Part shown: positions 1-64,000 of the stretch, piece after piece | How the letters are laid out: the number at the start of each line of letters is the position of its first letter | Numbering within the stretch: position 1 is the stretch's first letter | Assembly (NCBI GenBank): GCA_963971425.1 | Contig: OZ020515.1 | Location: 37,896,371-37,960,370 of the forward strand | Source of the DNA: Bryoerythrophyllum caledonicum | Taxonomy: Eukaryota > Streptophyta > Bryopsida > Pottiales > Pottiaceae | Reading direction: 5' to 3' | Length of the DNA: 64,000 bases | Translations under genes and position numbers: made by a program | The notes under the pieces: model-generated | Databases searched by the model: none | Seen by the model: only the letters and a program-made list of their open reading frames with translations | What the model was told of the DNA's origin: nothing

Positions 1-934
1 TGTAAGCTGTTGTAAGTTTTAACTTCACTCCATATCTTTTGAAGAACTCGACAGCTTCGGCAACATTTAACTCACCACGATCTGCTCTCATCCTGCCGAT
101 ACTACCATATCTGCTGAAAATGTCTTCAAGTATAAATCTACAAACTCCTTCTGTAGATTTGGTCCTCAAAGCCCTTCCTTCAACAAAGTTTGAGAGCTCT
201 TCTCTAGCCAAAATATGGTATTTCATGCCCCATAATTCCAATGGCATTGCAACCAAGTCAATCATCCACTGAAAATGTACTACAAGTGGATAAGTAGGAT
301 ATAACTCATCTCCGTGTCTTATTTTTTATTGCAGTTGACACTCAGTGTAAGAACTAACAAATTCCTCCACATCTTTATACAAGCCCTTCCACTAGTATCG
401 TTCCTTGATCTTGTAATATGTGGTCCAAACTCATCTATGCCCTGCCCAAAGAGTATCGTGAAACTCTTTAAGAACTTAACCCTTTAACTCCAAGTTGTCA
501 ACTACTCTCACAGGCATTCCATCTTCTCTTTTTGGCCTTTTCCACAATAAACCATCCCTCAGAAGATAATTATAGGTCTGGTGTCTAATATCTTTAATTG
601 TTTTGTCTGACCAGCCTTCTTGCCTTCTCAAAGTACTCAAGGAGATGCCAATGTCTTTTAATTTATCTTGATATAGCTCTTCTTTGAATAGATGAATGTC
701 ACCACTTGTATCTGCTCCATCCACTGCCAAAACATAGCCATAATCTTCATCGTCATCTTCTTCACCAATTTCTTGTGCCTTCATTTCGTCTTCATCCATA
801 TACCTGGCTCTGGATAGCATATCGGCTACTGAGTTTTTCTTGCCAGTAATATGAACTAACACAGGATTTAGTGATCTAATGTAGGCTATCCACCGTAACA
901 TAGCAATGTCTGGAGTAGAACAATTGGCAACCAT
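1..934 (-). pseudogene. Ty3/gypsy retrotransposon pol fragment (RNase H end, integrase)
   Basis: Read on the minus strand, positions 934 to 476 are open and give the end of an RNase H domain (motifs ITGKKNSVADMLSRARY and DIAMLRWIAYIRS), then the linker to integrase. Below 476 the same frame continues to the window edge through several stops. It gives an H2C2-type zinc region (WAGHR, KGLYKDVEEFV, TECQ) and part of the integrase core (RADRGELNVAEAVEFF). The domain order RNase H then integrase is that of Ty3/gypsy elements. The upstream side stops near 950, where a dispersed repeat begins; the downstream side runs out of the window. No LTR is visible. Multiple in-frame stops mark it as dead. Confidence 0.85.
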
Positions 935-1035
935 ACCAATTTAATCCTTGTGTAATTTTCTTTTTCTCCATTTTGCCTATATTTTCTAATTAGCACTTTC
1001 TCTCTTTGCCACTCAGAACTACACCAAATTTTGGA

Positions 1036-1330
1036 ATTAGTATGGACCATACTATTTAGCGAGTATCCATACTAATTCATTTTTGTAATACATACTAATT
1101 TCAATGTTGAAACTAAATCTAGTTTCTATGAATTAATATGGACCAAGCTATTTTCCGTGGATATAATATAGTGTGGATCAGATAAGGATTGTGTGGATGA
1201 GAGCGACGCATGCAGAAAGGTGGCACGAAGTAGAGGTGCGCAAAGCGAAACGGCAACATACTATTTGCAATGAAGTATTCAATTAGTATGGACCATCCTA
1301 ATTGCAATCAATACTAATTGATTGTCTATA
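1036..1330. repeat. Dispersed repeat, copy A
   Basis: This segment contains several copies of AATTAGTATGGACCAT-like words in both orientations (near 1036, 1130, 1278 and inverted near 1070 and 1310). An internal stretch (GTGGATATAATATAGTGTGG ... GGCACGAAGTAGAGGTGCGC) recurs near 2075-2200, and its tail (ATACTATTTGCAATGAAG) recurs near 14590. It is probably a short non-autonomous element inserted next to the retrotransposon relic. No clear terminal duplication was found. Confidence 0.55.
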
Positions 1331-2074
1331 CTAACCAGTATAACTTGTGTCGTTGGGCACTACTACGGTAGTTGTTCCGTAATGCATCTCTTTGGATCAA
1401 AACATCATCAATTCAAGTACAATTTATGCTTAAATTGGTAGTAACTCAATACAAAGCGGTCTTAAGTCGCACCCTATAACCGTCCATTCCACAAATTGAA
1501 GACTTCTAACATGGAGGAAGGCAATTTTCAAACTTCAATTTCTTGCACAATTCTTCATGAAAAAAAGTGTATGAACACTCTATCTTACATTACATCTCAA
1601 CACGTTTTCAAAGAGCCTAAACCCATTTCTAATTCCAAATGGTTAATGAACTATGAGCATTTGAAATGTGGTCTTCTTCACTTGAGTGATTTGTTTTTTT
1701 GGTGATTGTCGGCACAATATGCAACATCAAGTGATGAATTAGGTATCAAATCGAAGCTATTGAGATTTCCAATTGAATGAAACCATACTCAACTTCTAAT
1801 TCTCAATATTGTGCACGCAATGAGCGATTTTCAAATTGCGCTAGTTGTGGTGGTGTGTTGATAGGAAACCTTGAAGCAAGCATGCAACATGGAATTGCCA
1901 CCTAGAGCGGTTTTTGTGGTTACAACCACAACTTCAAGTTTAAAATGAGTTTGGAATCATGTAAGAGCAAGCCCCTCCACATGTGCTCCCATCCACCCAT
2001 GCACCCGTGCCTTCGACGGCAACTAATCAAATGAAGCTTATTACATTTTTTGGTTTCTTACTATACAAACTCTA
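1331..2074. other. Non-coding stretch, no gene recognised
   Basis: Only short unrelated open frames are present (for example 1496-1705), with no recognisable domain, RNA gene or repeat array. Confidence 0.4.
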
Positions 2075-2206
2075 TGAATTAGTACGAACCATTCTATTTT
2101 TTGTGGATATGATATAGTGTAGATCAGATAAAGATTGTGCAAAAGAGAGCGATGCAGGCGAAAAGGCGGCACAAAACGGAGGTGCACAAAGCGGTGTTGT
2201 GATGTG
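2075..2206 (+). repeat. Dispersed repeat, copy B, interrupted by the 11.6-kb transposon
   Basis: It matches copy A (about 1127-1250) with scattered differences, in the same orientation. The match ends close to the left target duplication of the transposon, so the transposon appears to have landed at the edge of or inside this repeat. Confidence 0.6.
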
Positions 2207-2215
2207 GGCCGTCTA
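2207..2215. repeat. Target-site duplication, left (GGCCGTCTA)
   Basis: A perfect 9-bp match to 13810-13818 in direct orientation, abutting the inverted repeats on both sides. Nine base pairs is the usual duplication length of Mutator-like elements. Confidence 0.85.
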
Positions 2216-2266
2216 TCAGCGACGCTATCTTGTGAGCGGTGAGCAGCGAGCGGCGAGCGGTGAGCC
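2216..2266 (+). repeat. Transposon left terminal inverted repeat
   Basis: It contains GCTATCTTGTGAGCGGTGAG followed by short repeats of GAGCGG/GAGCAGC, then an A-rich tract. It is inverted relative to 13741-13809, which has the same core and the same GAGCGGTGAGC repetition before a T-rich tract (as read inward). Confidence 0.85.
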
Positions 2267-3045
2267 TAAAAATCGTTGAAAAAAAATAAAATATTGTGAT
2301 TTTTAAAAAAAAATGTGAAGTTTAGGATAAAATCCGCAGAAATGCAAAAGTTGCACAGAAAGTTTGATACAATTTTCTAAATTAAGAAATTAGCCTATAA
2401 CCGTGTTAACCTCAGCCGTGTGACAATATTCGTGGTTTGGGGCCTTCTCCTCTTGCGTGTCTACGTTTCTATGTACATTAATTTTTTTTTGTTGTTGGGA
2501 TGTCTAGTCTTGTGCCAGATGCATATCTACACTTCAACAGTTCCCGCAATGAAGACGACATAGCAGTCCCAGCGTACCGTACAATGTGATTAGTCTTCTG
2601 ACAATATGTGAGGATAAATTATGCAGGAAGTGTCCCCGATGATGTGAAGACAATGCTTAACCACTTGTATCTATGCGGATTAGGACGTTTATGATTCGAG
2701 ATGTACGGGTATCTCCATACAATTGCATGGGTTTAGGGTACGTATTGCAACGGGGGCATGTGGATATTACATCGATGGCACGTACAGGCAAATTCCATTG
2801 ATTTACCAGACGTCCTCATGGTCTCATATTTTAGAGTTATTATGTACAAAGAGTATCTTTGGACTTGGAGCAACTTTAGAGTACGACAATTTATTACTTT
2901 GGACAATATCATGTCTCATATGTGTTGAATTCAAGATTCCTAAGGAGGCAAATGCATAAGTATAATTTCAATTCAGAACGTACTCTATGAAACTACTTAA
3001 ACCGAAAAATCACGACGTCTGATCTTTCTCCAAATTGTGAGGACC
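2267..3045. other. Transposon subterminal region, non-coding
   Basis: AT-rich sequence lies between the left terminal repeat and the 3' end of the transposase gene. A short open frame at 2723-2959 has no recognisable domain and is probably spurious. Confidence 0.5.
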
Positions 3046-6000
3046 TCATGCCTGCTCTGCAATGTTGGCAAGTTCAAGGATGCGCATGACTTCGTTGAAG
3101 CTGTAGCTTGGAGCGTGTATGAATACGTCCACCTTGTAATCCATCTTACATAGGTAACGCAAAATGTAGTACACATGCTTGCAATACTTCCACTGCCCCT
3201 TCTTTCCCAACGCCTCCGACTGCATCTTCAGGAAATCAGGTCATGAACACCCCGGGAGGTCCGTAATTGTGATACAATAGGACTTCTCTTTTCCAATGTC
3301 AAGGGTAATAACACATCCCCAACCTGGGTATGGTATGGCAATGACGTTCAAAACATAGCAGTTATTCATAAGAGCAGCGCTTGACCACTTATTGCGTTGC
3401 TCAATCGTGGGAACATCCGAGCCTCTACGGATTGCAAAGCCGTGCCGAAATGTGTGGAATGAATTCGGATTCGAGGGAACCGGGAAGTTGGAACGAGGAA
3501 GGGGCATGTCCATAGACACTTGAAATTGTCTCCGCGGTGAAAGAGCACCACGTTGATGCAATTGAAAACCGGCTTCCTCTAACGCCAATACCTCCTGCAT
3601 TGTAAGGTTTGTGCCAACCTTCAGAGGCCACGTCATCGGAATTGCTGGCCAATCCAGTACAAATGATCGCTTTGATCCCTTCACACAACGGCTAATGTCA
3701 TCAGGACAAAACCAGAACTCTGCAGCAACATTACGTGGACTCCTGTAATCCTTCTTCAAACCGGCGTATGTTGGGGCCGGAGTTCCATGACTTCCACGTT
3801 GTACTCTAGCGTTGCATTGTTGACCTGTATGAGCTTGCAATACCTGGCATCTTCGAGCGGACTTCTTTGGAAGACGAGCAATGTGCCAATTCAATGGATC
3901 ACAATCCGACTCCAATACGGAGGTAGTGTGCTGAACTCCGGAGTCATGACCGCTAAGCGACTCCTCAATACGTGCACGAGTCACCCTCGTCCCATCTCGT
4001 GGAATAGAGTAGTTCACCGTGTTGGAACGGTGTGAATCATGTTCGGACCCTGGAGGCAAATCAAGTTTGCGTTTCGTAGATCCAAAAATCTCCGAACCTT
4101 CTAGTCCGCCCGTTCGAGTTAGTAGATCTGCAGCATTTGGAAAGTTTCTAACTGCCTCAGCAATGAGTTTAGGATCACCTGAACGTTGAGCAGATCGCAG
4201 CCGAAGCGTCCCTTTGTCCGGTCCTGTACCAGATGTTCCACCCTTCAACCATGCACGATATGAAGTTATCTGCATAAAAGCACGGATTAGGTCGTCCACG
4301 GTTGCGGCATACAAGCATGTCATTGTGTTCCCAGATTGTTGAAGCCATCGGTTGTGGACCGTTTCAGTAAGGTTGCATGAAGGCATGTCCGCTCTCTCAT
4401 CCAGCGTCAGATCCTGGCAGGAGTCAACGAGGGTCATACCACGATTTTAAAGAGCTATAATAGTTAGAATTGGAGCTTAGACAATATGATATCAGGACGA
4501 TACTTACAAGTTGCATTGCGCCTTCCCATTGTCAATACCAAAAATGCCAAAACGCCATCCAATCCTCAAGAGTTCGTCGCCCTACTTCAGTTGTGGCACT
4601 AGAGGACACCCACCACCCTCTAATTACATTGTATTGCGCTTCGGCCTCCTCTTGAGACATTGCATTCTTCCAGATCTTGCAAAGGGCAATATGCTGGTCC
4701 TGGAAGCCGGCGAGAATGTTCCGAGAAGTGGCTCGTTGGAGACATTTGGTCCAATGGAATAAACAAGTATGTTCTCTGCTTTCCATGGGCTTGTCTTTGT
4801 CGCCGTCGCCATAAACTCGACGGACTGCGTGCCAGTTTGCCCCAGCACTGTCGGCCATGAAGCCCTTGAAGTTCGTCGCCTCTAATCCGAGGTTCTTCAT
4901 TGTATCATTCAAATTCTCCCAAAATAGGTGTTGTGCGTCGGCATCCTCAGATTGCATATCGCACGTTGCAATTGTCATGACTCGACAATACTTATTGTCA
5001 TATACATGACAGGCCATGGTTGTCCAGTCCTTGACCCGCTTGACATGATCAAACATCAACCAGCAATCCTGTAGGTCATTCCCAGGTTGCATACGCTTGA
5101 CGAGATCTACACCACTACCTGCTCGATCGACAGACATCTTGAAGACAAAGACTTTACCTTTGGATTGACCGGGGAACTTGTTCTCGTGGATGAACACAAA
5201 CTTGGACGATTCCTTCAAGGCCATAATATTGTCCATCACTCCCTTACCACCACTGTAGAACCTCTTGCAAGTTGAGACAAGGTTCCTAATGTTTGGAGAT
5301 GAGAGGGTCTCGAATTGATCGAGGACAACGTCCATAGAAGCTCCTTCCAAAGTTGATGACCCTGACGTCAGACGAATCAAGTAGTCAGAAAGAAAGTTTT
5401 TGCTCGCCGCCATGATGATTGCTGAATTTGTAGCCTTCGGTGAGCGCTGGACCTCCTTCGCAACACAGTCGTGCATGACGTCCATGGCGCATTGATCCAC
5501 GCCTTTCGAGATGGGATGGTCATGATGCCTAAGGTGAATGGCCACACGAGTGCGTGACGGATCGGCCGATGTCACGTAGTAGATACGAGCATCACAGAGA
5601 GATATACAAGTAGGAGGAGTCCGGCAAAGCTTACATGCCAAGGTTGACTTCTCGGAAGGTGTTCCGTTGATAGGAAACGGAGTGAAGGCGGACCCGCTCC
5701 ACTCGATTTGATTCGTGTGCCCTTCATTTCTGCATTTAAAGTCACAATTAGCATTGGGGCACTGGAGATGCCCAGTACACGTTGACTTCCGGTACGTGAG
5801 GCCGAAGTCGTTCTTGATGTTTGTAGTCATTGTCCTGCACCAAGCGTGACCATCGTATTGCTTACTCATACCATCAAGGCCCCCTCCAAACTGTGGGGGT
5901 ATACCCTCCGGGAGAGGCGGTAGTTCAAATATCTGGTCTCCATTATAATCTGGTGGCAAGTACTTCACACTTTTCATATCTATACTATCTATATCTATAC

Positions 6001-6604
6001 GTGACAACTCTGACCTGGACCCCTTCCTTAGACCAATTTTAAGCACTTGCAAAAGAATACTCCGTATTCTTCTGGACGTAGGATCGACTGGGGGTCTCCC
6101 TAGAGAGACTGATTGGGACGTATCAGACCTCGAATCACGTGAAATGGACATATTGGGAAGGAATGACTCGTGACACTTGGTGAGATTTCTTGAGTTACCT
6201 AGGTTTGGGTCAGTGACATCCTCTTCCTTTGTGTCACTAAGAGTGACGATAGGGATCGAGGTCGCGCCCAAACCAGGCACGAGTACTGTATCTCCGGAAT
6301 CATCTAAAGAATTGACTACGGAAGTAGATGCATGACCAGACATCTGAGCATCAGAGACACCGTACACTTTGAATGACCCAGAACATAAATTCCACACATA
6401 TCCTACTACATCACGATCTTTCACTTGATAGATGGACTGCGTGTGAATCCCATTACTATCGAATACTTCCTGCTCGACTTGAACCGTTCCACTTCTAAAT
6501 CCGAAACGAAGACAAAGCAAAGACTCTGCGACAATGACAGTGCCACGTTCATCAACGGGCATGACAAATGGGGTGCCCCCTCGGCATGAGGAAAGAGACG
6601 CCAT
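3046..6604 (-). pseudogene. Mutator-like transposase with GCM/WRKY-like zinc cluster and SWIM finger; two in-frame TGA
   Basis: Begins at ATG 6604 (MASLSSCRGG). Residues 1 to about 230 look low in structure. Next comes a zinc cluster (THTNQ-preceding CTGHLQCPNANCDFKC and RHHDHPISKG), then a DDE-type core (LMFDHVKRVKDWTTM, FMADSAGANWHAV, then HTCLFHWTKCLQ, a C-x2-H typical of Mutator-like enzymes). A likely 94-nt intron lies at 4507-4414 (GTAAGT donor, CCAG acceptor, phase 0). Exon 2 has further Cys pairs and ends in a SWIM finger (GCS-stop-PDF ... YCKHVYYIL) with a final stop at 3046-3048. The frame is broken only by TGA at 4532-4534, just before the intron donor, and TGA at 3241-3243, which replaces the second Cys of the SWIM CxC. 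Beyond these two codons the frame is clean, so inactivation is recent. Confidence 0.8.
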
Positions 6605-7189
6605 GTTCAAGGACTCTCAAAGATACAATCTGGGGTGTTACAAAGAGAAGGAGGAATTGAAAATCACAAACTTTTTATAAGATGGTCCAGGAAGCCATTC
6701 TATGGCAGGCTATTGTTGGCTCAGTAAATGTAGGATCATCATGCATCCATATTGATGTCTCAGTAACGATACGACAAAATGCAATGAAAATCATGCTTGC
6801 TCTAGTCCAAAGAATTACAAATATATTTAATAATTTTATCGGGACTCCTAGAAGCGGTAGGGATGCCCATTGTTATTATGAAATGCTTGGCGTCGTTTTT
6901 CATGAGCTGTGCAGGTATGCCTAATTTTGTGGAGTGTGCGCCGGCAGGAGGAATATATATGGAGGGTGTAACATTAATAGAGACTAGTGTACTGTATCAT
7001 TTCAAACTAAAGACCGTCAAGATCCGGTATTTCAGCCAAACGAGTATCCCCCACCCACCTAAGGTAGCAAGGAGGGTTATATATTGCACGACCGGCAACC
7101 TTGCAGTTGTGACAATAAGTTTGTGATTTTCCATGCGAGGTTGTGATGTTTAGGGAGTGGAGAGGATGGTTTAGGGTTCAGTGCCAAGG
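6605..7189. promoter_or_regulatory. Divergent intergenic region between the two transposon genes
   Basis: About 590 bp separates the transposase ATG (6604, minus) from the first ATG of the ParB-methyltransferase gene (7190, plus), so both promoters should lie here. A TTTAGGGTT telo-box lies at 7170-7178, just upstream of the plus-strand start. No TATA box could be assigned with confidence. Confidence 0.5.
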
Positions 7190-10100
7190 ATGACTAAGAA
7201 TGTTAGACAGAGGAGAAGACCTACTAAGTTTTCAAATCCTAAGCAAGTACGCGCTCAGAAGAAGCGTCAAGAGCAGCAAGCAATATTAGCTTCCCAGAAT
7301 CCTGAAGCACAGAAAGAAAAACTTATTGAGGAACGTAGGGATTTGACTATTGTCATCAGAGGAGCTTCTTCTTCCCGTTCAAGCGATCAGGTATTCTTTG
7401 AATGGTGTTCCTCTTCTTTGCTAAACCATATGACGCAGATCAGTTGATTGGTGGTATTTAATAACTATGCTTGCTCTAATATTGTGTAGGAATCAAGGCC
7501 TAGTACGCATTTTCATCGCGAGAGGGTAGAAGAGGACTCTGTACAAGCTAATACAATGAGCCAGAGATCCAGTGCTTCGGATAGCTCATTGCAAAGGAAT
7601 AAGGGGGATGGTCCAGCTAGAAACCATCATCGACCCCTAGCACTACTCGAGCAAGGACGTGACCCATCGCCTCAGGTACATAACGAACCGTCATGTCCTT
7701 AAATTCCAATATTTTGTACACTGATTCAAGAGACTCTGAGTCCCAGGTCGTGTCACATATTTCATTGCGTGCTTTACGCTCTAACAATATAACCCAAATA
7801 CCCGGGCGAGGCCCTAGGCAATAGGTCAGGCGTCACCCGTTCTGTTTTCGACTCCCTCCAGAGCCATACCCTGAAGCCGGTCTGAGTCAGCCCACCCCCA
7901 AGTTTCTCTGTGCTTTTCTACGCTTCGTGTTCACGTATTGTTGACAGCGCTAACACGCCGCTGTTAAGAGGTCGCCCAGTCCGAGTTTAGGTCTCGCTGA
8001 GGTCCCCTTCCACCACTCTAGTTAAGTCGCTGCAGTCCGTAGTCCGCTCTCGCTAAGGTCCCCTGCAGTGGCGCTGAAGTCACCTTGACAACATCTGTGC
8101 ACCGCGCAGCGGTCGAGGTCCCTTGACGTCCCACGAAGCACCTCGAGGTAAGCAGTTTAGGTGTGTTTCTTGTCCGCCATTTTTGACCCTCGGATCCGAG
8201 GGTCATTTCTAGCAGTTTTTTTTTTGTTTTTCTGCGTCAATCTGTGGTGACGATGTGGTGACGACGCCTGTCCGCCGCTCTGGTGAGGTCGCTGCAGTCC
8301 GGGTTTAGGTCTCGCTGAGGTTTGCTTCCGCCGCTCTCGTAACGACGCTGCGTTCCGTAGTCCGCTCTCGCAGTGGTCCCCTGCTGCGGCGCTGAAGCCA
8401 GGAGGACCGCATCTGAATGCTTCGTAGCGGTGAAGGTCCCTTGACGTCCCACGAGCACCTCGAGGTAGGCCGTTTAGGTTCGTATTTTCCCTTCTTTTTT
8501 TCACCCTCGGATCCGAGGGTCATTTTAAAGACTCTGTATTTTTTTTTTCTTCCTGGCTTTGTGGTGATGTTATGTTGACGTCACCAGTCCTCTCCTCGAG
8601 CAAGGTCGATGCAGTCCTTATTCCTAGGCTAGCTGCAGCAGGACTGAAGTTCCTTGGAGCGCATGAGAGCATCGTGAACTGGTGGAGGTCCCTCGGGTTT
8701 ACACAAAGCACCTCGAGGTAGGCCGCTTAGGTTCGTATTTTCCCTTCCTTTTTTCACCCTTGGATCCGAGTCATTTTTAAGACTGTATATTGTTTTTCCT
8801 CTGTTTTCTTTAATTCTGCCTCGCTTTGCGAGGTCGTTATGTTGTTGTCGCTAGTTCTCCTCTTTGGAGAGGTCACTGCAGTTTGGATATAGGCTTCTTG
8901 AGCTCCGGCATTCAACTTAGGATGAGCGCATCTCAGCACTGCCTATGGATGGAGGTCCATCGGCTCCTTTCAAGCACCTCGAGGTAGGCAGATTAATAGA
9001 ATTATTTGCATGCTCTCGGCTTAATCCATTCTCTTGATTGCAGGACTTGCTGAGCCAGGAGCGCACACGAAGCGTTGAGGGCGGAGAAATCATGAGTGGA
9101 GCGAGCATAGGCACCGATGAGGTATGTTTCTGCGCTGCTACTAGGAAATATTGCTCGCGTCTGAAATTCTATTTGATATCGTTTCCTTAATGTACTACCA
9201 AATTTCAGGAGGCTCATGAGGAACTAGGGACCCTGCCATGTAGTGAAGGTATGGATCTTCTGAATCAACCTGTGGAGGAAGAGATGAACGGCGTGGAGGC
9301 CGACTCGAGGATGGAGTCAACAGAGCAGGCGTTGCGGAAATCAATTCGGGGCACCGCGTCTGATGTCCTGCAGAGGTCAATTTTTCCTTCAGTGGAGGAA
9401 CTCTTAATTCCACTGTGCCGCATGCTACCCATGACGGAGGTTCGTCTCCCATTGAAGAGTGATGTAGAGAAGCTGAAGGCAGAGTTTGTAAAGGGATATC
9501 GACCTGGATCTGCATGCTTCTATGTAGCGGTGAAGAGCTTTTCATTGACTGAACAAGACGTGCTTCCTTCCGACCGAGCCAAGTGGTCTGCTCTTTGGCA
9601 AGAGGAGGATCGCAAGTTCGAGCTCATGTTGCAGAGTCGTCCGGAGTTGCAGTCGTTTTCGAACAAGTACTTTTTTGTTTGGGATGGCAACCACCGCCAC
9701 ATTGCGTGGATGGAGGTGATATCCCAGATGCACTCTCGTGATTTTATCTTCCATTCACCGGTGAGGGCTGTGGTTCTAGAGCCGTCTGAGGGAAACCGCC
9801 ACATTCTTCTGAACGCTATGACTGATCTCAACAAGTAAGACACAATCCATTTTTTGTTTGTTAAACATACTTCTGCAATGGGCATTGTTATGATTGCCAT
9901 GGTCATACTCAATTGTTGAAAAAGGTATTGAACATGCATGTATCTAAATAGTGGTTTCCGCATCCTAGGCAAAAAGAGGCTGATCACGTCACGCAACATT
10001 TATCACATGAGCTGAAGAGGGTCCATCATTTTGGCTTCTTGGACTTCGAGCAGTTGAAGGGCTTGATTAGCGATGACGACTACGAAGCTAGCCTTCACGA

Positions 10101-13100
10101 ATGGGGGAAGAAAGCAACAAAGAAGTGGTATCACATGACTTATGATGCATTTCAAAAGCTAATGTTCAAGGTAACCATGTCAATCTTCTTTTGAAATAGT
10201 CCAACCGGTGTTGCCAAGTTCAATAATCATTCTTTGTCCAGTGTTGACATGTATATCAATTGTTGGTATCCAGAGGGAGATTATCGTTGCTCAAGAAGAG
10301 TGCATACGGAATTACAAGGATAGCCTTGTCACATGCGTTAGTGTTGATCGTGTTGGAAGCCCAGCAGAGTTGGTGAGACTCTGCACCGATGCTGTACAAA
10401 AGAAGAAGATTGCTTGTCAGACTACATTCACACGGATGTTGGCGATAGCAAATCCGGCGAACGGTGAGGAATTATTCAAAGAGGTATGTGTATTCCATAC
10501 ATGATTGTGTTTACGAGTTTTCCATATAGTATCTTTATGAGAGCATGTCGAACCATAACTGAATCTAACTACATTTGCCCTACTTCATGTGATGCGTCAT
10601 TTCGACATTTACCAGACTAAGCCAGAGATGACACTCAAAAAGCTCCAACTCTTCTGCACGGCGAAGGTGGCTGGGAAGTTCAAGGGACGATGGTGCAAAT
10701 GGTGGAACATGAGCAAGGACAGTAGGGCGGAGTATAATTTCCCAAAATCCCCAGCTTCAAACACAACTCTCCGGGGTTGGATCGATATTGCTGCTTTCTG
10801 GGCTGGGGTGAGTATTTCTGATCCCTATCATCAATTGAACTTCACATACCAACGTTGTCATTGATTATTGTCTGAGAAATTGCACTGTATGTTATAGTTG
10901 GAGGAAGAAATTGAGAAGAAATTCTCAGAGCTTGTTGAAGAGGACAACGTTGTATTGAAGAATGACGGGCTTCCAAATCCCATCCAAGACATTGGTTCTT
11001 GGATGGAGGCCTGGAGCATCACGTTGTGGGCGAAGGCCTTCAAAGACCATCTTGGAAGAAAAGGTCTCTTCTCCAAGTCGGAGGAGTTTCTGAAGTAGGA
11101 GGGCTGTGAGAAGACCATGGAGCGGGCGGTGCTTTGGTATTTCTGGAGGGAGCTTGTCGCAAAAGGAGCTTTGCTACCAAACCAAATGCCAATCCGCTTC
11201 AAGAAGTGGACGGACCCTACCTCACTAGACTGCATCTTCACCAAACAGCAGAGGCAACGGTTCTCTCGTCATCACTTGGTGCAGTGCCCTTGGTACTTGG
11301 AGTTGAAGAACTCTGATCCTACTCCAGGTGAAGAGATCCAAATTCGAAGGGATTGTGATTCCCTAGCCAGCCGTGGAGATGGCGACATGCTTCCCTCTCA
11401 TGTCTCTGCGGTGGTTGAGCCAGTTGATGCATCTCTCCTAGAGAAAGATCGTGCAAGGGTTGCGGAAAGGGCGACAAAGGCGGCGCTCAAGGCGGCTGAG
11501 AAGGAGGCATTGAGGGTGGAGAATCTCAAAGCAAAGACATTGAAAAAAGAGACGAGGGAGAGGAACAAGGAGTTGGCAGCATTGGTGGCAAAGGAGGGGC
11601 CTGAGAAGCTGTTCGCTCAGCTTGGAGGGACAGCAGCGTTCGCTATTCTAGCTGCCTTGGGACCGACGCAAGGCATTTCCCCCTCGGGCAACAGCCGACC
11701 CTCCACCTATGCAGCCAAGCCATCTCAGACGATCTACACCATTCCAGCGGTGGAGCACCTGGAGTCTACAGTCGGAGTGGAGGTGATTTGTCAGAGCGCT
11801 CTCAACGTTATGTCTCTATTTGATGATATAGCTGAAGATGATGATTTGCCATCTGTTTGATCAGAGATGCGGCAGTTTATGAAGGTACATTCTGGGTCGC
11901 GGTTGCGGCATCACTGTGGACAGCCCTGCGACCTAGGTTTGGTGGACATGATTCTTTTTGATGTCCCAGAGGATTTGCCAGTCCCCGGAATTGAGGGGGT
12001 GCGGTGCCGAATAGGAACATACTTCCAACTCAACAGTCTGAAGGAGGTAAGCGAGAATCCCATTGGATTCATCGATGTTTTGAGATGGCAGAGGCCTTCC
12101 TTCGCGATGGGGCACCGCTCATCGTGTTCTACCCGGACTCGAAGTTCATTTCTAATGAGCTTCATGCTTGGGCAGAGTGGGTAGACTTCCGTGAGGAGAC
12201 AAAGTGGTTTGCCATTAACGGTTTGTCTCTCTCGCGCGAAGGCCATCCCGGGCGCACTCACAAGTGCTTCATGGTGAAGGGCTATGTGAGGAAGTTGAAG
12301 CCTTGGGTTCCTTTTTCATTCAATGATAGGATGGAATTGTTGTTAGAGGGGATTCAGTTGTCATCAGATGGTCATTTGACCAACCTTATCACACAAGAGA
12401 CCTTGACGATGAGAAGATCCACCAACCAGCCATGGCGTGGAGCTCGCGAGAAGTCCTCCAACCTCATGGAGGCTCTCATTGACCTTTGTACTCAGGAGGA
12501 TGAGATCGTCCTCGATCTTACAGCATCCACTGGTATACGTTCTTCAGACTTCCTCTTCCATCATTGTTTCCTCAGACCATCAGTTGCTAACTCCATCGTA
12601 CTTATTTCAATTCAATAGGTGCATCCATCAAGGCTTGTAAGGCTCTCAAGCGCCACATCCTCGCATTAGATGATGATACTGATTTGGTTGATGAGGTTTT
12701 GCGCCCTTTGATTCCCAGTTCCACGGAAGTGGAGTCGGCAATTATGCCTTCGGTGGAAGAAGGATCCAGAAAACGCCCATTGGAGATCGATGATGACGAG
12801 CCCGAGGTGAAGAGAGCTCGTAAGAGAACTTGTAAGTAAGTTTAGACTCTTGAGCTTTGTTGAATGATTTTGCGTTGAAGTTTATTGCTTTTGATCTTTT
12901 TCAGTCGTTGACATCAACGTTTTGTTTGATCGATGCAGTCGGTCGACGTCGTTGATGGCTTCACCATCAACATCTCAGACCGGGGTGCTATCGCGCTTGT
13001 CACGGTCGTTGATGAGTCCGCCTTGCTCGTATCATATGAATCCTTGGGATTGGGGCATTGCACACGCGATGGCTGCATTACCATCTCCTCCACCGATTTT

Positions 13101-13230
13101 ACAAGTAGCCCAACGGAGGTCTGCAGCAGAGCACTTCATAGATGGAGAAGCGGTTGATAGTGGTACGGATAGTAGTTCGCCTGGTATTTATGAGGATAGC
13201 TCGGATGAGCTATCAGGGGAGGAAAACTGA
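7190..13230 (+). pseudogene. ParB/Srx-like domain fused to beta-class amino DNA methyltransferase, transposon cargo, with lesions
   Basis: Ten exons join in phase by GT-AG signals: 7190-7390, 7490-7675, 9044-9121, 9209-9834, 9969-10170, 10274-10483, 10616-10807, 10898-12532, 12619-12831, 12905-13230; about 1,290 codons. Residues 1-150 are basic, Q/E/K-rich. Residues about 235-370 resemble the ParB/sulfiredoxin fold: TEVRLPLKSDVEKLK, GYRPGS, then FVWDGNHRHIAW, the conserved DG-HR box. Residues about 890-1125 resemble beta-class DNA methyltransferases: a motif IV-like VDMILFDVPED, a strand DGAPLIVFYPD, then KSSNLMEALIDLC (motif X-like) leading into VLDLTASTGAS (motif I-like) and a closing LALDDD. 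A basic stretch KRARKR follows, then an acidic tail. Lesions: TAG 11096-11098, TGA 11858-11860, and a one-base frameshift near 12084-12087. Motif IV is DVPE rather than DPPY/W. An Ala/Lys/Glu-rich coiled-coil-like stretch lies at 11440-11620. Confidence 0.72.
7940..8990. repeat. Tandem repeat array inside the large second intron, with BamHI-centred palindromes
   Basis: Four units of about 250-320 bp, each ending in GCACCTCGAGGTA (8139, 8457, 8709 and 8975). Each begins with variants of GGTCGCTGCAGTCC. Between units lie perfect palindromes centred on GGATCC: a 22-nt one at 8184-8205 (arms TGACCCTCGGA) and an 18-nt one at 8504-8521, plus a decayed one near 8757-8772. Every unit end resembles an exon/donor border (CTCGAG|GTAGG). 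The units could therefore be decayed tandem exons, but no consistent open frame supports this. Confidence 0.7.
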
Positions 13231-13740
13231 TTTATCTATTTGGTTGTATTGTTATTTAACAATGCGTGTTGTTTTTTACATATTCATTACAGTCGTCTAT
13301 ATATTGTGTTTTATCTAGGAGTAACTATTTCTTTCAACATATACTATGAAGTTGTAATTTCCATTTATAATATTAATTCATTGAATGTTTTGAGCCAAGC
13401 AATTTTGAAAACCTCAAACTATATTTATTGAACTACAAATAGTTACAAAGTATTAAATCTTTCTGAATTACATTGCTTCATAAACATGGATATCGCCTAG
13501 ATATTAGATGGATATCACCCATGTATTAAATGGATATAGTAGACTCCAATCCACGGCCATAAGTGTCCCTTTAGATTTTTAAACTAATTGTTACAATCCT
13601 AAACCTCTAAAATTTGACATCACTATGTCAAAATATATTGTCGTTGTTCATTGTTTCATGATTTCATTTTAATGCCAAAAAACTGTAAATATAATCCACG
13701 GTCATAGGTTTCCATTCCAATTTTTTTTTTTTGAATTGCA
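13231..13740. other. Transposon right subterminal region, non-coding
   Basis: AT-rich sequence lies downstream of the methyltransferase gene stop. Short GGATAT repeats occur near 13485-13535 (atggatatcgcc / atggatatcaccc / atggatatagt). No gene is seen. Confidence 0.5.
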
Positions 13741-13809
13741 AAAAAAACCAAAAAAACAGTGCTCACCGCTCGCTGCTCAAGGCTCACCGCTCACAAGATA
13801 GCATTCCTA
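13741..13809 (-). repeat. Transposon right terminal inverted repeat
   Basis: The inverted counterpart of 2216-2266, with the core CTCACCGCTCACAAGATAGC and extra GCTCACCGCTCGCTGC repetition. Confidence 0.85.
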
Positions 13810-13818
13810 GGCCGTCTA
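13810..13818. repeat. Target-site duplication, right (GGCCGTCTA)
   Basis: Identical to 2207-2215, in direct orientation. Confidence 0.85.
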
Positions 13819-13834
13819 ATAGTTGAAGAGAGGT

Positions 13835-13970
13835 ACGCCACTTAAACTAAAACTTAACTAAATTAAACTAAATTAAACTAAAACTAAATTAAACAAAACT
13901 AAAATTAATCTAAATTAAACTAAACTGAAATTAAACTAAATTAAACTAAAACTAAACTAAACTAAACGGG
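13835..13970. repeat. AAACTAAATT-type microsatellite
   Basis: An irregular tandem tract of TTAAACTAAA-like words about 135 bp long. It is not the plant telomere unit. Confidence 0.7.
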
Positions 13971-15249
13971 TTCTAAGTGAGAAGAGGGGTTAGGTTTGCT
14001 GGATGTTAGCCACGTTGGCAGATTAGATTCTTTGGCACTAGCTTTGTTGAGAAGTTAGGTATTGAGGACTTGTAGCCTCGTTAGGTGGATAGGGTTAGGG
14101 ACATTTGTCCCATATGGTTTGGAGCCTTTTGACCTCTTGGTAGGTATTTAAGGCTGGACTTCCATCTTTGGGGCTCTTTTCTTTTTTTCTCTTCTACTTT
14201 CTTGTGTCCTTACTTTTATTAATTAGTTATCATATTCTTTTGGGCTTATACTTTTACACTGTTGTTGTGTATTTGAGTTACTTTACTTTTATGCTCTCAG
14301 AGAGGTTATACTTTAGAGTGGTTTAAGGTGCAATAGTCAAATTCGAGAGGGTTTCGGGTGCTACCGCATGTTACAAGCTTGAGAGTTGACCATGTTTTTT
14401 GGGTAAAGGATTTGCTTAAGCAAAAGCATTCTCTTACTTGCGGGAAACTAGTACTTTTGGGGAATTGTGGATGGATTAGATGTTGGTCATAGGGTTCTTT
14501 AATTTTTTCTTCATTTCTTACATTTCACAAACTTCATCATAGCCAGAAGCCCCGTGCTTTTCCGGATAGGCAGCATACTTCACGACAGTGAAAGGGCGAC
14601 ATACTATTTGCAATGAAATATTCAATTAGTATGCACCTTAATAATTGGAGTCCATACTGAATCCAAAAATTGGTATAGTGATATTGTACTCTACAATGTA
14701 CACCTTATATACATGAAAATGGGAAAACCACCTTATGTGCATTTGAAATAAGGGCCTGTTTACACCAAAACCATATGACCCGAGCCCATTGACGCAATGG
14801 GCCTTTCCTTGGTAGATGAGACCGTTGAAAGTGGAGTACCTTCCACCAAACAAGGAATCTTTTGGTCCATCATGTTGGTGTAATCCTGAATAAATGGACC
14901 CTGCTCAAATGTGCACATGGGTTGAGTTTTTTAGGTTATATATTCAAAGTGGACTTCTTAGACTTTTAGAGCATTAAAAAGGTATAAAATGATTGGTTGA
15001 GAACGGTTGTGTGCAATGGTCTCTCGGCCTTATGGAATTCCCACTTCAAAGATATAGGTCTTTCTTTTGCCTTGAAAAATACTATCCACAACCGCCATGG
15101 AAGATTCCAAGTATATTTCTCATCCATGGAAATTGAACCCGATCGAAGTCCATATAGTACTTGATGTAAACCCAAGTACAACGGTCCGCAACTCACATAC
15201 AATGAGAACACTCCTTCAAATTTGCGAGACCTCTTATGTCGTTGGTGTG
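13971..15249. other. Intergenic, no gene recognised; relic of dispersed repeat at about 14585-14640
   Basis: The only recognisable item is a copy of the tail of repeat A (CATACTATTTGCAATGAAAT and AATTAGTATG) at about 14585-14640. Short minus-strand frames at 14638-14853 and 14966-15211 show no family features. Confidence 0.4.
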
Positions 15250-15620
15250 AAGGGGCCCTAAGTTAGGAGGAAGAGCTCATTGCTGGCGAGCGCTCCGCGT
15301 GCACTACCGGGCCCCAAAGCGGTGCGTGCGTGCGCTGGCTGCCGTGGCCGTCGATGGTCAAGATGGAGGGCTGCGGTGTACCGCCCTTCGTCCTTGTTAA
15401 CGTGGGTTCCGTCCCATCACCCATTCCCATTCCCATCACCCTCGCCATCAGGCCGCTGCGGTCGCGCTTTCTCGCCACGACCATGCCGCCATGGCCACGC
15501 TCGGCCTGCTCTCCATCAATGTCGCACCGCATTCGCATTCGCTTGCGCCGCGTGAATATCTGGACGAACGTAGCCGGAGAGACCGTTGCAGAGTGAGTAT
15601 ATGAGTATATATGCGCCAAG
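15250..15620. other. GC-rich island of unknown function
   Basis: Markedly more GC-rich than its surroundings, and open on both strands for about 90-118 codons (for example minus strand 15263-15619), as expected for GC-rich DNA. No domain is recognised. It could be a promoter CpG island or a captured fragment. Confidence 0.35.
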
Positions 15621-16511
15621 AATGACTATAAATGGCTCTCGATTGTGTAATTGGTTCCTTTGCGTACACGACTTGTCCTAGACATGACTCGTATGCGCTC
15701 CTGTCGGTTGCGGATATGGAGTCGTCCTCTGGGGTGGATGCATTTGTTATGTCATAGTAGACATTGTGGCGTAGGTGAATCCGTGCCGGGAATCAATTCA
15801 ATTAGCGCTGAATTTACGCCGTTGTAGGTACGAATTTACAGGGGCTGTGTGCTCGACATTTGCGGTTCGTGGAATTAGATTGGTGGTTTTAGTATGCAGC
15901 AGAGGCTCCATGTAACTCATCTCACGCTCTCCCTCTCACGCCACCGGGGTCACTTGGTCTCAATCTTATGTGCCCATACTCCGGAACGTGACGTTTCTAT
16001 TTCTATCCACACAAGACGGACGGACGCACGAGATGTGCCTACAGTGACCCTGAATTATGCCCTGAGAACCTGAAACCCTAACCCTATGGTGTCCATGATC
16101 GGTTCTCTGTGTGTTTAGGCTGTGGACTCAAGTTTCTCTCGTGGACAATAGTGTAATTGGTCAATTGGTCTTTGTGGATGCAGGCAGTGATGGGATTGCC
16201 CACTCGATTCGATTGCAGACAACAGTTGCAGTGTGAGCAACGGTGTAGGAGCTTTTCGTGCGTGTGTGCAGCTGGTGCACAGGTCAGTGAGTTATAGCTT
16301 TTGGCAATACACCTGTTGGAGATAAGCGGTTGGATGACTCGTGACTTGTGTTGAACTGGTGTGGTCATGCTGGCAACATGTGTGTCCAAATATGAGGTCT
16401 CCTTTACAGCAGTTTTTGATAAACAGGTTGCAACATTTTCCGCAATGTAAGAGGACATGAACCTGGATGACCGAGCCCTAACCCTTGAACCGCAGTAATG
16501 CTGGGAAGAGT
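15621..16511 (+). promoter_or_regulatory. Upstream region of the PPR gene, with telo-box
   Basis: It contains AAACCCTAA at 16073-16081 followed by CCCTA, and a second CCCTAACCC near 16477. Such telo-boxes are common in plant promoters and 5' leaders. No TATA box could be assigned. Confidence 0.4.
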
Positions 16512-19500
16512 ATGTTCGAACTGCTCCTAAGTTACTTTTTGGCACGCTATTTGGATTTGTGTGACCAGGATGTCTGTGCGATCACACACCTCAAGTCTCC
16601 ATGGCCTGTCTATTCTTCTTTATCCGTGCTCTCGCCCTCTTATGGGAGGAGAAGCAGTGGACAAATTAGGTGTTCATCATATTCATCAGTTTGGAAGAGA
16701 TCAGCCCCGAGTGCCAATGCTTCAGGTATGTATGAGATGCCCGTCTTCACGGAAGGAGGTTGACGCAGTTTGGAGAGAACGTGACTGACATGGAGGAAAT
16801 ATGTTGCAGTCGATTCGGGCGGCACACATACAATCGAACAAATGTGGGAGGAGTATTTTGCAGATCCTTGCGATTGGTGGGACAACAGAGTTGACAAGGT
16901 ATCATCGGGACTACTTGTTGATTGATGATAGAAAGTGGATGTATGACTTTGATCAGTAGGTGAGGAGGATATTTCTTGCTTGCACAAGGTTATGTGCACC
17001 CAGTGAAACAAGATGCATAGAAATTGGCCTTGGGGTATTCTGGAGTGGAGCCTGATCAATTCATTGTAGTTTTTTAGAGACACATGTCCCTCAATCGTTG
17101 ATTGTTGGGGGTCAGATTAGGTCTCAATGAGGTTTCCAGATCTGATCGTGGGTTGTGGTGCCCACAGAAGAATCCCCGGTCACCTGATTTTAAACACAAG
17201 GTGACAAGGAAAGCACTTTGGATAGATGGTTGGTCAACTCCAGCATGGGTGAAGGCAAGGCTCACACGGGTGACTCAATGCAGATTGCAATGTGATGCTG
17301 GTTATGACACCGGAGGTTCCCAAGACACTGCACAAGGTAAAAGGTATTGGCATGGGCACGTAACTCCAGGAATTGAGCCGTCTCGCTTCCTCGATGCAGA
17401 GAATAGGTGCAGTCAAAATTTGTGATTTGAGTGGGTTTGAGAATTTGGTTTGTGCAACACGATCCTCTGCTTTCTCTGCACTGTTTGATGATCTTAAAGT
17501 GGAATGGTTTTATTGAATTGCTCTGTACTGAAATATATGAGCTTAGGGTATTAATGGTCTTGCACCCTTAAATACTAGTGTTTTCCTCTTAACGTTGTTC
17601 TAATGAAGAATCTATGGATGAGACAGGCCACCTACGGGCAACAATGTAGAGGGAAAAACTCTGGCCACTAGAGCAAGAGAGTGGAGGCAAATTGTACAAG
17701 GTGGCGGTGGCAGCATGGATGTGCAAAGTGCTAGTACCACGAGTGATGCAATTGCAATTCTGAAGAATCGTCTACAACAAGGCATCACTATAGACTCGTA
17801 CACATATGTTGATGTTCTGAAGCGGTGCTCGAAGCAGAAAGACCTTTTGGCGGCCAAGCAGGTACATGAGTGCATCATCAAGAGTGGAATGGACCAAAAT
17901 ACGTATGTGGGGAACAGTCTATTGAGTGTGTATATCAGATGTGGGAGATTGCAATATGCACGCCGAATGTTTGATGGATTTCTGAAGAAGGATGTTATTA
18001 GTTGGAACGCCATGATTGGAGGTTATGCTCAGCGCAATCATGCTAGAGATGCAATGGAACTATTTCATCAAATGCGTCAAGGAAATGTGGAGGCGAATGA
18101 GATTACTTATTTGAGCATCCTGAAGGCATGTGACAGACCGTCAGCTTTGAAAGAAGTTCATGCATACATCAGACATGGGGGCCTTGACTCTGATGTGCGT
18201 GTCGGGACTGCCCTCCTTCAGATGTACGCAAAGTGTGGGTGCATCAAGGAGGCAAGGCAAACTTTTGATAATTTGACCAGTCGTAATGTCTTTTCCTGGA
18301 ATGCGATGATTGGCGCATATGTGGATAGTGGCAATATCGATGATGCTCGACTACTTTTTGACAGGATGGATGAACGCGATGTAATCACATGGAATGTGAT
18401 GATCGGAGCCTATGCAGAATGTGGTTGTGGTGAGGAATCACATCGACTCTTTCTTCAAATGAAACGTGAAGGCTTCAAACCAGATGCAATTACTTACGTA
18501 AGCATACTCAATGCACGTGCAAGCGCAGGGGCTTTGGAGTGGGTGAAAGAGGTTCATGTCCATTCCCTGGAAGCAGGGTTGGAGTCGAATTTGCACGTGG
18601 GTAGCGCACTTGTTCATATGTATGCGAAGAGTGGCAGTATCGATGATGCCCGTTTAGTTTTTGATAGGATGGAGGAACGCAATGTGGTCACATGGAATGT
18701 GATGATTGGAGCTTATGCAGAAAGTGGTTGTGGTGAGGAAGCATATCGTCTCTTTCTCCAAATGAAACGGGAAGGCTTCAAACCAGATGCAATTTCCTAT
18801 TTGAGCATACTGAATGCACGTGCAAGCGCAGGGGCTTTGGAGTGGGTGAAGGAGGTTCATGTCCATGTCCGGGAAGCTGGATTGGAGTCGGATTTGCGCG
18901 TGTGCAATGCGCTTGTTCACATGTATGCAAAGAGTGGCAGTATCGATGATGCCCGTTTAGTTTTTGATAGGATGGAGGAACGCAATGTGATCACATGGAA
19001 TGTGATGATTGGAGCTTACGCAGAAAGTGGTTGTGGTGAGGAAGCATATCGACTGTTTCTCCAAATGAATCGGGAAGGCTTCAAACCAAATGCAATTACT
19101 TACGTAAGCATACTGAATGCACGTGCAAGCGCAGGGGCTTTGGAGTGGGTGAAGGAGGTTCATGTCCATGTCCGAGAAGCTGGATTGGAGTCGGATTTGC
19201 GCGTGTGCAGTGCTCTTGTTCACATGTATGCAAAGAGTGGCAATATCGATGATGCCCGAGTAGTTTTTGACAGGATGGAGGAACGCAATGTGATCACATG
19301 GAATGTGATGATTGGAGCTTACGCAGAAAGTGGTTGTGGTGAGGAAGCATATCGACTGTTTCTCCAAATGAATCGGGAAGGCTTCAAACCAGATGCAATT
19401 ACTTACGTAAGCATACTGAATGCACGTGCAAGCGCAGGGGCTTTGGAGTGGGTGAAGGAGGTTCATGTCCATGTCCGGGAAGCTGGATTGGAGTCGGATT

Positions 19501-20516
19501 TGCGCGTGTGCAGTGCGCTTGTTCACATGTATGCAAAGAGTGGCAGTATCGATGATGCCCGAGTAGTTTTTGACAGGATGGAGGAACGCGATGTGATCAC
19601 ATGGAATGTGATGATTGGTGGACTTGCACAACATGGATGTGGACTTGAAGCCCTGGAGTTGTTTAGGAAAATGAATGCAGTCGGCTGCAAACCAGGTGCA
19701 TGCTCATTGGTGGCAGTGTTGTCGGCCTGTAGTCATGCTGGCCTCGTGGAGGACGGTCGTCGGCTCTTTCTGGCTACGACGCAAGATTTTGGCATCAAGC
19801 CTGATATTTTGCTTTGTAACTGCATGGTGGATCTTCTTGGGCGAGCAGGACAGTTGGAGGAAGCAATGTTATTCATTCGTAACATGCCAGTTGAACCAGA
19901 CGGTGCAACTTGGGGAGCCTTGCTTGGTGCTTGTAGAACTTATGGTAATGTGGAATTGGCCGAAGTTGTTGCTGAAGAGAGTCTGAAATTGGAACGGAAT
20001 TGTGCCGCGACATATGTGCTGCTTTCCAACATTTATGCTGCAGCTGGCAAGTGGGACCAGGTGTCATTGGTGCGCACTATGATGCATGAGAGAGGTGTAC
20101 GCAAGGAGCCAGGGCGTAGCTGGATTGAAGTTGATAACAAGATCCATCGCTTTGTTGTAGGAGACACATCTCACCCAGAAATGAAGGAGATATATGCTGA
20201 GCTGAACAGATTGACCGAAAGAATCAAGGCTGAGGGTTACATTCCTGATACCCGGCTAGTGTTGCAGAATGTTGATGAGGAGGACAAAGAACTGGCTCTT
20301 TGCTCTCATAGCGAGAAGTTGGCAATTGCGTATGGATTGATGCGAACACCTCATGGAAAACCAATTCGTGTGTACAAGAACCTCCGGGTGTGCTCAGATT
20401 GCCATACAGCAACCAAGTTTATCTCGAAGGTAACAGGGCGGGAGATTGTGGCTAGGGATGCTAATAGGTTTCACCACTTTAATGATGGCGTGTGCTCTTG
20501 TGGTGATTACTGGTGA
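16512..20516 (+). CDS. OSB PDF-motif / PPR / DYW protein, probable organellar RNA-editing factor
   Basis: The last exon encodes a PLS-type PPR protein ending in E/E+ and a full DYW domain: HSEKLAIAYGL (zinc-binding HSE), VCSDCH, and the terminal CSCGDYW. It is open from 17623, with the first ATG at 17715 (933 residues from there). DYW proteins perform or guide C-to-U RNA editing in plastids or mitochondria. Three upstream exons join in phase: 16512-16725 (Ser/Arg-rich leader, possible transit peptide), 16810-16898 (EEYFADPCDWWDNRVDK) and 17168-17336 (KNPRSPDFKHKV, ALWIDGWSTPAWVKARL). Together they form a PDF motif like that of plant organellar single-stranded DNA-binding proteins (OSB). The link to exon 4 at 17623 (phase 1, acceptor GATGAG) is weaker because its pyrimidine tract is poor. 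If the link fails, the PPR part starts at 17715 and the OSB exons are a separate fragment. No lesions. Confidence 0.85.
18336..19610 (+). repeat. Near-identical 303-bp tandem units inside the PPR gene
   Basis: Units of 101 codons (one PPR triplet) recur at exact 303-bp spacing. The word ATCGATGATGC starts at 18336, 18639, 18942, 19245 and 19548. The last three units are nearly identical in DNA, and the first is the most diverged. This points to recent unequal exchange or gene conversion within the gene. Confidence 0.9.
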
Positions 20517-21169
20517 TGAGGTGGGCAGTGCGAGGTATGTAGCGTATTGTTGGGGATGCGTTGGTCACTTGGTCGAGGGCAGGGGCAGGGAATGTTAAGC
20601 TGCAGTTATTTAAAAGTTCGAAGTTAAATACTTGTATTTGAATGGAAGGAGTCAAATGTGTTCCACGTGTTGACGACTCCCTCTTTATTCTTTATTCTGT
20701 ACCAAATGACTCAGCTTGCATGGTATTGGATTTGAATTAGTATTGGGCTGGTATGGCATCTTTGGACAATGAATCTTCACGAGTGGCCCATTTTGGATAC
20801 CCGTCATTTGAGGTCCGTTGCTTCTCAAATGATCCTGATTTGGTCCAATACTGATTTGAACCCACTTTGGTTGCTATTGTAGTGTATATTGCTTTCTTGC
20901 ACGACAATCAATCTGAGTTTTAAATATGCTTAATTTCATAGTATTCTCTTGTAATGGAACATAATTACGATCCAGTATCACAAGAAGGATTTTTGGAGTC
21001 CCTTGTGACGAGTCAAAACTTTGATTTAGAGGGGAGACTCATGAAGAGGGATTTGTTAAGTGAACCTTGTGTATTGTATTGAAGCAGATAATGGTTTGTT
21101 TTTCCAATGCATTTGTCGCGCTTGTGCAACATCGAGCGCATTTGGATTCGAGTTGCGGTACATTTTTGG
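20517..21169. other. 3' flank of the PPR gene, no gene
   Basis: No open frame of interest, RNA gene or repeat array is seen. Confidence 0.5.
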
Positions 21170-22010
21170 AGGTCAGCATCGATTTCTGAAGTTCATTTCT
21201 GAGCTAATTGTGAAGTAGACGCTACTATGAAACTTTGTGGCTTAAATTTTGGTTCAGAATGCGGGCTATGTCGCCGTTTCTTTTCTGTCCGAGTGTTGTG
21301 TCTGTGTGATGCGCGTGCTGTTGTATTTTTGTTAGAATTCGATTCGAGAACATCGAATAGTTAGTATCTTGATTTGAGAAGGAGCTCGCAGTGTCAGGGT
21401 TCGAGAAACTGACATTGATTGATTTTTGAGTCTAATCTTGAAATTTGCGCTTAAGGAGAGACATTGAGCGTGCTTCTGGTGAGAATTTTGGTTCTGAATG
21501 CTGGCGATGTTGCCGTTTCTGTTCGTTCTATGTCTTGAAGAAATTATTTCTGTCTGTGCTAGGCCATGATGCGCTTTCTGTTTTTTTTTCTGGGAACAGT
21601 AGCGTAGGATTCAAGGCCAAGGCATTGGAGAGTCTCGATCTCGGGAGTTTAATCGGCGAGTGAAATTTTTATGTTCGTGGAGAGCTCGTTCTCATTACTC
21701 TGAGAAGGAGGTTGCAATGTGAGACTGAGGGCTCAAGAGATTGTCATCAAATGGTTTTTCAAAGTTATTTTGTAGTTTGCACTTAAGGAGATTGAATTGT
21801 GGAAGTTTCTGGCTAAATTTTGCTTCTGGATGCTGGCGCTGGCACCGTTTCCTTATCTCCGAGATTTTGAAGAAGTTGCGTCTCTATGCGCCTGGCTGTG
21901 ATGCGCTCGCTGTTATTTCTTGGAGGACTTGCTTAGGATTCGAGCCGATGAATATTTCTTAGCTTAATTCGGCGAGTGGATGTTTTGCTTTTGGAGTGCA
22001 TTTTCCTGAT
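21170..22010 (+). repeat. Three diverged tandem units of about 280 bp upstream of the DUF2358 gene
   Basis: Segments starting near 21170, 21430 and 21720 share GGTTC(T/A)GAATGC-GGC(G/T)ATGT(T/C)GCCGTTTC-like blocks, a GATGCGC(T/G) block and GAGAAGGAG(G/C)T(T/C)GCA ends. They are well diverged and lie directly 5' of the DUF2358 gene, so they may include its promoter. Confidence 0.6.
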
Positions 22011-22074
22011 TTGAGAAGGAGGTCGCAATGAACGTTCATCAAACCGTCATCAGATGAGAGCGTGACTCAACTTT

Positions 22075-23633
22075 ATGCGAGCCGAGCGGTTGCGGCAGGG
22101 CAACATGATGTTGTCGCTGTGCCCGACGCCTTCTACTTCACTAGGAAATTTTAGGTGTTCTATTAATCTGCGGAAACCATGTTATAGTAACTTGCAGTCC
22201 CGGACGCCCGTGGTGATATGTGCGTTGCGAGGAGAACCTGCTGGTGAGATTGCTTAGTACATTTCTTTAATATTCATTTTCGGAACCAAATGAACTTGTT
22301 GTAATTGCAGCTTGATTTGGCCCTATGCTCTCTGGAAAGGTATTTTTATTGCATCAAAGAAGCAGGGCAGCTTATCAGAGGAATGTAGGGACTGAAGAAG
22401 GTGAGGCACCTGCTCCACAGTTTTCCAGAAGAGCTGCTCTTGCAGTTCTTGCCGGTGTGTCTGGAGACATTGGCATCTTCAGAGATCGGAATGAAATCTA
22501 CTATGCCAATGCCGTTACGGAAGAGAAACAAACTAATCTAACTGTTGAGCAAGTAAAGGTACGAACTAGTTTGTCAATCTTGCAACATGAAGAGACTTCA
22601 TGCGTCTAGAAGTCTGTAACGTACGCCATCTGTGAATCGTATTTACAGTTTCTTGGTTTGGCTCTCATTGTTTAAACGCTTGCCCCTAAGCAGAAAAGTT
22701 CTGGCCTCGTCTTTGCATTATTTTTCTCTCACCTTCTTGTCTTTGCAGTTGAGAATGACATCAGAGAAGGCCAGTATTACGTGGCGGGAAATTTGACTCC
22801 CAGCATATACAATGACAACTGCAAGTACGTCTCTCATTTTTCTTCTGGTGTTAAAGTGGGAGTTATCTTACTTGTTCATTCAAAGGAATATGATGCAGTG
22901 TGCTGGACACGCCTGTTAATACTAATTTTGGATCTCACATGAAAATACTAACTAATTGAGCTAACAATGTGGATAACTGCAGATTTACGGATCCAACTAC
23001 AGTCGTGACGGGAGTGAACAAGTATGTGGCAGCTGTAAAGCTGTTGTTTGACCCTGAACTCTCTGAACAGGAACTGCTTTCGATAGATGTCACGGGGCCT
23101 CGCACTATCGAAGTCAATTGGAGGCTTGGTGGGTACGTATTCTCAATCAAATCACTTGATTGTATCTATCATATTCGTTCTAGGGTACTAAACAATCGGG
23201 TCATATCATTTCACTAGTCGAATGATTAATTTGTCGGATTGTAATTTGAGCTGAAGTGTTCAAAGGCATGAATATTGGAATCATTTCCACTTAAAGCACA
23301 GAGGTAGAATTTGTTGAAGAATGCATTCATTTTTCATGCAGGTACTTGAATTTCCCATGGAAGCCACACATCATGCCGTATGAAGGTATGTCCTTTCGCT
23401 CAAGCTTCGTTGTAACCAAAAGATAAATAAAATTCTCCCTGATGATACCTAGGTTCGAAGGTAGATGAAGGTCATCTGATTGTTGAACAAGGTCATTTCT
23501 TGTTGGAGATGCAGGATCCACACGCTACACACTAGGCGACGATGGTTTGGTTGTATCACATGACGAGACATGGAGTATCTCATTGCTGACAGCGCTGTTG
23601 GAGCTCTTCACTCCATCATGGGGGCCTCACTAG
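22075..23633 (+). CDS. DUF2358 family chloroplast protein
   Basis: Exons 22075-22243, 22389-22558, 22749-22824, 22983-23132, 23342-23385 and 23515-23633 carry the conserved DUF2358 core: GQYYVAGNLTPSIY, FTDPTTVVTGVNKYV, VTGPRTIEVNWRLGG, and YTLGDDGLVVSHDETW. It ends near the family's usual C-terminus at TAG 23631-23633. The N-terminus (SLCPTPSTSLGNFRC) resembles a chloroplast transit peptide. A twin-Arg-hydrophobic segment (FSRRAALAVLAGV) follows and may direct it to the thylakoid. The family's biochemical role is not known to me. All joins are in phase except 22558 to 22749, which is off by one base. A 7-nt micro-exon at 22649-22655, flanked by AG and GT, would repair it; otherwise an unseen exon or a lesion must exist. 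Confidence 0.82.
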
Positions 23634-24040
23634 TTCTTCATTTGGAGGTATGTATCAATTTATGCGTGAATAGGTGATCACAAATATTACGTCCTTCTGG
23701 ACCTGTTCACATAGCTGGTTAAAATCTGAGAGGACCTCATACCTCGCAGCCATTGGCAGGATCCTGTATGTTTTACTATTTTGTTTCAATCAAAACTTCA
23801 ACAATAAGTGGAACAGCGGTAGCACCTTTAATGCTTCCTCTGAGAATTCTATGATCAACAATGTTACCAATATCAAGCAACGCTTGCTGATTGGTGTATG
23901 TACTAGAAGTCAAAATAGTAGAGTCTCTATAGAGAGTACTAAGCTCCACTGTAAGTTACTGCAGGTGTCGAGTATGGACTCTAGTTACCGTATATGGTCG
24001 CCTTTCGCAAATTAGAAGGTGTGAAAAATTGGAAGTGCTA
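23634..24040. other. 3' flank, no gene
   Basis: No recognisable feature. An open frame at 23674-24015 has no family features. Confidence 0.4.
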
Positions 24041-24132
24041 TTAATTTATAGCAATCAATTGAGTGGAGTAATTCCCAAATCACTTGGGGTAAACTACATC
24101 AACTGCAACTGCTTTATTTGAGCAACAACACA
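24041..24132 (+). pseudogene. Leucine-rich-repeat gene relic, split by a TTAA element
   Basis: Two LRR-like segments are readable: SNQLSGVIPKSLG, then after a one-base shift KLHQLQLLYLSNNT. The coding pattern stops exactly where the piggyBac-like element begins. On its far side, at 25060-25070, the frame would continue TTA ACG GGT (LTG), the usual residues after LSNN in a plant LRR. It is a relic of an LRR receptor-type gene; a further LRR scrap lies at 29012. Confidence 0.6.
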
Positions 24133-25063
24133 TTAACCCCTAAAGGACCAAACGTCCCCCCGGGGTCATTTTGGATTTTGGGCATGTACCTACAATTCAA
24201 AAAACATCCTTTTTAATTGAATTTTTTTTTCAAGATAGGATCTGATAAGAGCTTCGTGGAGATATATATATATATTTTTTTTTTGGATTTGTGGTTTGAA
24301 AGTTAGTACCACTTAAAGCCAAAAGTGGGACTTCGGGCACCTCTGAAATTTTTGACAAAAGTTTCTATTGACATTGAGATTTTTCACACATATAAAGAAT
24401 ATTTCCTTCTTTAAAAAATTTCAAAAAAAAATCTTGTCTTTAGTGTAAAGAGGCATTTTATCTAAGTCAAACATTTTCACACGTTGTCCGGCAACGGGGG
24501 AAAAAAACTTGATCTTTTCTACATAAAACCTAGAGATCTTCATATTTTTCACTTTTTTTTTTTTAACAACAATATATGGTGAAAACCTTCTTATTGACCA
24601 TTTGGATTATCATTTGAATACATACGTAGTTCACAAAAAATACAACATGAAATGGCAAGTTTTGAACCTCCACTCCTTGCACACTTGTTTTGAATATGCT
24701 ACACCCCTTTTTTACCTCTAAAAATTGGTGTGTTGGGAAATAACATCATGCATAAGACAATGGTAAAAGATTTAGACCCTGTACAATACAAAAATTTGAT
24801 ACAAAATGAAGTCAAAGTCAGCTGATCTACTCAACGCAGGGATGAAAATGAACCATTGTTTTGACTTTAAACACTAAAATCTATCAATCCGTGCGGTGGA
24901 TTGCAACCAAAATTTGATGGCATGTTTATATGGAAGTCTATTTTAAGATCTTATGGTTGAAAATCCAAAATTCACTTTAAAATGTGATTATCATGTCTCT
25001 TTTTGACAGTGGCAGTTTTAGACTGGTTTTAGAGCGAATTAGGTCGTGGTCCTTAGGGGTTAA
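24133..25063. mobile_element. piggyBac-like non-autonomous element 1 (TTAA target)
   Basis: Flanked by TTAA at 24133-24136 and 25060-25063. The inverted ends are CCCCTAAAGGACC and GGTCCTTAGGGG. TTAA duplication with ends starting CCC is typical of the piggyBac superfamily. There is no transposase frame. The interior (for example 24690-24900) matches elements at 45100, 50106, 52894 and 54481. Confidence 0.8.
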
Positions 25064-25300
25064 CGGGTAAGAATATGATAATCAATCTTTATGTATAATG
25101 AAGCAAAGTCTACAATGTGAGCAGTGGGTACTCAATTATAGCTAATTTCTCTACTACAATTTGAATTCAACCAATTATCCAAGTGATAATTCTAGGGATA
25201 TTTTTTAGATACAAACAAGGCCCTTTGATTTTCCTTAGAAGACGCAATGGATATAGCATATGTCTTTGTCTCTAATTTTATTAATCTAATTTTATTAGAC
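25064..25300. other. Intergenic, no gene
   Basis: AT-rich, with nothing recognised. Confidence 0.4.
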
Positions 25301-25877
25301 ATACAGTGACAAACAAAACCGAGTATAATTTTTACTCACTTCCATTCAAAAAATCATACCATGAGTATAGGTGGGCAAAACCGAAATCTGTACAAATCAA
25401 AGTTGTAGTACACGATGTATTACACAATGCTGAAAAGTTTGAGGTGGAGTTGAATTGTGGTTTGGAAGATATCAAATGCCAAAATAGAGTACCTTCATAC
25501 TCACTTTTGTTCAAGATTGGTATGAGAGCTTTCAAAATATACACAATTTGGAATGAAGCCAATTTTCTTTAGTGTTGTCTTTATGGTATTGTAAACCATC
25601 ATCTTGAACATGTGTATGCCTTTCATCAATGGAAATCAACCTTTGAGTGCTTGAGATAAATCTCAAACTGTGGAAAAATAGATTTTTTCTTGTGAGAATG
25701 GCATTTGATAATCCTTTGTGGAATTGATAGCATGGAATATTAGTGGACATCATAAGTGACAAACATGAATCAATATTGGCCATTATTGCGTATATTTCAT
25801 TTTGTATTTGAATTTTTTTAGTATTCAATAAACTCCTTTATAAACTTGATTATTTATATTGGAATGGTGTAATGGTT

Positions 25878-26068
25878 TTCTTCTTCGACCTTATTGATGT
25901 TACAATGCTCATCAATGGAAGCTTTCCATCCACCACTTTGATTTCACTTACTATACGTCGAATGCAATTAAGAACTATCAAAATGCATGTAAGTGAAATC
26001 AAAGTAGTGGATGAAAAGCTTCCATTGATGAGCATTGTAACATCAATAAGGTCAAAGAAGAAAATCAT
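25878..26068. repeat. Nested inverted repeat inside the foldback element
   Basis: About 75 bp (TTATTGATGTTACAATGCTC ... GATTTCACTTAC) returns as its reverse complement after a loop of about 35 bp (GTAAGTGAAATCAAAG ... GAGCATTGTAACATCAATAA). Confidence 0.8.
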
Positions 26069-26612
26069 CACATCATCTATATCTACAAAAGAATACAGGA
26101 TGAAGGACGATCCTTTTGGATGAACGTGCCGATGAAAAGTCGCAGTTAGGGTTTGCGACGTCTCGCTCTCTGCGGCGGCATTTTGCGCGCCTTGGTTCTG
26201 ATCGCGCCCCGGCACCGCGCGCTCTTGCAGGGCTTCTATTTGAGCTCTTTCCCGTTCGAATCTGTACAGCGCGGAACAATGTCGAAACCTAAACCACACA
26301 AACTGAGAAACGGACACAACAAAAGAATTCCAGATCTTCTACGAACTCACAATCAGAAAGGTGTCCTCTCGAATATCAAGGCCAGCGAGTTGCGTAAGCT
26401 CCAACACCTTCTACTGCTTTGTAAATGCAATCACATCTCACCCATCAACAATATGGTAACCCGAAATCCCCAAAAACTCAACTCCAAACCTCCAACTAGA
26501 GCATCGATCCCCTGAAATCCTAATCTCAAACCTTGGAGTTTAGTAATTCCTAACCTGGGTCAGGTTGGAAAAAACAAATATTGTCAGGTCAGCATGATAA
26601 GAAAAACCACCA

Positions 26613-26999
26613 AAAAAAAAGGACGGGGCGGGGATGGGGACGGGGACGGGGACGGGGACGGGGGACGGGGGGATGATGGATTGGAGGGAAAAGGCTAGGG
26701 GACGGGGAGGTGGGGACTCAACACAAAAAATTGTTGTGTCCGGAGCACACGGGTACCCCACTAGTTCATCTCATAAAGAATTAGAAGATTCTACAATTAC
26801 ATTTTCAAAAAGGACGGGGCGGGGATGGAGACGGGGGAGGGGGACGGGGGACGGGGGATGGGGGACGGGGGCGGGGACGGGGACGGGGGACAAGGACGGG
26901 GGGACGATGGATTGGAGGGAGAGGGCTAGGGGACGGGGAGGTGGGGACTCAACACAAAAAAAATGTTGTGTCCGGAGGACACGGGTACCCCACTAGTTC
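26613..26999 (+). repeat. Duplicated (GGGGAC)n tract with shared tail
   Basis: Two direct copies (about 26613-26765 and 26808-26999) each hold a GGGGACGGGGAC-type tract followed by the same tail (GGTGGGGACTCAACACAAAA ... GGGTACCCCACTAGTTC). Many runs of four G at short spacing would allow G-quadruplex folding. Confidence 0.8.
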
Positions 27000-27560
27000 C
27001 AATATAAATAATCAAGTTTATAAAGGAGTTTATTGAATACTAAAAAAATTCAAATACAAAATGAAATACATGCAATAATGGCCATTATTGATTCACGTTT
27101 GTCACTTATGATGTCCACTAATATTCCATGCTATCAATTCCACAAAGGATTATCAAATGCCATTCTCACAAGAAAAAATCTATTTTTCCACAGTTTGAGA
27201 TTTATCTCAAGCACTCAAAGGTTGATTTCCATTGATGAAAGGCATACACATGTTCAAGATGATGGTTTACAATACCATAAAGACAACACTAAAGAAAATT
27301 GGCTTCATTCCAAATTGTGTATATTTTGAAAGCTCTCATACCAATCTTGAACAAAAGTGAGTATGAAGGTACTCTATTTTGGCATTTGATATCTTCCAAA
27401 CCACAATTCAACTCCACCTCAAACTTTTCAACATTGTGTAATACATCATGTACTACAACTTTGATTTGTACAGATTTCGGTTTTGCCCACCTATACTCAT
27501 GGTATGATTTTTTGAATGGAAGTGAGTAAAAATTATACTCGGTTTTGTTTGTCACTGTAT

Positions 27561-28389
27561 CTTTGGTATATTTTTAAATCTTTGGAAAGAATTTGTTCAT
27601 TGAATAAATATTTGACTTACGCATGAATATTTTACAACCTTGATAAACTCCAGACTTATCAAATGGGCATATACACAAACAAGCGAAGACAATAGCACGT
27701 CTTTTCAAGACAACCATCAATATCCCTTCTTCTTTTCATTAGGTAAGTTTTATATAATATTATAAAATCTATATCTATCTTTATAAAGAATGATCGAGTA
27801 ATATTGGTGAAATTGCCTTTTCTTGTTTAATAACTCATTTAAGAACTTGAATTGCATATCCAAGAGTTTGAAAAAGTGTATCATTGACTACAACAAATGG
27901 ACCATAGTATCTATTTAACTTCTCTCAACATAGCTATTGAGTTTTGGTATCAGTATGATTGCCATAGTTCCTAGTATTGCAACCAATACTAATAAATACG
28001 TCTACCCTAAATAGGGTTTATTATCATTCAAAATATTTAATTTTCACACCAATGAATGCAAAAATGATACAAAGTTTGTCACTTCATGGAATCAACAAAA
28101 AGTCAAAATTTCACATAAGGATTCATTTACATGTGATTCCCCTTCTAGAAGCATTGTTTTTGAAAGTCATCGCACACAAAAATACAAAACACAATTGCCA
28201 TGTGAGGAAACGTCCTTGTCCTAGTAAATCCCAATTTACAGAAGTGTTTGTCCTTGTGACTTGTTGTTAGGGACATAGCCTCTGGAACCTTTTACTTACC
28301 TTTTACATTAAGCTAGGGTATATGTATGAATCGACACTTAAAGAGTTGTTGGGTCTTGACAATGCATATCAATGCATATTGAATTGGCA
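27561..28389. other. AT-rich intergenic, no gene
   Basis: Nothing recognised; the frame at 27977-28270 has no family features. Confidence 0.4.
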
Positions 28390-28463
28390 ACTGGAATAGC
28401 TCAGTTGGTTAGAGCGTGTGGTTGTTAACCACAAGGTCGAAGGTTCTACCCCACCATTTTTGT
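28390..28463 (+). pseudogene. tRNA-Asn (GUU) pseudogene or SINE head
   Basis: The D-arm with A box (TAGCTCAGTTGG), the anticodon arm (GTGGTTGTTAACCAC, anticodon GTT) and the variable loop are those of plant tRNA-Asn. The B box reads GGTTCTA instead of GGTTCGA. The T stem does not pair, and the 3' acceptor strand (ATTTTTG) cannot pair with ACTGGAA. It is therefore a relic or a tRNA-derived repeat head rather than a working tRNA. Confidence 0.8.
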
Positions 28464-29011
28464 TTTTGTAGTACCCGGTGACCTAAAACTTGTCAAAAAA
28501 TTGGAAAGTCATGAGAGAACCAAATTGAAAAAGATACAGGATTATCAAAGTGATTTGTTGTAAACAACATTGTGCATTATTCTCTCCTCTCTATGTGATT
28601 CTCCTATTGCATCATTTTTTAAAGTCATTGCACGCAAAAGTGCAAAACACAATTGTCATGCCAAGAAATGTCCTTGACTTTGAAAATATTTTCTTACACT
28701 TTTTTTGGTTGGTATAGAAAGCTATTTAGGAGAAAAGGCTTGGGGGCATGTTTGAATATTCATTATTTTTTTATCTCAACCTCATTTGGTCTGGATCACA
28801 TTTATTTATAATGTAATTCCATAATTATTAATAACTCGTTCTTTTTTTTATATTGAATATAATATTTTTTTTCTTAATTTTGAAATGTTTATGATTAGAT
28901 CATTAACTGTGTTTCCAAGCGTGCTACAATCATCCTTGTCAATTCCATTGATATCGTTTTCTTTTTATACTACTAGAACAAATACTAAGCAAAAGTGCAT
29001 CCCTTTAGGAG
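28464..29011. other. AT-rich intergenic, no gene
   Basis: Nothing recognised. Confidence 0.4.
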
Positions 29012-29104
29012 TTGGAAGAACTTGACTTAGGTGTCAACAAATTGGTGGGCTCATTTCAGGCGTGGCTTGGAGGCCCTTCACACTCAAGCAACTTTGGCTT
29101 ACAG
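29012..29104 (+). pseudogene. LRR fragment
   Basis: About one repeat of plant LRR consensus (LEELDLGVNKLVGSFQAWLGG), ending at a GT that may be an old splice donor. No kinase or further repeats follow. Confidence 0.5.
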
Positions 29105-30183
29105 GTAATGCATTTAGTAGTGAGAAAATGTTACTTGCCTTTACGGAATTATGAACGTAGTGTCTTAAAAAATTTAATGCCGCATGCAATTGCAATTTAC
29201 ATTGTTGATTTTAACAAGGATCATGTGTATAAAGATTTTGATTTATTTAAATGTCATGGTATTGCAATAAGGTGGGGTGGTGTAGTATAGATAATACTGT
29301 TGTCAATTAAATCAATCAAAACACCCCACGCAATTCAACTCTAAAAACTTCTTATTGGGAATGGATCTTTTTGTTTAGTGTGTAAGTAGCTTAAGGTCAC
29401 ATGAAGGTAGTAATTGTATTTTTTATTGAATTAAATCAAGGTATTTTCTTTAAGAAATTAATTATCAACCGGGGAGCACTCTTAGTCCAATCAATTTGAT
29501 AGTATCTTTAGTATCCAGTTGATGTAAACACAATATTCGTGAAAACGTCACATGGCATACGAAAATGTCACAAATGACGTTTTTCCGAATACTAGAGAGA
29601 CCAACTTATATTAGAACATTGACAAAAAAGTCCATCAAGAATCTATAAACTATTTTTCAAACCGTGACTCCTATGATAAAAATTGCATTGTCGCTAATAT
29701 CCAAAGTATTTGAATTAGGATTTAAAGTGTATATGTGATTAGCATATATAATTCTAATAGAATACAAAATTTGTAGATTACAAAAAATAGGCTTGTGTTT
29801 TGTTCATATTTAATGACATGATTGAACATTTCTATAATTTGATTTTAAACATAAATGCAAAGACAATGAACTCAATATGTATTGGTATATCTATGAATTT
29901 ATTGTGAGAATTTAGTCATTATAATATTTTTCCTCTTGCTCCAATTCTAGATGCATTTTCCAATTATACAAGTCCATATACAATATTGATGTATCTATTG
30001 AATTTTAGCAAAGACATATATAATTACATTATAAATTACCTATTTAAAATCCTTGAATACATCATTCACTAACTACTAAGATATGTCATCTATAATAAAA
30101 GCTTGTGGCTTCTTACCTAGTAAAATCAATCTATGTGGCGTACAACATTCACAAGTCTAGCTACAACTACAATGCATACTATT
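29105..30183. other. AT-rich intergenic, no gene
   Basis: Nothing recognised. Confidence 0.4.
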
Positions 30184-32453
30184 TTAATCTTTATGGCCAT
30201 CAGCTAATCCTATATCTTGCAAAAGTAAGAGATGACTCTCAAAATGAGCATGTTGTTCTTTCGGAAGAACAATCTTCTTTTCCGTGGAAAACCCTTGATG
30301 AGTCACCATTTCAGTCTTAGACGATGTGCTATGTGTCCAAGATGTAAATACAGTAGCCACTTCGACCCAATCTTTGCCTTTGTAAGACCGATCTGGCTCC
30401 CACGATCGAACTAAGCAATTTGCATATCGGGCCCGCATTGCATTTGGTCCCTCGCGAACGCCCTTCAATGCAGTAGGTAGATACCACAAAGCAAGAAATT
30501 CTCCATTCGACCTTGCCACATTCCGTACCTCCCGAACCTTTGCCACCCAAAATGCTTCTCCATTCTCCTGTGCAACTTTGGGTGCTTGGACTCCGACAAA
30601 GTGACCAACATGAACATCCATGTGTGGATCAAAGTCAAACCATCTTTCACGTTCCATGGCCACAACATTTGAAACTAGGCTGCTCGATGAAGTTAAAAGC
30701 TTTGCATCCCTTGTTGTCCCTGAAGGCAAGCAAGAAGCCCTTTGTTTTTTTGTTGTCGATTTCTTAGGTCCCGGATTGGTTGGCGCCTTACCTCGAGGTC
30801 CAAAGTACCCACGATGTTCAACGTCAGGAAATGATGAAAGTACAGCGGAGAAGTTTCGCTCATCCTCTTGACCATGGGTTCCATTTTCCTTGCCTCTAGG
30901 AATAGTCCACCAAAATGATGATGCCTTGTGCACTACAACTCTATCAGTATCTGGAAATTCATCGAGAAACTGAATGAAATCCTCAGTCTCCCTAATGATA
31001 TTCCGATATGATTGCAAATACTCCTCCGATGCATCCAATTGTGAATGCCTAAATAGCTGACGTTATTTCAAAATCACAAACGATCGAAGTGCTTGAATTT
31101 CTTCAAGATCACTTTGGAAAACCTCAGCGAATCCAGGTTTCTTGCGCACGTCGGGAACGCTAAGTAAGAATGGTTCACCCTCAATTGGTCCCCATGCATC
31201 GTTTGCATAGATTTTACTCTGCACATGAGGACGATTGTTTTGTTGATAGAAGCGAAAGTGGTGTGGTTCACTCACGCCCGTAAAAGCTGTACTTCTACTG
31301 GAGAACAAGTGCGGAGTTATGTACTCCTTCCAATCCCAAATATTCTCCACCAATTGAGCATATCGCACTGGTTCATCCCCATGGCCTGGAATGTAGTTCT
31401 CTATAAGTTTCAGAAGCTTCGAGAGTGATTCTACGTCATCACCTTTCAGAACATGGGATATACAACTAAACCGTTGGTCTATATCCGAGTGTGTGTGGCC
31501 AACAAGAAGAAAACCCACCCGGACTTCCTCAAAATACCCGAGGCCAACTAGAGCCGCGCATAGCCCCAGCATGTACTTGTTCTTATTTTCTCGACCACAA
31601 TTGTCTGCCTGGATGCATAGAATAGGTGGCAGTCCACCTCTTGCATTGTGCACACAACTCAAGACCCTCATGATGGATGTAACGACTTGATTGCTATCAT
31701 GCTTGTGATGCGCATCTATCCATAAGTCACAACATAAACCCCATCCGTGCACCAATATCCCACACAGGTGCCTCTTCACGTAGCGGCCCTCGATATTCTT
31801 TACCGACTGTCGCATCTTCGGAACCATGGTCGTGTTTTGATCGATCCCATCTACAACTATGGACATATATTGGTCTCGCCTATTTCTGGCGTTCAACTTC
31901 ACTTCTTCATAGGCGTCCCGTTCTTGGCGTTGCAATTCGTGGTGCCGTTGATAGGTCTTTTTCAATTGATCTTTCATAGTATTACTCACAACTTTCTCTA
32001 AAGTTGAGGTAAATTTCCAACAAACACTGCACTTTGAAAAACGAGAAGTCTTTGGAATTTGGACATGTGGGAAAGATTCACGCCACATTGCATGAAATGC
32101 TGAAACGCTTATCTGCTCTTCATTTGCTTCAGCAAGACTGCCATTGATTAGAGCCAATATATCTTTCTTCTTGGCATTCATTGGTAGAAGGACCAAGGGT
32201 ACAAATACGCCATCTTTTTTCCATAGGTGATGTCGATGGGGTTGTACACATCCACAACCCTTCACATAATTTCGCAATAAAGCACGAGCAGCCGCCACAT
32301 GTGTCGATTCACGGGGCTTCAAAGCATTTCCATGAATTGCGCTTCGTTGCGCTCTCTCACGAATGCCTTTCTTCCATCTCTCCAATTGCCTTGGAGAGTA
32401 ACCTAAAACATGCGCATAACATCCATGGCACACATATGAACACCGGTTTCGTT
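30184..32453 (-). pseudogene. Transposase-like protein of the DUF7869 / GHTHxDIDQ type with C-terminal BAH-like module; one in-frame TAA
   Basis: A single minus-strand frame runs from about 32453 to 30184 with one break, TAA at 31063-31065. The N-terminus has a Cys/His pattern (CHGCYAHVLGYSPRQ) and a C-x2-C (FSKCSVCWKF). The core has YMSIVVDGIDQ, the acidic box IQADNCGRENKNKYM and FLLVGHTHSDIDQRFS, as in the widespread transposon-associated proteins annotated with DUF7869-type domains. The C-terminal part after the stop has a BAH/Tudor-like pattern (VGHFVGVQAP, FWVAKVREV, FLALWYLP). No ATG fits the start, since an in-frame TAA lies just above 32453, so the N-terminus is truncated or an exon is missing. 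Terminal repeats of this element were not found. Confidence 0.75.
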
Positions 32454-32904
32454 AAAAGTGTACATAGCCATGTGCGTTTTTTTTAAAGGGATTCTTTTAA
32501 ATATTTAATTGGTAATACTATGGCACATTAAGTGTATTTGGTCACATAATTCTATCATTCAACATAATTCCAAATCAATACAAATTACCAAAAACATGCA
32601 GCTTGATGTAATTATACAGAACATTATTCTTCTATATTTGAGAAGATGTAAGGAATCATTTATTTTAGGTTTATAATCTAGCTTGCAAAAACAAATCATA
32701 TAAATATGAAATTTGTGATGCAATATAAATAGAAATTGATTACTCAAGTCTTTTTATTTATTAAAATTGAAGTGTAGAAATCTAATTCTAGTATTGTACA
32801 AATAGTACATCATTTTTCAAATTTACATAGATGCAACCTATACAAAAAAATTAATAAACATTATATAGCAAATCATATGTATAATTTATATATGGTAATA
32901 AATG
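32454..32904. other. AT-rich intergenic, no gene
   Basis: Nothing recognised. Confidence 0.4.
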
Positions 32905-33419
32905 TTACATCTCAAAACAAAACCATCTCATAATCACAACAAAACGTTCATGAGCATCCATGAACTCAGTCAACTCCAACTGCTCAGATTCAGTCAAAGT
33001 CTTAAACACATTCAACATACAAGTGTAAAGATTTTGTTTTACCTCACCCAACTCTGCCCACCATTTCCGTGCTTTAGGTAGGCCTGTGATTTTCATATCA
33101 ACCAAATCATCCAGACTTCCAATAAAATTGGAAGTTTTCAGAACAAAAGAAGTAACACCGGTTACCGCATTTGATATAACAAAAATCTCACAAAACTTGC
33201 ATCTCCGGTGAAAGCTGAAGCTACAATTTTTTGAACAGATGCTCCTCTTTTCCATATTCTTGAACATAAAATCTTCCCCTCCCCCCATGAATAATGAGTA
33301 ATTTTTAGAATAACTCGTTTGTCATCGCGTGTAAGAAACCACCCATAATCTTGAAAAGCTACAGATGGATTTGGAGCCTTTGGCATTTTTGCAAATTCTT
33401 TCTCCCGTGGCGGTGGCAT
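32905..33419 (-). pseudogene. Unknown small protein in two overlapping frames
   Basis: ATG 33419 opens 85 codons (MPPPREKEFAKM ... FQDYGWFLTRDD) that end near 33162. Another frame is open from 33288 to 32905 (KARKWWAELGEVKQNL, LTESEQLELTEFMDAHERF). A frameshift or an intron near 33200 (possible GTGAGA donor at about 33192) could join them. Not recognised. It sits on the same strand just upstream of the DUF7869-type gene, so it may be an accessory gene or first exons of the same element. Confidence 0.4.
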
Positions 33420-33529
33420 TGTGAATTTGCCTCATAAACCCTAGAAAATGTGCAACAGAATTTAAAATAAAAATCATTAGTCAAACAATTGAAATCATAT
33501 TAAAAACAGAATACAAAAGAAAATATGAC

Positions 33530-34045
33530 ATGTGCCACACTCCCTCATTCAACCATATGCTAGAAACTAAAGAGCTGGGAGGCTGTGGTACATGCCTCAC
33601 CCCTCCAATGAACCATATGGTACAAACTTAAAAGTCGGAAGGGTGTGGCATATGCCTCACCTCTCCAATCAAGCACATGCTTGAAACTGAAAAGTTAGAG
33701 GGGTGTGGCACATGCCTCACCCCCTCCAATCTATCATATGCTAAAAACTTAAAAGTTAAAGGGGTGTGACACATGCCTCACCCCTTCCAATCTACCATAT
33801 GCTAAAAACTTAAAAGCTAAAGGGGTGTGACACATGCCTCACCCCCTCCAATCTACCATATACTAAAAATTTAAGAGTAGGAGGGGTATGGCACATGCCT
33901 CATCCCCCCTCCCAAATGAACTCTATACTAGAAATTGAAAAGTTAAATAGGTGTGGCACCTGCCTCACCCCCTCGATCAACTATGTGCAAGAGAACTTAG
34001 AAGGTAGGAGGGTATGACATTTGCCTCACTTCAAATCAGTCCTAT
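33530..34045. repeat. Minisatellite, about 62-bp unit
   Basis: About eight units built around GTGTGGCACATGCCTCACCC and CATATGCTAAAAACTTAAAAG. Confidence 0.85.
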
Positions 34046-34616
34046 GTGAGAAATAAAAAAATAAGAGCACTGGAAATCAATACAAAGTAGCCTAGTTTGT
34101 ATATTAAGGTGAAACATTATCTTTGAAATGAGTGGAAAAAAAACAAATAGTCACGATAATCAGAAACAGACAAAAAAATTCAGCAAATAGATGCTATAAT
34201 GAAGAGAGAAGAGATGAAAAAATTGAAACCCTAATGATTTGAAGATCACTTACCTAGGGCTGCCGTAAAGCTGAATAGTCTTGTGGTACAAATTTTGAAA
34301 AACTTGTGCTGAATTTGTAGATGATGCTAGTACTAGAGCGTTGGAGAAGTAGTCCTTTGGTGTAGAACTTGATTGCCGCAGCCTAGTATAATGTAAGCGC
34401 GTGAATTCAGTAGTACTAGATCTGCAAAGGGCAATCCGAGGAAGTTAATAGAGCGATAGTAGCGAAGGTGTGAGGATCTCTACAAGCAAGGGCAACAACT
34501 TCTACAAGCGGAGACAACTTCTATAAGTCACGGAAGGAACAACTTTTGCAAACGGCGGCAACAACTTCTACAAGCGGCGGTGTGCAATAGAAGACTACTG
34601 TAGAGGACGTGGTGCT
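34046..34616. other. Intergenic, no gene
   Basis: Nothing recognised apart from short CTTCTACAAGCG repeats near 34500-34580. Confidence 0.4.
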
Positions 34617-34860
34617 GTGAAGAACTATTGCGGAGGAGGTGCGGGTTGCATTGGAGAAGAGTGTCGCGGCGGAGAAGAGCGTCGTGGCAGAGAAGAGCAT
34701 CGCGGTGGAGAAGAACGTCGCGGTGGAGAAGAGCGTCGCGGCGGAGAAGAGCATTGCGGCCGAGGAGAGTGTTGCGGCGGCAGAAAAGGGTGTTGCGAGA
34801 GTGCAACCTATCGAGTTCGACGACGAAGAAACCCTAGTGCGAACTGTAAGTTGACTAAGC
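34617..34860 (+). repeat. 18-bp tandem repeat, possibly coding
   Basis: Units of GTCGCGGCGGAGAAGAGC recur about seven times (about 34660-34780). The plus-strand frame at 34639-34854 reads EKSVAAEKS repeats and ends in an acidic segment (VQPIEFDDEETLV). All three frames are open because the period is a multiple of three, so coding is uncertain. Confidence 0.6.
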
Positions 34861-35309
34861 GCATCCTCTTTGAAAGAGTTAGAGAACAAGCAATCCGTAT
34901 CTAAAGGTAAATTGTGTTTTTTTTTTTTTTTAAAAGTCTGGAAATGGTAGATTTCAAGAAAACTTCAAAATTCAATAACTTTTGCATACAAACTCGGATT
35001 TTTTTTATAAAATATGTAAATTATTAGCATGTCAATGGCTATGTTCCATTCATATAAAAAATCATTGCTCCTACTATTTACGAGTTATTGAACAAAATCT
35101 GATTGAAAAAACGATGATGTCATTGATTTTGTGTATATTCTACAATTTGATAGATTTTGGGAAATTTTTTTTCTTCATGGAAACATGAAAATTTTTTATT
35201 TTCTTTTGCACATAATGATTATGACTATATTATATGTTCCATGTTCACTTAAAAATTTGCAAAAAAAATAATTTTCTTTATATCATAAATCATGTCATAA
35301 AATAAATGA
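34861..35309. other. AT-rich intergenic, no gene
   Basis: Nothing recognised. Confidence 0.4.
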
Positions 35310-35880
35310 CGATGGGACAAGGCATATGTCTTACCTACCTTTCAATATAGAAATGAACCAAAGGAGGGTAAGGCATATGTCCCACTTCTTCTCATTTTAT
35401 TAAATAAACAAACTTACAAAAAAATAAAAAATCATTGGTTCTATCTACCACCATTTCATTAAATAAATTCATTGAATGAGAGAGGGAAATGCATAAGTCT
35501 CACTCCTTCCCCTTCCATTATTCAAGTTCATCAGATGAGACAAGAGGATATATGATTCATTATTGCATTTAATTAAAGAATTAAATCAAAGTTGGAGGGA
35601 ATGAGGCATATGTCTCACCCCCGAACTTTTATTAAAAAAATGAACCAAAGCTAAGGGAGGAGAGAGGCATATGTCTCACCCCCGGACTTTCATTAATAAA
35701 ATGAACCAAAGTTAAGGGGGGCAGGCATATGTCTCACCTCAATCTTTTGTTAAACATATGGACCAAAGCTAGGCGGGGAGGTAGGCATATGTTTCACTCT
35801 CAAACTGTTATTAAAGAAATGGACTATAGCAAGGGGGAGGCGTATGTGTCACACTCAATCTTTCATAAATAAATAAAAAA
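35310..35880. repeat. Minisatellite, about 65-bp unit
   Basis: About eight units with GGCATATGTCTCACCCCC and ATGAACCAAAGCTAAGG. The core GGCA(T/C)ATG(T/C)CTCAC is shared with the array at 33530-34045 in the same orientation. Confidence 0.8.
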
Positions 35881-35900
35881 GAATTGGAGATGGAAGGGAA

Positions 35901-36500
35901 ATGAGGTTAGCAAAAAGCATGCCAAGAGGACATCGTGTTCGTAATAATAGAACTAATATAGGAGGCCAAGGAAGAGGACGTCAACAAAGTGATGAATATG
36001 CAACGGAAGAACAAGAAAGTGGTGAACATGGAGGTGGATATCAAGAAATGGATGGACAAAGAAGAGGGCGGCAAGGGCTTCTACGAGAACGTAGGTGAGG
36101 ACGAGGGCGCGGGCGACGACGACGACAATCTACTCAAGGAAATTCAACTATAGCCAATGCTATTGTTGTTGATCATTTTCCATCATTCGATCCACACCAA
36201 GATGTGAAAATAGGGATGACTATTGGGATGAAGACGGAGAACGATGATCGAGAAATAAACATTTTTTTTTGTTGCAAAAGTGGTATCACTAAACCAACAA
36301 GCTTCAGAAGATGGTAGTGCAGAGGTTCTGTGGTATCAGCCAAAATTCCTATTAGATTACATGATGAAGAAGGTTTTTTTCACAATCGATACACAAATTG
36401 TATACATCGAGGATGGGAACCTTCTCGAGAGGATAATACTTGGATTCCTATTCATTCAATATTTACTTGATGATACAACACAGTTGGAACACGTACTTTA
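35901..36500 (+). pseudogene. Decayed Gly/Arg-rich frame plus second copy of the BAH-like module
   Basis: Positions 35901-36098 read an Arg/Gly-rich segment (RGHRVRNNRT, GGQGRGRQQ) ending in a stop. The same frame then gives FPSFDPHQDVKIGMTIG. After a shift another frame gives VVSLNQQASEDGSAEVLWYQP, then HDEEGFFHNRYTNCIHRGW. These match in order the C-terminal module of the DUF7869-type gene (FDFDPHMDVHVGHFVG, LALWYLP, RARYANCLVRSWEPDRS). It is a separate, more decayed paralogue on the opposite strand. Confidence 0.6.
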
Positions 36501-37112
36501 ACTAGTATACGTGGTATAAGAACTGAAAAAGAGCTAAAAATTCCCAACAACGAGACGTTTCAATTTCAATTTCATTTGAATTCTATAGAATAGAAGGTCA
36601 TCAATATTGTGTGATTTATGTTAACTTGGATTAGGGAACAATTTTTTATCTTGTACTTCTTAATAAAAGTGATGATGATCATGGAATTTAAAAGAATGGA
36701 TGATATCCATTTTGTATCAGTGTTAATGTAAAATCTTCGTGTGTATGGACAATACTTCTACAATGATGTTTATACTTCGTGATTTCTATTTCTATCACAA
36801 GTCATTTTTTAAATCCAAGACGTACATCTTTAAATTTGTAGTAATTGTAAAAAAAATTATTGTAATAATATTGTATGATATATTATTTCTGATATTTCTT
36901 TAAATGTTTATGTGTATATATATATCTATATTATTTTTATATTGTTGTTATTGAAGAAATATCAATTAAAGCATTACTACTTATTATCACAAATTTTCTT
37001 TAGCCAAAACATTCAACATTTTTATAAGAATTTACCAAATAAAAATGAAATTCTTAAAATTCTCGTAAGTACGCTTTTATAGGGGCATATACGTTTTTAA
37101 CGGAACCGGTGT
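36501..37112. other. AT-rich intergenic, no gene
   Basis: Nothing recognised. Confidence 0.4.
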
Positions 37113-38094
37113 TTATGTGCCATTTACAGAAAACTCAAAGTCTATCCATCCGGTCTTCTTATCCGGCTTAATAAACGTCCATAATTGCCGCAATATCCAT
37201 GTCACTCTGTCATCACAGTTGATGTGATTTTGCCACACTTCGTACCTAACATTCATGATGTCCATTTCATGAATCTTTGACAAACATAATTTCCCACACG
37301 CTCTTGATCTTATCCACCTTCTTACATGTGATAAAGAAACTTTACTCAAGCGGTCTTCTCCAATTTTTTGCTCCATGGACTTCTTTCCAGTTCGACGAAT
37401 GACTTTCACATACCTCCTCTTTTGCATTGGAGAATTGACATGCCCATACATCTGACACTCTTCATCCATTTGCATGGAAGTCGAGGGTGGAGTATTATTG
37501 TTGAGACTTTGGCGTTGCATGAAAGCCTTCTTTTTGTCCACTTGAGAATCTATGCAATTCTCTGTCAATTTCTTTTGTTCCGAAATGCAAACTTTCCTTC
37601 CTCCATCATGAATTTCATTGGGTTCGGTCCAATCAAAAACTGCAAAGTTGCTAACCGCTGGGGAAGAAATAGTATTCCCATTAATTGACGAATGGTCCGG
37701 TAGCACTTGTAATTGGTGATACTTCCATCTGATGAATGTACGTTCGCATTCTGATAGTAGCTTCCGGAAAGGTTCGTCAATGCTACAACTTCCATCAATA
37801 ACGTGTGTGACAAAAACTACTACTTCGTCGTCATGTATTGTACGAGTATGCAAAACTTCGCCGACTTTCATCCTCCCAAGGTACCCTTGTCCCACACAAA
37901 CATTCTGTGCATTCAATAATGTCACATGGGTTCGTGTATTTTCCAAATTCATCAGTGATGCCATACTCCACCAGTAAATCCTTGATGAGACTCCCGGTTA
38001 TTTTAATGCCATTGAATAGGAAATATTGATACGAAATTCTGAAAGGAATCACACACAGTGAGATATCAATCAAGGGAACATCACTAGTAAACAT
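37113..38094 (-). CDS. Unknown protein with DUF8039-like region, probably transposon-derived
   Basis: The main frame at 37964-37113 (283 residues) reads THVTLLNAQNVCVGQGYLG, HTRTIHDDEVVVFV and ERTFIRWKYHQL. This order resembles the DUF8039-type domain seen beside plant CACTA transposase genes. A C-terminal half (VKVIRRTGKKSMEQK ... WILRQLWTFIKPDKK) is not recognised. A second overlapping frame at 38094-37831 suggests an upstream exon (LLVEYGITDE). No transposase is found next to it, so it is probably a fragment. Confidence 0.4.
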
Positions 38095-38324
38095 ATATGC
38101 AATACTAGAGATTGCGATAGTACTCTACAACAAAATATCACCTACACAAAATAAAGTAATTTTACCACAAAAAAATATAATCATAATTAATGATACATTC
38201 AACAAATTCTTAACAGATTATTTGGCACTTACGGTAAAAGATATCACTCTTCGTGAAAAAAAATAGCCAATTAAAAATTATTCTCTTCAAGCATTTATCA
38301 CATTATGATATACTACACCAAGGA
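38095..38324. other. AT-rich intergenic outside the large inverted repeat
   Basis: Nothing recognised. Confidence 0.4.
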
Positions 38325-38475
38325 AGGCCAGCTTAAGCGGCCCCCCATGAACAATACCATGGGAGGCCAACTTGTCCGACCCTCCATAAACAGTACCATG
38401 GGAGGCCAGCTTAAGCGGCCCTCCATGAACAGTACCATTAGAGGCCAACTTCGGTGGCTCTCCCATAAAAACACC
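38318..38475. repeat. 39-bp tandem repeat at outer edge of left arm
   Basis: About 3.5 units of AGGCCAGCTTAAGCGGCCC plus ATGAACAGTACCATGGG. The right arm carries about six units at 61884-62115. Confidence 0.85.
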
Positions 38476-38684
38476 TTATAGCAAGTTTGACTCAAATTTG
38501 TGACTGAATGAAGTGTGGGATCAAACTAGTTTTGTAAACATTGCATTCCTTGAATGTGAAACTTGCACACAATGTTTAAATCTCTAGTTACAAATTTCCT
38601 TGCAAAAATATCAGTTGGAGATAATGGGATGGAATTGATGGGGACTAGAACAAAAACTATGCATCCAAATCTAAATACACCCAT

Positions 38685-38842
38685 GAATGATACATCTTGA
38701 CACAACCATGAATAATACATCTTGACACACCCATGAATAATACATCTTGACACACCCATAAATAATACACCTTGACACACCCATGAATAATACATCTTGA
38801 CAAATCCATGAATAACACAACTTGACACACCCATGAAAAAGC
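38685..38842. repeat. 25-bp tandem repeat, left arm
   Basis: Units of ACATCTTGACACACCC plus ATGAATAAT, about six to seven copies. The right arm has fewer units, which explains most of the 53-bp offset between arms beyond this point. Confidence 0.85.
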
Positions 38843-41269
38843 TCACAATTCATATCCATGCCTCAACACCATGAGAACCTCCAAATACAAATACATCCAA
38901 CTCTTGACACACATGTATGTCAAGAAATGATGTCCAATGTACACTACGTGTAAACTGAAAATACAAGTGCTAAATGTAGTCAAGAAGATGTGTGCTAAAA
39001 ACTTGAGACCTAAACAAAAACTTAGATGTATAATCGTAGGCAGCAAGTTGTACATCAGAACCAAGAACATAAGAGCATATGTAAAGAAGCCTAGAACTTC
39101 ATATGAAGACAAGTTATACATTAGGGACTGATTACATGATATGAGGAATTCAATCAAAACCAATTGAGGAATTCAATCAAGAATTTCAACTCACCCAAGT
39201 GGATCGGCAATTCAGCTCGTAAGACGCCTTCGCGGACTTGCACTTGCACTGCACAAGATATAGGAGTCAGCTGAAGCAATCTCTGTGAATGGTGTGCGAC
39301 CAATATCAACTCACACTTGAAAAATGCAATCACATGCATGTATAATCATGACCTTTGTTAGCAATTCACAAACTTCATTAGCAACCTAAATTCAATAATC
39401 CAAACTCTCACCTCAAGTTGAATCACATATTTCTTTGCAAGAAAAGACAAAAATGTCTTAGCTATCTCAAGTGCACGATCCTAACTCAAGCAACCATAAC
39501 AATAGACAAGAAGTAAAATCCCCACAGCCACAAGCAGAGAGATCAGATCAAACTGACAACGATGTAAGCTCATTGCCGCACTCACACATGAAAGGGTTTA
39601 TAATGGTTGATTTACCATCAGTCGACCGAAGTTAAGGACCAAGAATAAGGACCAGATCCAAAACAGAACTCACAACATCCAAAACCTCAAATTTTCTCCA
39701 ACGTACAACCGAACCACATCTCTGAAATATCTCATAAAAGCAACAGACCCGTATTTGTGTCATTCATTTCCTACATTCTTGCTTTAGTTTGTGACCACAA
39801 GTAGACTGAAGACTTTTAAGGCCGTCCGTTCTTGGCACGCGCGCACATACTCAAGACTTCGAGAAGCAAACAATGCAAATCCAACTAAGACCTGCTGCAG
39901 AAACAACGACCGAGACGATGACGTCGGAAACATCGACCGATCGACCGAGGAGACACAACTCGAGTGAGTTCAAACAAAAAACCTTAGATCTCACAAGCTA
40001 GACCGGGATTGTAAGCCCAAAAATTCACCCCCTAAGAGGACAAATTCTAAACCCACAAGGTCCTATTGTTGCATGTTTTTAACTATGCCATGTATTGGTC
40101 TGTAACTTCTATTTTTTATTGTATTTGGATTTCTTTTCTTTTCTTTTCTATATATATATTTAATACTATTATTATTATTTTTCCTTGATTTAAGTTGACT
40201 CAGTTTACGTTTAAATCTATTATTTAACCCTGATAAATCTAATAAATTTAAATATTTATTATTACTTAATAGTATTATTATTAATTGTTTTTTGTTTATT
40301 TACTTCAATTTATTTTTTTCTAATTTTCTAGTAATTAATTTTTTAAATTAAAATTAATTAAAATTTTAAAAATAATTAGAAATTTTAATTTTAATTTTTT
40401 TTTTCCTTCCTAAATTATGTGTTCTCCACCGTAATTATGTGTTAGATTAATCCGACCGATTGAGTAAGTAATTTTCACCTCCCATTCATTAAATAACCCT
40501 AAAAGTAGTTACTATTAATTCTGCTGTTTTAATTTGCTACTACTTTTTATCCAAAAGTCACTAATTCTTAACTCCCACACCCCATGTCAGATTTCCAACT
40601 TTTCTGAGCCTAATCTTATTAACTTTTTCTTTCCTACTCAACTACCGTACGCTACGGTCAGTTTCGGCAGGCAACTGCCGAAGTATTTATTTTTTTCTGT
40701 CACATTGATTCGACACAATGGATATCACATAGATATTGCACGAGTATCACCTAGATCTTGCACGGGTGTCACCTTGGTATTACATAGGTATCTCCTAGCC
40801 AAATCTCTTGAAATTTCCAAAATTTTGGACAAGTCCACATTTTAAATTAATTATGTACGAAGCTGACCATAGCGTAGGGTATGATGTTGCATGCATCAGA
40901 CTTACGTTCCAAATCAAAAATATTCACCACAGTAAGATATTATACGAGGTTGAGTTAACCATCCATAACTTTTGCATACAAGGACCGAATGCAGAGTTTT
41001 TTGAGCCTAACCCGACTGAATTCTCAAGCTCTATACAGTGGTGCATTCAAAAATACCCAACCAAGCATCTACATCAAGTTGGAGTGACCAGCCCATGAGA
41101 ATTCGCAGCTCTAGCCAGACCAGCACAAATAAAAAAATAAAATAAAACTTGTAGCATGAAGGAAGTAACCATTAGCAGGGCTTACATCTCGAGCAAGGAA
41201 GTGCATAGCCGCAGTCACGTGGGCAGCTCCTTGGCTTCACTCCATAGCATGACACGACGTGCGCGCAAC
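38843..41269. other. Left-arm sequence without gene
   Basis: No gene is supported; 40080-40400 is very AT-rich. The minus-strand frame at 39154-39339 has no family features. Confidence 0.5.
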
Positions 41270-41437
41270 ACTTGCTTCTACTTGCACTCGAACTCCTGGC
41301 GGATCTTCTTTTCAGCTGCCACTATTTGAAGCTTCTCGATGTTTGAATTCCTCTTCGGCAGAAACCGAAATCTCGTTAGCCTTCTCCTTCGGTTCCTGGC
41401 GCATGAACTGCACCATCTACTGCACCTGCTTCGAAAC
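41270..41437 (-). pseudogene. V-ATPase subunit E N-terminal fragment (left arm)
   Basis: Mirror of 58965-59132; see that entry. The reading frame runs on the minus strand, downstream of the AP2 fragment. Confidence 0.8.
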
Positions 41438-41476
41438 CTCCAGCTCGTAAGGCTGCTGCTCCTCCGCGCTTGGTCC

Positions 41477-41671
41477 TCACCACCCTCGGTGGTGCTTCAC
41501 GGCGGTCACGGCCTGCATCTTGACGAACGGCGCGATCTCCTCCCACTTGTGCGTCCCCAGCCAGATCTTGTGCTTCTGCGCCGTGGGCCGGATCTCCGTC
41601 ACCCACTTGTTCAGCTCCGACCGGTGCCGCACGCCTAGGAAGCCTATCTCCGCGCCCCTGAAGTGTACCTC
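41477..41671 (-). pseudogene. AP2/ERF domain fragment (left arm)
   Basis: Mirror of 58731-58925; see that entry. Confidence 0.7.
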
Positions 41672-42069
41672 GTCACAAACCGCACATCAACACCCTCGTT
41701 CACCGACCGCAGTGCAAGTTGATGGCACCACTGCCTTCACACCAGCCTCCAGCCTAAACATTAGGCAGCACACTTTACCGGCAGCAGCATACGTGTAGAA
41801 TCACCATACCTCCGGTAAAATGAGAATATCGATCCGCTGACTATCAACACCGAAAATAATGAAAGCTGGTGCTTAAGTCACTTGAGCCTTGGATGTGACA
41901 GATCAACTCCTATCGCTTGCAGTACGAAACCACCAACAACAATCACTACGTCATCAACATTGCAACCCTCCAATCACCGGAGAACCAAATCAGCCATCTA
42001 CATCGACATGATGGCGAAAATCTGGAGATCGATCCGAGCCAACACACATCTAACCTGATCTCACAAGAT

Positions 42070-43060
42070 TAAAACTTAAGTTACTGCACTTCCCTTAGAA
42101 TTCGCGCCAAAGCAGCACTCTTCTCTACACAATGTCAACGAACATTGAAAACTCCAAGCAACAAAAAAACTGAAACATTCTTCAATCGCAATCGAGCGTT
42201 CACCAACAAGCTGCAAAACCCTAACATGTCCCACCGCAGCTGCTGTGCTCGCGCGCTCTTCCACTTCCGCACTCCATGCACACAGTCCCACCGAAATCGC
42301 CACTCTCCACACAAGTCCAGTGCTACACCATCGCACTCCCAGATTGGTCGGGGCTCCTCCAGCTCACACCCTGTACGAAGTGTGTTCACAAACACTCCCC
42401 AGCACTGAACGCCAACTCCTCCAGCTCGCACCCAACGGCACTCCCTTCCGAACCGAACCGAACTCCTCCTTCCGACAACATCACCGCGCGCACACACAGA
42501 TTGCTCCTCCAACCCGAATTGAACCCAATCGGATCGTTCCGCCGTGATCGCCCACGACCTCGTTACACACGCACGTCCCCTACTCGCGCGCAGGCTGCCC
42601 CTCGCTCGGCACACGTTCGCGCGCTCGCCGAGCACCACAAAAACCCTCGCGCTTCGCTCCACAGCACTCCGGAGCTCCCAACTTCGTCGTTGTTCTTCTC
42701 TTCACACACTCTCTTCACACACCGCAACCGCGTATAGAGCTCCCACCAAGAATGCAGACACCGCTCTCTCTTGCGCGCACATTGATTCACCCCTCACAGG
42801 CACAGATTCTCACTCAACTCAGACCGACCTTCCAACACTGCTCTCCCCTCACAAAAAAAAAACTCCAACCCCACACAAACCCACAGACCCCCGAACTCGC
42901 CTACGCACACACGAACTCTCCAACAGCGCCTCCACACCGAGACTCCCCCAGATCGCACGAGCCCAACGGCACTTCCTCCCGCTCACACCTCGTCCTTTCT
43001 CCCCCGAAAAACAGCCCCCTTCCCAACAGAGAGTCTCCCAGCTTAGTCTCGCCAGAGATT
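42070..43060. other. CpG-rich block, left arm
   Basis: Mirror of 57342-58332. Long overlapping frames occur on both strands because stops are scarce in GC-rich DNA; none has a recognisable domain. It may be a captured promoter or 5' leader. Confidence 0.5.
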
Positions 43061-43964
43061 CGGCCTGGCCGATTTTTTTTTATTTTTTTTAATTTTTTTG
43101 CTTTTCCCTGACAAGACTGGTTTTTTTTTTTTTTTTTCTGAGGTAGCCCACGACCTCTCACAGTAGTGCAAGATTGGCTACTTACAACCGTTTTTGAATT
43201 TTTTAGTTTATCACAAGCATTCAACTTGCCGCTTTGCACCTGACATGCCGCCTCTAACATTAAATTCATGGTGGCTAGATTTATCATGTGGCATGCGTAT
43301 GGAGAAGTACCTCCAACTACTTCCTCTTTTTTTTCTTTTTTCTTTTTCTTTTTCTTTCGTTAAAAACTAGTTAAACTAGATCTAATACTATCTACTGATG
43401 ATTTGCAATTTATCTATTAATTCAAAAACTAACCACACAGCTGGATTCCTAGCACCCTAATTAGGCTACCTAAATTTTCTTAGCCTTTTTGAAGTTTCCT
43501 AAGTATTTTTCCCAAACGGTCTACCCGTCAATCAACTAGTCAAACCCTAGAATAAAATAACAAATCAACTCGGAAAATTCTAGAAATTTTACCACTAGTT
43601 CCACCTGCTAGGAGACACTCTTCCAATTTTTTTTCGTATTTTTTGGCCCATTTCTCAAATTTTAGTCATTTTTCAAGGTCTTTTCTTTTCATTTTTTAAA
43701 TTTTTTCTTTCACTTCAATTCCACTTCCACTATGCTTCTGAGCATGTTAGTAGGGAGGAAGAATAGGAAATTTAGTGTCACATCATGGCACTAGGCCTAT
43801 TAATTAGGAATTTGACTCTAATTAATGGATTGTCCACCATTTTAACTAAAATTCGGTTAATTCTATCCAAAAAAATTAGGAAAATGAAGAAAACCAATGA
43901 GGGCACATTTTGGCCACTCACAGGGATCATTCTTCTCGTCGCTCCAAACATATCAACTAGATCT
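43061..43964. other. Left-arm sequence without gene
   Basis: T-rich and pyrimidine-rich runs, no gene. Confidence 0.5.
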
Positions 43965-44150
43965 CTCCAGATGTAACACTAGACCTCTCTAGACGTATCA
44001 ACTAGATCTCTCTAGACGTATCAACTAGATCTCTCCAAACATATCAACTAGATCTCTCCAGATGTATCAACTAGATCTCTCCAAACATATCAACTAGATC
44101 TCTCCAGATGTATCACTAGACCTTTCCGGACGTATCAACTAGATCAACAG
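43965..44150. repeat. 23-bp minisatellite, left arm
   Basis: About eight units of TATCAACTAGATCTCTCCAG; mirrored at 56252-56437. Confidence 0.9.
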
Positions 44151-44224
44151 AAGGTCAAAACCGATAGGCTTTAGAAACAAAATGGCCTCACACTTGAGAG
44201 CGATGGAACGCGTGGCAAGCTGGT

Positions 44225-44515
44225 GAGCTAGATCACGTCAGAAGCTGGAGAACAAGCTCGCGTGGGTATCTCGACAGTGCAAGAATGTAAGCTCGCGCGG
44301 AAACCTGGAGAGTGCTGATGCAAGCTCTCGTGGAAGGTGGAGAATGTTGAATGCAAGCTCACGCCGAAAGGTGCAGAGTGCCGGATGCAAGCTCGGCCGA
44401 AAAGCTTGACAGTGCTGGATGCAAGCTCGCGCGGAAAGGTAGACAGTCTTCGATGCAAAGCCCGCGTGCAAAGCTAGACAGTACAGAATGCAAGCTCGAC
44501 CTGGGAGGTCCTGCA
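44225..44515. repeat. 33-34-bp minisatellite, left arm
   Basis: About eight units of GCAAGCTCGCGCGGAAAG plus GACAGTGCTGGAT; mirrored at 55887-56177. The frames read on either strand are repeats of the same peptide and are not supported as genes. Confidence 0.9.
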
Positions 44516-45099
44516 AGAGGTGGGTCCAACGGATGAACATGTGACGGTTTCATGCATATGCATGCATTCATCCATGCATTCAATGCTTAGGCCGCCAAAT
44601 TTACACCACGCCACCCCACCACTTATACTTCGTAAGCTAGCCCCCACCACTAATCCATTGGTGGAGCAATACCCCTCTTGGTATCTACAACTACCACACT
44701 TTAACATTCTTCTACTCTGGCATCGACGCACTAGACGTTGCAGGCTCGCGACGGATGTACACTTTGTGGTTGATATCAATATGATACCCCAAGTGATACT
44801 GCGGCAGCCATGCGCTAGTAAACTTGTCATGATTCTGGTCAAAGGTTGGGGAAGCAACATGTTGAAGTTTGGTGGCTCGTTAGTTTTATCATTTTTGAGT
44901 TTTGTTCTTTCCGTTTTTAATTTTTATCGGTTATGAAGATTGAGTTCCAAGCATAACATTTTCATTCCATTGGTGAGTGGTTTCACATTGTCCGTTGGAA
45001 GTTGAATGGTTGAAAAGAAACTGGAGCTGAATTGACCGGTTTTGGAAAAACGGACACTAAATTATTGTGGAAGGGTTAGGTGCTTTAATTGTGTTTCAT

Positions 45100-45921
45100 T
45101 TAACCCCTAAGGTACTGTGACAGTTTCACACCAAAAACACTTCAAACTTGTTGGATTCTAGTGCAATGAATAAAGAAGGAAACTATAACTTCTCCTTTTC
45201 TTTTCGACTGTAGGATCTCAATGTAGACTTATTTAGTGACATACTCACAAAATTTATAAACTTTGATCGCATGGATTGAAAGATTCTAGTGTTTGAAGTC
45301 AAGCAAATGGTTCATTTTCTTCCGTGCATTGAGTGGATCAGCAACTATGACTTCTCTTGGTGTCAAATTTTTGCACTACATAAGGTTTGAATCCATTACC
45401 ATTGTGTTAAGCACCATGTTAGTTCCTTATACATCAATTTTTAGAGGTAGAAACGGGGTGAAGCATATTCAAAACAATTGTGCAAGGTGTGGAGGCTCAA
45501 AAATTGCCGAGTCACTTTTATTTTTTTGTGATCTATACATGTTTAGATTGATAATCCAAATGGTCAATAGGAAGGTTTACACCACAAGATGTTGTGGGGG
45601 GAATTTTTTTTTTATTAAGATCTCTAAGTTTTATGAGGAAAATCATAAGTTTTTTTGGTACCTTGCCCCACAATGTGTGACAATGTCTTATATCATTTGA
45701 CCTCGGTTCATGTGCAATTTTCCACTAAAGACAAGAATTTGTTTTTGACAATATGAAGAGAAATGATATTACTTGCAAGTATGGAAAATCTCACATTTTG
45801 ATCAAGATCCTACGGCTGAAACTAAAAATAGAAGTTTTCTTTTCCTCTCCACCTTTTACACTAGCATCAACATGTTTGAAGTGTTCTTGGTGTGAAATTG
45901 TCTAGGACATTTAGGGATTCA
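45100..45921. mobile_element. piggyBac-like non-autonomous element 2 (left arm)
   Basis: Starts TTAACCCCTAAGG and ends in a decayed TTTAGGGATTCAT. Subterminal CAGTTTCACACCAAAAACAC is inverted near 45875-45900 (GTTCTTGGTGTGAAATTG). The interior is shared with elements 1, 3 and 4. Confidence 0.7.
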
Positions 45922-46298
45922 TGATATCTCTACGCTCTTATTCTTAATAATAAGATTCCCCCTTTACTTATTCTTTACCATTTAATTTACCATTTAAACA
46001 TCTTTGGGCACGCATGGAGGGATTTCACGGGTGCATTTTAGGATGAATTTCTTTTTATTTACTTATTTGTACATGTTGAGGCAAATGGGAAGAGTGCAAC
46101 TTCCAATGTGTACATTAAAAAAAGACAATATGGATCCCCTTCAATCTTGACAAAAATGGGTTGTTTAGTATGGAGATTTAAACACGGAGATAGCTCTAAA
46201 GATTGTATGGAGATATGAACTCTTACAAAATGAATTCTTGTGTGAAATGGTTGTGAAAACATAAGTGCACTACAAAAGTCGGTGGACTTCTGTAGCAT

Positions 46299-47610
46299 TT
46301 ATTTAATTTTTTGTAATTTCTGAGTCACAATTTCTTTCACTCCACGTACTTTTATATCAACATTTTTACCTCTCTCTTTCTCCATGACTAACTTTCTAAT
46401 TCTTTGTACCAAGCACTTGTTCATCTGAACACTTGTACCCAATCTAGTCAATCCAGATGCAGTTTTGGAGGGGAGAGTAGCATGAAAGTCGGTTTTTGCA
46501 CGCATGATTATTTCTACAACTCCATTGCAAGCACTAAAATCTACAAAACACTTATATGAGGGTAGCACAAATTCACCACCAATTGATTCAAAACCTTCAT
46601 CCTTATTGGCTAAACCTCCATTTTTTTGGGATATTGGAGCCCAAATGCCATAGGAATAGGAATTATGATCATTGTCTTGATGAAAACAATTACTAAAATC
46701 ATCAGTTGTAAATGTTAGGTGACTTGCAAAACTATCAGATGCTTGTTGTAAATCAGAAAACTCAGATTGTGATAAATCTGGAATATTCGCTTCGATAGCT
46801 TCAATTCTTGTGGTTTCGAATAATACCGGAGCAAGCTGATTAAATCGCTTCTTGTAAAAATCTGCTATCCATGTAATAACTTCTTCCTGATCATTCTCCC
46901 ATTGATGAATCTCCGATATTGTTTTTGAAGAAGTAGGGATATATCGTCCCAATGAATAACCCTTGTCCATTCCTACACAATAAAATTCAATTAAAAATTA
47001 TAATACTAAAAAATAAATACAAATTAAATACAAATATATTCAAAAAAAATTCAACAAGTCTCACCTCCTCTCCATCCAAGCGCAAACATATTTCCTTTGC
47101 GATGAGCTGTATTTCCTCTTATAACTGCTGCATTTTTTTTAAGATTATATAAACTGGTAGTTAACAAATGAAAATCTTCTTTCACATTTTCGGACATTGT
47201 ATCAAATGGGGTACATTGTACCACAAAAACAACATCTGTTGTTGTTTTATCCCAAATGGCAACTTTGCCTTTGTGAATACGAAAGTAATCATCAGGACAC
47301 TTGTTCCAAACGATTCTTTGAAAATTCTCTTCCACTCTTCGTTTTGGTAATGAATAGACATCACCTGCATATCATTTTCCAAATATATTATTCAATTTTT
47401 TATTTAATATTATAAATAAATAGAAATTAATAAAATATTTAAAACATTAACTTATAAATACATACCTGAAAACTCTTTACGTATTTTTAATATGTCTCTT
47501 TGTTGTCTTTTTCTTTTACTAAACTTGGTGGATTCTTTCCGCTTTTCCTTGTCGACCATTGTTATTACAATGGTGATCATTGCAATAAATATAACCATTC
47601 CAATAGCCAT
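46299..47610 (-). CDS. Tet/JBP-like 2-oxoglutarate/Fe(II) dioxygenase
   Basis: Three in-phase exons: 47610-47466, 47364-47065 and 46972-46299 (372 residues, TAA at 46299-46301). The catalytic pattern is visible: CFHQDNDH (HxD, H246 and D248), YSYGIWAPI, GGEFVLPSY, VDFSACNGVVEI, the distal His in TDFHATLPSKT (H312) and the 2-OG-binding Arg in TRLGTSVQMN (R325). This order and spacing are those of the Tet-like 2OG-Fe(II) oxygenase domain known from fungal transposon-linked genes; Tet/JBP enzymes oxidise 5-methylcytosine or thymine in DNA. The first 17 residues are hydrophobic. Starting at Met18 (47559) instead gives a Lys/Arg-rich, NLS-like start (KEKRKESTKFSKRKRQQR), which fits a nuclear enzyme better. 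No lesion is seen. The gene lies in the spacer, and its stop codon touches the end of the left arm. Confidence 0.78.
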
Positions 47611-47674
47611 TCTGGAAACATGGAAAACAAAGTAGATAAGTAGAAACCAATATCAAGAACAAAAAACCAATTTT

Positions 47675-48015
47675 ACCGAGAGATATTACCCAGGAGGACT
47701 AATACCTCCAGAAAAATATTACCTAAGAGGACTAATACCTCCAGAAAAATGTTACCCAAAAGATGTTACCCAATAGGACTAATACCTCTAGAAAAATGTT
47801 ACCAGAGAGGACTCATACCTCTAGAAAAATGTTATCAGAGAGGACTAATACCTCTAGGAAAATGTTACCAGAGAGGACTAATACCTCTAGAAAAATGTTA
47901 CCAAAGACGACTAATACCTCGAAAAAATGTTACCAGAGAGGACTAATACCTCTAGAAAAATGTTACCAGAGAGGACTAATACCTCTAGAAAAATGTTACC
48001 CAAGATAGAGGTTAC
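47675..48015. repeat. 33-bp minisatellite just upstream of the dioxygenase gene
   Basis: About ten units of GTTACCAGAGAGGACTAATA plus CCTCTAGAAAAAT, starting about 65 bp above the dioxygenase ATG, in its presumed promoter. Frames through it (CYQRGLIPLEK repeats) are period artefacts. Confidence 0.9.
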
Positions 48016-48660
48016 TTAAGAGGATTAATACCTTGGAGAGAGGTTACCTCAAATTTGATGCAATAAGTTGTAAGTATAACTACAAAACAAAAGTAAACAC
48101 AAACATTATTGTCAGTAAATTGAATCATAAAAGTAATATGCTTGCATCAAAATCAAGGACATAAAACTACACACCACATCATTACATATACTATCATGTA
48201 CATTATAAAAAATTACATTGCAAACAAATGAAAACAACTCACTAAGGGCAAAACTCATCAAAGATGTTAAGATGAAGCTATATACTAGAAGGAAAAAAAG
48301 CTACAGACTTTAGGGAAACCAAAATATAAGAGAGAGAGAGAGAGCAAATAATAGAAATATATTTGAAATATATTATCTATGAAGAAGTGTCTTCAACTTT
48401 GTGGGAGAGTTGCCTTATATACTTTCCTCCCATCATAGAAGGTAAAGTAAAAGACAAGCTCACTTTACTTTTAGCCGATATAGAAACATAAGTTCCTTTT
48501 ATCTTATTCGGATATATAAACTACTGATTGTTTCTAAATTTAGTTTCTTTTCTAAGTTTAGAAAAAAATAGTTTAAACCTCTACTGATTCCAGTATAGAA
48601 ATCGCATGAACATGATAGAACAGCTGTTTAATCCTAAAAACCTCACCACCTCAAAAGAAA
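48016..48660. other. Spacer sequence, no gene
   Basis: Contains a short (AG)n run near 48332-48346; otherwise nothing is recognised. Confidence 0.45.
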
Positions 48661-48975
48661 AGAAGACCAACCACTCACTGATTTGAAAAATTAAGTATGC
48701 ATGACACTGATTTCAGAAATTAAGTATGCATGAGAAGAGAAGCAAACCTTGAACAGGTGCTGCCCACAAACTAACAATCAGTGCTCACTGATTTCAGAAA
48801 ATAAGTATGCATGACATTGATTTCAGAAATTATGTATGCATGAGAAGAGAAGCAAACCTTGACCGGTGCTGCCCACAAACCAACAATCAGTGCTCACTGA
48901 TTTCATAAATTAAGTATGCATGAGAAGAGAAGAAAACCTTGAGCCGGTGCTGCCCATAAACCAACAATCAGTGCT
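48661..48975. repeat. Tandem repeat of about 110 bp, three units
   Basis: Three units contain CACTGATTTCAGAAATTAAG, TATGCATGAGAAGAGAAGC and GTGCTGCCCACAAACCAAC. Confidence 0.85.
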
Positions 48976-50105
48976 CAACCCCAATCACAAGAAACACCAA
49001 GTGAATCTGCAAACAATGAAAGAACTTTCAATTTTCGCCATATTGATAGGTATTTGAGGGGTTGGGGGTGTCTTTATCTTGGCCGTCTTGCTGTTGCAGT
49101 GGAGAACAAAGGTCACCACGTTGTTTGACCCAGGCCGGGCCAAACGCTACAGATGCTCTAACACCAACACTTTGATGTAAAACACTGTCCGAATCATATG
49201 CACCAAGTTCGGCTCCAGCCACTGACCATTACCCACGGGGATAATGAATCTGACTTAAACTTCTACTTTAGTAGCCACTTGCATTTGCCCCCTTCCCCCA
49301 ACTTATACAACTTATACAACTTAAGGTTGGATGACCTATAACCACCAACTTAAGCTTGCTGACCTATTTATAGCGTTTGTATACGTGGTAAGACATTTTT
49401 TGGGAATTCAAAATAGGATTTCATGAATATTGAAATTGTCGTGACCATTTATTTCTTCATATTGAAATTGCTACAAATTTTCAAAGTGGATAGTAAGCCG
49501 TGACCCATTCCTCGACTTACCATACTCTCTATTTCCACACTAAGTTGTACCAATAACCACTTCTGCATTGACTAAAAACCGGAAGCTTTGAACCAATCAT
49601 GAACTAACACCCAATCATATGTGACTTCCTAAAATTTCGGAAATGGGATGGGTCTGTGGTGGTTTTAGTCCACTTTACCTTGTCCATTATGGGGTTCGTG
49701 GTGGTTATAGGTCATCCAACCTTATACAAGTGAGAAACTAAAAGGCTCTGAAGGCAAATGGGAACAGGAGCCTTGACAATTTTGTCTACTTCCCATCATG
49801 TGATGTGTTCGTGTTGTGGTGACTCATCCGTGACCCACATGATTTGCAAAGCAGGCATCTTACCAACCTGTTCCTTTATCGTCTCTTTTCTGCCCTTCAC
49901 TTTGCCGCAGAAAGATAATCATTCATTTTCACACAAAGACTGAAACAATTTGTGTCCGAGTTGGAGTGGATGGAGACTGGCAACAAGGTTGAATAGTGCT
50001 GTTCGTATTATCCTTTCACTTTAAAGCTCTGCAAGTATACTATCCGTATATTGATTATTTTCTTCATGTTGCAAATAAAAATAAACAATACGAGCTCATG
50101 AGCGT
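48976..50105. other. Spacer sequence, no gene supported
   Basis: A 64-codon minus-strand frame (49222-49028, MAGAELGAYDSDSV) has better codon texture than its neighbours, but no family is recognised. Confidence 0.35.
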
Positions 50106-51054
50106 GAAACCCCTGAAGGACCAAGAGTCAAAAACGAGCTTTTTGAAAGTTTGGACAGGTTCCTATGGTGTCAATTTCCAACATTCCTCTTTGGAGTTTT
50201 TATTGTAGAAGGGCATCACTAAGGCCTTAGTGGGAGAACAATTTTTTTCTAAATTGGACATTTGATGAAAAAGCTATAGGGTTTTGAATTTTAAATGGGG
50301 AGAGCAAGCACCTTGGGCACCTCCAAAAACTTTTGCTAGGACACTCTATTGAATGTGAGATTTTTGTATTAGAAAGTAATATTCTTTCCTTTCACACTGT
50401 CAAAAAAAATTCTTGTCTTTAGTGGAAAATAGCATATTAACCCAAGTCAAAAAATTTCACACATTGTCACACATAGTCGGGCAAGGTGTCAAAAACACTT
50501 CTTTTCCACATAATAATTGGACGTCTTCATATTTTTGACTATTTAATTTTTCCACAACAATATGTGGTGTAAACATTCTGATTGACCTTTTGGATTATCA
50601 ATCTAAAACATACTAAGTTCACAAAAACTTAAAGCGTGAATAGGCAAATCTTGAACCTCCATTCCTTGCATAGTTGTTTTGATTATGCTACATCCCTCCT
50701 CTACCTCTAAAATTTGGTAAATGCGGAGTTGATAACATGCTTAAGAAGATGAAAATGGATTTAGACCTTGTGTAGTGCAAAACTTCTACACCTGGTGAAG
50801 TCAAAGTTTGTTGATCCACTGAACGCAGGGTAGAAAAATGAATGAGGTACTTGACTTCAAACACTATAATCATAAAATCCGTGTGGTCAAAATTTATAAA
50901 ATTTTATAAATATGTTTTTTAATAACTCTCTATTAAGATCCAAGAGTCAAAAATAGAAATGAAAGTTTATAATTCCTTCTATGTTCAATGCTGTAGAGTC
51001 CAACAATTTTAAAGTGTTTTTGGTGTGAAATCGTCACAATACCTTAGGGGTTAA
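50106..51054. mobile_element. piggyBac-like non-autonomous element 3 (spacer)
   Basis: Left end GAAACCCCTGAAGGACC (target decayed), right end ACCTTAGGGGTTAA (51041-51054). The interior is homologous to element 1. Confidence 0.7.
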
Positions 51055-51171
51055 AAGCTCCTACAAAATTAATCATTTATGAAGTAGGGGAGGAAAGGTA
51101 CAGTTTGTTCCATTCTCAAATGAACATGCACAAAATAGTGACGAGATTTGATTATACATGATTGAACTTTC

Positions 51172-51404
51172 AACCCTTAAATGTCAGTCGGGAACCGTAT
51201 ATACCGTACTGGCACGCATTTTACTCGGGAGAATAAAAAATTGTATCAAAGTTTTAGTTACACCTTTGGATTGAAGATTCTTTAACTAACATCATTCATT
51301 TGGAGGTCATTTCAATATTTGACATTAGCATGTCCAAATACGACACTATAAATGTAGAATACTATAGCCACCAGTGGCACATTCTATCATTTAAGGGTTA
51401 ATTC
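51172..51404. mobile_element. Short MITE-like element with TTAA-type ends
   Basis: The ends AACCCTTAAATG and CATTTAAGGGTT are exact reverse complements about 230 bp apart, with TTAA at the right end. The interior differs from the larger family. Confidence 0.5.
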
Positions 51405-52893
51405 CCAAGGACAAATGTTGTGATTCACGAGAACAACCCCTAAACTACCTCTATAAGATGAGACGTTGTAAGATCAAATGAAACAACCTTTAACTATTTT
51501 CAACCATAGGATCTTCAAGTTGGCTACTACGAGATGACACTTAAATTTTTTTGTAAACTTTGACCACATAGATTGTAAGAAAATTTCATTCGAAGAGTAA
51601 AATATGGCATATTTCATCCCTGCAAAGACTGGGTTAGCATACATCGACCGAAGAAAATGACATACATTTCTACTACACATTGCATGAGTTTTATGGATCT
51701 AGGTTCTACTTGTTGTTAGGTCATTGCAAACCAAAAGTCACAAGAAGTGGACGTGTTTAGTATAAGTGAAATGGACTCAGCAATGACTAGAGATTTAGAA
51801 AGTAGTCATTTGCTAAAAAAAGCTATTTCTTTTATCAAATCAAAAAATGATCGTTGGATATTAAATCCATATGGTGGATAGATTCATCATGCCTGATCTA
51901 ATAGGAGAACGATGAATTTATGAAAGAAGCCAAGTCTTTCATATCTACACGGTTTTTTGTTAGACAATGATGTTTGCCAGTAACTTTTCATCACTTCTAC
52001 CCACGTGAAAATAGTGCACTATTCAACTCTATGGTAATACTAATCTGCTCTCTACAATACCATGACCATCCTATGTACCCTTTCCCAAATATTGCTGTGG
52101 GTAGCTTAACTTTTTCCTTACATGTCAGATTTAGAAGAAAATGTACTTTCACAAAGATTCTAGTAATGCCCATCTACATTGAAAACTTAAAAGAGGAATT
52201 TTATATATCGACACCATGGGAACCAAAGTGAACCTTCAAAAAGCCCATTGTAGGACATTTTGTCCGTTTGAGGTTGATAAGAGCTCAAAAATGGTCCATA
52301 GACTTTGACTACATGATATAATACACAACATAGGGAGTATCACCATGTCGAAGTTGTTGTCACGGTAGCATCGCGCGCATCACCTTTTCAAAGTAGTAGT
52401 TGAGTAGGTAGCTTGCATGTAGTGATTTACTTTGGTGGTAGATGTTCCCATGTTGCTTTACTTCTTTCGAGTGGTTGTTCTCCAATCTCGGGTTGAATAT
52501 GTAGTGGTCCAACCTTCCTTGCATTGTCAGTGTTGTCAAGTCAAGCTTTGTGAGTACATTGGAGAGATAGTGATTGTTGGGTTTTTCTTCTAAGTGGCTA
52601 TTTTTGTCAGCAGTAAACAATACCATTTTTCTTATAAAAAAGACCTCAATTACTTGTGATTATTCACATGTGATGACTTAACACAAAGTAGAACATAGAT
52701 GCACAATTTGTTTGCAATGTGTAGTAGTAAAGTAAGCCATTATCTTGGGTCAAAGTACGTTGACCATGTCCCCCGAGGGAGGGAAAAAACCATCCATCAC
52801 TCTTGAAATGCATTTATCTTTCAATCCATGTGGTTAACGATAACAAACGAATTTGAAAGTATTCTTGTAGTAATTAACTTGAAAATCCTACAA
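51405..52893. other. Spacer sequence, no gene supported
   Basis: Open frames at 51974-52231 (plus) and 52626-52360 (minus) are not recognised. The second could be an old retroelement scrap, but nothing decisive is seen. Confidence 0.35.
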
Positions 52894-53672
52894 TTAGACC
52901 CCTAAATTTTTCCGACAATTTTACTCCAAAAACACTTTGAAACAATTTTATTCTAGTGCAATGAGTAAGGAAGGAAACAAAAGAACTTACTTATAGTTTG
53001 AACCGTAGGATCTCAACTAAGACTAATTAAGTAACATTCTCGCAAAAGTTCATAAATTTTGACTTGACGGATTGAAAGGTTCTAGTGTTTGAAGTAGAAA
53101 AAGCAGTTTATTTACTTCCTTGCATTGACTGAGTGGATCGGTAGACTTTGACTTCACTTGGTGTCAAATATTAGCACTACACAACGTCTAAATTCATTAC
53201 CATTGTGTAAAGGATGATATTAATTACTCAATGTACACCAATTTTTAGAGGTAGGAAAGGGTTGTAGCATATTCAAAGAACTGTGCAAGGAGTGGAGGTT
53301 CAAAAAGTGCCAATTCACGTTTTATTCTTTGGTGAGCTTGATATGTTTTAGAATGGGAATCCAAACAGTCAATATGTAGGTTTCTACCACATCATGTAGT
53401 GGAAAAAACGAAAAGTTAAAAATATTGAAGTCTCTAAGTTATGTGTGGAAAAAAAGAAGTCTGTTTGTTACCTTGCCCGACAATGTATGACAATGTTTGA
53501 CTTGGGATAAATTCAACTTTTCCACTACAGAGAAGAATTTCTTTTGCATGTACCTCTTGCCTTGTTGCATCTTTCTACAAAATTTCAAGAAATGTAGATA
53601 TAAATAGCAACCATGGAAACGTGCCAGAGATTTGCAAAAGCACCATCGCGACTTCTATCATTTAGGGGTTAA
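52894..53672. mobile_element. piggyBac-like non-autonomous element 4 (spacer)
   Basis: Left end TTAGACCCCTAAA, right end TTTAGGGGTTAA (53661-53672). The interior is homologous to element 2. Confidence 0.7.
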
Positions 53673-53887
53673 AATAGTAGAAAGTAATTAAGTTTAGTCT
53701 CACACATGTCATAGCATCTCCATTAGGGCCTGCCGCCCGGGAAAAAATGCTCGGGTTGAAGAGTCCCCGGCAGATGCCCTTCCCACCGTTGATAGCAAGC
53801 TCACCGAACGGCTCCGGGTCCTTGCTCAATGTTGGCGCACTCGAGAAACAATTGCAATTGCAGACGGCGGCTCCAAGTCGCTCAACT

Positions 53888-54052
53888 AGGGCCCCGAGTG
53901 TTGTATTTGGGGGCCCTAAGTGATTGAATTGGGGCCCGAAGCGCTTTACTTCGGGCCCCCAAGTGACTCAACTGGGCCCCAAGTGCTCTACTTGGGGGCC
54001 CCAAGTGACTCAGCTGGGGCCTCAAGTGCTCTACTTCGAGGCCCCAAGTCTA
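53888..54052. repeat. GGGCCCCAAGTG tandem repeat
   Basis: About four units of GGGGCCCCAAGTGACTCAAC / GGGCCCCAAGTGCTCTACTT. Each holds a GGGGCCCC palindrome, so the tract can fold on itself. It lies 50 bp from the right arm. Confidence 0.85.
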
Positions 54053-54480
54053 CGGCTTTAGGGACGTTGGATCTTTACACAACCTAAACCATTGTTCACC
54101 TCAATGCTACAGAAGTCCACCGACTTTTGTAGTGCACTTATGTTTTCACAACCATTTCACACAAGAATTCATTTTGTAAGAGTTCATATCTCCATACAAT
54201 CTTTAGAGCTATCTCCGTGTTTAAATCTCCATACTAAACAACCCATTTTTGTCAAGATTGAAGGGGATCCATATTGTCTTTTTTTAATGTACACATTGGA
54301 AGTTGCACTCTTCCCATTTGCCTCAACATGTACAAATAAGTAAATAAAAAGAAATTCATCCTAAAATGCACCCGTGAAATCCCTCCATGCGTGCCCAAAG
54401 ATGTTTAAATGGTAAATTAAATGGTAAAGAATAAGTAAAGGGGGAATCTTATTATTAAGAATAAGAGCGTAGAGATATCA

Positions 54481-55302
54481 TGAATCCCTAAATGTCCTAG
54501 ACAATTTCACACCAAGAACACTTCAAACATGTTGATGCTAGTGTAAAAGGTGGAGAGGAAAAGAAAACTTCTATTTTTAGTTTCAGCCGTAGGATCTTGA
54601 TCAAAATGTGAGATTTTCCATACTTGCAAGTAATATCATTTCTCTTCATATTGTCAAAAACAAATTCTTGTCTTTAGTGGAAAATTGCACATGAACCGAG
54701 GTCAAATGATATAAGACATTGTCACACATTGTGGGGCAAGGTACCAAAAAAACTTATGATTTTCCTCATAAAACTTAGAGATCTTAATAAAAAAAAAATT
54801 CCCCCCACAACATCTTGTGGTGTAAACCTTCCTATTGACCATTTGGATTATCAATCTAAACATGTATAGATCACAAAAAAATAAAAGTGACTCGGCAATT
54901 TTTGAGCCTCCACACCTTGCACAATTGTTTTGAATATGCTTCACCCCGTTTCTACCTCTAAAAATTGATGTATAAGGAACTAACATGGTGCTTAACACAA
55001 TGGTAATGGATTCAAACCTTATGTAGTGCAAAAATTTGACACCAAGAGAAGTCATAGTTGCTGATCCACTCAATGCACGGAAGAAAATGAACCATTTGCT
55101 TGACTTCAAACACTAGAATCTTTCAATCCATGCGATCAAAGTTTATAAATTTTGTGAGTATGTCACTAAATAAGTCTACATTGAGATCCTACAGTCGAAA
55201 AGAAAAGGAGAAGTTATAGTTTCCTTCTTTATTCATTGCACTAGAATCCAACAAGTTTGAAGTGTTTTTGGTGTGAAACTGTCACAGTACCTTAGGGGTT
55301 AA
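54481..55302. mobile_element. piggyBac-like non-autonomous element 2, right-arm copy
   Basis: Mirror of 45100-45921. Confidence 0.7.
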
Positions 55303-55886
55303 ATGAAACACAATTAAAGCACCTAACCCTTCCACAATAATTTAGTGTCCGTTTTTCCAAAACCGGTCAATTCAGCTCCAGTTTCTTTTCAACCATTCAA
55401 CTTCCAACGGACAATGTGAAACCACTCACCAATGGAATGAAAATGTTATGCTTGGAACTCAATCTTCATAACCGATAAAAATTAAAAACGGAAAGAACAA
55501 AACTCAAAAATGATAAAACTAACGAGCCACCAAACTTCAACATGTTGCTTCCCCAACCTTTGACCAGAATCATGACAAGTTTACTAGCGCATGGCTGCCG
55601 CAGTATCACTTGGGGTATCATATTGATATCAACCACAAAGTGTACATCCGTCGCGAGCCTGCAACGTCTAGTGCGTCGATGCCAGAGTAGAAGAATGTTA
55701 AAGTGTGGTAGTTGTAGATACCAAGAGGGGTATTGCTCCACCAATGGATTAGTGGTGGGGGCTAGCTTACGAAGTATAAGTGGTGGGGTGGCGTGGTGTA
55801 AATTTGGCGGCCTAAGCATTGAATGCATGGATGAATGCATGCATATGCATGAAACCGTCACATGTTCATCCGTTGGACCCACCTCT

Positions 55887-56177
55887 TGCAGGACCTCCCA
55901 GGTCGAGCTTGCATTCTGTACTGTCTAGCTTTGCACGCGGGCTTTGCATCGAAGACTGTCTACCTTTCCGCGCGAGCTTGCATCCAGCACTGTCAAGCTT
56001 TTCGGCCGAGCTTGCATCCGGCACTCTGCACCTTTCGGCGTGAGCTTGCATTCAACATTCTCCACCTTCCACGAGAGCTTGCATCAGCACTCTCCAGGTT
56101 TCCGCGCGAGCTTACATTCTTGCACTGTCGAGATACCCACGCGAGCTTGTTCTCCAGCTTCTGACGTGATCTAGCTC
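55887..56177. repeat. 33-34-bp minisatellite, right arm
   Basis: Mirror of 44225-44515. Confidence 0.9.
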
Positions 56178-56251
56178 ACCAGCTTGCCACGCGTTCCATC
56201 GCTCTCAAGTGTGAGGCCATTTTGTTTCTAAAGCCTATCGGTTTTGACCTT

Positions 56252-56437
56252 CTGTTGATCTAGTTGATACGTCCGGAAAGGTCTAGTGATACATCTGGAG
56301 AGATCTAGTTGATATGTTTGGAGAGATCTAGTTGATACATCTGGAGAGATCTAGTTGATATGTTTGGAGAGATCTAGTTGATACGTCTAGAGAGATCTAG
56401 TTGATACGTCTAGAGAGGTCTAGTGTTACATCTGGAG
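56252..56437. repeat. 23-bp minisatellite, right arm
   Basis: Mirror of 43965-44150. Confidence 0.9.
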
Positions 56438-57341
56438 AGATCTAGTTGATATGTTTGGAGCGACGAGAAGAATGATCCCTGTGAGTGGCCAAAATGTGCC
56501 CTCATTGGTTTTCTTCATTTTCCTAATTTTTTTGGATAGAATTAACCGAATTTTAGTTAAAATGGTGGACAATCCATTAATTAGAGTCAAATTCCTAATT
56601 AATAGGCCTAGTGCCATGATGTGACACTAAATTTCCTATTCTTCCTCCCTACTAACATGCTCAGAAGCATAGTGGAAGTGGAATTGAAGTGAAAGAAAAA
56701 ATTTAAAAAATGAAAAGAAAAGACCTTGAAAAATGACTAAAATTTGAGAAATGGGCCAAAAAATACGAAAAAAAATTGGAAGAGTGTCTCCTAGCAGGTG
56801 GAACTAGTGGTAAAATTTCTAGAATTTTCCGAGTTGATTTGTTATTTTATTCTAGGGTTTGACTAGTTGATTGACGGGTAGACCGTTTGGGAAAAATACT
56901 TAGGAAACTTCAAAAAGGCTAAGAAAATTTAGGTAGCCTAATTAGGGTGCTAGGAATCCAGCTGTGTGGTTAGTTTTTGAATTAATAGATAAATTGCAAA
57001 TCATCAGTAGATAGTATTAGATCTAGTTTAACTAGTTTTTAACGAAAGAAAAAGAAAAAGAAAAAAGAAAAAAAAGAGGAAGTAGTTGGAGGTACTTCTC
57101 CATACGCATGCCACATGATAAATCTAGCCACCATGAATTTAATGTTAGAGGCGGCATGTCAGGTGCAAAGCGGCAAGTTGAATGCTTGTGATAAACTAAA
57201 AAATTCAAAAACGGTTGTAAGTAGCCAATCTTGCACTACTGTGAGAGGTCGTGGGCTACCTCAGAAAAAAAAAAAAAAAAACCAGTCTTGTCAGGGAAAA
57301 GCAAAAAAATTAAAAAAAATAAAAAAAAATCGGCCAGGCCG

Positions 57342-58332
57342 AATCTCTGGCGAGACTAAGCTGGGAGACTCTCTGTTGGGAAGGGGGCTGTTTTTCGGGG
57401 GAGAAAGGACGAGGTGTGAGCGGGAGGAAGTGCCGTTGGGCTCGTGCGATCTGGGGGAGTCTCGGTGTGGAGGCGCTGTTGGAGAGTTCGTGTGTGCGTA
57501 GGCGAGTTCGGGGGTCTGTGGGTTTGTGTGGGGTTGGAGTTTTTTTTTTGTGAGGGGAGAGCAGTGTTGGAAGGTCGGTCTGAGTTGAGTGAGAATCTGT
57601 GCCTGTGAGGGGTGAATCAATGTGCGCGCAAGAGAGAGCGGTGTCTGCATTCTTGGTGGGAGCTCTATACGCGGTTGCGGTGTGTGAAGAGAGTGTGTGA
57701 AGAGAAGAACAACGACGAAGTTGGGAGCTCCGGAGTGCTGTGGAGCGAAGCGCGAGGGTTTTTGTGGTGCTCGGCGAGCGCGCGAACGTGTGCCGAGCGA
57801 GGGGCAGCCTGCGCGCGAGTAGGGGACGTGCGTGTGTAACGAGGTCGTGGGCGATCACGGCGGAACGATCCGATTGGGTTCAATTCGGGTTGGAGGAGCA
57901 ATCTGTGTGTGCGCGCGGTGATGTTGTCGGAAGGAGGAGTTCGGTTCGGTTCGGAAGGGAGTGCCGTTGGGTGCGAGCTGGAGGAGTTGGCGTTCAGTGC
58001 TGGGGAGTGTTTGTGAACACACTTCGTACAGGGTGTGAGCTGGAGGAGCCCCGACCAATCTGGGAGTGCGATGGTGTAGCACTGGACTTGTGTGGAGAGT
58101 GGCGATTTCGGTGGGACTGTGTGCATGGAGTGCGGAAGTGGAAGAGCGCGCGAGCACAGCAGCTGCGGTGGGACATGTTAGGGTTTTGCAGCTTGTTGGT
58201 GAACGCTCGATTGCGATTGAAGAATGTTTCAGTTTTTTTGTTGCTTGGAGTTTTCAATGTTCGTTGACATTGTGTAGAGAAGAGTGCTGCTTTGGCGCGA
58301 ATTCTAAGGGAAGTGCAGTAACTTAAGTTTTA
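57342..58332. other. CpG-rich block upstream of the captured fragments, right arm
   Basis: GC-rich and CpG-rich, in contrast to the AT-rich flanks. It contains TTAGGGTTT (telo-box) near 58178. It precedes the AP2 and V-ATPase fragments in their sense direction and may be a captured promoter and leader. The 175-codon plus-strand frame has no recognisable domain. Confidence 0.5.
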
Positions 58333-58730
58333 ATCTTGTGAGATCAGGTTAGATGTGTGTTGGCTCGGATCGATCTCCAGATTTTCGCCATCATGTCGAT
58401 GTAGATGGCTGATTTGGTTCTCCGGTGATTGGAGGGTTGCAATGTTGATGACGTAGTGATTGTTGTTGGTGGTTTCGTACTGCAAGCGATAGGAGTTGAT
58501 CTGTCACATCCAAGGCTCAAGTGACTTAAGCACCAGCTTTCATTATTTTCGGTGTTGATAGTCAGCGGATCGATATTCTCATTTTACCGGAGGTATGGTG
58601 ATTCTACACGTATGCTGCTGCCGGTAAAGTGTGCTGCCTAATGTTTAGGCTGGAGGCTGGTGTGAAGGCAGTGGTGCCATCAACTTGCACTGCGGTCGGT
58701 GAACGAGGGTGTTGATGTGCGGTTTGTGAC

Positions 58731-58925
58731 GAGGTACACTTCAGGGGCGCGGAGATAGGCTTCCTAGGCGTGCGGCACCGGTCGGAGCTGAACAAGTGGG
58801 TGACGGAGATCCGGCCCACGGCGCAGAAGCACAAGATCTGGCTGGGGACGCACAAGTGGGAGGAGATCGCGCCGTTCGTCAAGATGCAGGCCGTGACCGC
58901 CGTGAAGCACCACCGAGGGTGGTGA
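58731..58925 (+). pseudogene. AP2/ERF domain fragment (right arm)
   Basis: The frame reads FLGVRHRSELNKWVTEIRP and KHKIWLGTHKWEEIA. This is the YRGVR...GKWVAEIR...WLGTF...EEAA order of the plant AP2/ERF DNA-binding domain, with the WG element replaced by EL/N. The frame ends at TGA 58923-58925, so the domain's last helix is missing or altered. There is no ATG in frame nearby. It is a captured fragment, not a gene. Confidence 0.7.
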
Positions 58926-58964
58926 GGACCAAGCGCGGAGGAGCAGCAGCCTTACGAGCTGGAG

Positions 58965-59132
58965 GTTTCGAAGCAGGTGCAGTAGATGGTGCAGTTCATG
59001 CGCCAGGAACCGAAGGAGAAGGCTAACGAGATTTCGGTTTCTGCCGAAGAGGAATTCAAACATCGAGAAGCTTCAAATAGTGGCAGCTGAAAAGAAGATC
59101 CGCCAGGAGTTCGAGTGCAAGTAGAAGCAAGT
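58965..59132 (+). pseudogene. V-ATPase subunit E N-terminal fragment (right arm)
   Basis: The frame reads VSKQVQ-stop-MVQFMRQEPKEKANEIS, VSAEEEF, then after one inserted A near 59057 IEKLQIVAAEKKIRQEFECK and KQV. This is the conserved coiled-coil start of plant V-type ATPase subunit E. Stops at 58983-58985 and 59121-59123. It begins 40 bp after the AP2 fragment on the same strand, so pieces of two unrelated genes have been joined. Confidence 0.8.
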
Positions 59133-61559
59133 GTTGCGCGCACATCGTGTCATGCTATGGAGTGAAGCCAAGGAGCTGCCCACGTGACTGCGGCTATGCA
59201 CTTCCTTGCTCGAGATGTAAGCCCTGCTAATGGTTACTTCCTTCATGCTACAAGTTTTATTTTATTTTTTTATTTGTGTTGGTCTGGCTAGAGCTGCGAA
59301 TTCTCATGGGCTGGTCACTCCAACTTGATGTAGATGCTTGGTTGGGTATTTTTGAATGCACCACTGTATAGAGCTTGAGAATTCAGTCGGGTTAGGCTCA
59401 AAAAACTCTGCATTCGGTCCTTGTATGCAAAAGTTATGGATGGTTAACTCAACCTCGTATAATATCTTACTGTGGTGAATATTTTTGATTTGGAACGTAA
59501 GTCTGATGCATGCAACATCATACCCTACGCTATGGTCAGCTTCGTACATAATTAATTTAAAATGTGGACTTGTCCAAAATTTTGGAAATTTCAAGAGATT
59601 TGGCTAGGAGATACCTATGTAATACCAAGGTGACACCCGTGCAAGATCTAGGTGATACTCGTGCAATATCTATGTGATATCCATTGTGTCGAATCAATGT
59701 GACAGAAAAAAATAAATACTTCGGCAGTTGCCTGCCGAAACTGACCGTAGCGTACGGTAGTTGAGTAGGAAAGAAAAAGTTAATAAGATTAGGCTCAGAA
59801 AAGTTGGAAATCTGACATGGGGTGTGGGAGTTAAGAATTAGTGACTTTTGGATAAAAAGTAGTAGCAAATTAAAACAGCAGAATTAATAGTAACTACTTT
59901 TAGGGTTATTTAATGAATGGGAGGTGAAAATTACTTACTCAATCGGTCGGATTAATCTAACACATAATTACGGTGGAGAACACATAATTTAGGAAGGAAA
60001 AAAAAAATTAAAATTAAAATTTCTAATTATTTTTAAAATTTTAATTAATTTTAATTAAAAAAATTAATTACTAGAAAATTAGAAAAAAATAAATTGAAGT
60101 AAATAAACAAAAAACAATTAATAATAATACTAGTAAGTAATAATAAATATTTAAATTTATTAGATTTATCAGGGTTAAATAATAGATTTAAACGTAAACT
60201 GAGTCAACTTAAATCAAGGAAAAATAATAATAATAGTATTAAATATATATATAGAAAAGAAAAGAAAAGAAATCCAAATACAATAAAAAATAGAAGTTAC
60301 AGACCAATACATGGCATAGTTAAAAACATGCAACAATAGGACCTTGTGGGTTTAGAATTTGTCCTCTTAGGGGGTGAATTTTTGGGCTTACAATCCCGGT
60401 CTAGCTTGTGAGATCTAAGGTTTTTTGTTTGAACTCACTCGAGTTGTGTCTCCTCGGTCGATCGGTCGATGTTTCCGACGTCATCGTCTCGGTCGTTGTT
60501 TCTGCAGCAGGTCTTAGTTGGATTTGCATTGTTTGCTTCTCGAAGTCTTGAGTATGTGCGCGCGTGCCAAGAACGGACGGCCTTAAAAGTCTTCAGTCTA
60601 CTTGTGGTCACAAACTAAAGCAAGAATGTAGGAAATGAATGACACAAATACGGGTCTGTTGCTTTTATGAGATATTTCAGAGATGTGGTTCGGTTGTACG
60701 TTGGAGAAAATTTGAGGTTTTGGATGTTGTGAGTTCTGTTTTGGATCTGGTCCTTATTCTTGGTCCTTAACTTCGGTCGACTGATGGTAAATCAACCATT
60801 ATAAACCCTTTCATGTGTGAGTGCGGCAATGAGCTTACATCGTTGTCAGTTTGATCTGATCTCTCTGCTTGTGGCTGTGGGGATTTTACTTCTTGTCTAT
60901 TGTTATGGTTGCTTGAGTCAGGATCGTGCACTTGAGATAGCTAAGACATTTTTGTCTTTTCTTGCAAAGAAATATGTGATTCAACTTGAGGTGAGAGTTT
61001 GGATTATTGAATTTAGGTTGCTGATGAAGTTTGTGAATTGCTAACGAAGGTCATGATTATACATGCATGTGATTGCATTTTTCAAGTGTGAGTTGATTTT
61101 GGTCGCACACCATTCGCAGAGATTGCTTCAGCTGACTCCTATATCTTGTGCAGTGCAAGTGCAAGTCCGCGAAGGCGTCTTACGAGCTGAATTGCCGATC
61201 CACTTGGGTGAGTTGAAATTCTTGATTGAATTCCTCAATTGGTTTTGATTGAATTCCTCATATCATGTAATCAGTCCCTAATGTATAACTTGTCTTCATA
61301 TGAAGTTCTAGGCTTCTTTACATATGCTCTTATGTTCTTGGTTCTGATGTACAACTTGCTGCCTACGATTATACATCTAAGTTTTTGTTTATGTCTCAAG
61401 TTTTTAGCACACATCTTCTTGACTACATTTAGCACTTGTATTTTCAGTTTACACGTAGTGTACATTGGACATCATTTCTTGACATACATGTGTGTCAAGA
61501 GTTGGATGTATTTGTATTTGGAGGTTCTCATGGTGTTGAGGCATGGATATGAATTGTGA
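59133..61559. other. Right-arm sequence without gene
   Basis: Mirror of the gene-free outer part of the left arm; 60000-60270 is very AT-rich. The frame at 60817-61044 exists only in this arm because of SNPs and is not supported. Confidence 0.5.
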
Positions 61560-61680
61560 GCTTTTTCATGGGTGTGTCAAGTTGTGTTATTCATGGATTT
61601 GTCAAGATGTATTATTCATGGGTGTGTCAAGGTGTATTATTCATGGTTGTGTGAAGATGTGTCATTCATGGGTGTATTTA
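61560..61680. repeat. 25-bp tandem repeat, right arm
   Basis: About five units of ATTATTCATGGGTGTGTCAA; fewer than the left arm. Confidence 0.85.
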
Positions 61681-61883
61681 GATTTGGATGATAGTATTTG
61701 TTCTAGTCCCCATCAATTCCATCCCATTATCTCTAAGTGATTTTTTTGCAAGGAAATTTGTAACAAGAGATTTAAACAATGTGCAAGTTTCACATTCAAG
61801 GAATGCAATGTTTACAAAACTAGTTTGATCCCACACTTCATTCAATCACAAATTTGAGTCAAACTTGTTATAAGGTTTTTTTA

Positions 61884-62115
61884 TGGGGGAGCCACCGAAG
61901 TTGGCCTGCCATGGTACTGTTCATGGAGGCCCACTTAAGCTGGCCTCCCATGGTACTGTTCATGGCGGGCCACTTAAGCTGGCCTTCCATGGTACTGTTC
62001 ATGGAGGCCCACTTAAGCTGGCCTCTCATGGTATTGTTCATGGAGGCCCGCTTAAGCTGGCCTCCCATTGGTATTGTTCATGGGGGGCGGCTTAAGCTGG
62101 CCTCCCATGGTACAA
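61884..62115. repeat. 39-bp tandem repeat at outer edge of right arm
   Basis: About six units of CTTAAGCTGGCCTCCCATGG plus TACTGTTCATGGAGGCCCA. Confidence 0.85.
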
Positions 62116-62755
62116 TTCATAGATTCCAGATTGAGTGGGTTTCAATGATACATTATACAGTGAGGTGTTCTAAAGTTGGTCTTCCATGGAAGTTTATGGG
62201 ACCAACTTTACTTGCCTTCTTATGTTTTTATCTTTTAAAGGGGTGCTCTCATCTTATTTTTCCTTTGTATTTTGTGTATGTGTTTTTTATTCTTTTAGGT
62301 CTTTACGGAAATAATTGGGACGTTTTCCACATCAAAATCTTGAGTTTGTGTACTTTGGCTAGTTTTTTTAACGATGAATTATGATATTGTAGAGATGGTT
62401 GTTGTACTATTTTGAGTAAACAATGATGATAAGTTCTTTGTAATTGTAAATGTCTTTACTTATAAATGCATAAAAATTGAAAAGATTTCCAAGTTTTTAA
62501 TATTTATCTTTTTATTATTAGAATAAGGCATAATAATTTGATACACCGATTTGAATTTCGATCCAATCTCGTTTTTTCTATTTATATGTTAAAATGATTT
62601 TCCTAAGTATTACTTTAGTTTCTATATCCCTAATCATTGGAAGACCATTTTAAAATTTGATTATGGTAATTCTATATGTTTGTATATTGTATCATTTTTA
62701 TTTATAACTATTTTGTTTATTTATTCAGGAATCCAATATCATCATCTTGTAAGGC
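62116..62755. other. Flank between the right arm and the next gene
   Basis: AT-rich. TTATTCAG at about 62720-62728 could be a splice acceptor ahead of the ATG at 62756, implying an upstream leader exon. Confidence 0.35.
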
Positions 62756-63835
62756 ATGGCTTCCACAACAATGGTGTATAAGCGGAAGTCAAACCTAGGC
62801 TTCTCCACTGCGGAATGGAAATCACATGGATGGTGGATTAAGGGTGAGAGAGGTAGTGGGGCGCCTTTAATGGAAAGTGCTATACTGTTTATTGGTAAAG
62901 AGCCCATTGGCGTTATCCTAAACACGGCTTTTGAATTCAACGCTGGTGTTATTTTATCTATCTCTATCGGAGTGAGCGGACAACGACATTTTTTTGTTAC
63001 TACTCGATCAGTTGCTGATGGGAAGACTATTTGTACGTATACTCTGCAGTGCGAGAATATATTGAGGCCTATTGAAAGAGCCTCAAAAGCTGAGGATGTT
63101 ATCAAGGAGTTGCAGCAGGTTGCGCAATGGTGGAATGTTGTACCAGCAGAGGAGAAGAAACGGTGACAAATTATGTCTTTGCGTGGAAGTACGACATTAC
63201 CTGAATCGCACCATGGAGTGGAGGAACAATTTGCAGCTGCTAGAGTTTCCATGCAACGGAACTTTCCACAACTTTCAAATTTGTGAGTGTCTTTTGATAT
63301 TTGAATTTTTTTTCTAATGAAAATTTATTTGGTTTTACCTAAAATTAGTAAAATAATGATTTATATAATTGTATTAGAGATTACTGTATCATTTTTGGAG
63401 ATTTATTCATAGTTACATAAGTATGTATGATTTTGATATATTTATAGTATTTGATTGTTCTCATTTGAATAATCTAATGATTCCATTGAATATTGATATG
63501 ATGTTTTAAATTTGTTAAATCATGTATGATATAGTTTTATTGATATAACAAATGATTTTCACATTTTAATATCTTGTGAATATTGTAGACAACAACCTGG
63601 ATCAAGTAGTGGACATCAATATAATCTACCCGTCCAGAATGCTGAAGAAGATGATAGAGAGGCGTACAAAGTCCACGCTGTTGCACTTCAGAAAGAGAAA
63701 CGTTCGAAGACATACACAGGGTTGCCTAGCGATCGAGATGGTCGTTTGGGATCGAATCCTGGAATCCCCACACCGTATGCTGGATCGCTTCGAGAGGCAT
63801 TGGAGACTGGAGATCCGGACTATGTGTTTGTTTGA
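62756..63835 (+). pseudogene. Two-exon gene of unknown function with one in-frame TGA
   Basis: Exon 1 is 62756-63282 and exon 2 63589-63835, joined in phase (donor GTGAGT, acceptor ATTGTAG). Exon 1 reads MASTTMVYKRKSNLGF, WKSHGWWIKGERG, then a segment with alternating hydrophobic residues (PIGVILNTAFEFNAGVIL). After TGA at 63164-63166 it continues SLRGSTTLPESHHGVEEQF. Exon 2 ends LREALETGDPDYVFV before TGA 63833-63835. No family is recognised. If TGA is read as a stop, the product is 136 residues. It lies just outside the right arm and may be a transposon accessory gene. Confidence 0.5.
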
Positions 63836-64000
63836 AAACCCAAACGCCAACGCCAAACTTCTTCAACTGAACCAGCTGTACAAAAGAACCCTGAGGTACA
63901 AAAACAATGATGTTTTTGATGATATTAGAATTATTTTTTTTGCTTAAGTGCCTAAGTTTTGAAAACAAAGAATGTCCATTGGTATATTATAATATTTTAT
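63836..64000. other. 3' flank to window end
   Basis: AT-rich, nothing recognised. Confidence 0.4.

Follow-up and report, generated by a model that had tools for sequence, protein, structure and literature searches.

The stretch of DNA analysed here (the window, 64,000 nt of the forward strand of the moss Bryoerythrophyllum caledonicum (Pottiaceae), GCA_963971425.1, OZ020515.1, positions 37,896,371-37,960,370) harbours a copy of an autonomous two-gene DNA transposon family with Mutator-like target-site duplications, whose genes, a transposase and a second gene carried as cargo, are arranged head-to-head and are both under purifying selection. The features of this copy are listed below, with positions counted from the first nucleotide of the window.

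2207..2216, no strand: left target-site duplication GGCCGTCTAT, present once in the empty site
2217..13809, no strand: whole element, 11,593 bp, from end searches, duplications in 11/17 copies and the empty site
2224..2265, plus strand: left terminal inverted repeat, 42 nt, 90% complementary
3046..4413, minus strand: transposase exon 2, with a C-terminal SWIM pattern as seen in relatives; in-frame TGA at 3241-3243
4508..6604, minus strand: transposase exon 1, in which a zinc-finger-like and DDE-like region was recognised by eye; interrupted in frame by a TGA (4532-4534)
7190..7390, plus strand: probable first coding exon of the cargo gene with basic N-terminus, predicted from tblastn matches in 30/30 transposase loci
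7490..7675, plus strand: probable second cargo exon (tblastn), less conserved
7977..9000, no strand: tandem-repeat array, probably in a cargo intron, with units of about 317, 253 and 266 bp
8184..8205, no strand: palindrome 1, perfect, 22 bp, TGACCCTCGGATCCGAGGGTCA (repeat/palindrome analysis)
8503..8520, no strand: palindrome 2, perfect, 18 bp, ACCCTCGGATCCGAGGGT (repeat/palindrome analysis)
8756..8773, no strand: palindrome 3, degenerate with 4 mismatches (repeat analysis)
9044..9121, plus strand: cargo exon preceding the N-terminal domain (alignment with 29 other copies, splice signals)
9209..9834, plus strand: exon of the cargo N-terminal domain with DGNHRHIA motif (alignment, dN/dS)
9969..10170, plus strand: cargo exon (alignment of copies, splice signals)
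10274..10483, plus strand: cargo exon (alignment of copies, splice signals)
10589..10807, plus strand: cargo exon, acceptor without AG in the window copy (alignment of copies, splice signals)
10898..12532, plus strand: cargo exon that encodes the greater part of the amino-methyltransferase domain, including motif IV (DVPE), together with a linker and, by eye, a coiled-coil-like stretch
12619..12831, plus strand: cargo exon finishing methyltransferase motif I (alignment, spliced profile match)
12900..13230, plus strand: probable cargo C-terminal exon(s), inferred from alignment
13761..13802, minus strand: right terminal inverted repeat, 42 nt, 90% complementary with the left arm
13810..13819, no strand: right target-site duplication, 9/10 bases equal to the left (sequence and empty site)

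The element has precise ends, as proposed in the initial annotation of the locus. In searches with either end, for each of which 40 matches were scored, 38 of 39 left-end matches start at window positions 2214-2218 (best 40 of 750 candidates, the window itself excluded) and 38 of 39 right-end matches end at 13806-13812 (best 40 of 633, likewise excluding the window). The outermost 7-8 bp of the element ends are not complementary and, wherever the duplications are perfect (11 copies), they are located 6-8 bp, mostly 7 bp, outside the core of the inverted repeats. In the window, the perfect 9-bp flanking repeat described initially is found as GGCCGTCTA at 2207-2215 and 13810-13818. The search for an empty site that had been suggested with it leads to a place elsewhere in the genome with a single GGCCGTCTAT, thus indicating that the nine identical base pairs are probably what remains of a 10-bp duplication in which one base has since been substituted and that the element proper spans 2217-13809. 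Perfect duplications of 9-12 bp flank 11 of 17 tested copies (the window and 16 others, picked where both ends could be paired among the matches listed), two further copies contain imperfect repeats with 1 and 2 mismatches as judged by eye, and four show no duplication, whereas none of 272 control combinations, each made from the left flank of one copy and the right flank of another, reaches 9 bp. Together with the empty site, this result rules out a chance match, which had been named initially as a potential objection. Depletion of CpG was considered as a property of the element and rejected, with an observed-to-expected ratio of 0.80 in the element compared to 0.69 in the window downstream.

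The classification of the transposase was found to be supported in parts. A candidate for the SWIM finger assigned initially is a CxCx(21)CxH pattern at the C-terminus of relatives; the piece carrying the SWIM pattern has no match in Pfam. The terminal inverted repeats and the 9-12 bp duplications agree with a Mutator-like element, whereas profiles of Mutator transposases do not provide significant matches: PF10551 (MULE-type transposase) does not match any of the transposase pieces scanned and PF00872 (Transposase_mut) remains below its cut-off (E=0.067). The order D...D-CxxH...E in the transposase was judged by eye, and a reverse transcriptase domain is absent from the element pieces scanned by profile.

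The cargo gene has a coding length of about 1,060 residues or more. Its probable first exon at 7190..7390 is matched by tblastn across 30 transposase loci, with three matches being shorter and three containing a stop. If this conserved exon constitutes the start of the cargo gene, the intergenic region that the divergent genes were initially described to share is confined to about 0.6 kb (6605-7189). In the window copy both genes are broken, the cargo exon at 10898..12532 by a TAG (11096-11098), a TGA (11858-11860) and a 4-nt length difference near 11998; other copies exist in which every exon read is open, and long open frames extend across the methyltransferase exon in many copies among the matches listed. 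Purifying selection acts on the transposase, the N-terminal cargo exon and the methyltransferase domain, with median dN/dS values of 0.15-0.25. For transposase exon 1 the median is 0.19 (315 pairs, 30 copies) and 0.24 among stop-free pairs, for the N-terminal cargo exon it is 0.25 (333 pairs, 30 copies, with six intron codons included at the start of the sequences) and for the methyltransferase domain 0.147 (36 pairs of 9 sequences, with many synonymous distances near saturation).

Both genes travel together, as suspected from the window copy. An N-terminal cargo exon on the opposite strand is located within 15 kb of 43 of the 64 transposase exons listed (chance expectation 0.165). When the remaining 21 were compared with 27 places of the methyltransferase domain, chosen by eye among the matches listed, 11 were found to have this domain at a distance of no more than 20 kb. 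Part of the cargo is thus found head-to-head near 54 of 64 transposase copies, in two cases at a distance of 13 and 19 kb, while 10 lack a partner among the cargo matches listed. The pair is retained where the identity of the transposase to that of the window falls to 74%. The initial annotation had considered ends devoid of both genes, with the genes occurring independently elsewhere, as an outcome contradicting its proposal; the pairing in 54 of 64 cases among the matches listed rules out such independence as a rule.

By profile, the C-terminal domain of the spliced cargo is assigned to the N6/N4 amino-methyltransferase family, with a match to PF01555 (E=8.7e-7, 29.5 bits, cut-off 26.7) that is not reached by the unspliced pieces, which fall below the same cut-off. 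Matches were also obtained to DNA methyltransferases in PHROG (9.5e-7) and to a type II methyltransferase in PADLOC (1.6e-7), and DpnA is the best match among solved structures (E=0.0084 over 50 residues). In amino-methyltransferases, motif IV typically conforms to the pattern (D/N/S)PP(Y/F/W). In the cargo it reads DVPE, and is thus devoid of the aromatic residue, in all nine copies read (the window, L099-L104, L106 and L107), whereas DQPF is found at this position in a related family of the host genome. Since motif IV reads DVPE, catalytic activity of the cargo is doubtful. The initial description of an element encoding its own DNA-modifying enzyme thus holds for the family of the protein, with its activity in question. 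The ParB-like N-terminal domain proposed alongside did not find support, as ParB is without a match in every profile search made: PF02195 (ParB N-terminal) does not match anywhere in the host genome at E<=10, whereas it does in 11 of 14 control genomes.

Among viral sequences, 45 pattern matches to the methyltransferase domain contained no confirmed relative. Of 71 pattern matches in bacterial and archaeal genomes, two could be confirmed, which belong to a single 'cyanobacterial' desert-crust assembly. These were rejected as bacterial relatives because their matches follow the exon division of the plant gene, and we take them as eukaryotic contamination, perhaps from a moss.

A further feature of the element is its tandem-repeat array, which is probably placed in a cargo intron, if the exon at 7190 is the cargo start, and whose units are about 240-250 bp long in most other copies examined. 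Across the family, each unit carries one perfect palindrome with the core TCGGATCCGA, the third of the window being degenerate. In 28 of 30 loci, which are closely related copies, we find 104 sites with at most 5 mismatches, 66 of them perfect, and throughout these 104 sites the central A and T and the following C are invariant. In 10 copies chosen as diverse, the mean identity drops from 0.884 in the palindrome to 0.342 in the flanking sequence, and each of the 12 most conserved windows of 18 bp overlaps with the palindrome. Exact 18-mer sites of family A occur 419 times and those of family B 235 times in the genome, with zero occurrences of the reversed control in either case, and 41 of 50 family-A sites listed lie upstream of a cargo exon among the matches listed, at a distance of at most 6 kb. 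GGATCC is contained in 78 of 88 perfect palindromes of at least 16 bp (all loci examined, with overlapping loci counted twice), and perfect symmetry reaches 50 bp.

Apart from single decayed sites, the 10-bp core TCGGATCCGA is shared unchanged by the sites read, whether these belong to families A-D or to a homologue from a foreign genome. When one site per family from A to C is compared with one of the foreign homologue (L107), all positions at dyad distances 6-11 differ among the four, and the arms are complementary in 24 of 24 cells, a count that uses the first site of the window for family A. With L043, which like the majority of family-A sites loses its symmetry beyond dyad distance 9, the count would be 22 of 24. 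Four of six arm pairs are complementary in family D, and no palindrome site was seen within 350 bp in L111. Within family A, 49 changes are one-sided and 2 two-sided, mostly C>T/G>A. The row of palindromes may be a target of the cargo protein.

We assign a probability of roughly 0.5 to the explanation that the cargo protein of this two-gene Mutator-like family recognises the palindromes of its own element, probably regulating or de-silencing it. The protein would bind these sites as a dimer and, once bound, would keep both genes active or tune them, as VANC does in VANDAL elements. Its methyltransferase fold would either mark the GGATCC/GATC centre or, as the DVPE sequence of motif IV suggests, be limited to binding DNA or SAM. 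The excess of one-sided changes within family A, the partly matched arms of family D and the 350 bp of L111 without a site count against recognition of the palindromes. That the element marks itself or steers its silencing, as speculated initially, is plausible, and the palindrome array offers a concrete candidate target for this idea. More tentatively, the family could contain a self-recognition module resembling restriction-modification or ParB/parS systems, where the cargo would bind a private array and perhaps methylate its GGATCC, with half-sites co-diverging with the protein and each subfamily protecting or de-silencing only its own copies.

It is also conceivable, if rather improbable, that the palindromes function as cruciforms in DNA or hairpins in RNA, with effects on splicing, replication or small RNAs, rather than as sites bound by the cargo protein. 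Symmetry extending perfectly to 50 bp, arms that vary between subfamilies yet stay matched and thus fit a structure as well as a protein site, and the probable location of the array in a cargo intron would all agree with such a role, but a pure structure would not require a fixed core and the constancy of TCGGATCCGA in families A-D and the foreign homologue thus counts against it. The cargo would in this case act in transposition like maize mudrB, which appears to be needed for integration according to the accessible text of a MULE survey (PMC6446971). Active self-marking, in which the cargo would place a methyl group on adenine (or N4-cytosine) within the central GGATCC and host factors or the transposase would read this mark, we regard as unlikely: the amino-methyltransferase profile above its cut-off, the strong conservation of the domain, the GATC centre with its invariant A, T and next C and the related family with DQPF would favour it, but DVPE without its aromatic residue in 9/9 copies read argues against it. 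Finally, a passenger captured from the host or a bacterium as in Pack-MULEs and without function for the element is highly improbable, since, even though host gene fragments are common in MULEs (PMC6446971, accessible text), long open frames cover the methyltransferase exon in many listed copies, dN/dS is 0.15-0.25 and the pair is kept down to 74% transposase identity.

Since many copies are open, the partner gene belongs to a methyltransferase family and the palindromic site is defined, self-recognition by a transposon becomes directly testable in this family. An active enzyme would mean that a plant transposon controls amino-methylation, while a dead one would represent a methyltransferase fold turned recognition protein. 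To our knowledge, there are few systems in which a transposon protein is known to reverse silencing by the host.

Among these, VANDAL elements are, as far as we know, without terminal inverted repeats, which are present in the moss element. In the accessible text of the respective studies, VANC is described to bind motifs in tandem repeats, some within its own intron (PMC5735166), and the short target motifs of VANDALs to form tandem repeats with fast expansion and divergence, which are in part located within introns of the additional genes (PMC5735166, PMC10398659). The moss element resembles this Arabidopsis system in combining a MULE with an extra gene and repeat-borne motifs, here candidate targets. 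It differs in a cargo that belongs to a methyltransferase family and in the form of its sites, long palindromes built around a constant GGATCC. A transposase paired with a second gene is also found in maize MuDR (mudrA/mudrB), and the 9-12 bp duplications of the moss element can be compared to the 8-11 bp described for MULEs, several groups of which contain SWIM-type zinc fingers, in the accessible text of a survey of 1,631 sequences (PMC6446971), whose main text contains no occurrence of 'methyl', 'moss' or 'bryophyt'. In the open-access literature searched, we did not recognise a description of a MULE with a DNA methyltransferase. Fusions of a ParB-CTPase fold with methyltransferase domains in phages and bacteria (PMC12704722, accessible text) resemble the domain pair of the earlier reading, the ParB part of which is without profile support in the moss protein. 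Mobile elements with a conserved gene of a DNA methyltransferase family are known from retrotransposons with cytosine-DNMTs in dinoflagellates and a charophyte, and from DIRS elements with Dam-like adenine methyltransferases and DNA transposons with DNMTs in marine viruses, both cited in the accessible part of the same paper (PMC5890265), with latter compared here by its one-sentence description. In contrast to the DNMT retrotransposons and DIRS elements, which are retrotransposons with other enzyme classes, the moss element is Mutator-like and combines a PF01555-type cargo with a palindrome array. Relative to the initial annotation, what is new here is this repeat array with its palindromes.

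The ends of the element, described in the initial annotation as precise and flanked by a perfect 9-bp direct repeat, recur in other copies within the 437 Mb of the genome searched. With 40 matches scored per end and the window itself set aside, 38 of 39 left ends start at window positions 2214-2218 and 38 of 39 right ends stop at 13806-13812. Flanks were read in 17 copies with both ends paired, comprising the window copy and 16 chosen among the end matches listed. Perfect target duplications of 9-12 bp border 11 of these copies, two show imperfect duplications as judged by eye and four show none, whereas combining left and right flanks from different copies yielded a repeat of at least 9 bp in 0 of 272 pairings. 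We also looked for an empty site with one copy of the duplication and found it at C2:37403641-37403888, on the contig that contains the window. This site carries GGCCGTCTAT once and aligns at 96%, across the junction, with the two flanks of the window copy brought together. The element therefore extends from 2217 to 13809, and the repeat is a genuine duplication, probably of 10 bp originally, one base of which has since been altered. Elsewhere, an identical 10-bp flank, GATTAGTGTT, is found beside both the left end of one copy (L005, C7:14782321) and the right end of another (L098, C7:14722637), located 60 kb apart on opposite strands, which suggests an inversion between the two copies. The window contains the following features:

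2224-2265 and 13761-13802: inverted arms of the element, 42 nt each
7190: probable additional basic N-terminal cargo exon, matched in 30 of 30 transposase loci examined
9209-9834: N-terminal domain exon of the cargo gene (DGNHRHIA)
17622-20513: PPR-DYW protein whose internal repeat blocks are nearly identical; a protein of this kind points to a land plant, by its style perhaps a moss
31066-32451, minus strand: open frame of 462 aa that matches DUF7869 (E=4e-52) and perhaps stems from a different mobile element
42135-44936 and 55466-58267: one set of open frames in two inverted copies, a large inverted duplication
46302-46997, minus strand: open frame matching the Tet-like 2OG-Fe(II) oxygenases (PF20515, E=2.3e-44), a family with nucleic-acid-modifying relatives

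The proposed pairing of transposase and cargo extends to other copies. At least 64 places in the genome match transposase exon 1, the window's own included (the others at 73-90% identity), and 42 of the 64 listed are stop-free. At least 150 matches were found for the N-terminal cargo exon (others 60-98%) and at least 151 for the methyltransferase domain (75-96% for the others listed). The N-terminal cargo exon is placed head-to-head within 15 kb in 43 of the 64 transposase matches listed, and a methyltransferase domain lies within 20 kb in 11 of the remainder (nine of them within 9 kb), a count drawing on 27 hand-picked places among the matches listed. With 30 copies compared for each, median dN/dS came to 0.19 in transposase exon 1 (315 pairs; 39 of them are stop-free, with a median of 0.24) and to 0.25 in the N-terminal cargo exon (333 pairs). 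The methyltransferase domain gave 0.147 over 36 pairs of nine sequences, of which two are foreign; many of these pairs are close to saturation at synonymous sites. Both genes of the window copy are defective: the transposase has two in-frame stops, one inside the SWIM-type pattern, and the cargo has, besides two stops, a 4-nt difference in length and no AG at one splice acceptor. One copy elsewhere in the genome is open across every exon read. In a copy other than the window's, the spliced transposase is 1,155 aa long and carries a C-terminal CxCx(21)CxH pattern. Since its sole match in a Pfam scan is Transposase_mut at E=0.067, while the PF10551 profile finds at least 150 places in the same genome, we call the element Mutator-like by behaviour and reserve a formal superfamily assignment.

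Seven cargo exons with GT-AG borders join into a reading frame of 1,068 aa, whose final two residues are perhaps intronic. The spliced C-terminal domain scores 29.5 bits against PF01555 (cut-off 26.7) and also matches phage and type II DNA methyltransferase families, with DLTASTG or a near variant as motif I. Its designation as a DNA methyltransferase gene thus stands with respect to family, but motif IV reads DVPE in 9 of 9 copies read, two of them foreign, and argues against methyl transfer. None of the tests made recognised ParB in the N-terminal exon. Two contigs of a desert-crust assembly (L106 and L107), assigned there to an uncultured Synechococcales cyanobacterium, contain the cargo gene with its exon-intron pattern and probably represent eukaryotic contamination. 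A second, distant methyltransferase family occupies at least eight places in the host genome, including L105 (C9:14278850-14279900), with a DLNASTG motif and, in the one copy read, DQPF at the motif IV position.

A tandem array separates the first cargo exons from the exon at 9044; of its three units in the window, two contain the perfect 18-bp palindrome ACCCTCGGATCCGAGGGT and the third a degenerate one. Among 30 cargo loci, 28 harbour 104 such sites with up to five mismatches, 66 of them perfect, and in ten copies picked for their diversity, identity is 88% within the palindrome and 34% in its flanks. Genome-wide, the exact 18-mer of family A, the subfamily of the window copy, is found 419 times and its reversed control 0 times; of 50 sites listed, 41 lie no more than 6 kb upstream of one of the cargo exons listed and nine are unplaced. 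In diverged subfamilies the site is altered, still palindromic around an unchanged core: family B has a 28-bp palindrome, with seven sites at 126-bp spacing in the 0.9 kb read, six of them perfect (exact 18-mer, 235 occurrences; control, 0), family C has perfect palindromes of 50 and 40 bp and the foreign homologue L107 one of 30 bp. When a single site is taken from each of A (window), B, C and L107, every position at dyad distances 6-11 differs and 24 of 24 cells are complementary, or 22 of 24 with the commoner family-A site (as in L043) in place of the window's. Over the same distances, family D retains four of six arm pairs, and no palindrome site was seen in 350 bp read of a further diverged copy, L111. 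Changes within family A are mainly one-sided transitions (49 one-sided versus two two-sided changes), as expected for the decay of single sites.

The constant core with matched arms is best explained by a cargo protein that would bind the palindrome as a dimer with subfamily-specific half-sites. We infer that the cargo would recognise the palindromes of its own element and thereby might regulate or de-silence it. The palindromes may alternatively act as a cruciform or RNA hairpin. The cargo may or may not be an enzyme that transfers a methyl group: the central GATC/GGATCC invites this reading and the DVPE motif speaks against it.

Additional ORFs such as mudrB, mutB and vanB/vanC are well known in MULEs (PMC6446971). 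Retrotransposons with DNA methyltransferases have also been described, and marine-virus DNA transposons with a DNMT are cited in one sentence of the same source (PMC5890265). The initial annotation named no plant precedent, and a plant Mutator-like element combining a PF01555-type gene with a palindromic array was not found in searches of an open-access library. In its anatomy, an extra gene together with candidate sites in tandem repeats, the element parallels VANDAL21. There, the protein VANC binds short motifs, which multiply in tandem within noncoding sequence, an intron of the VANC gene among it, and DNA methylation is lost as a result (PMC5735166).
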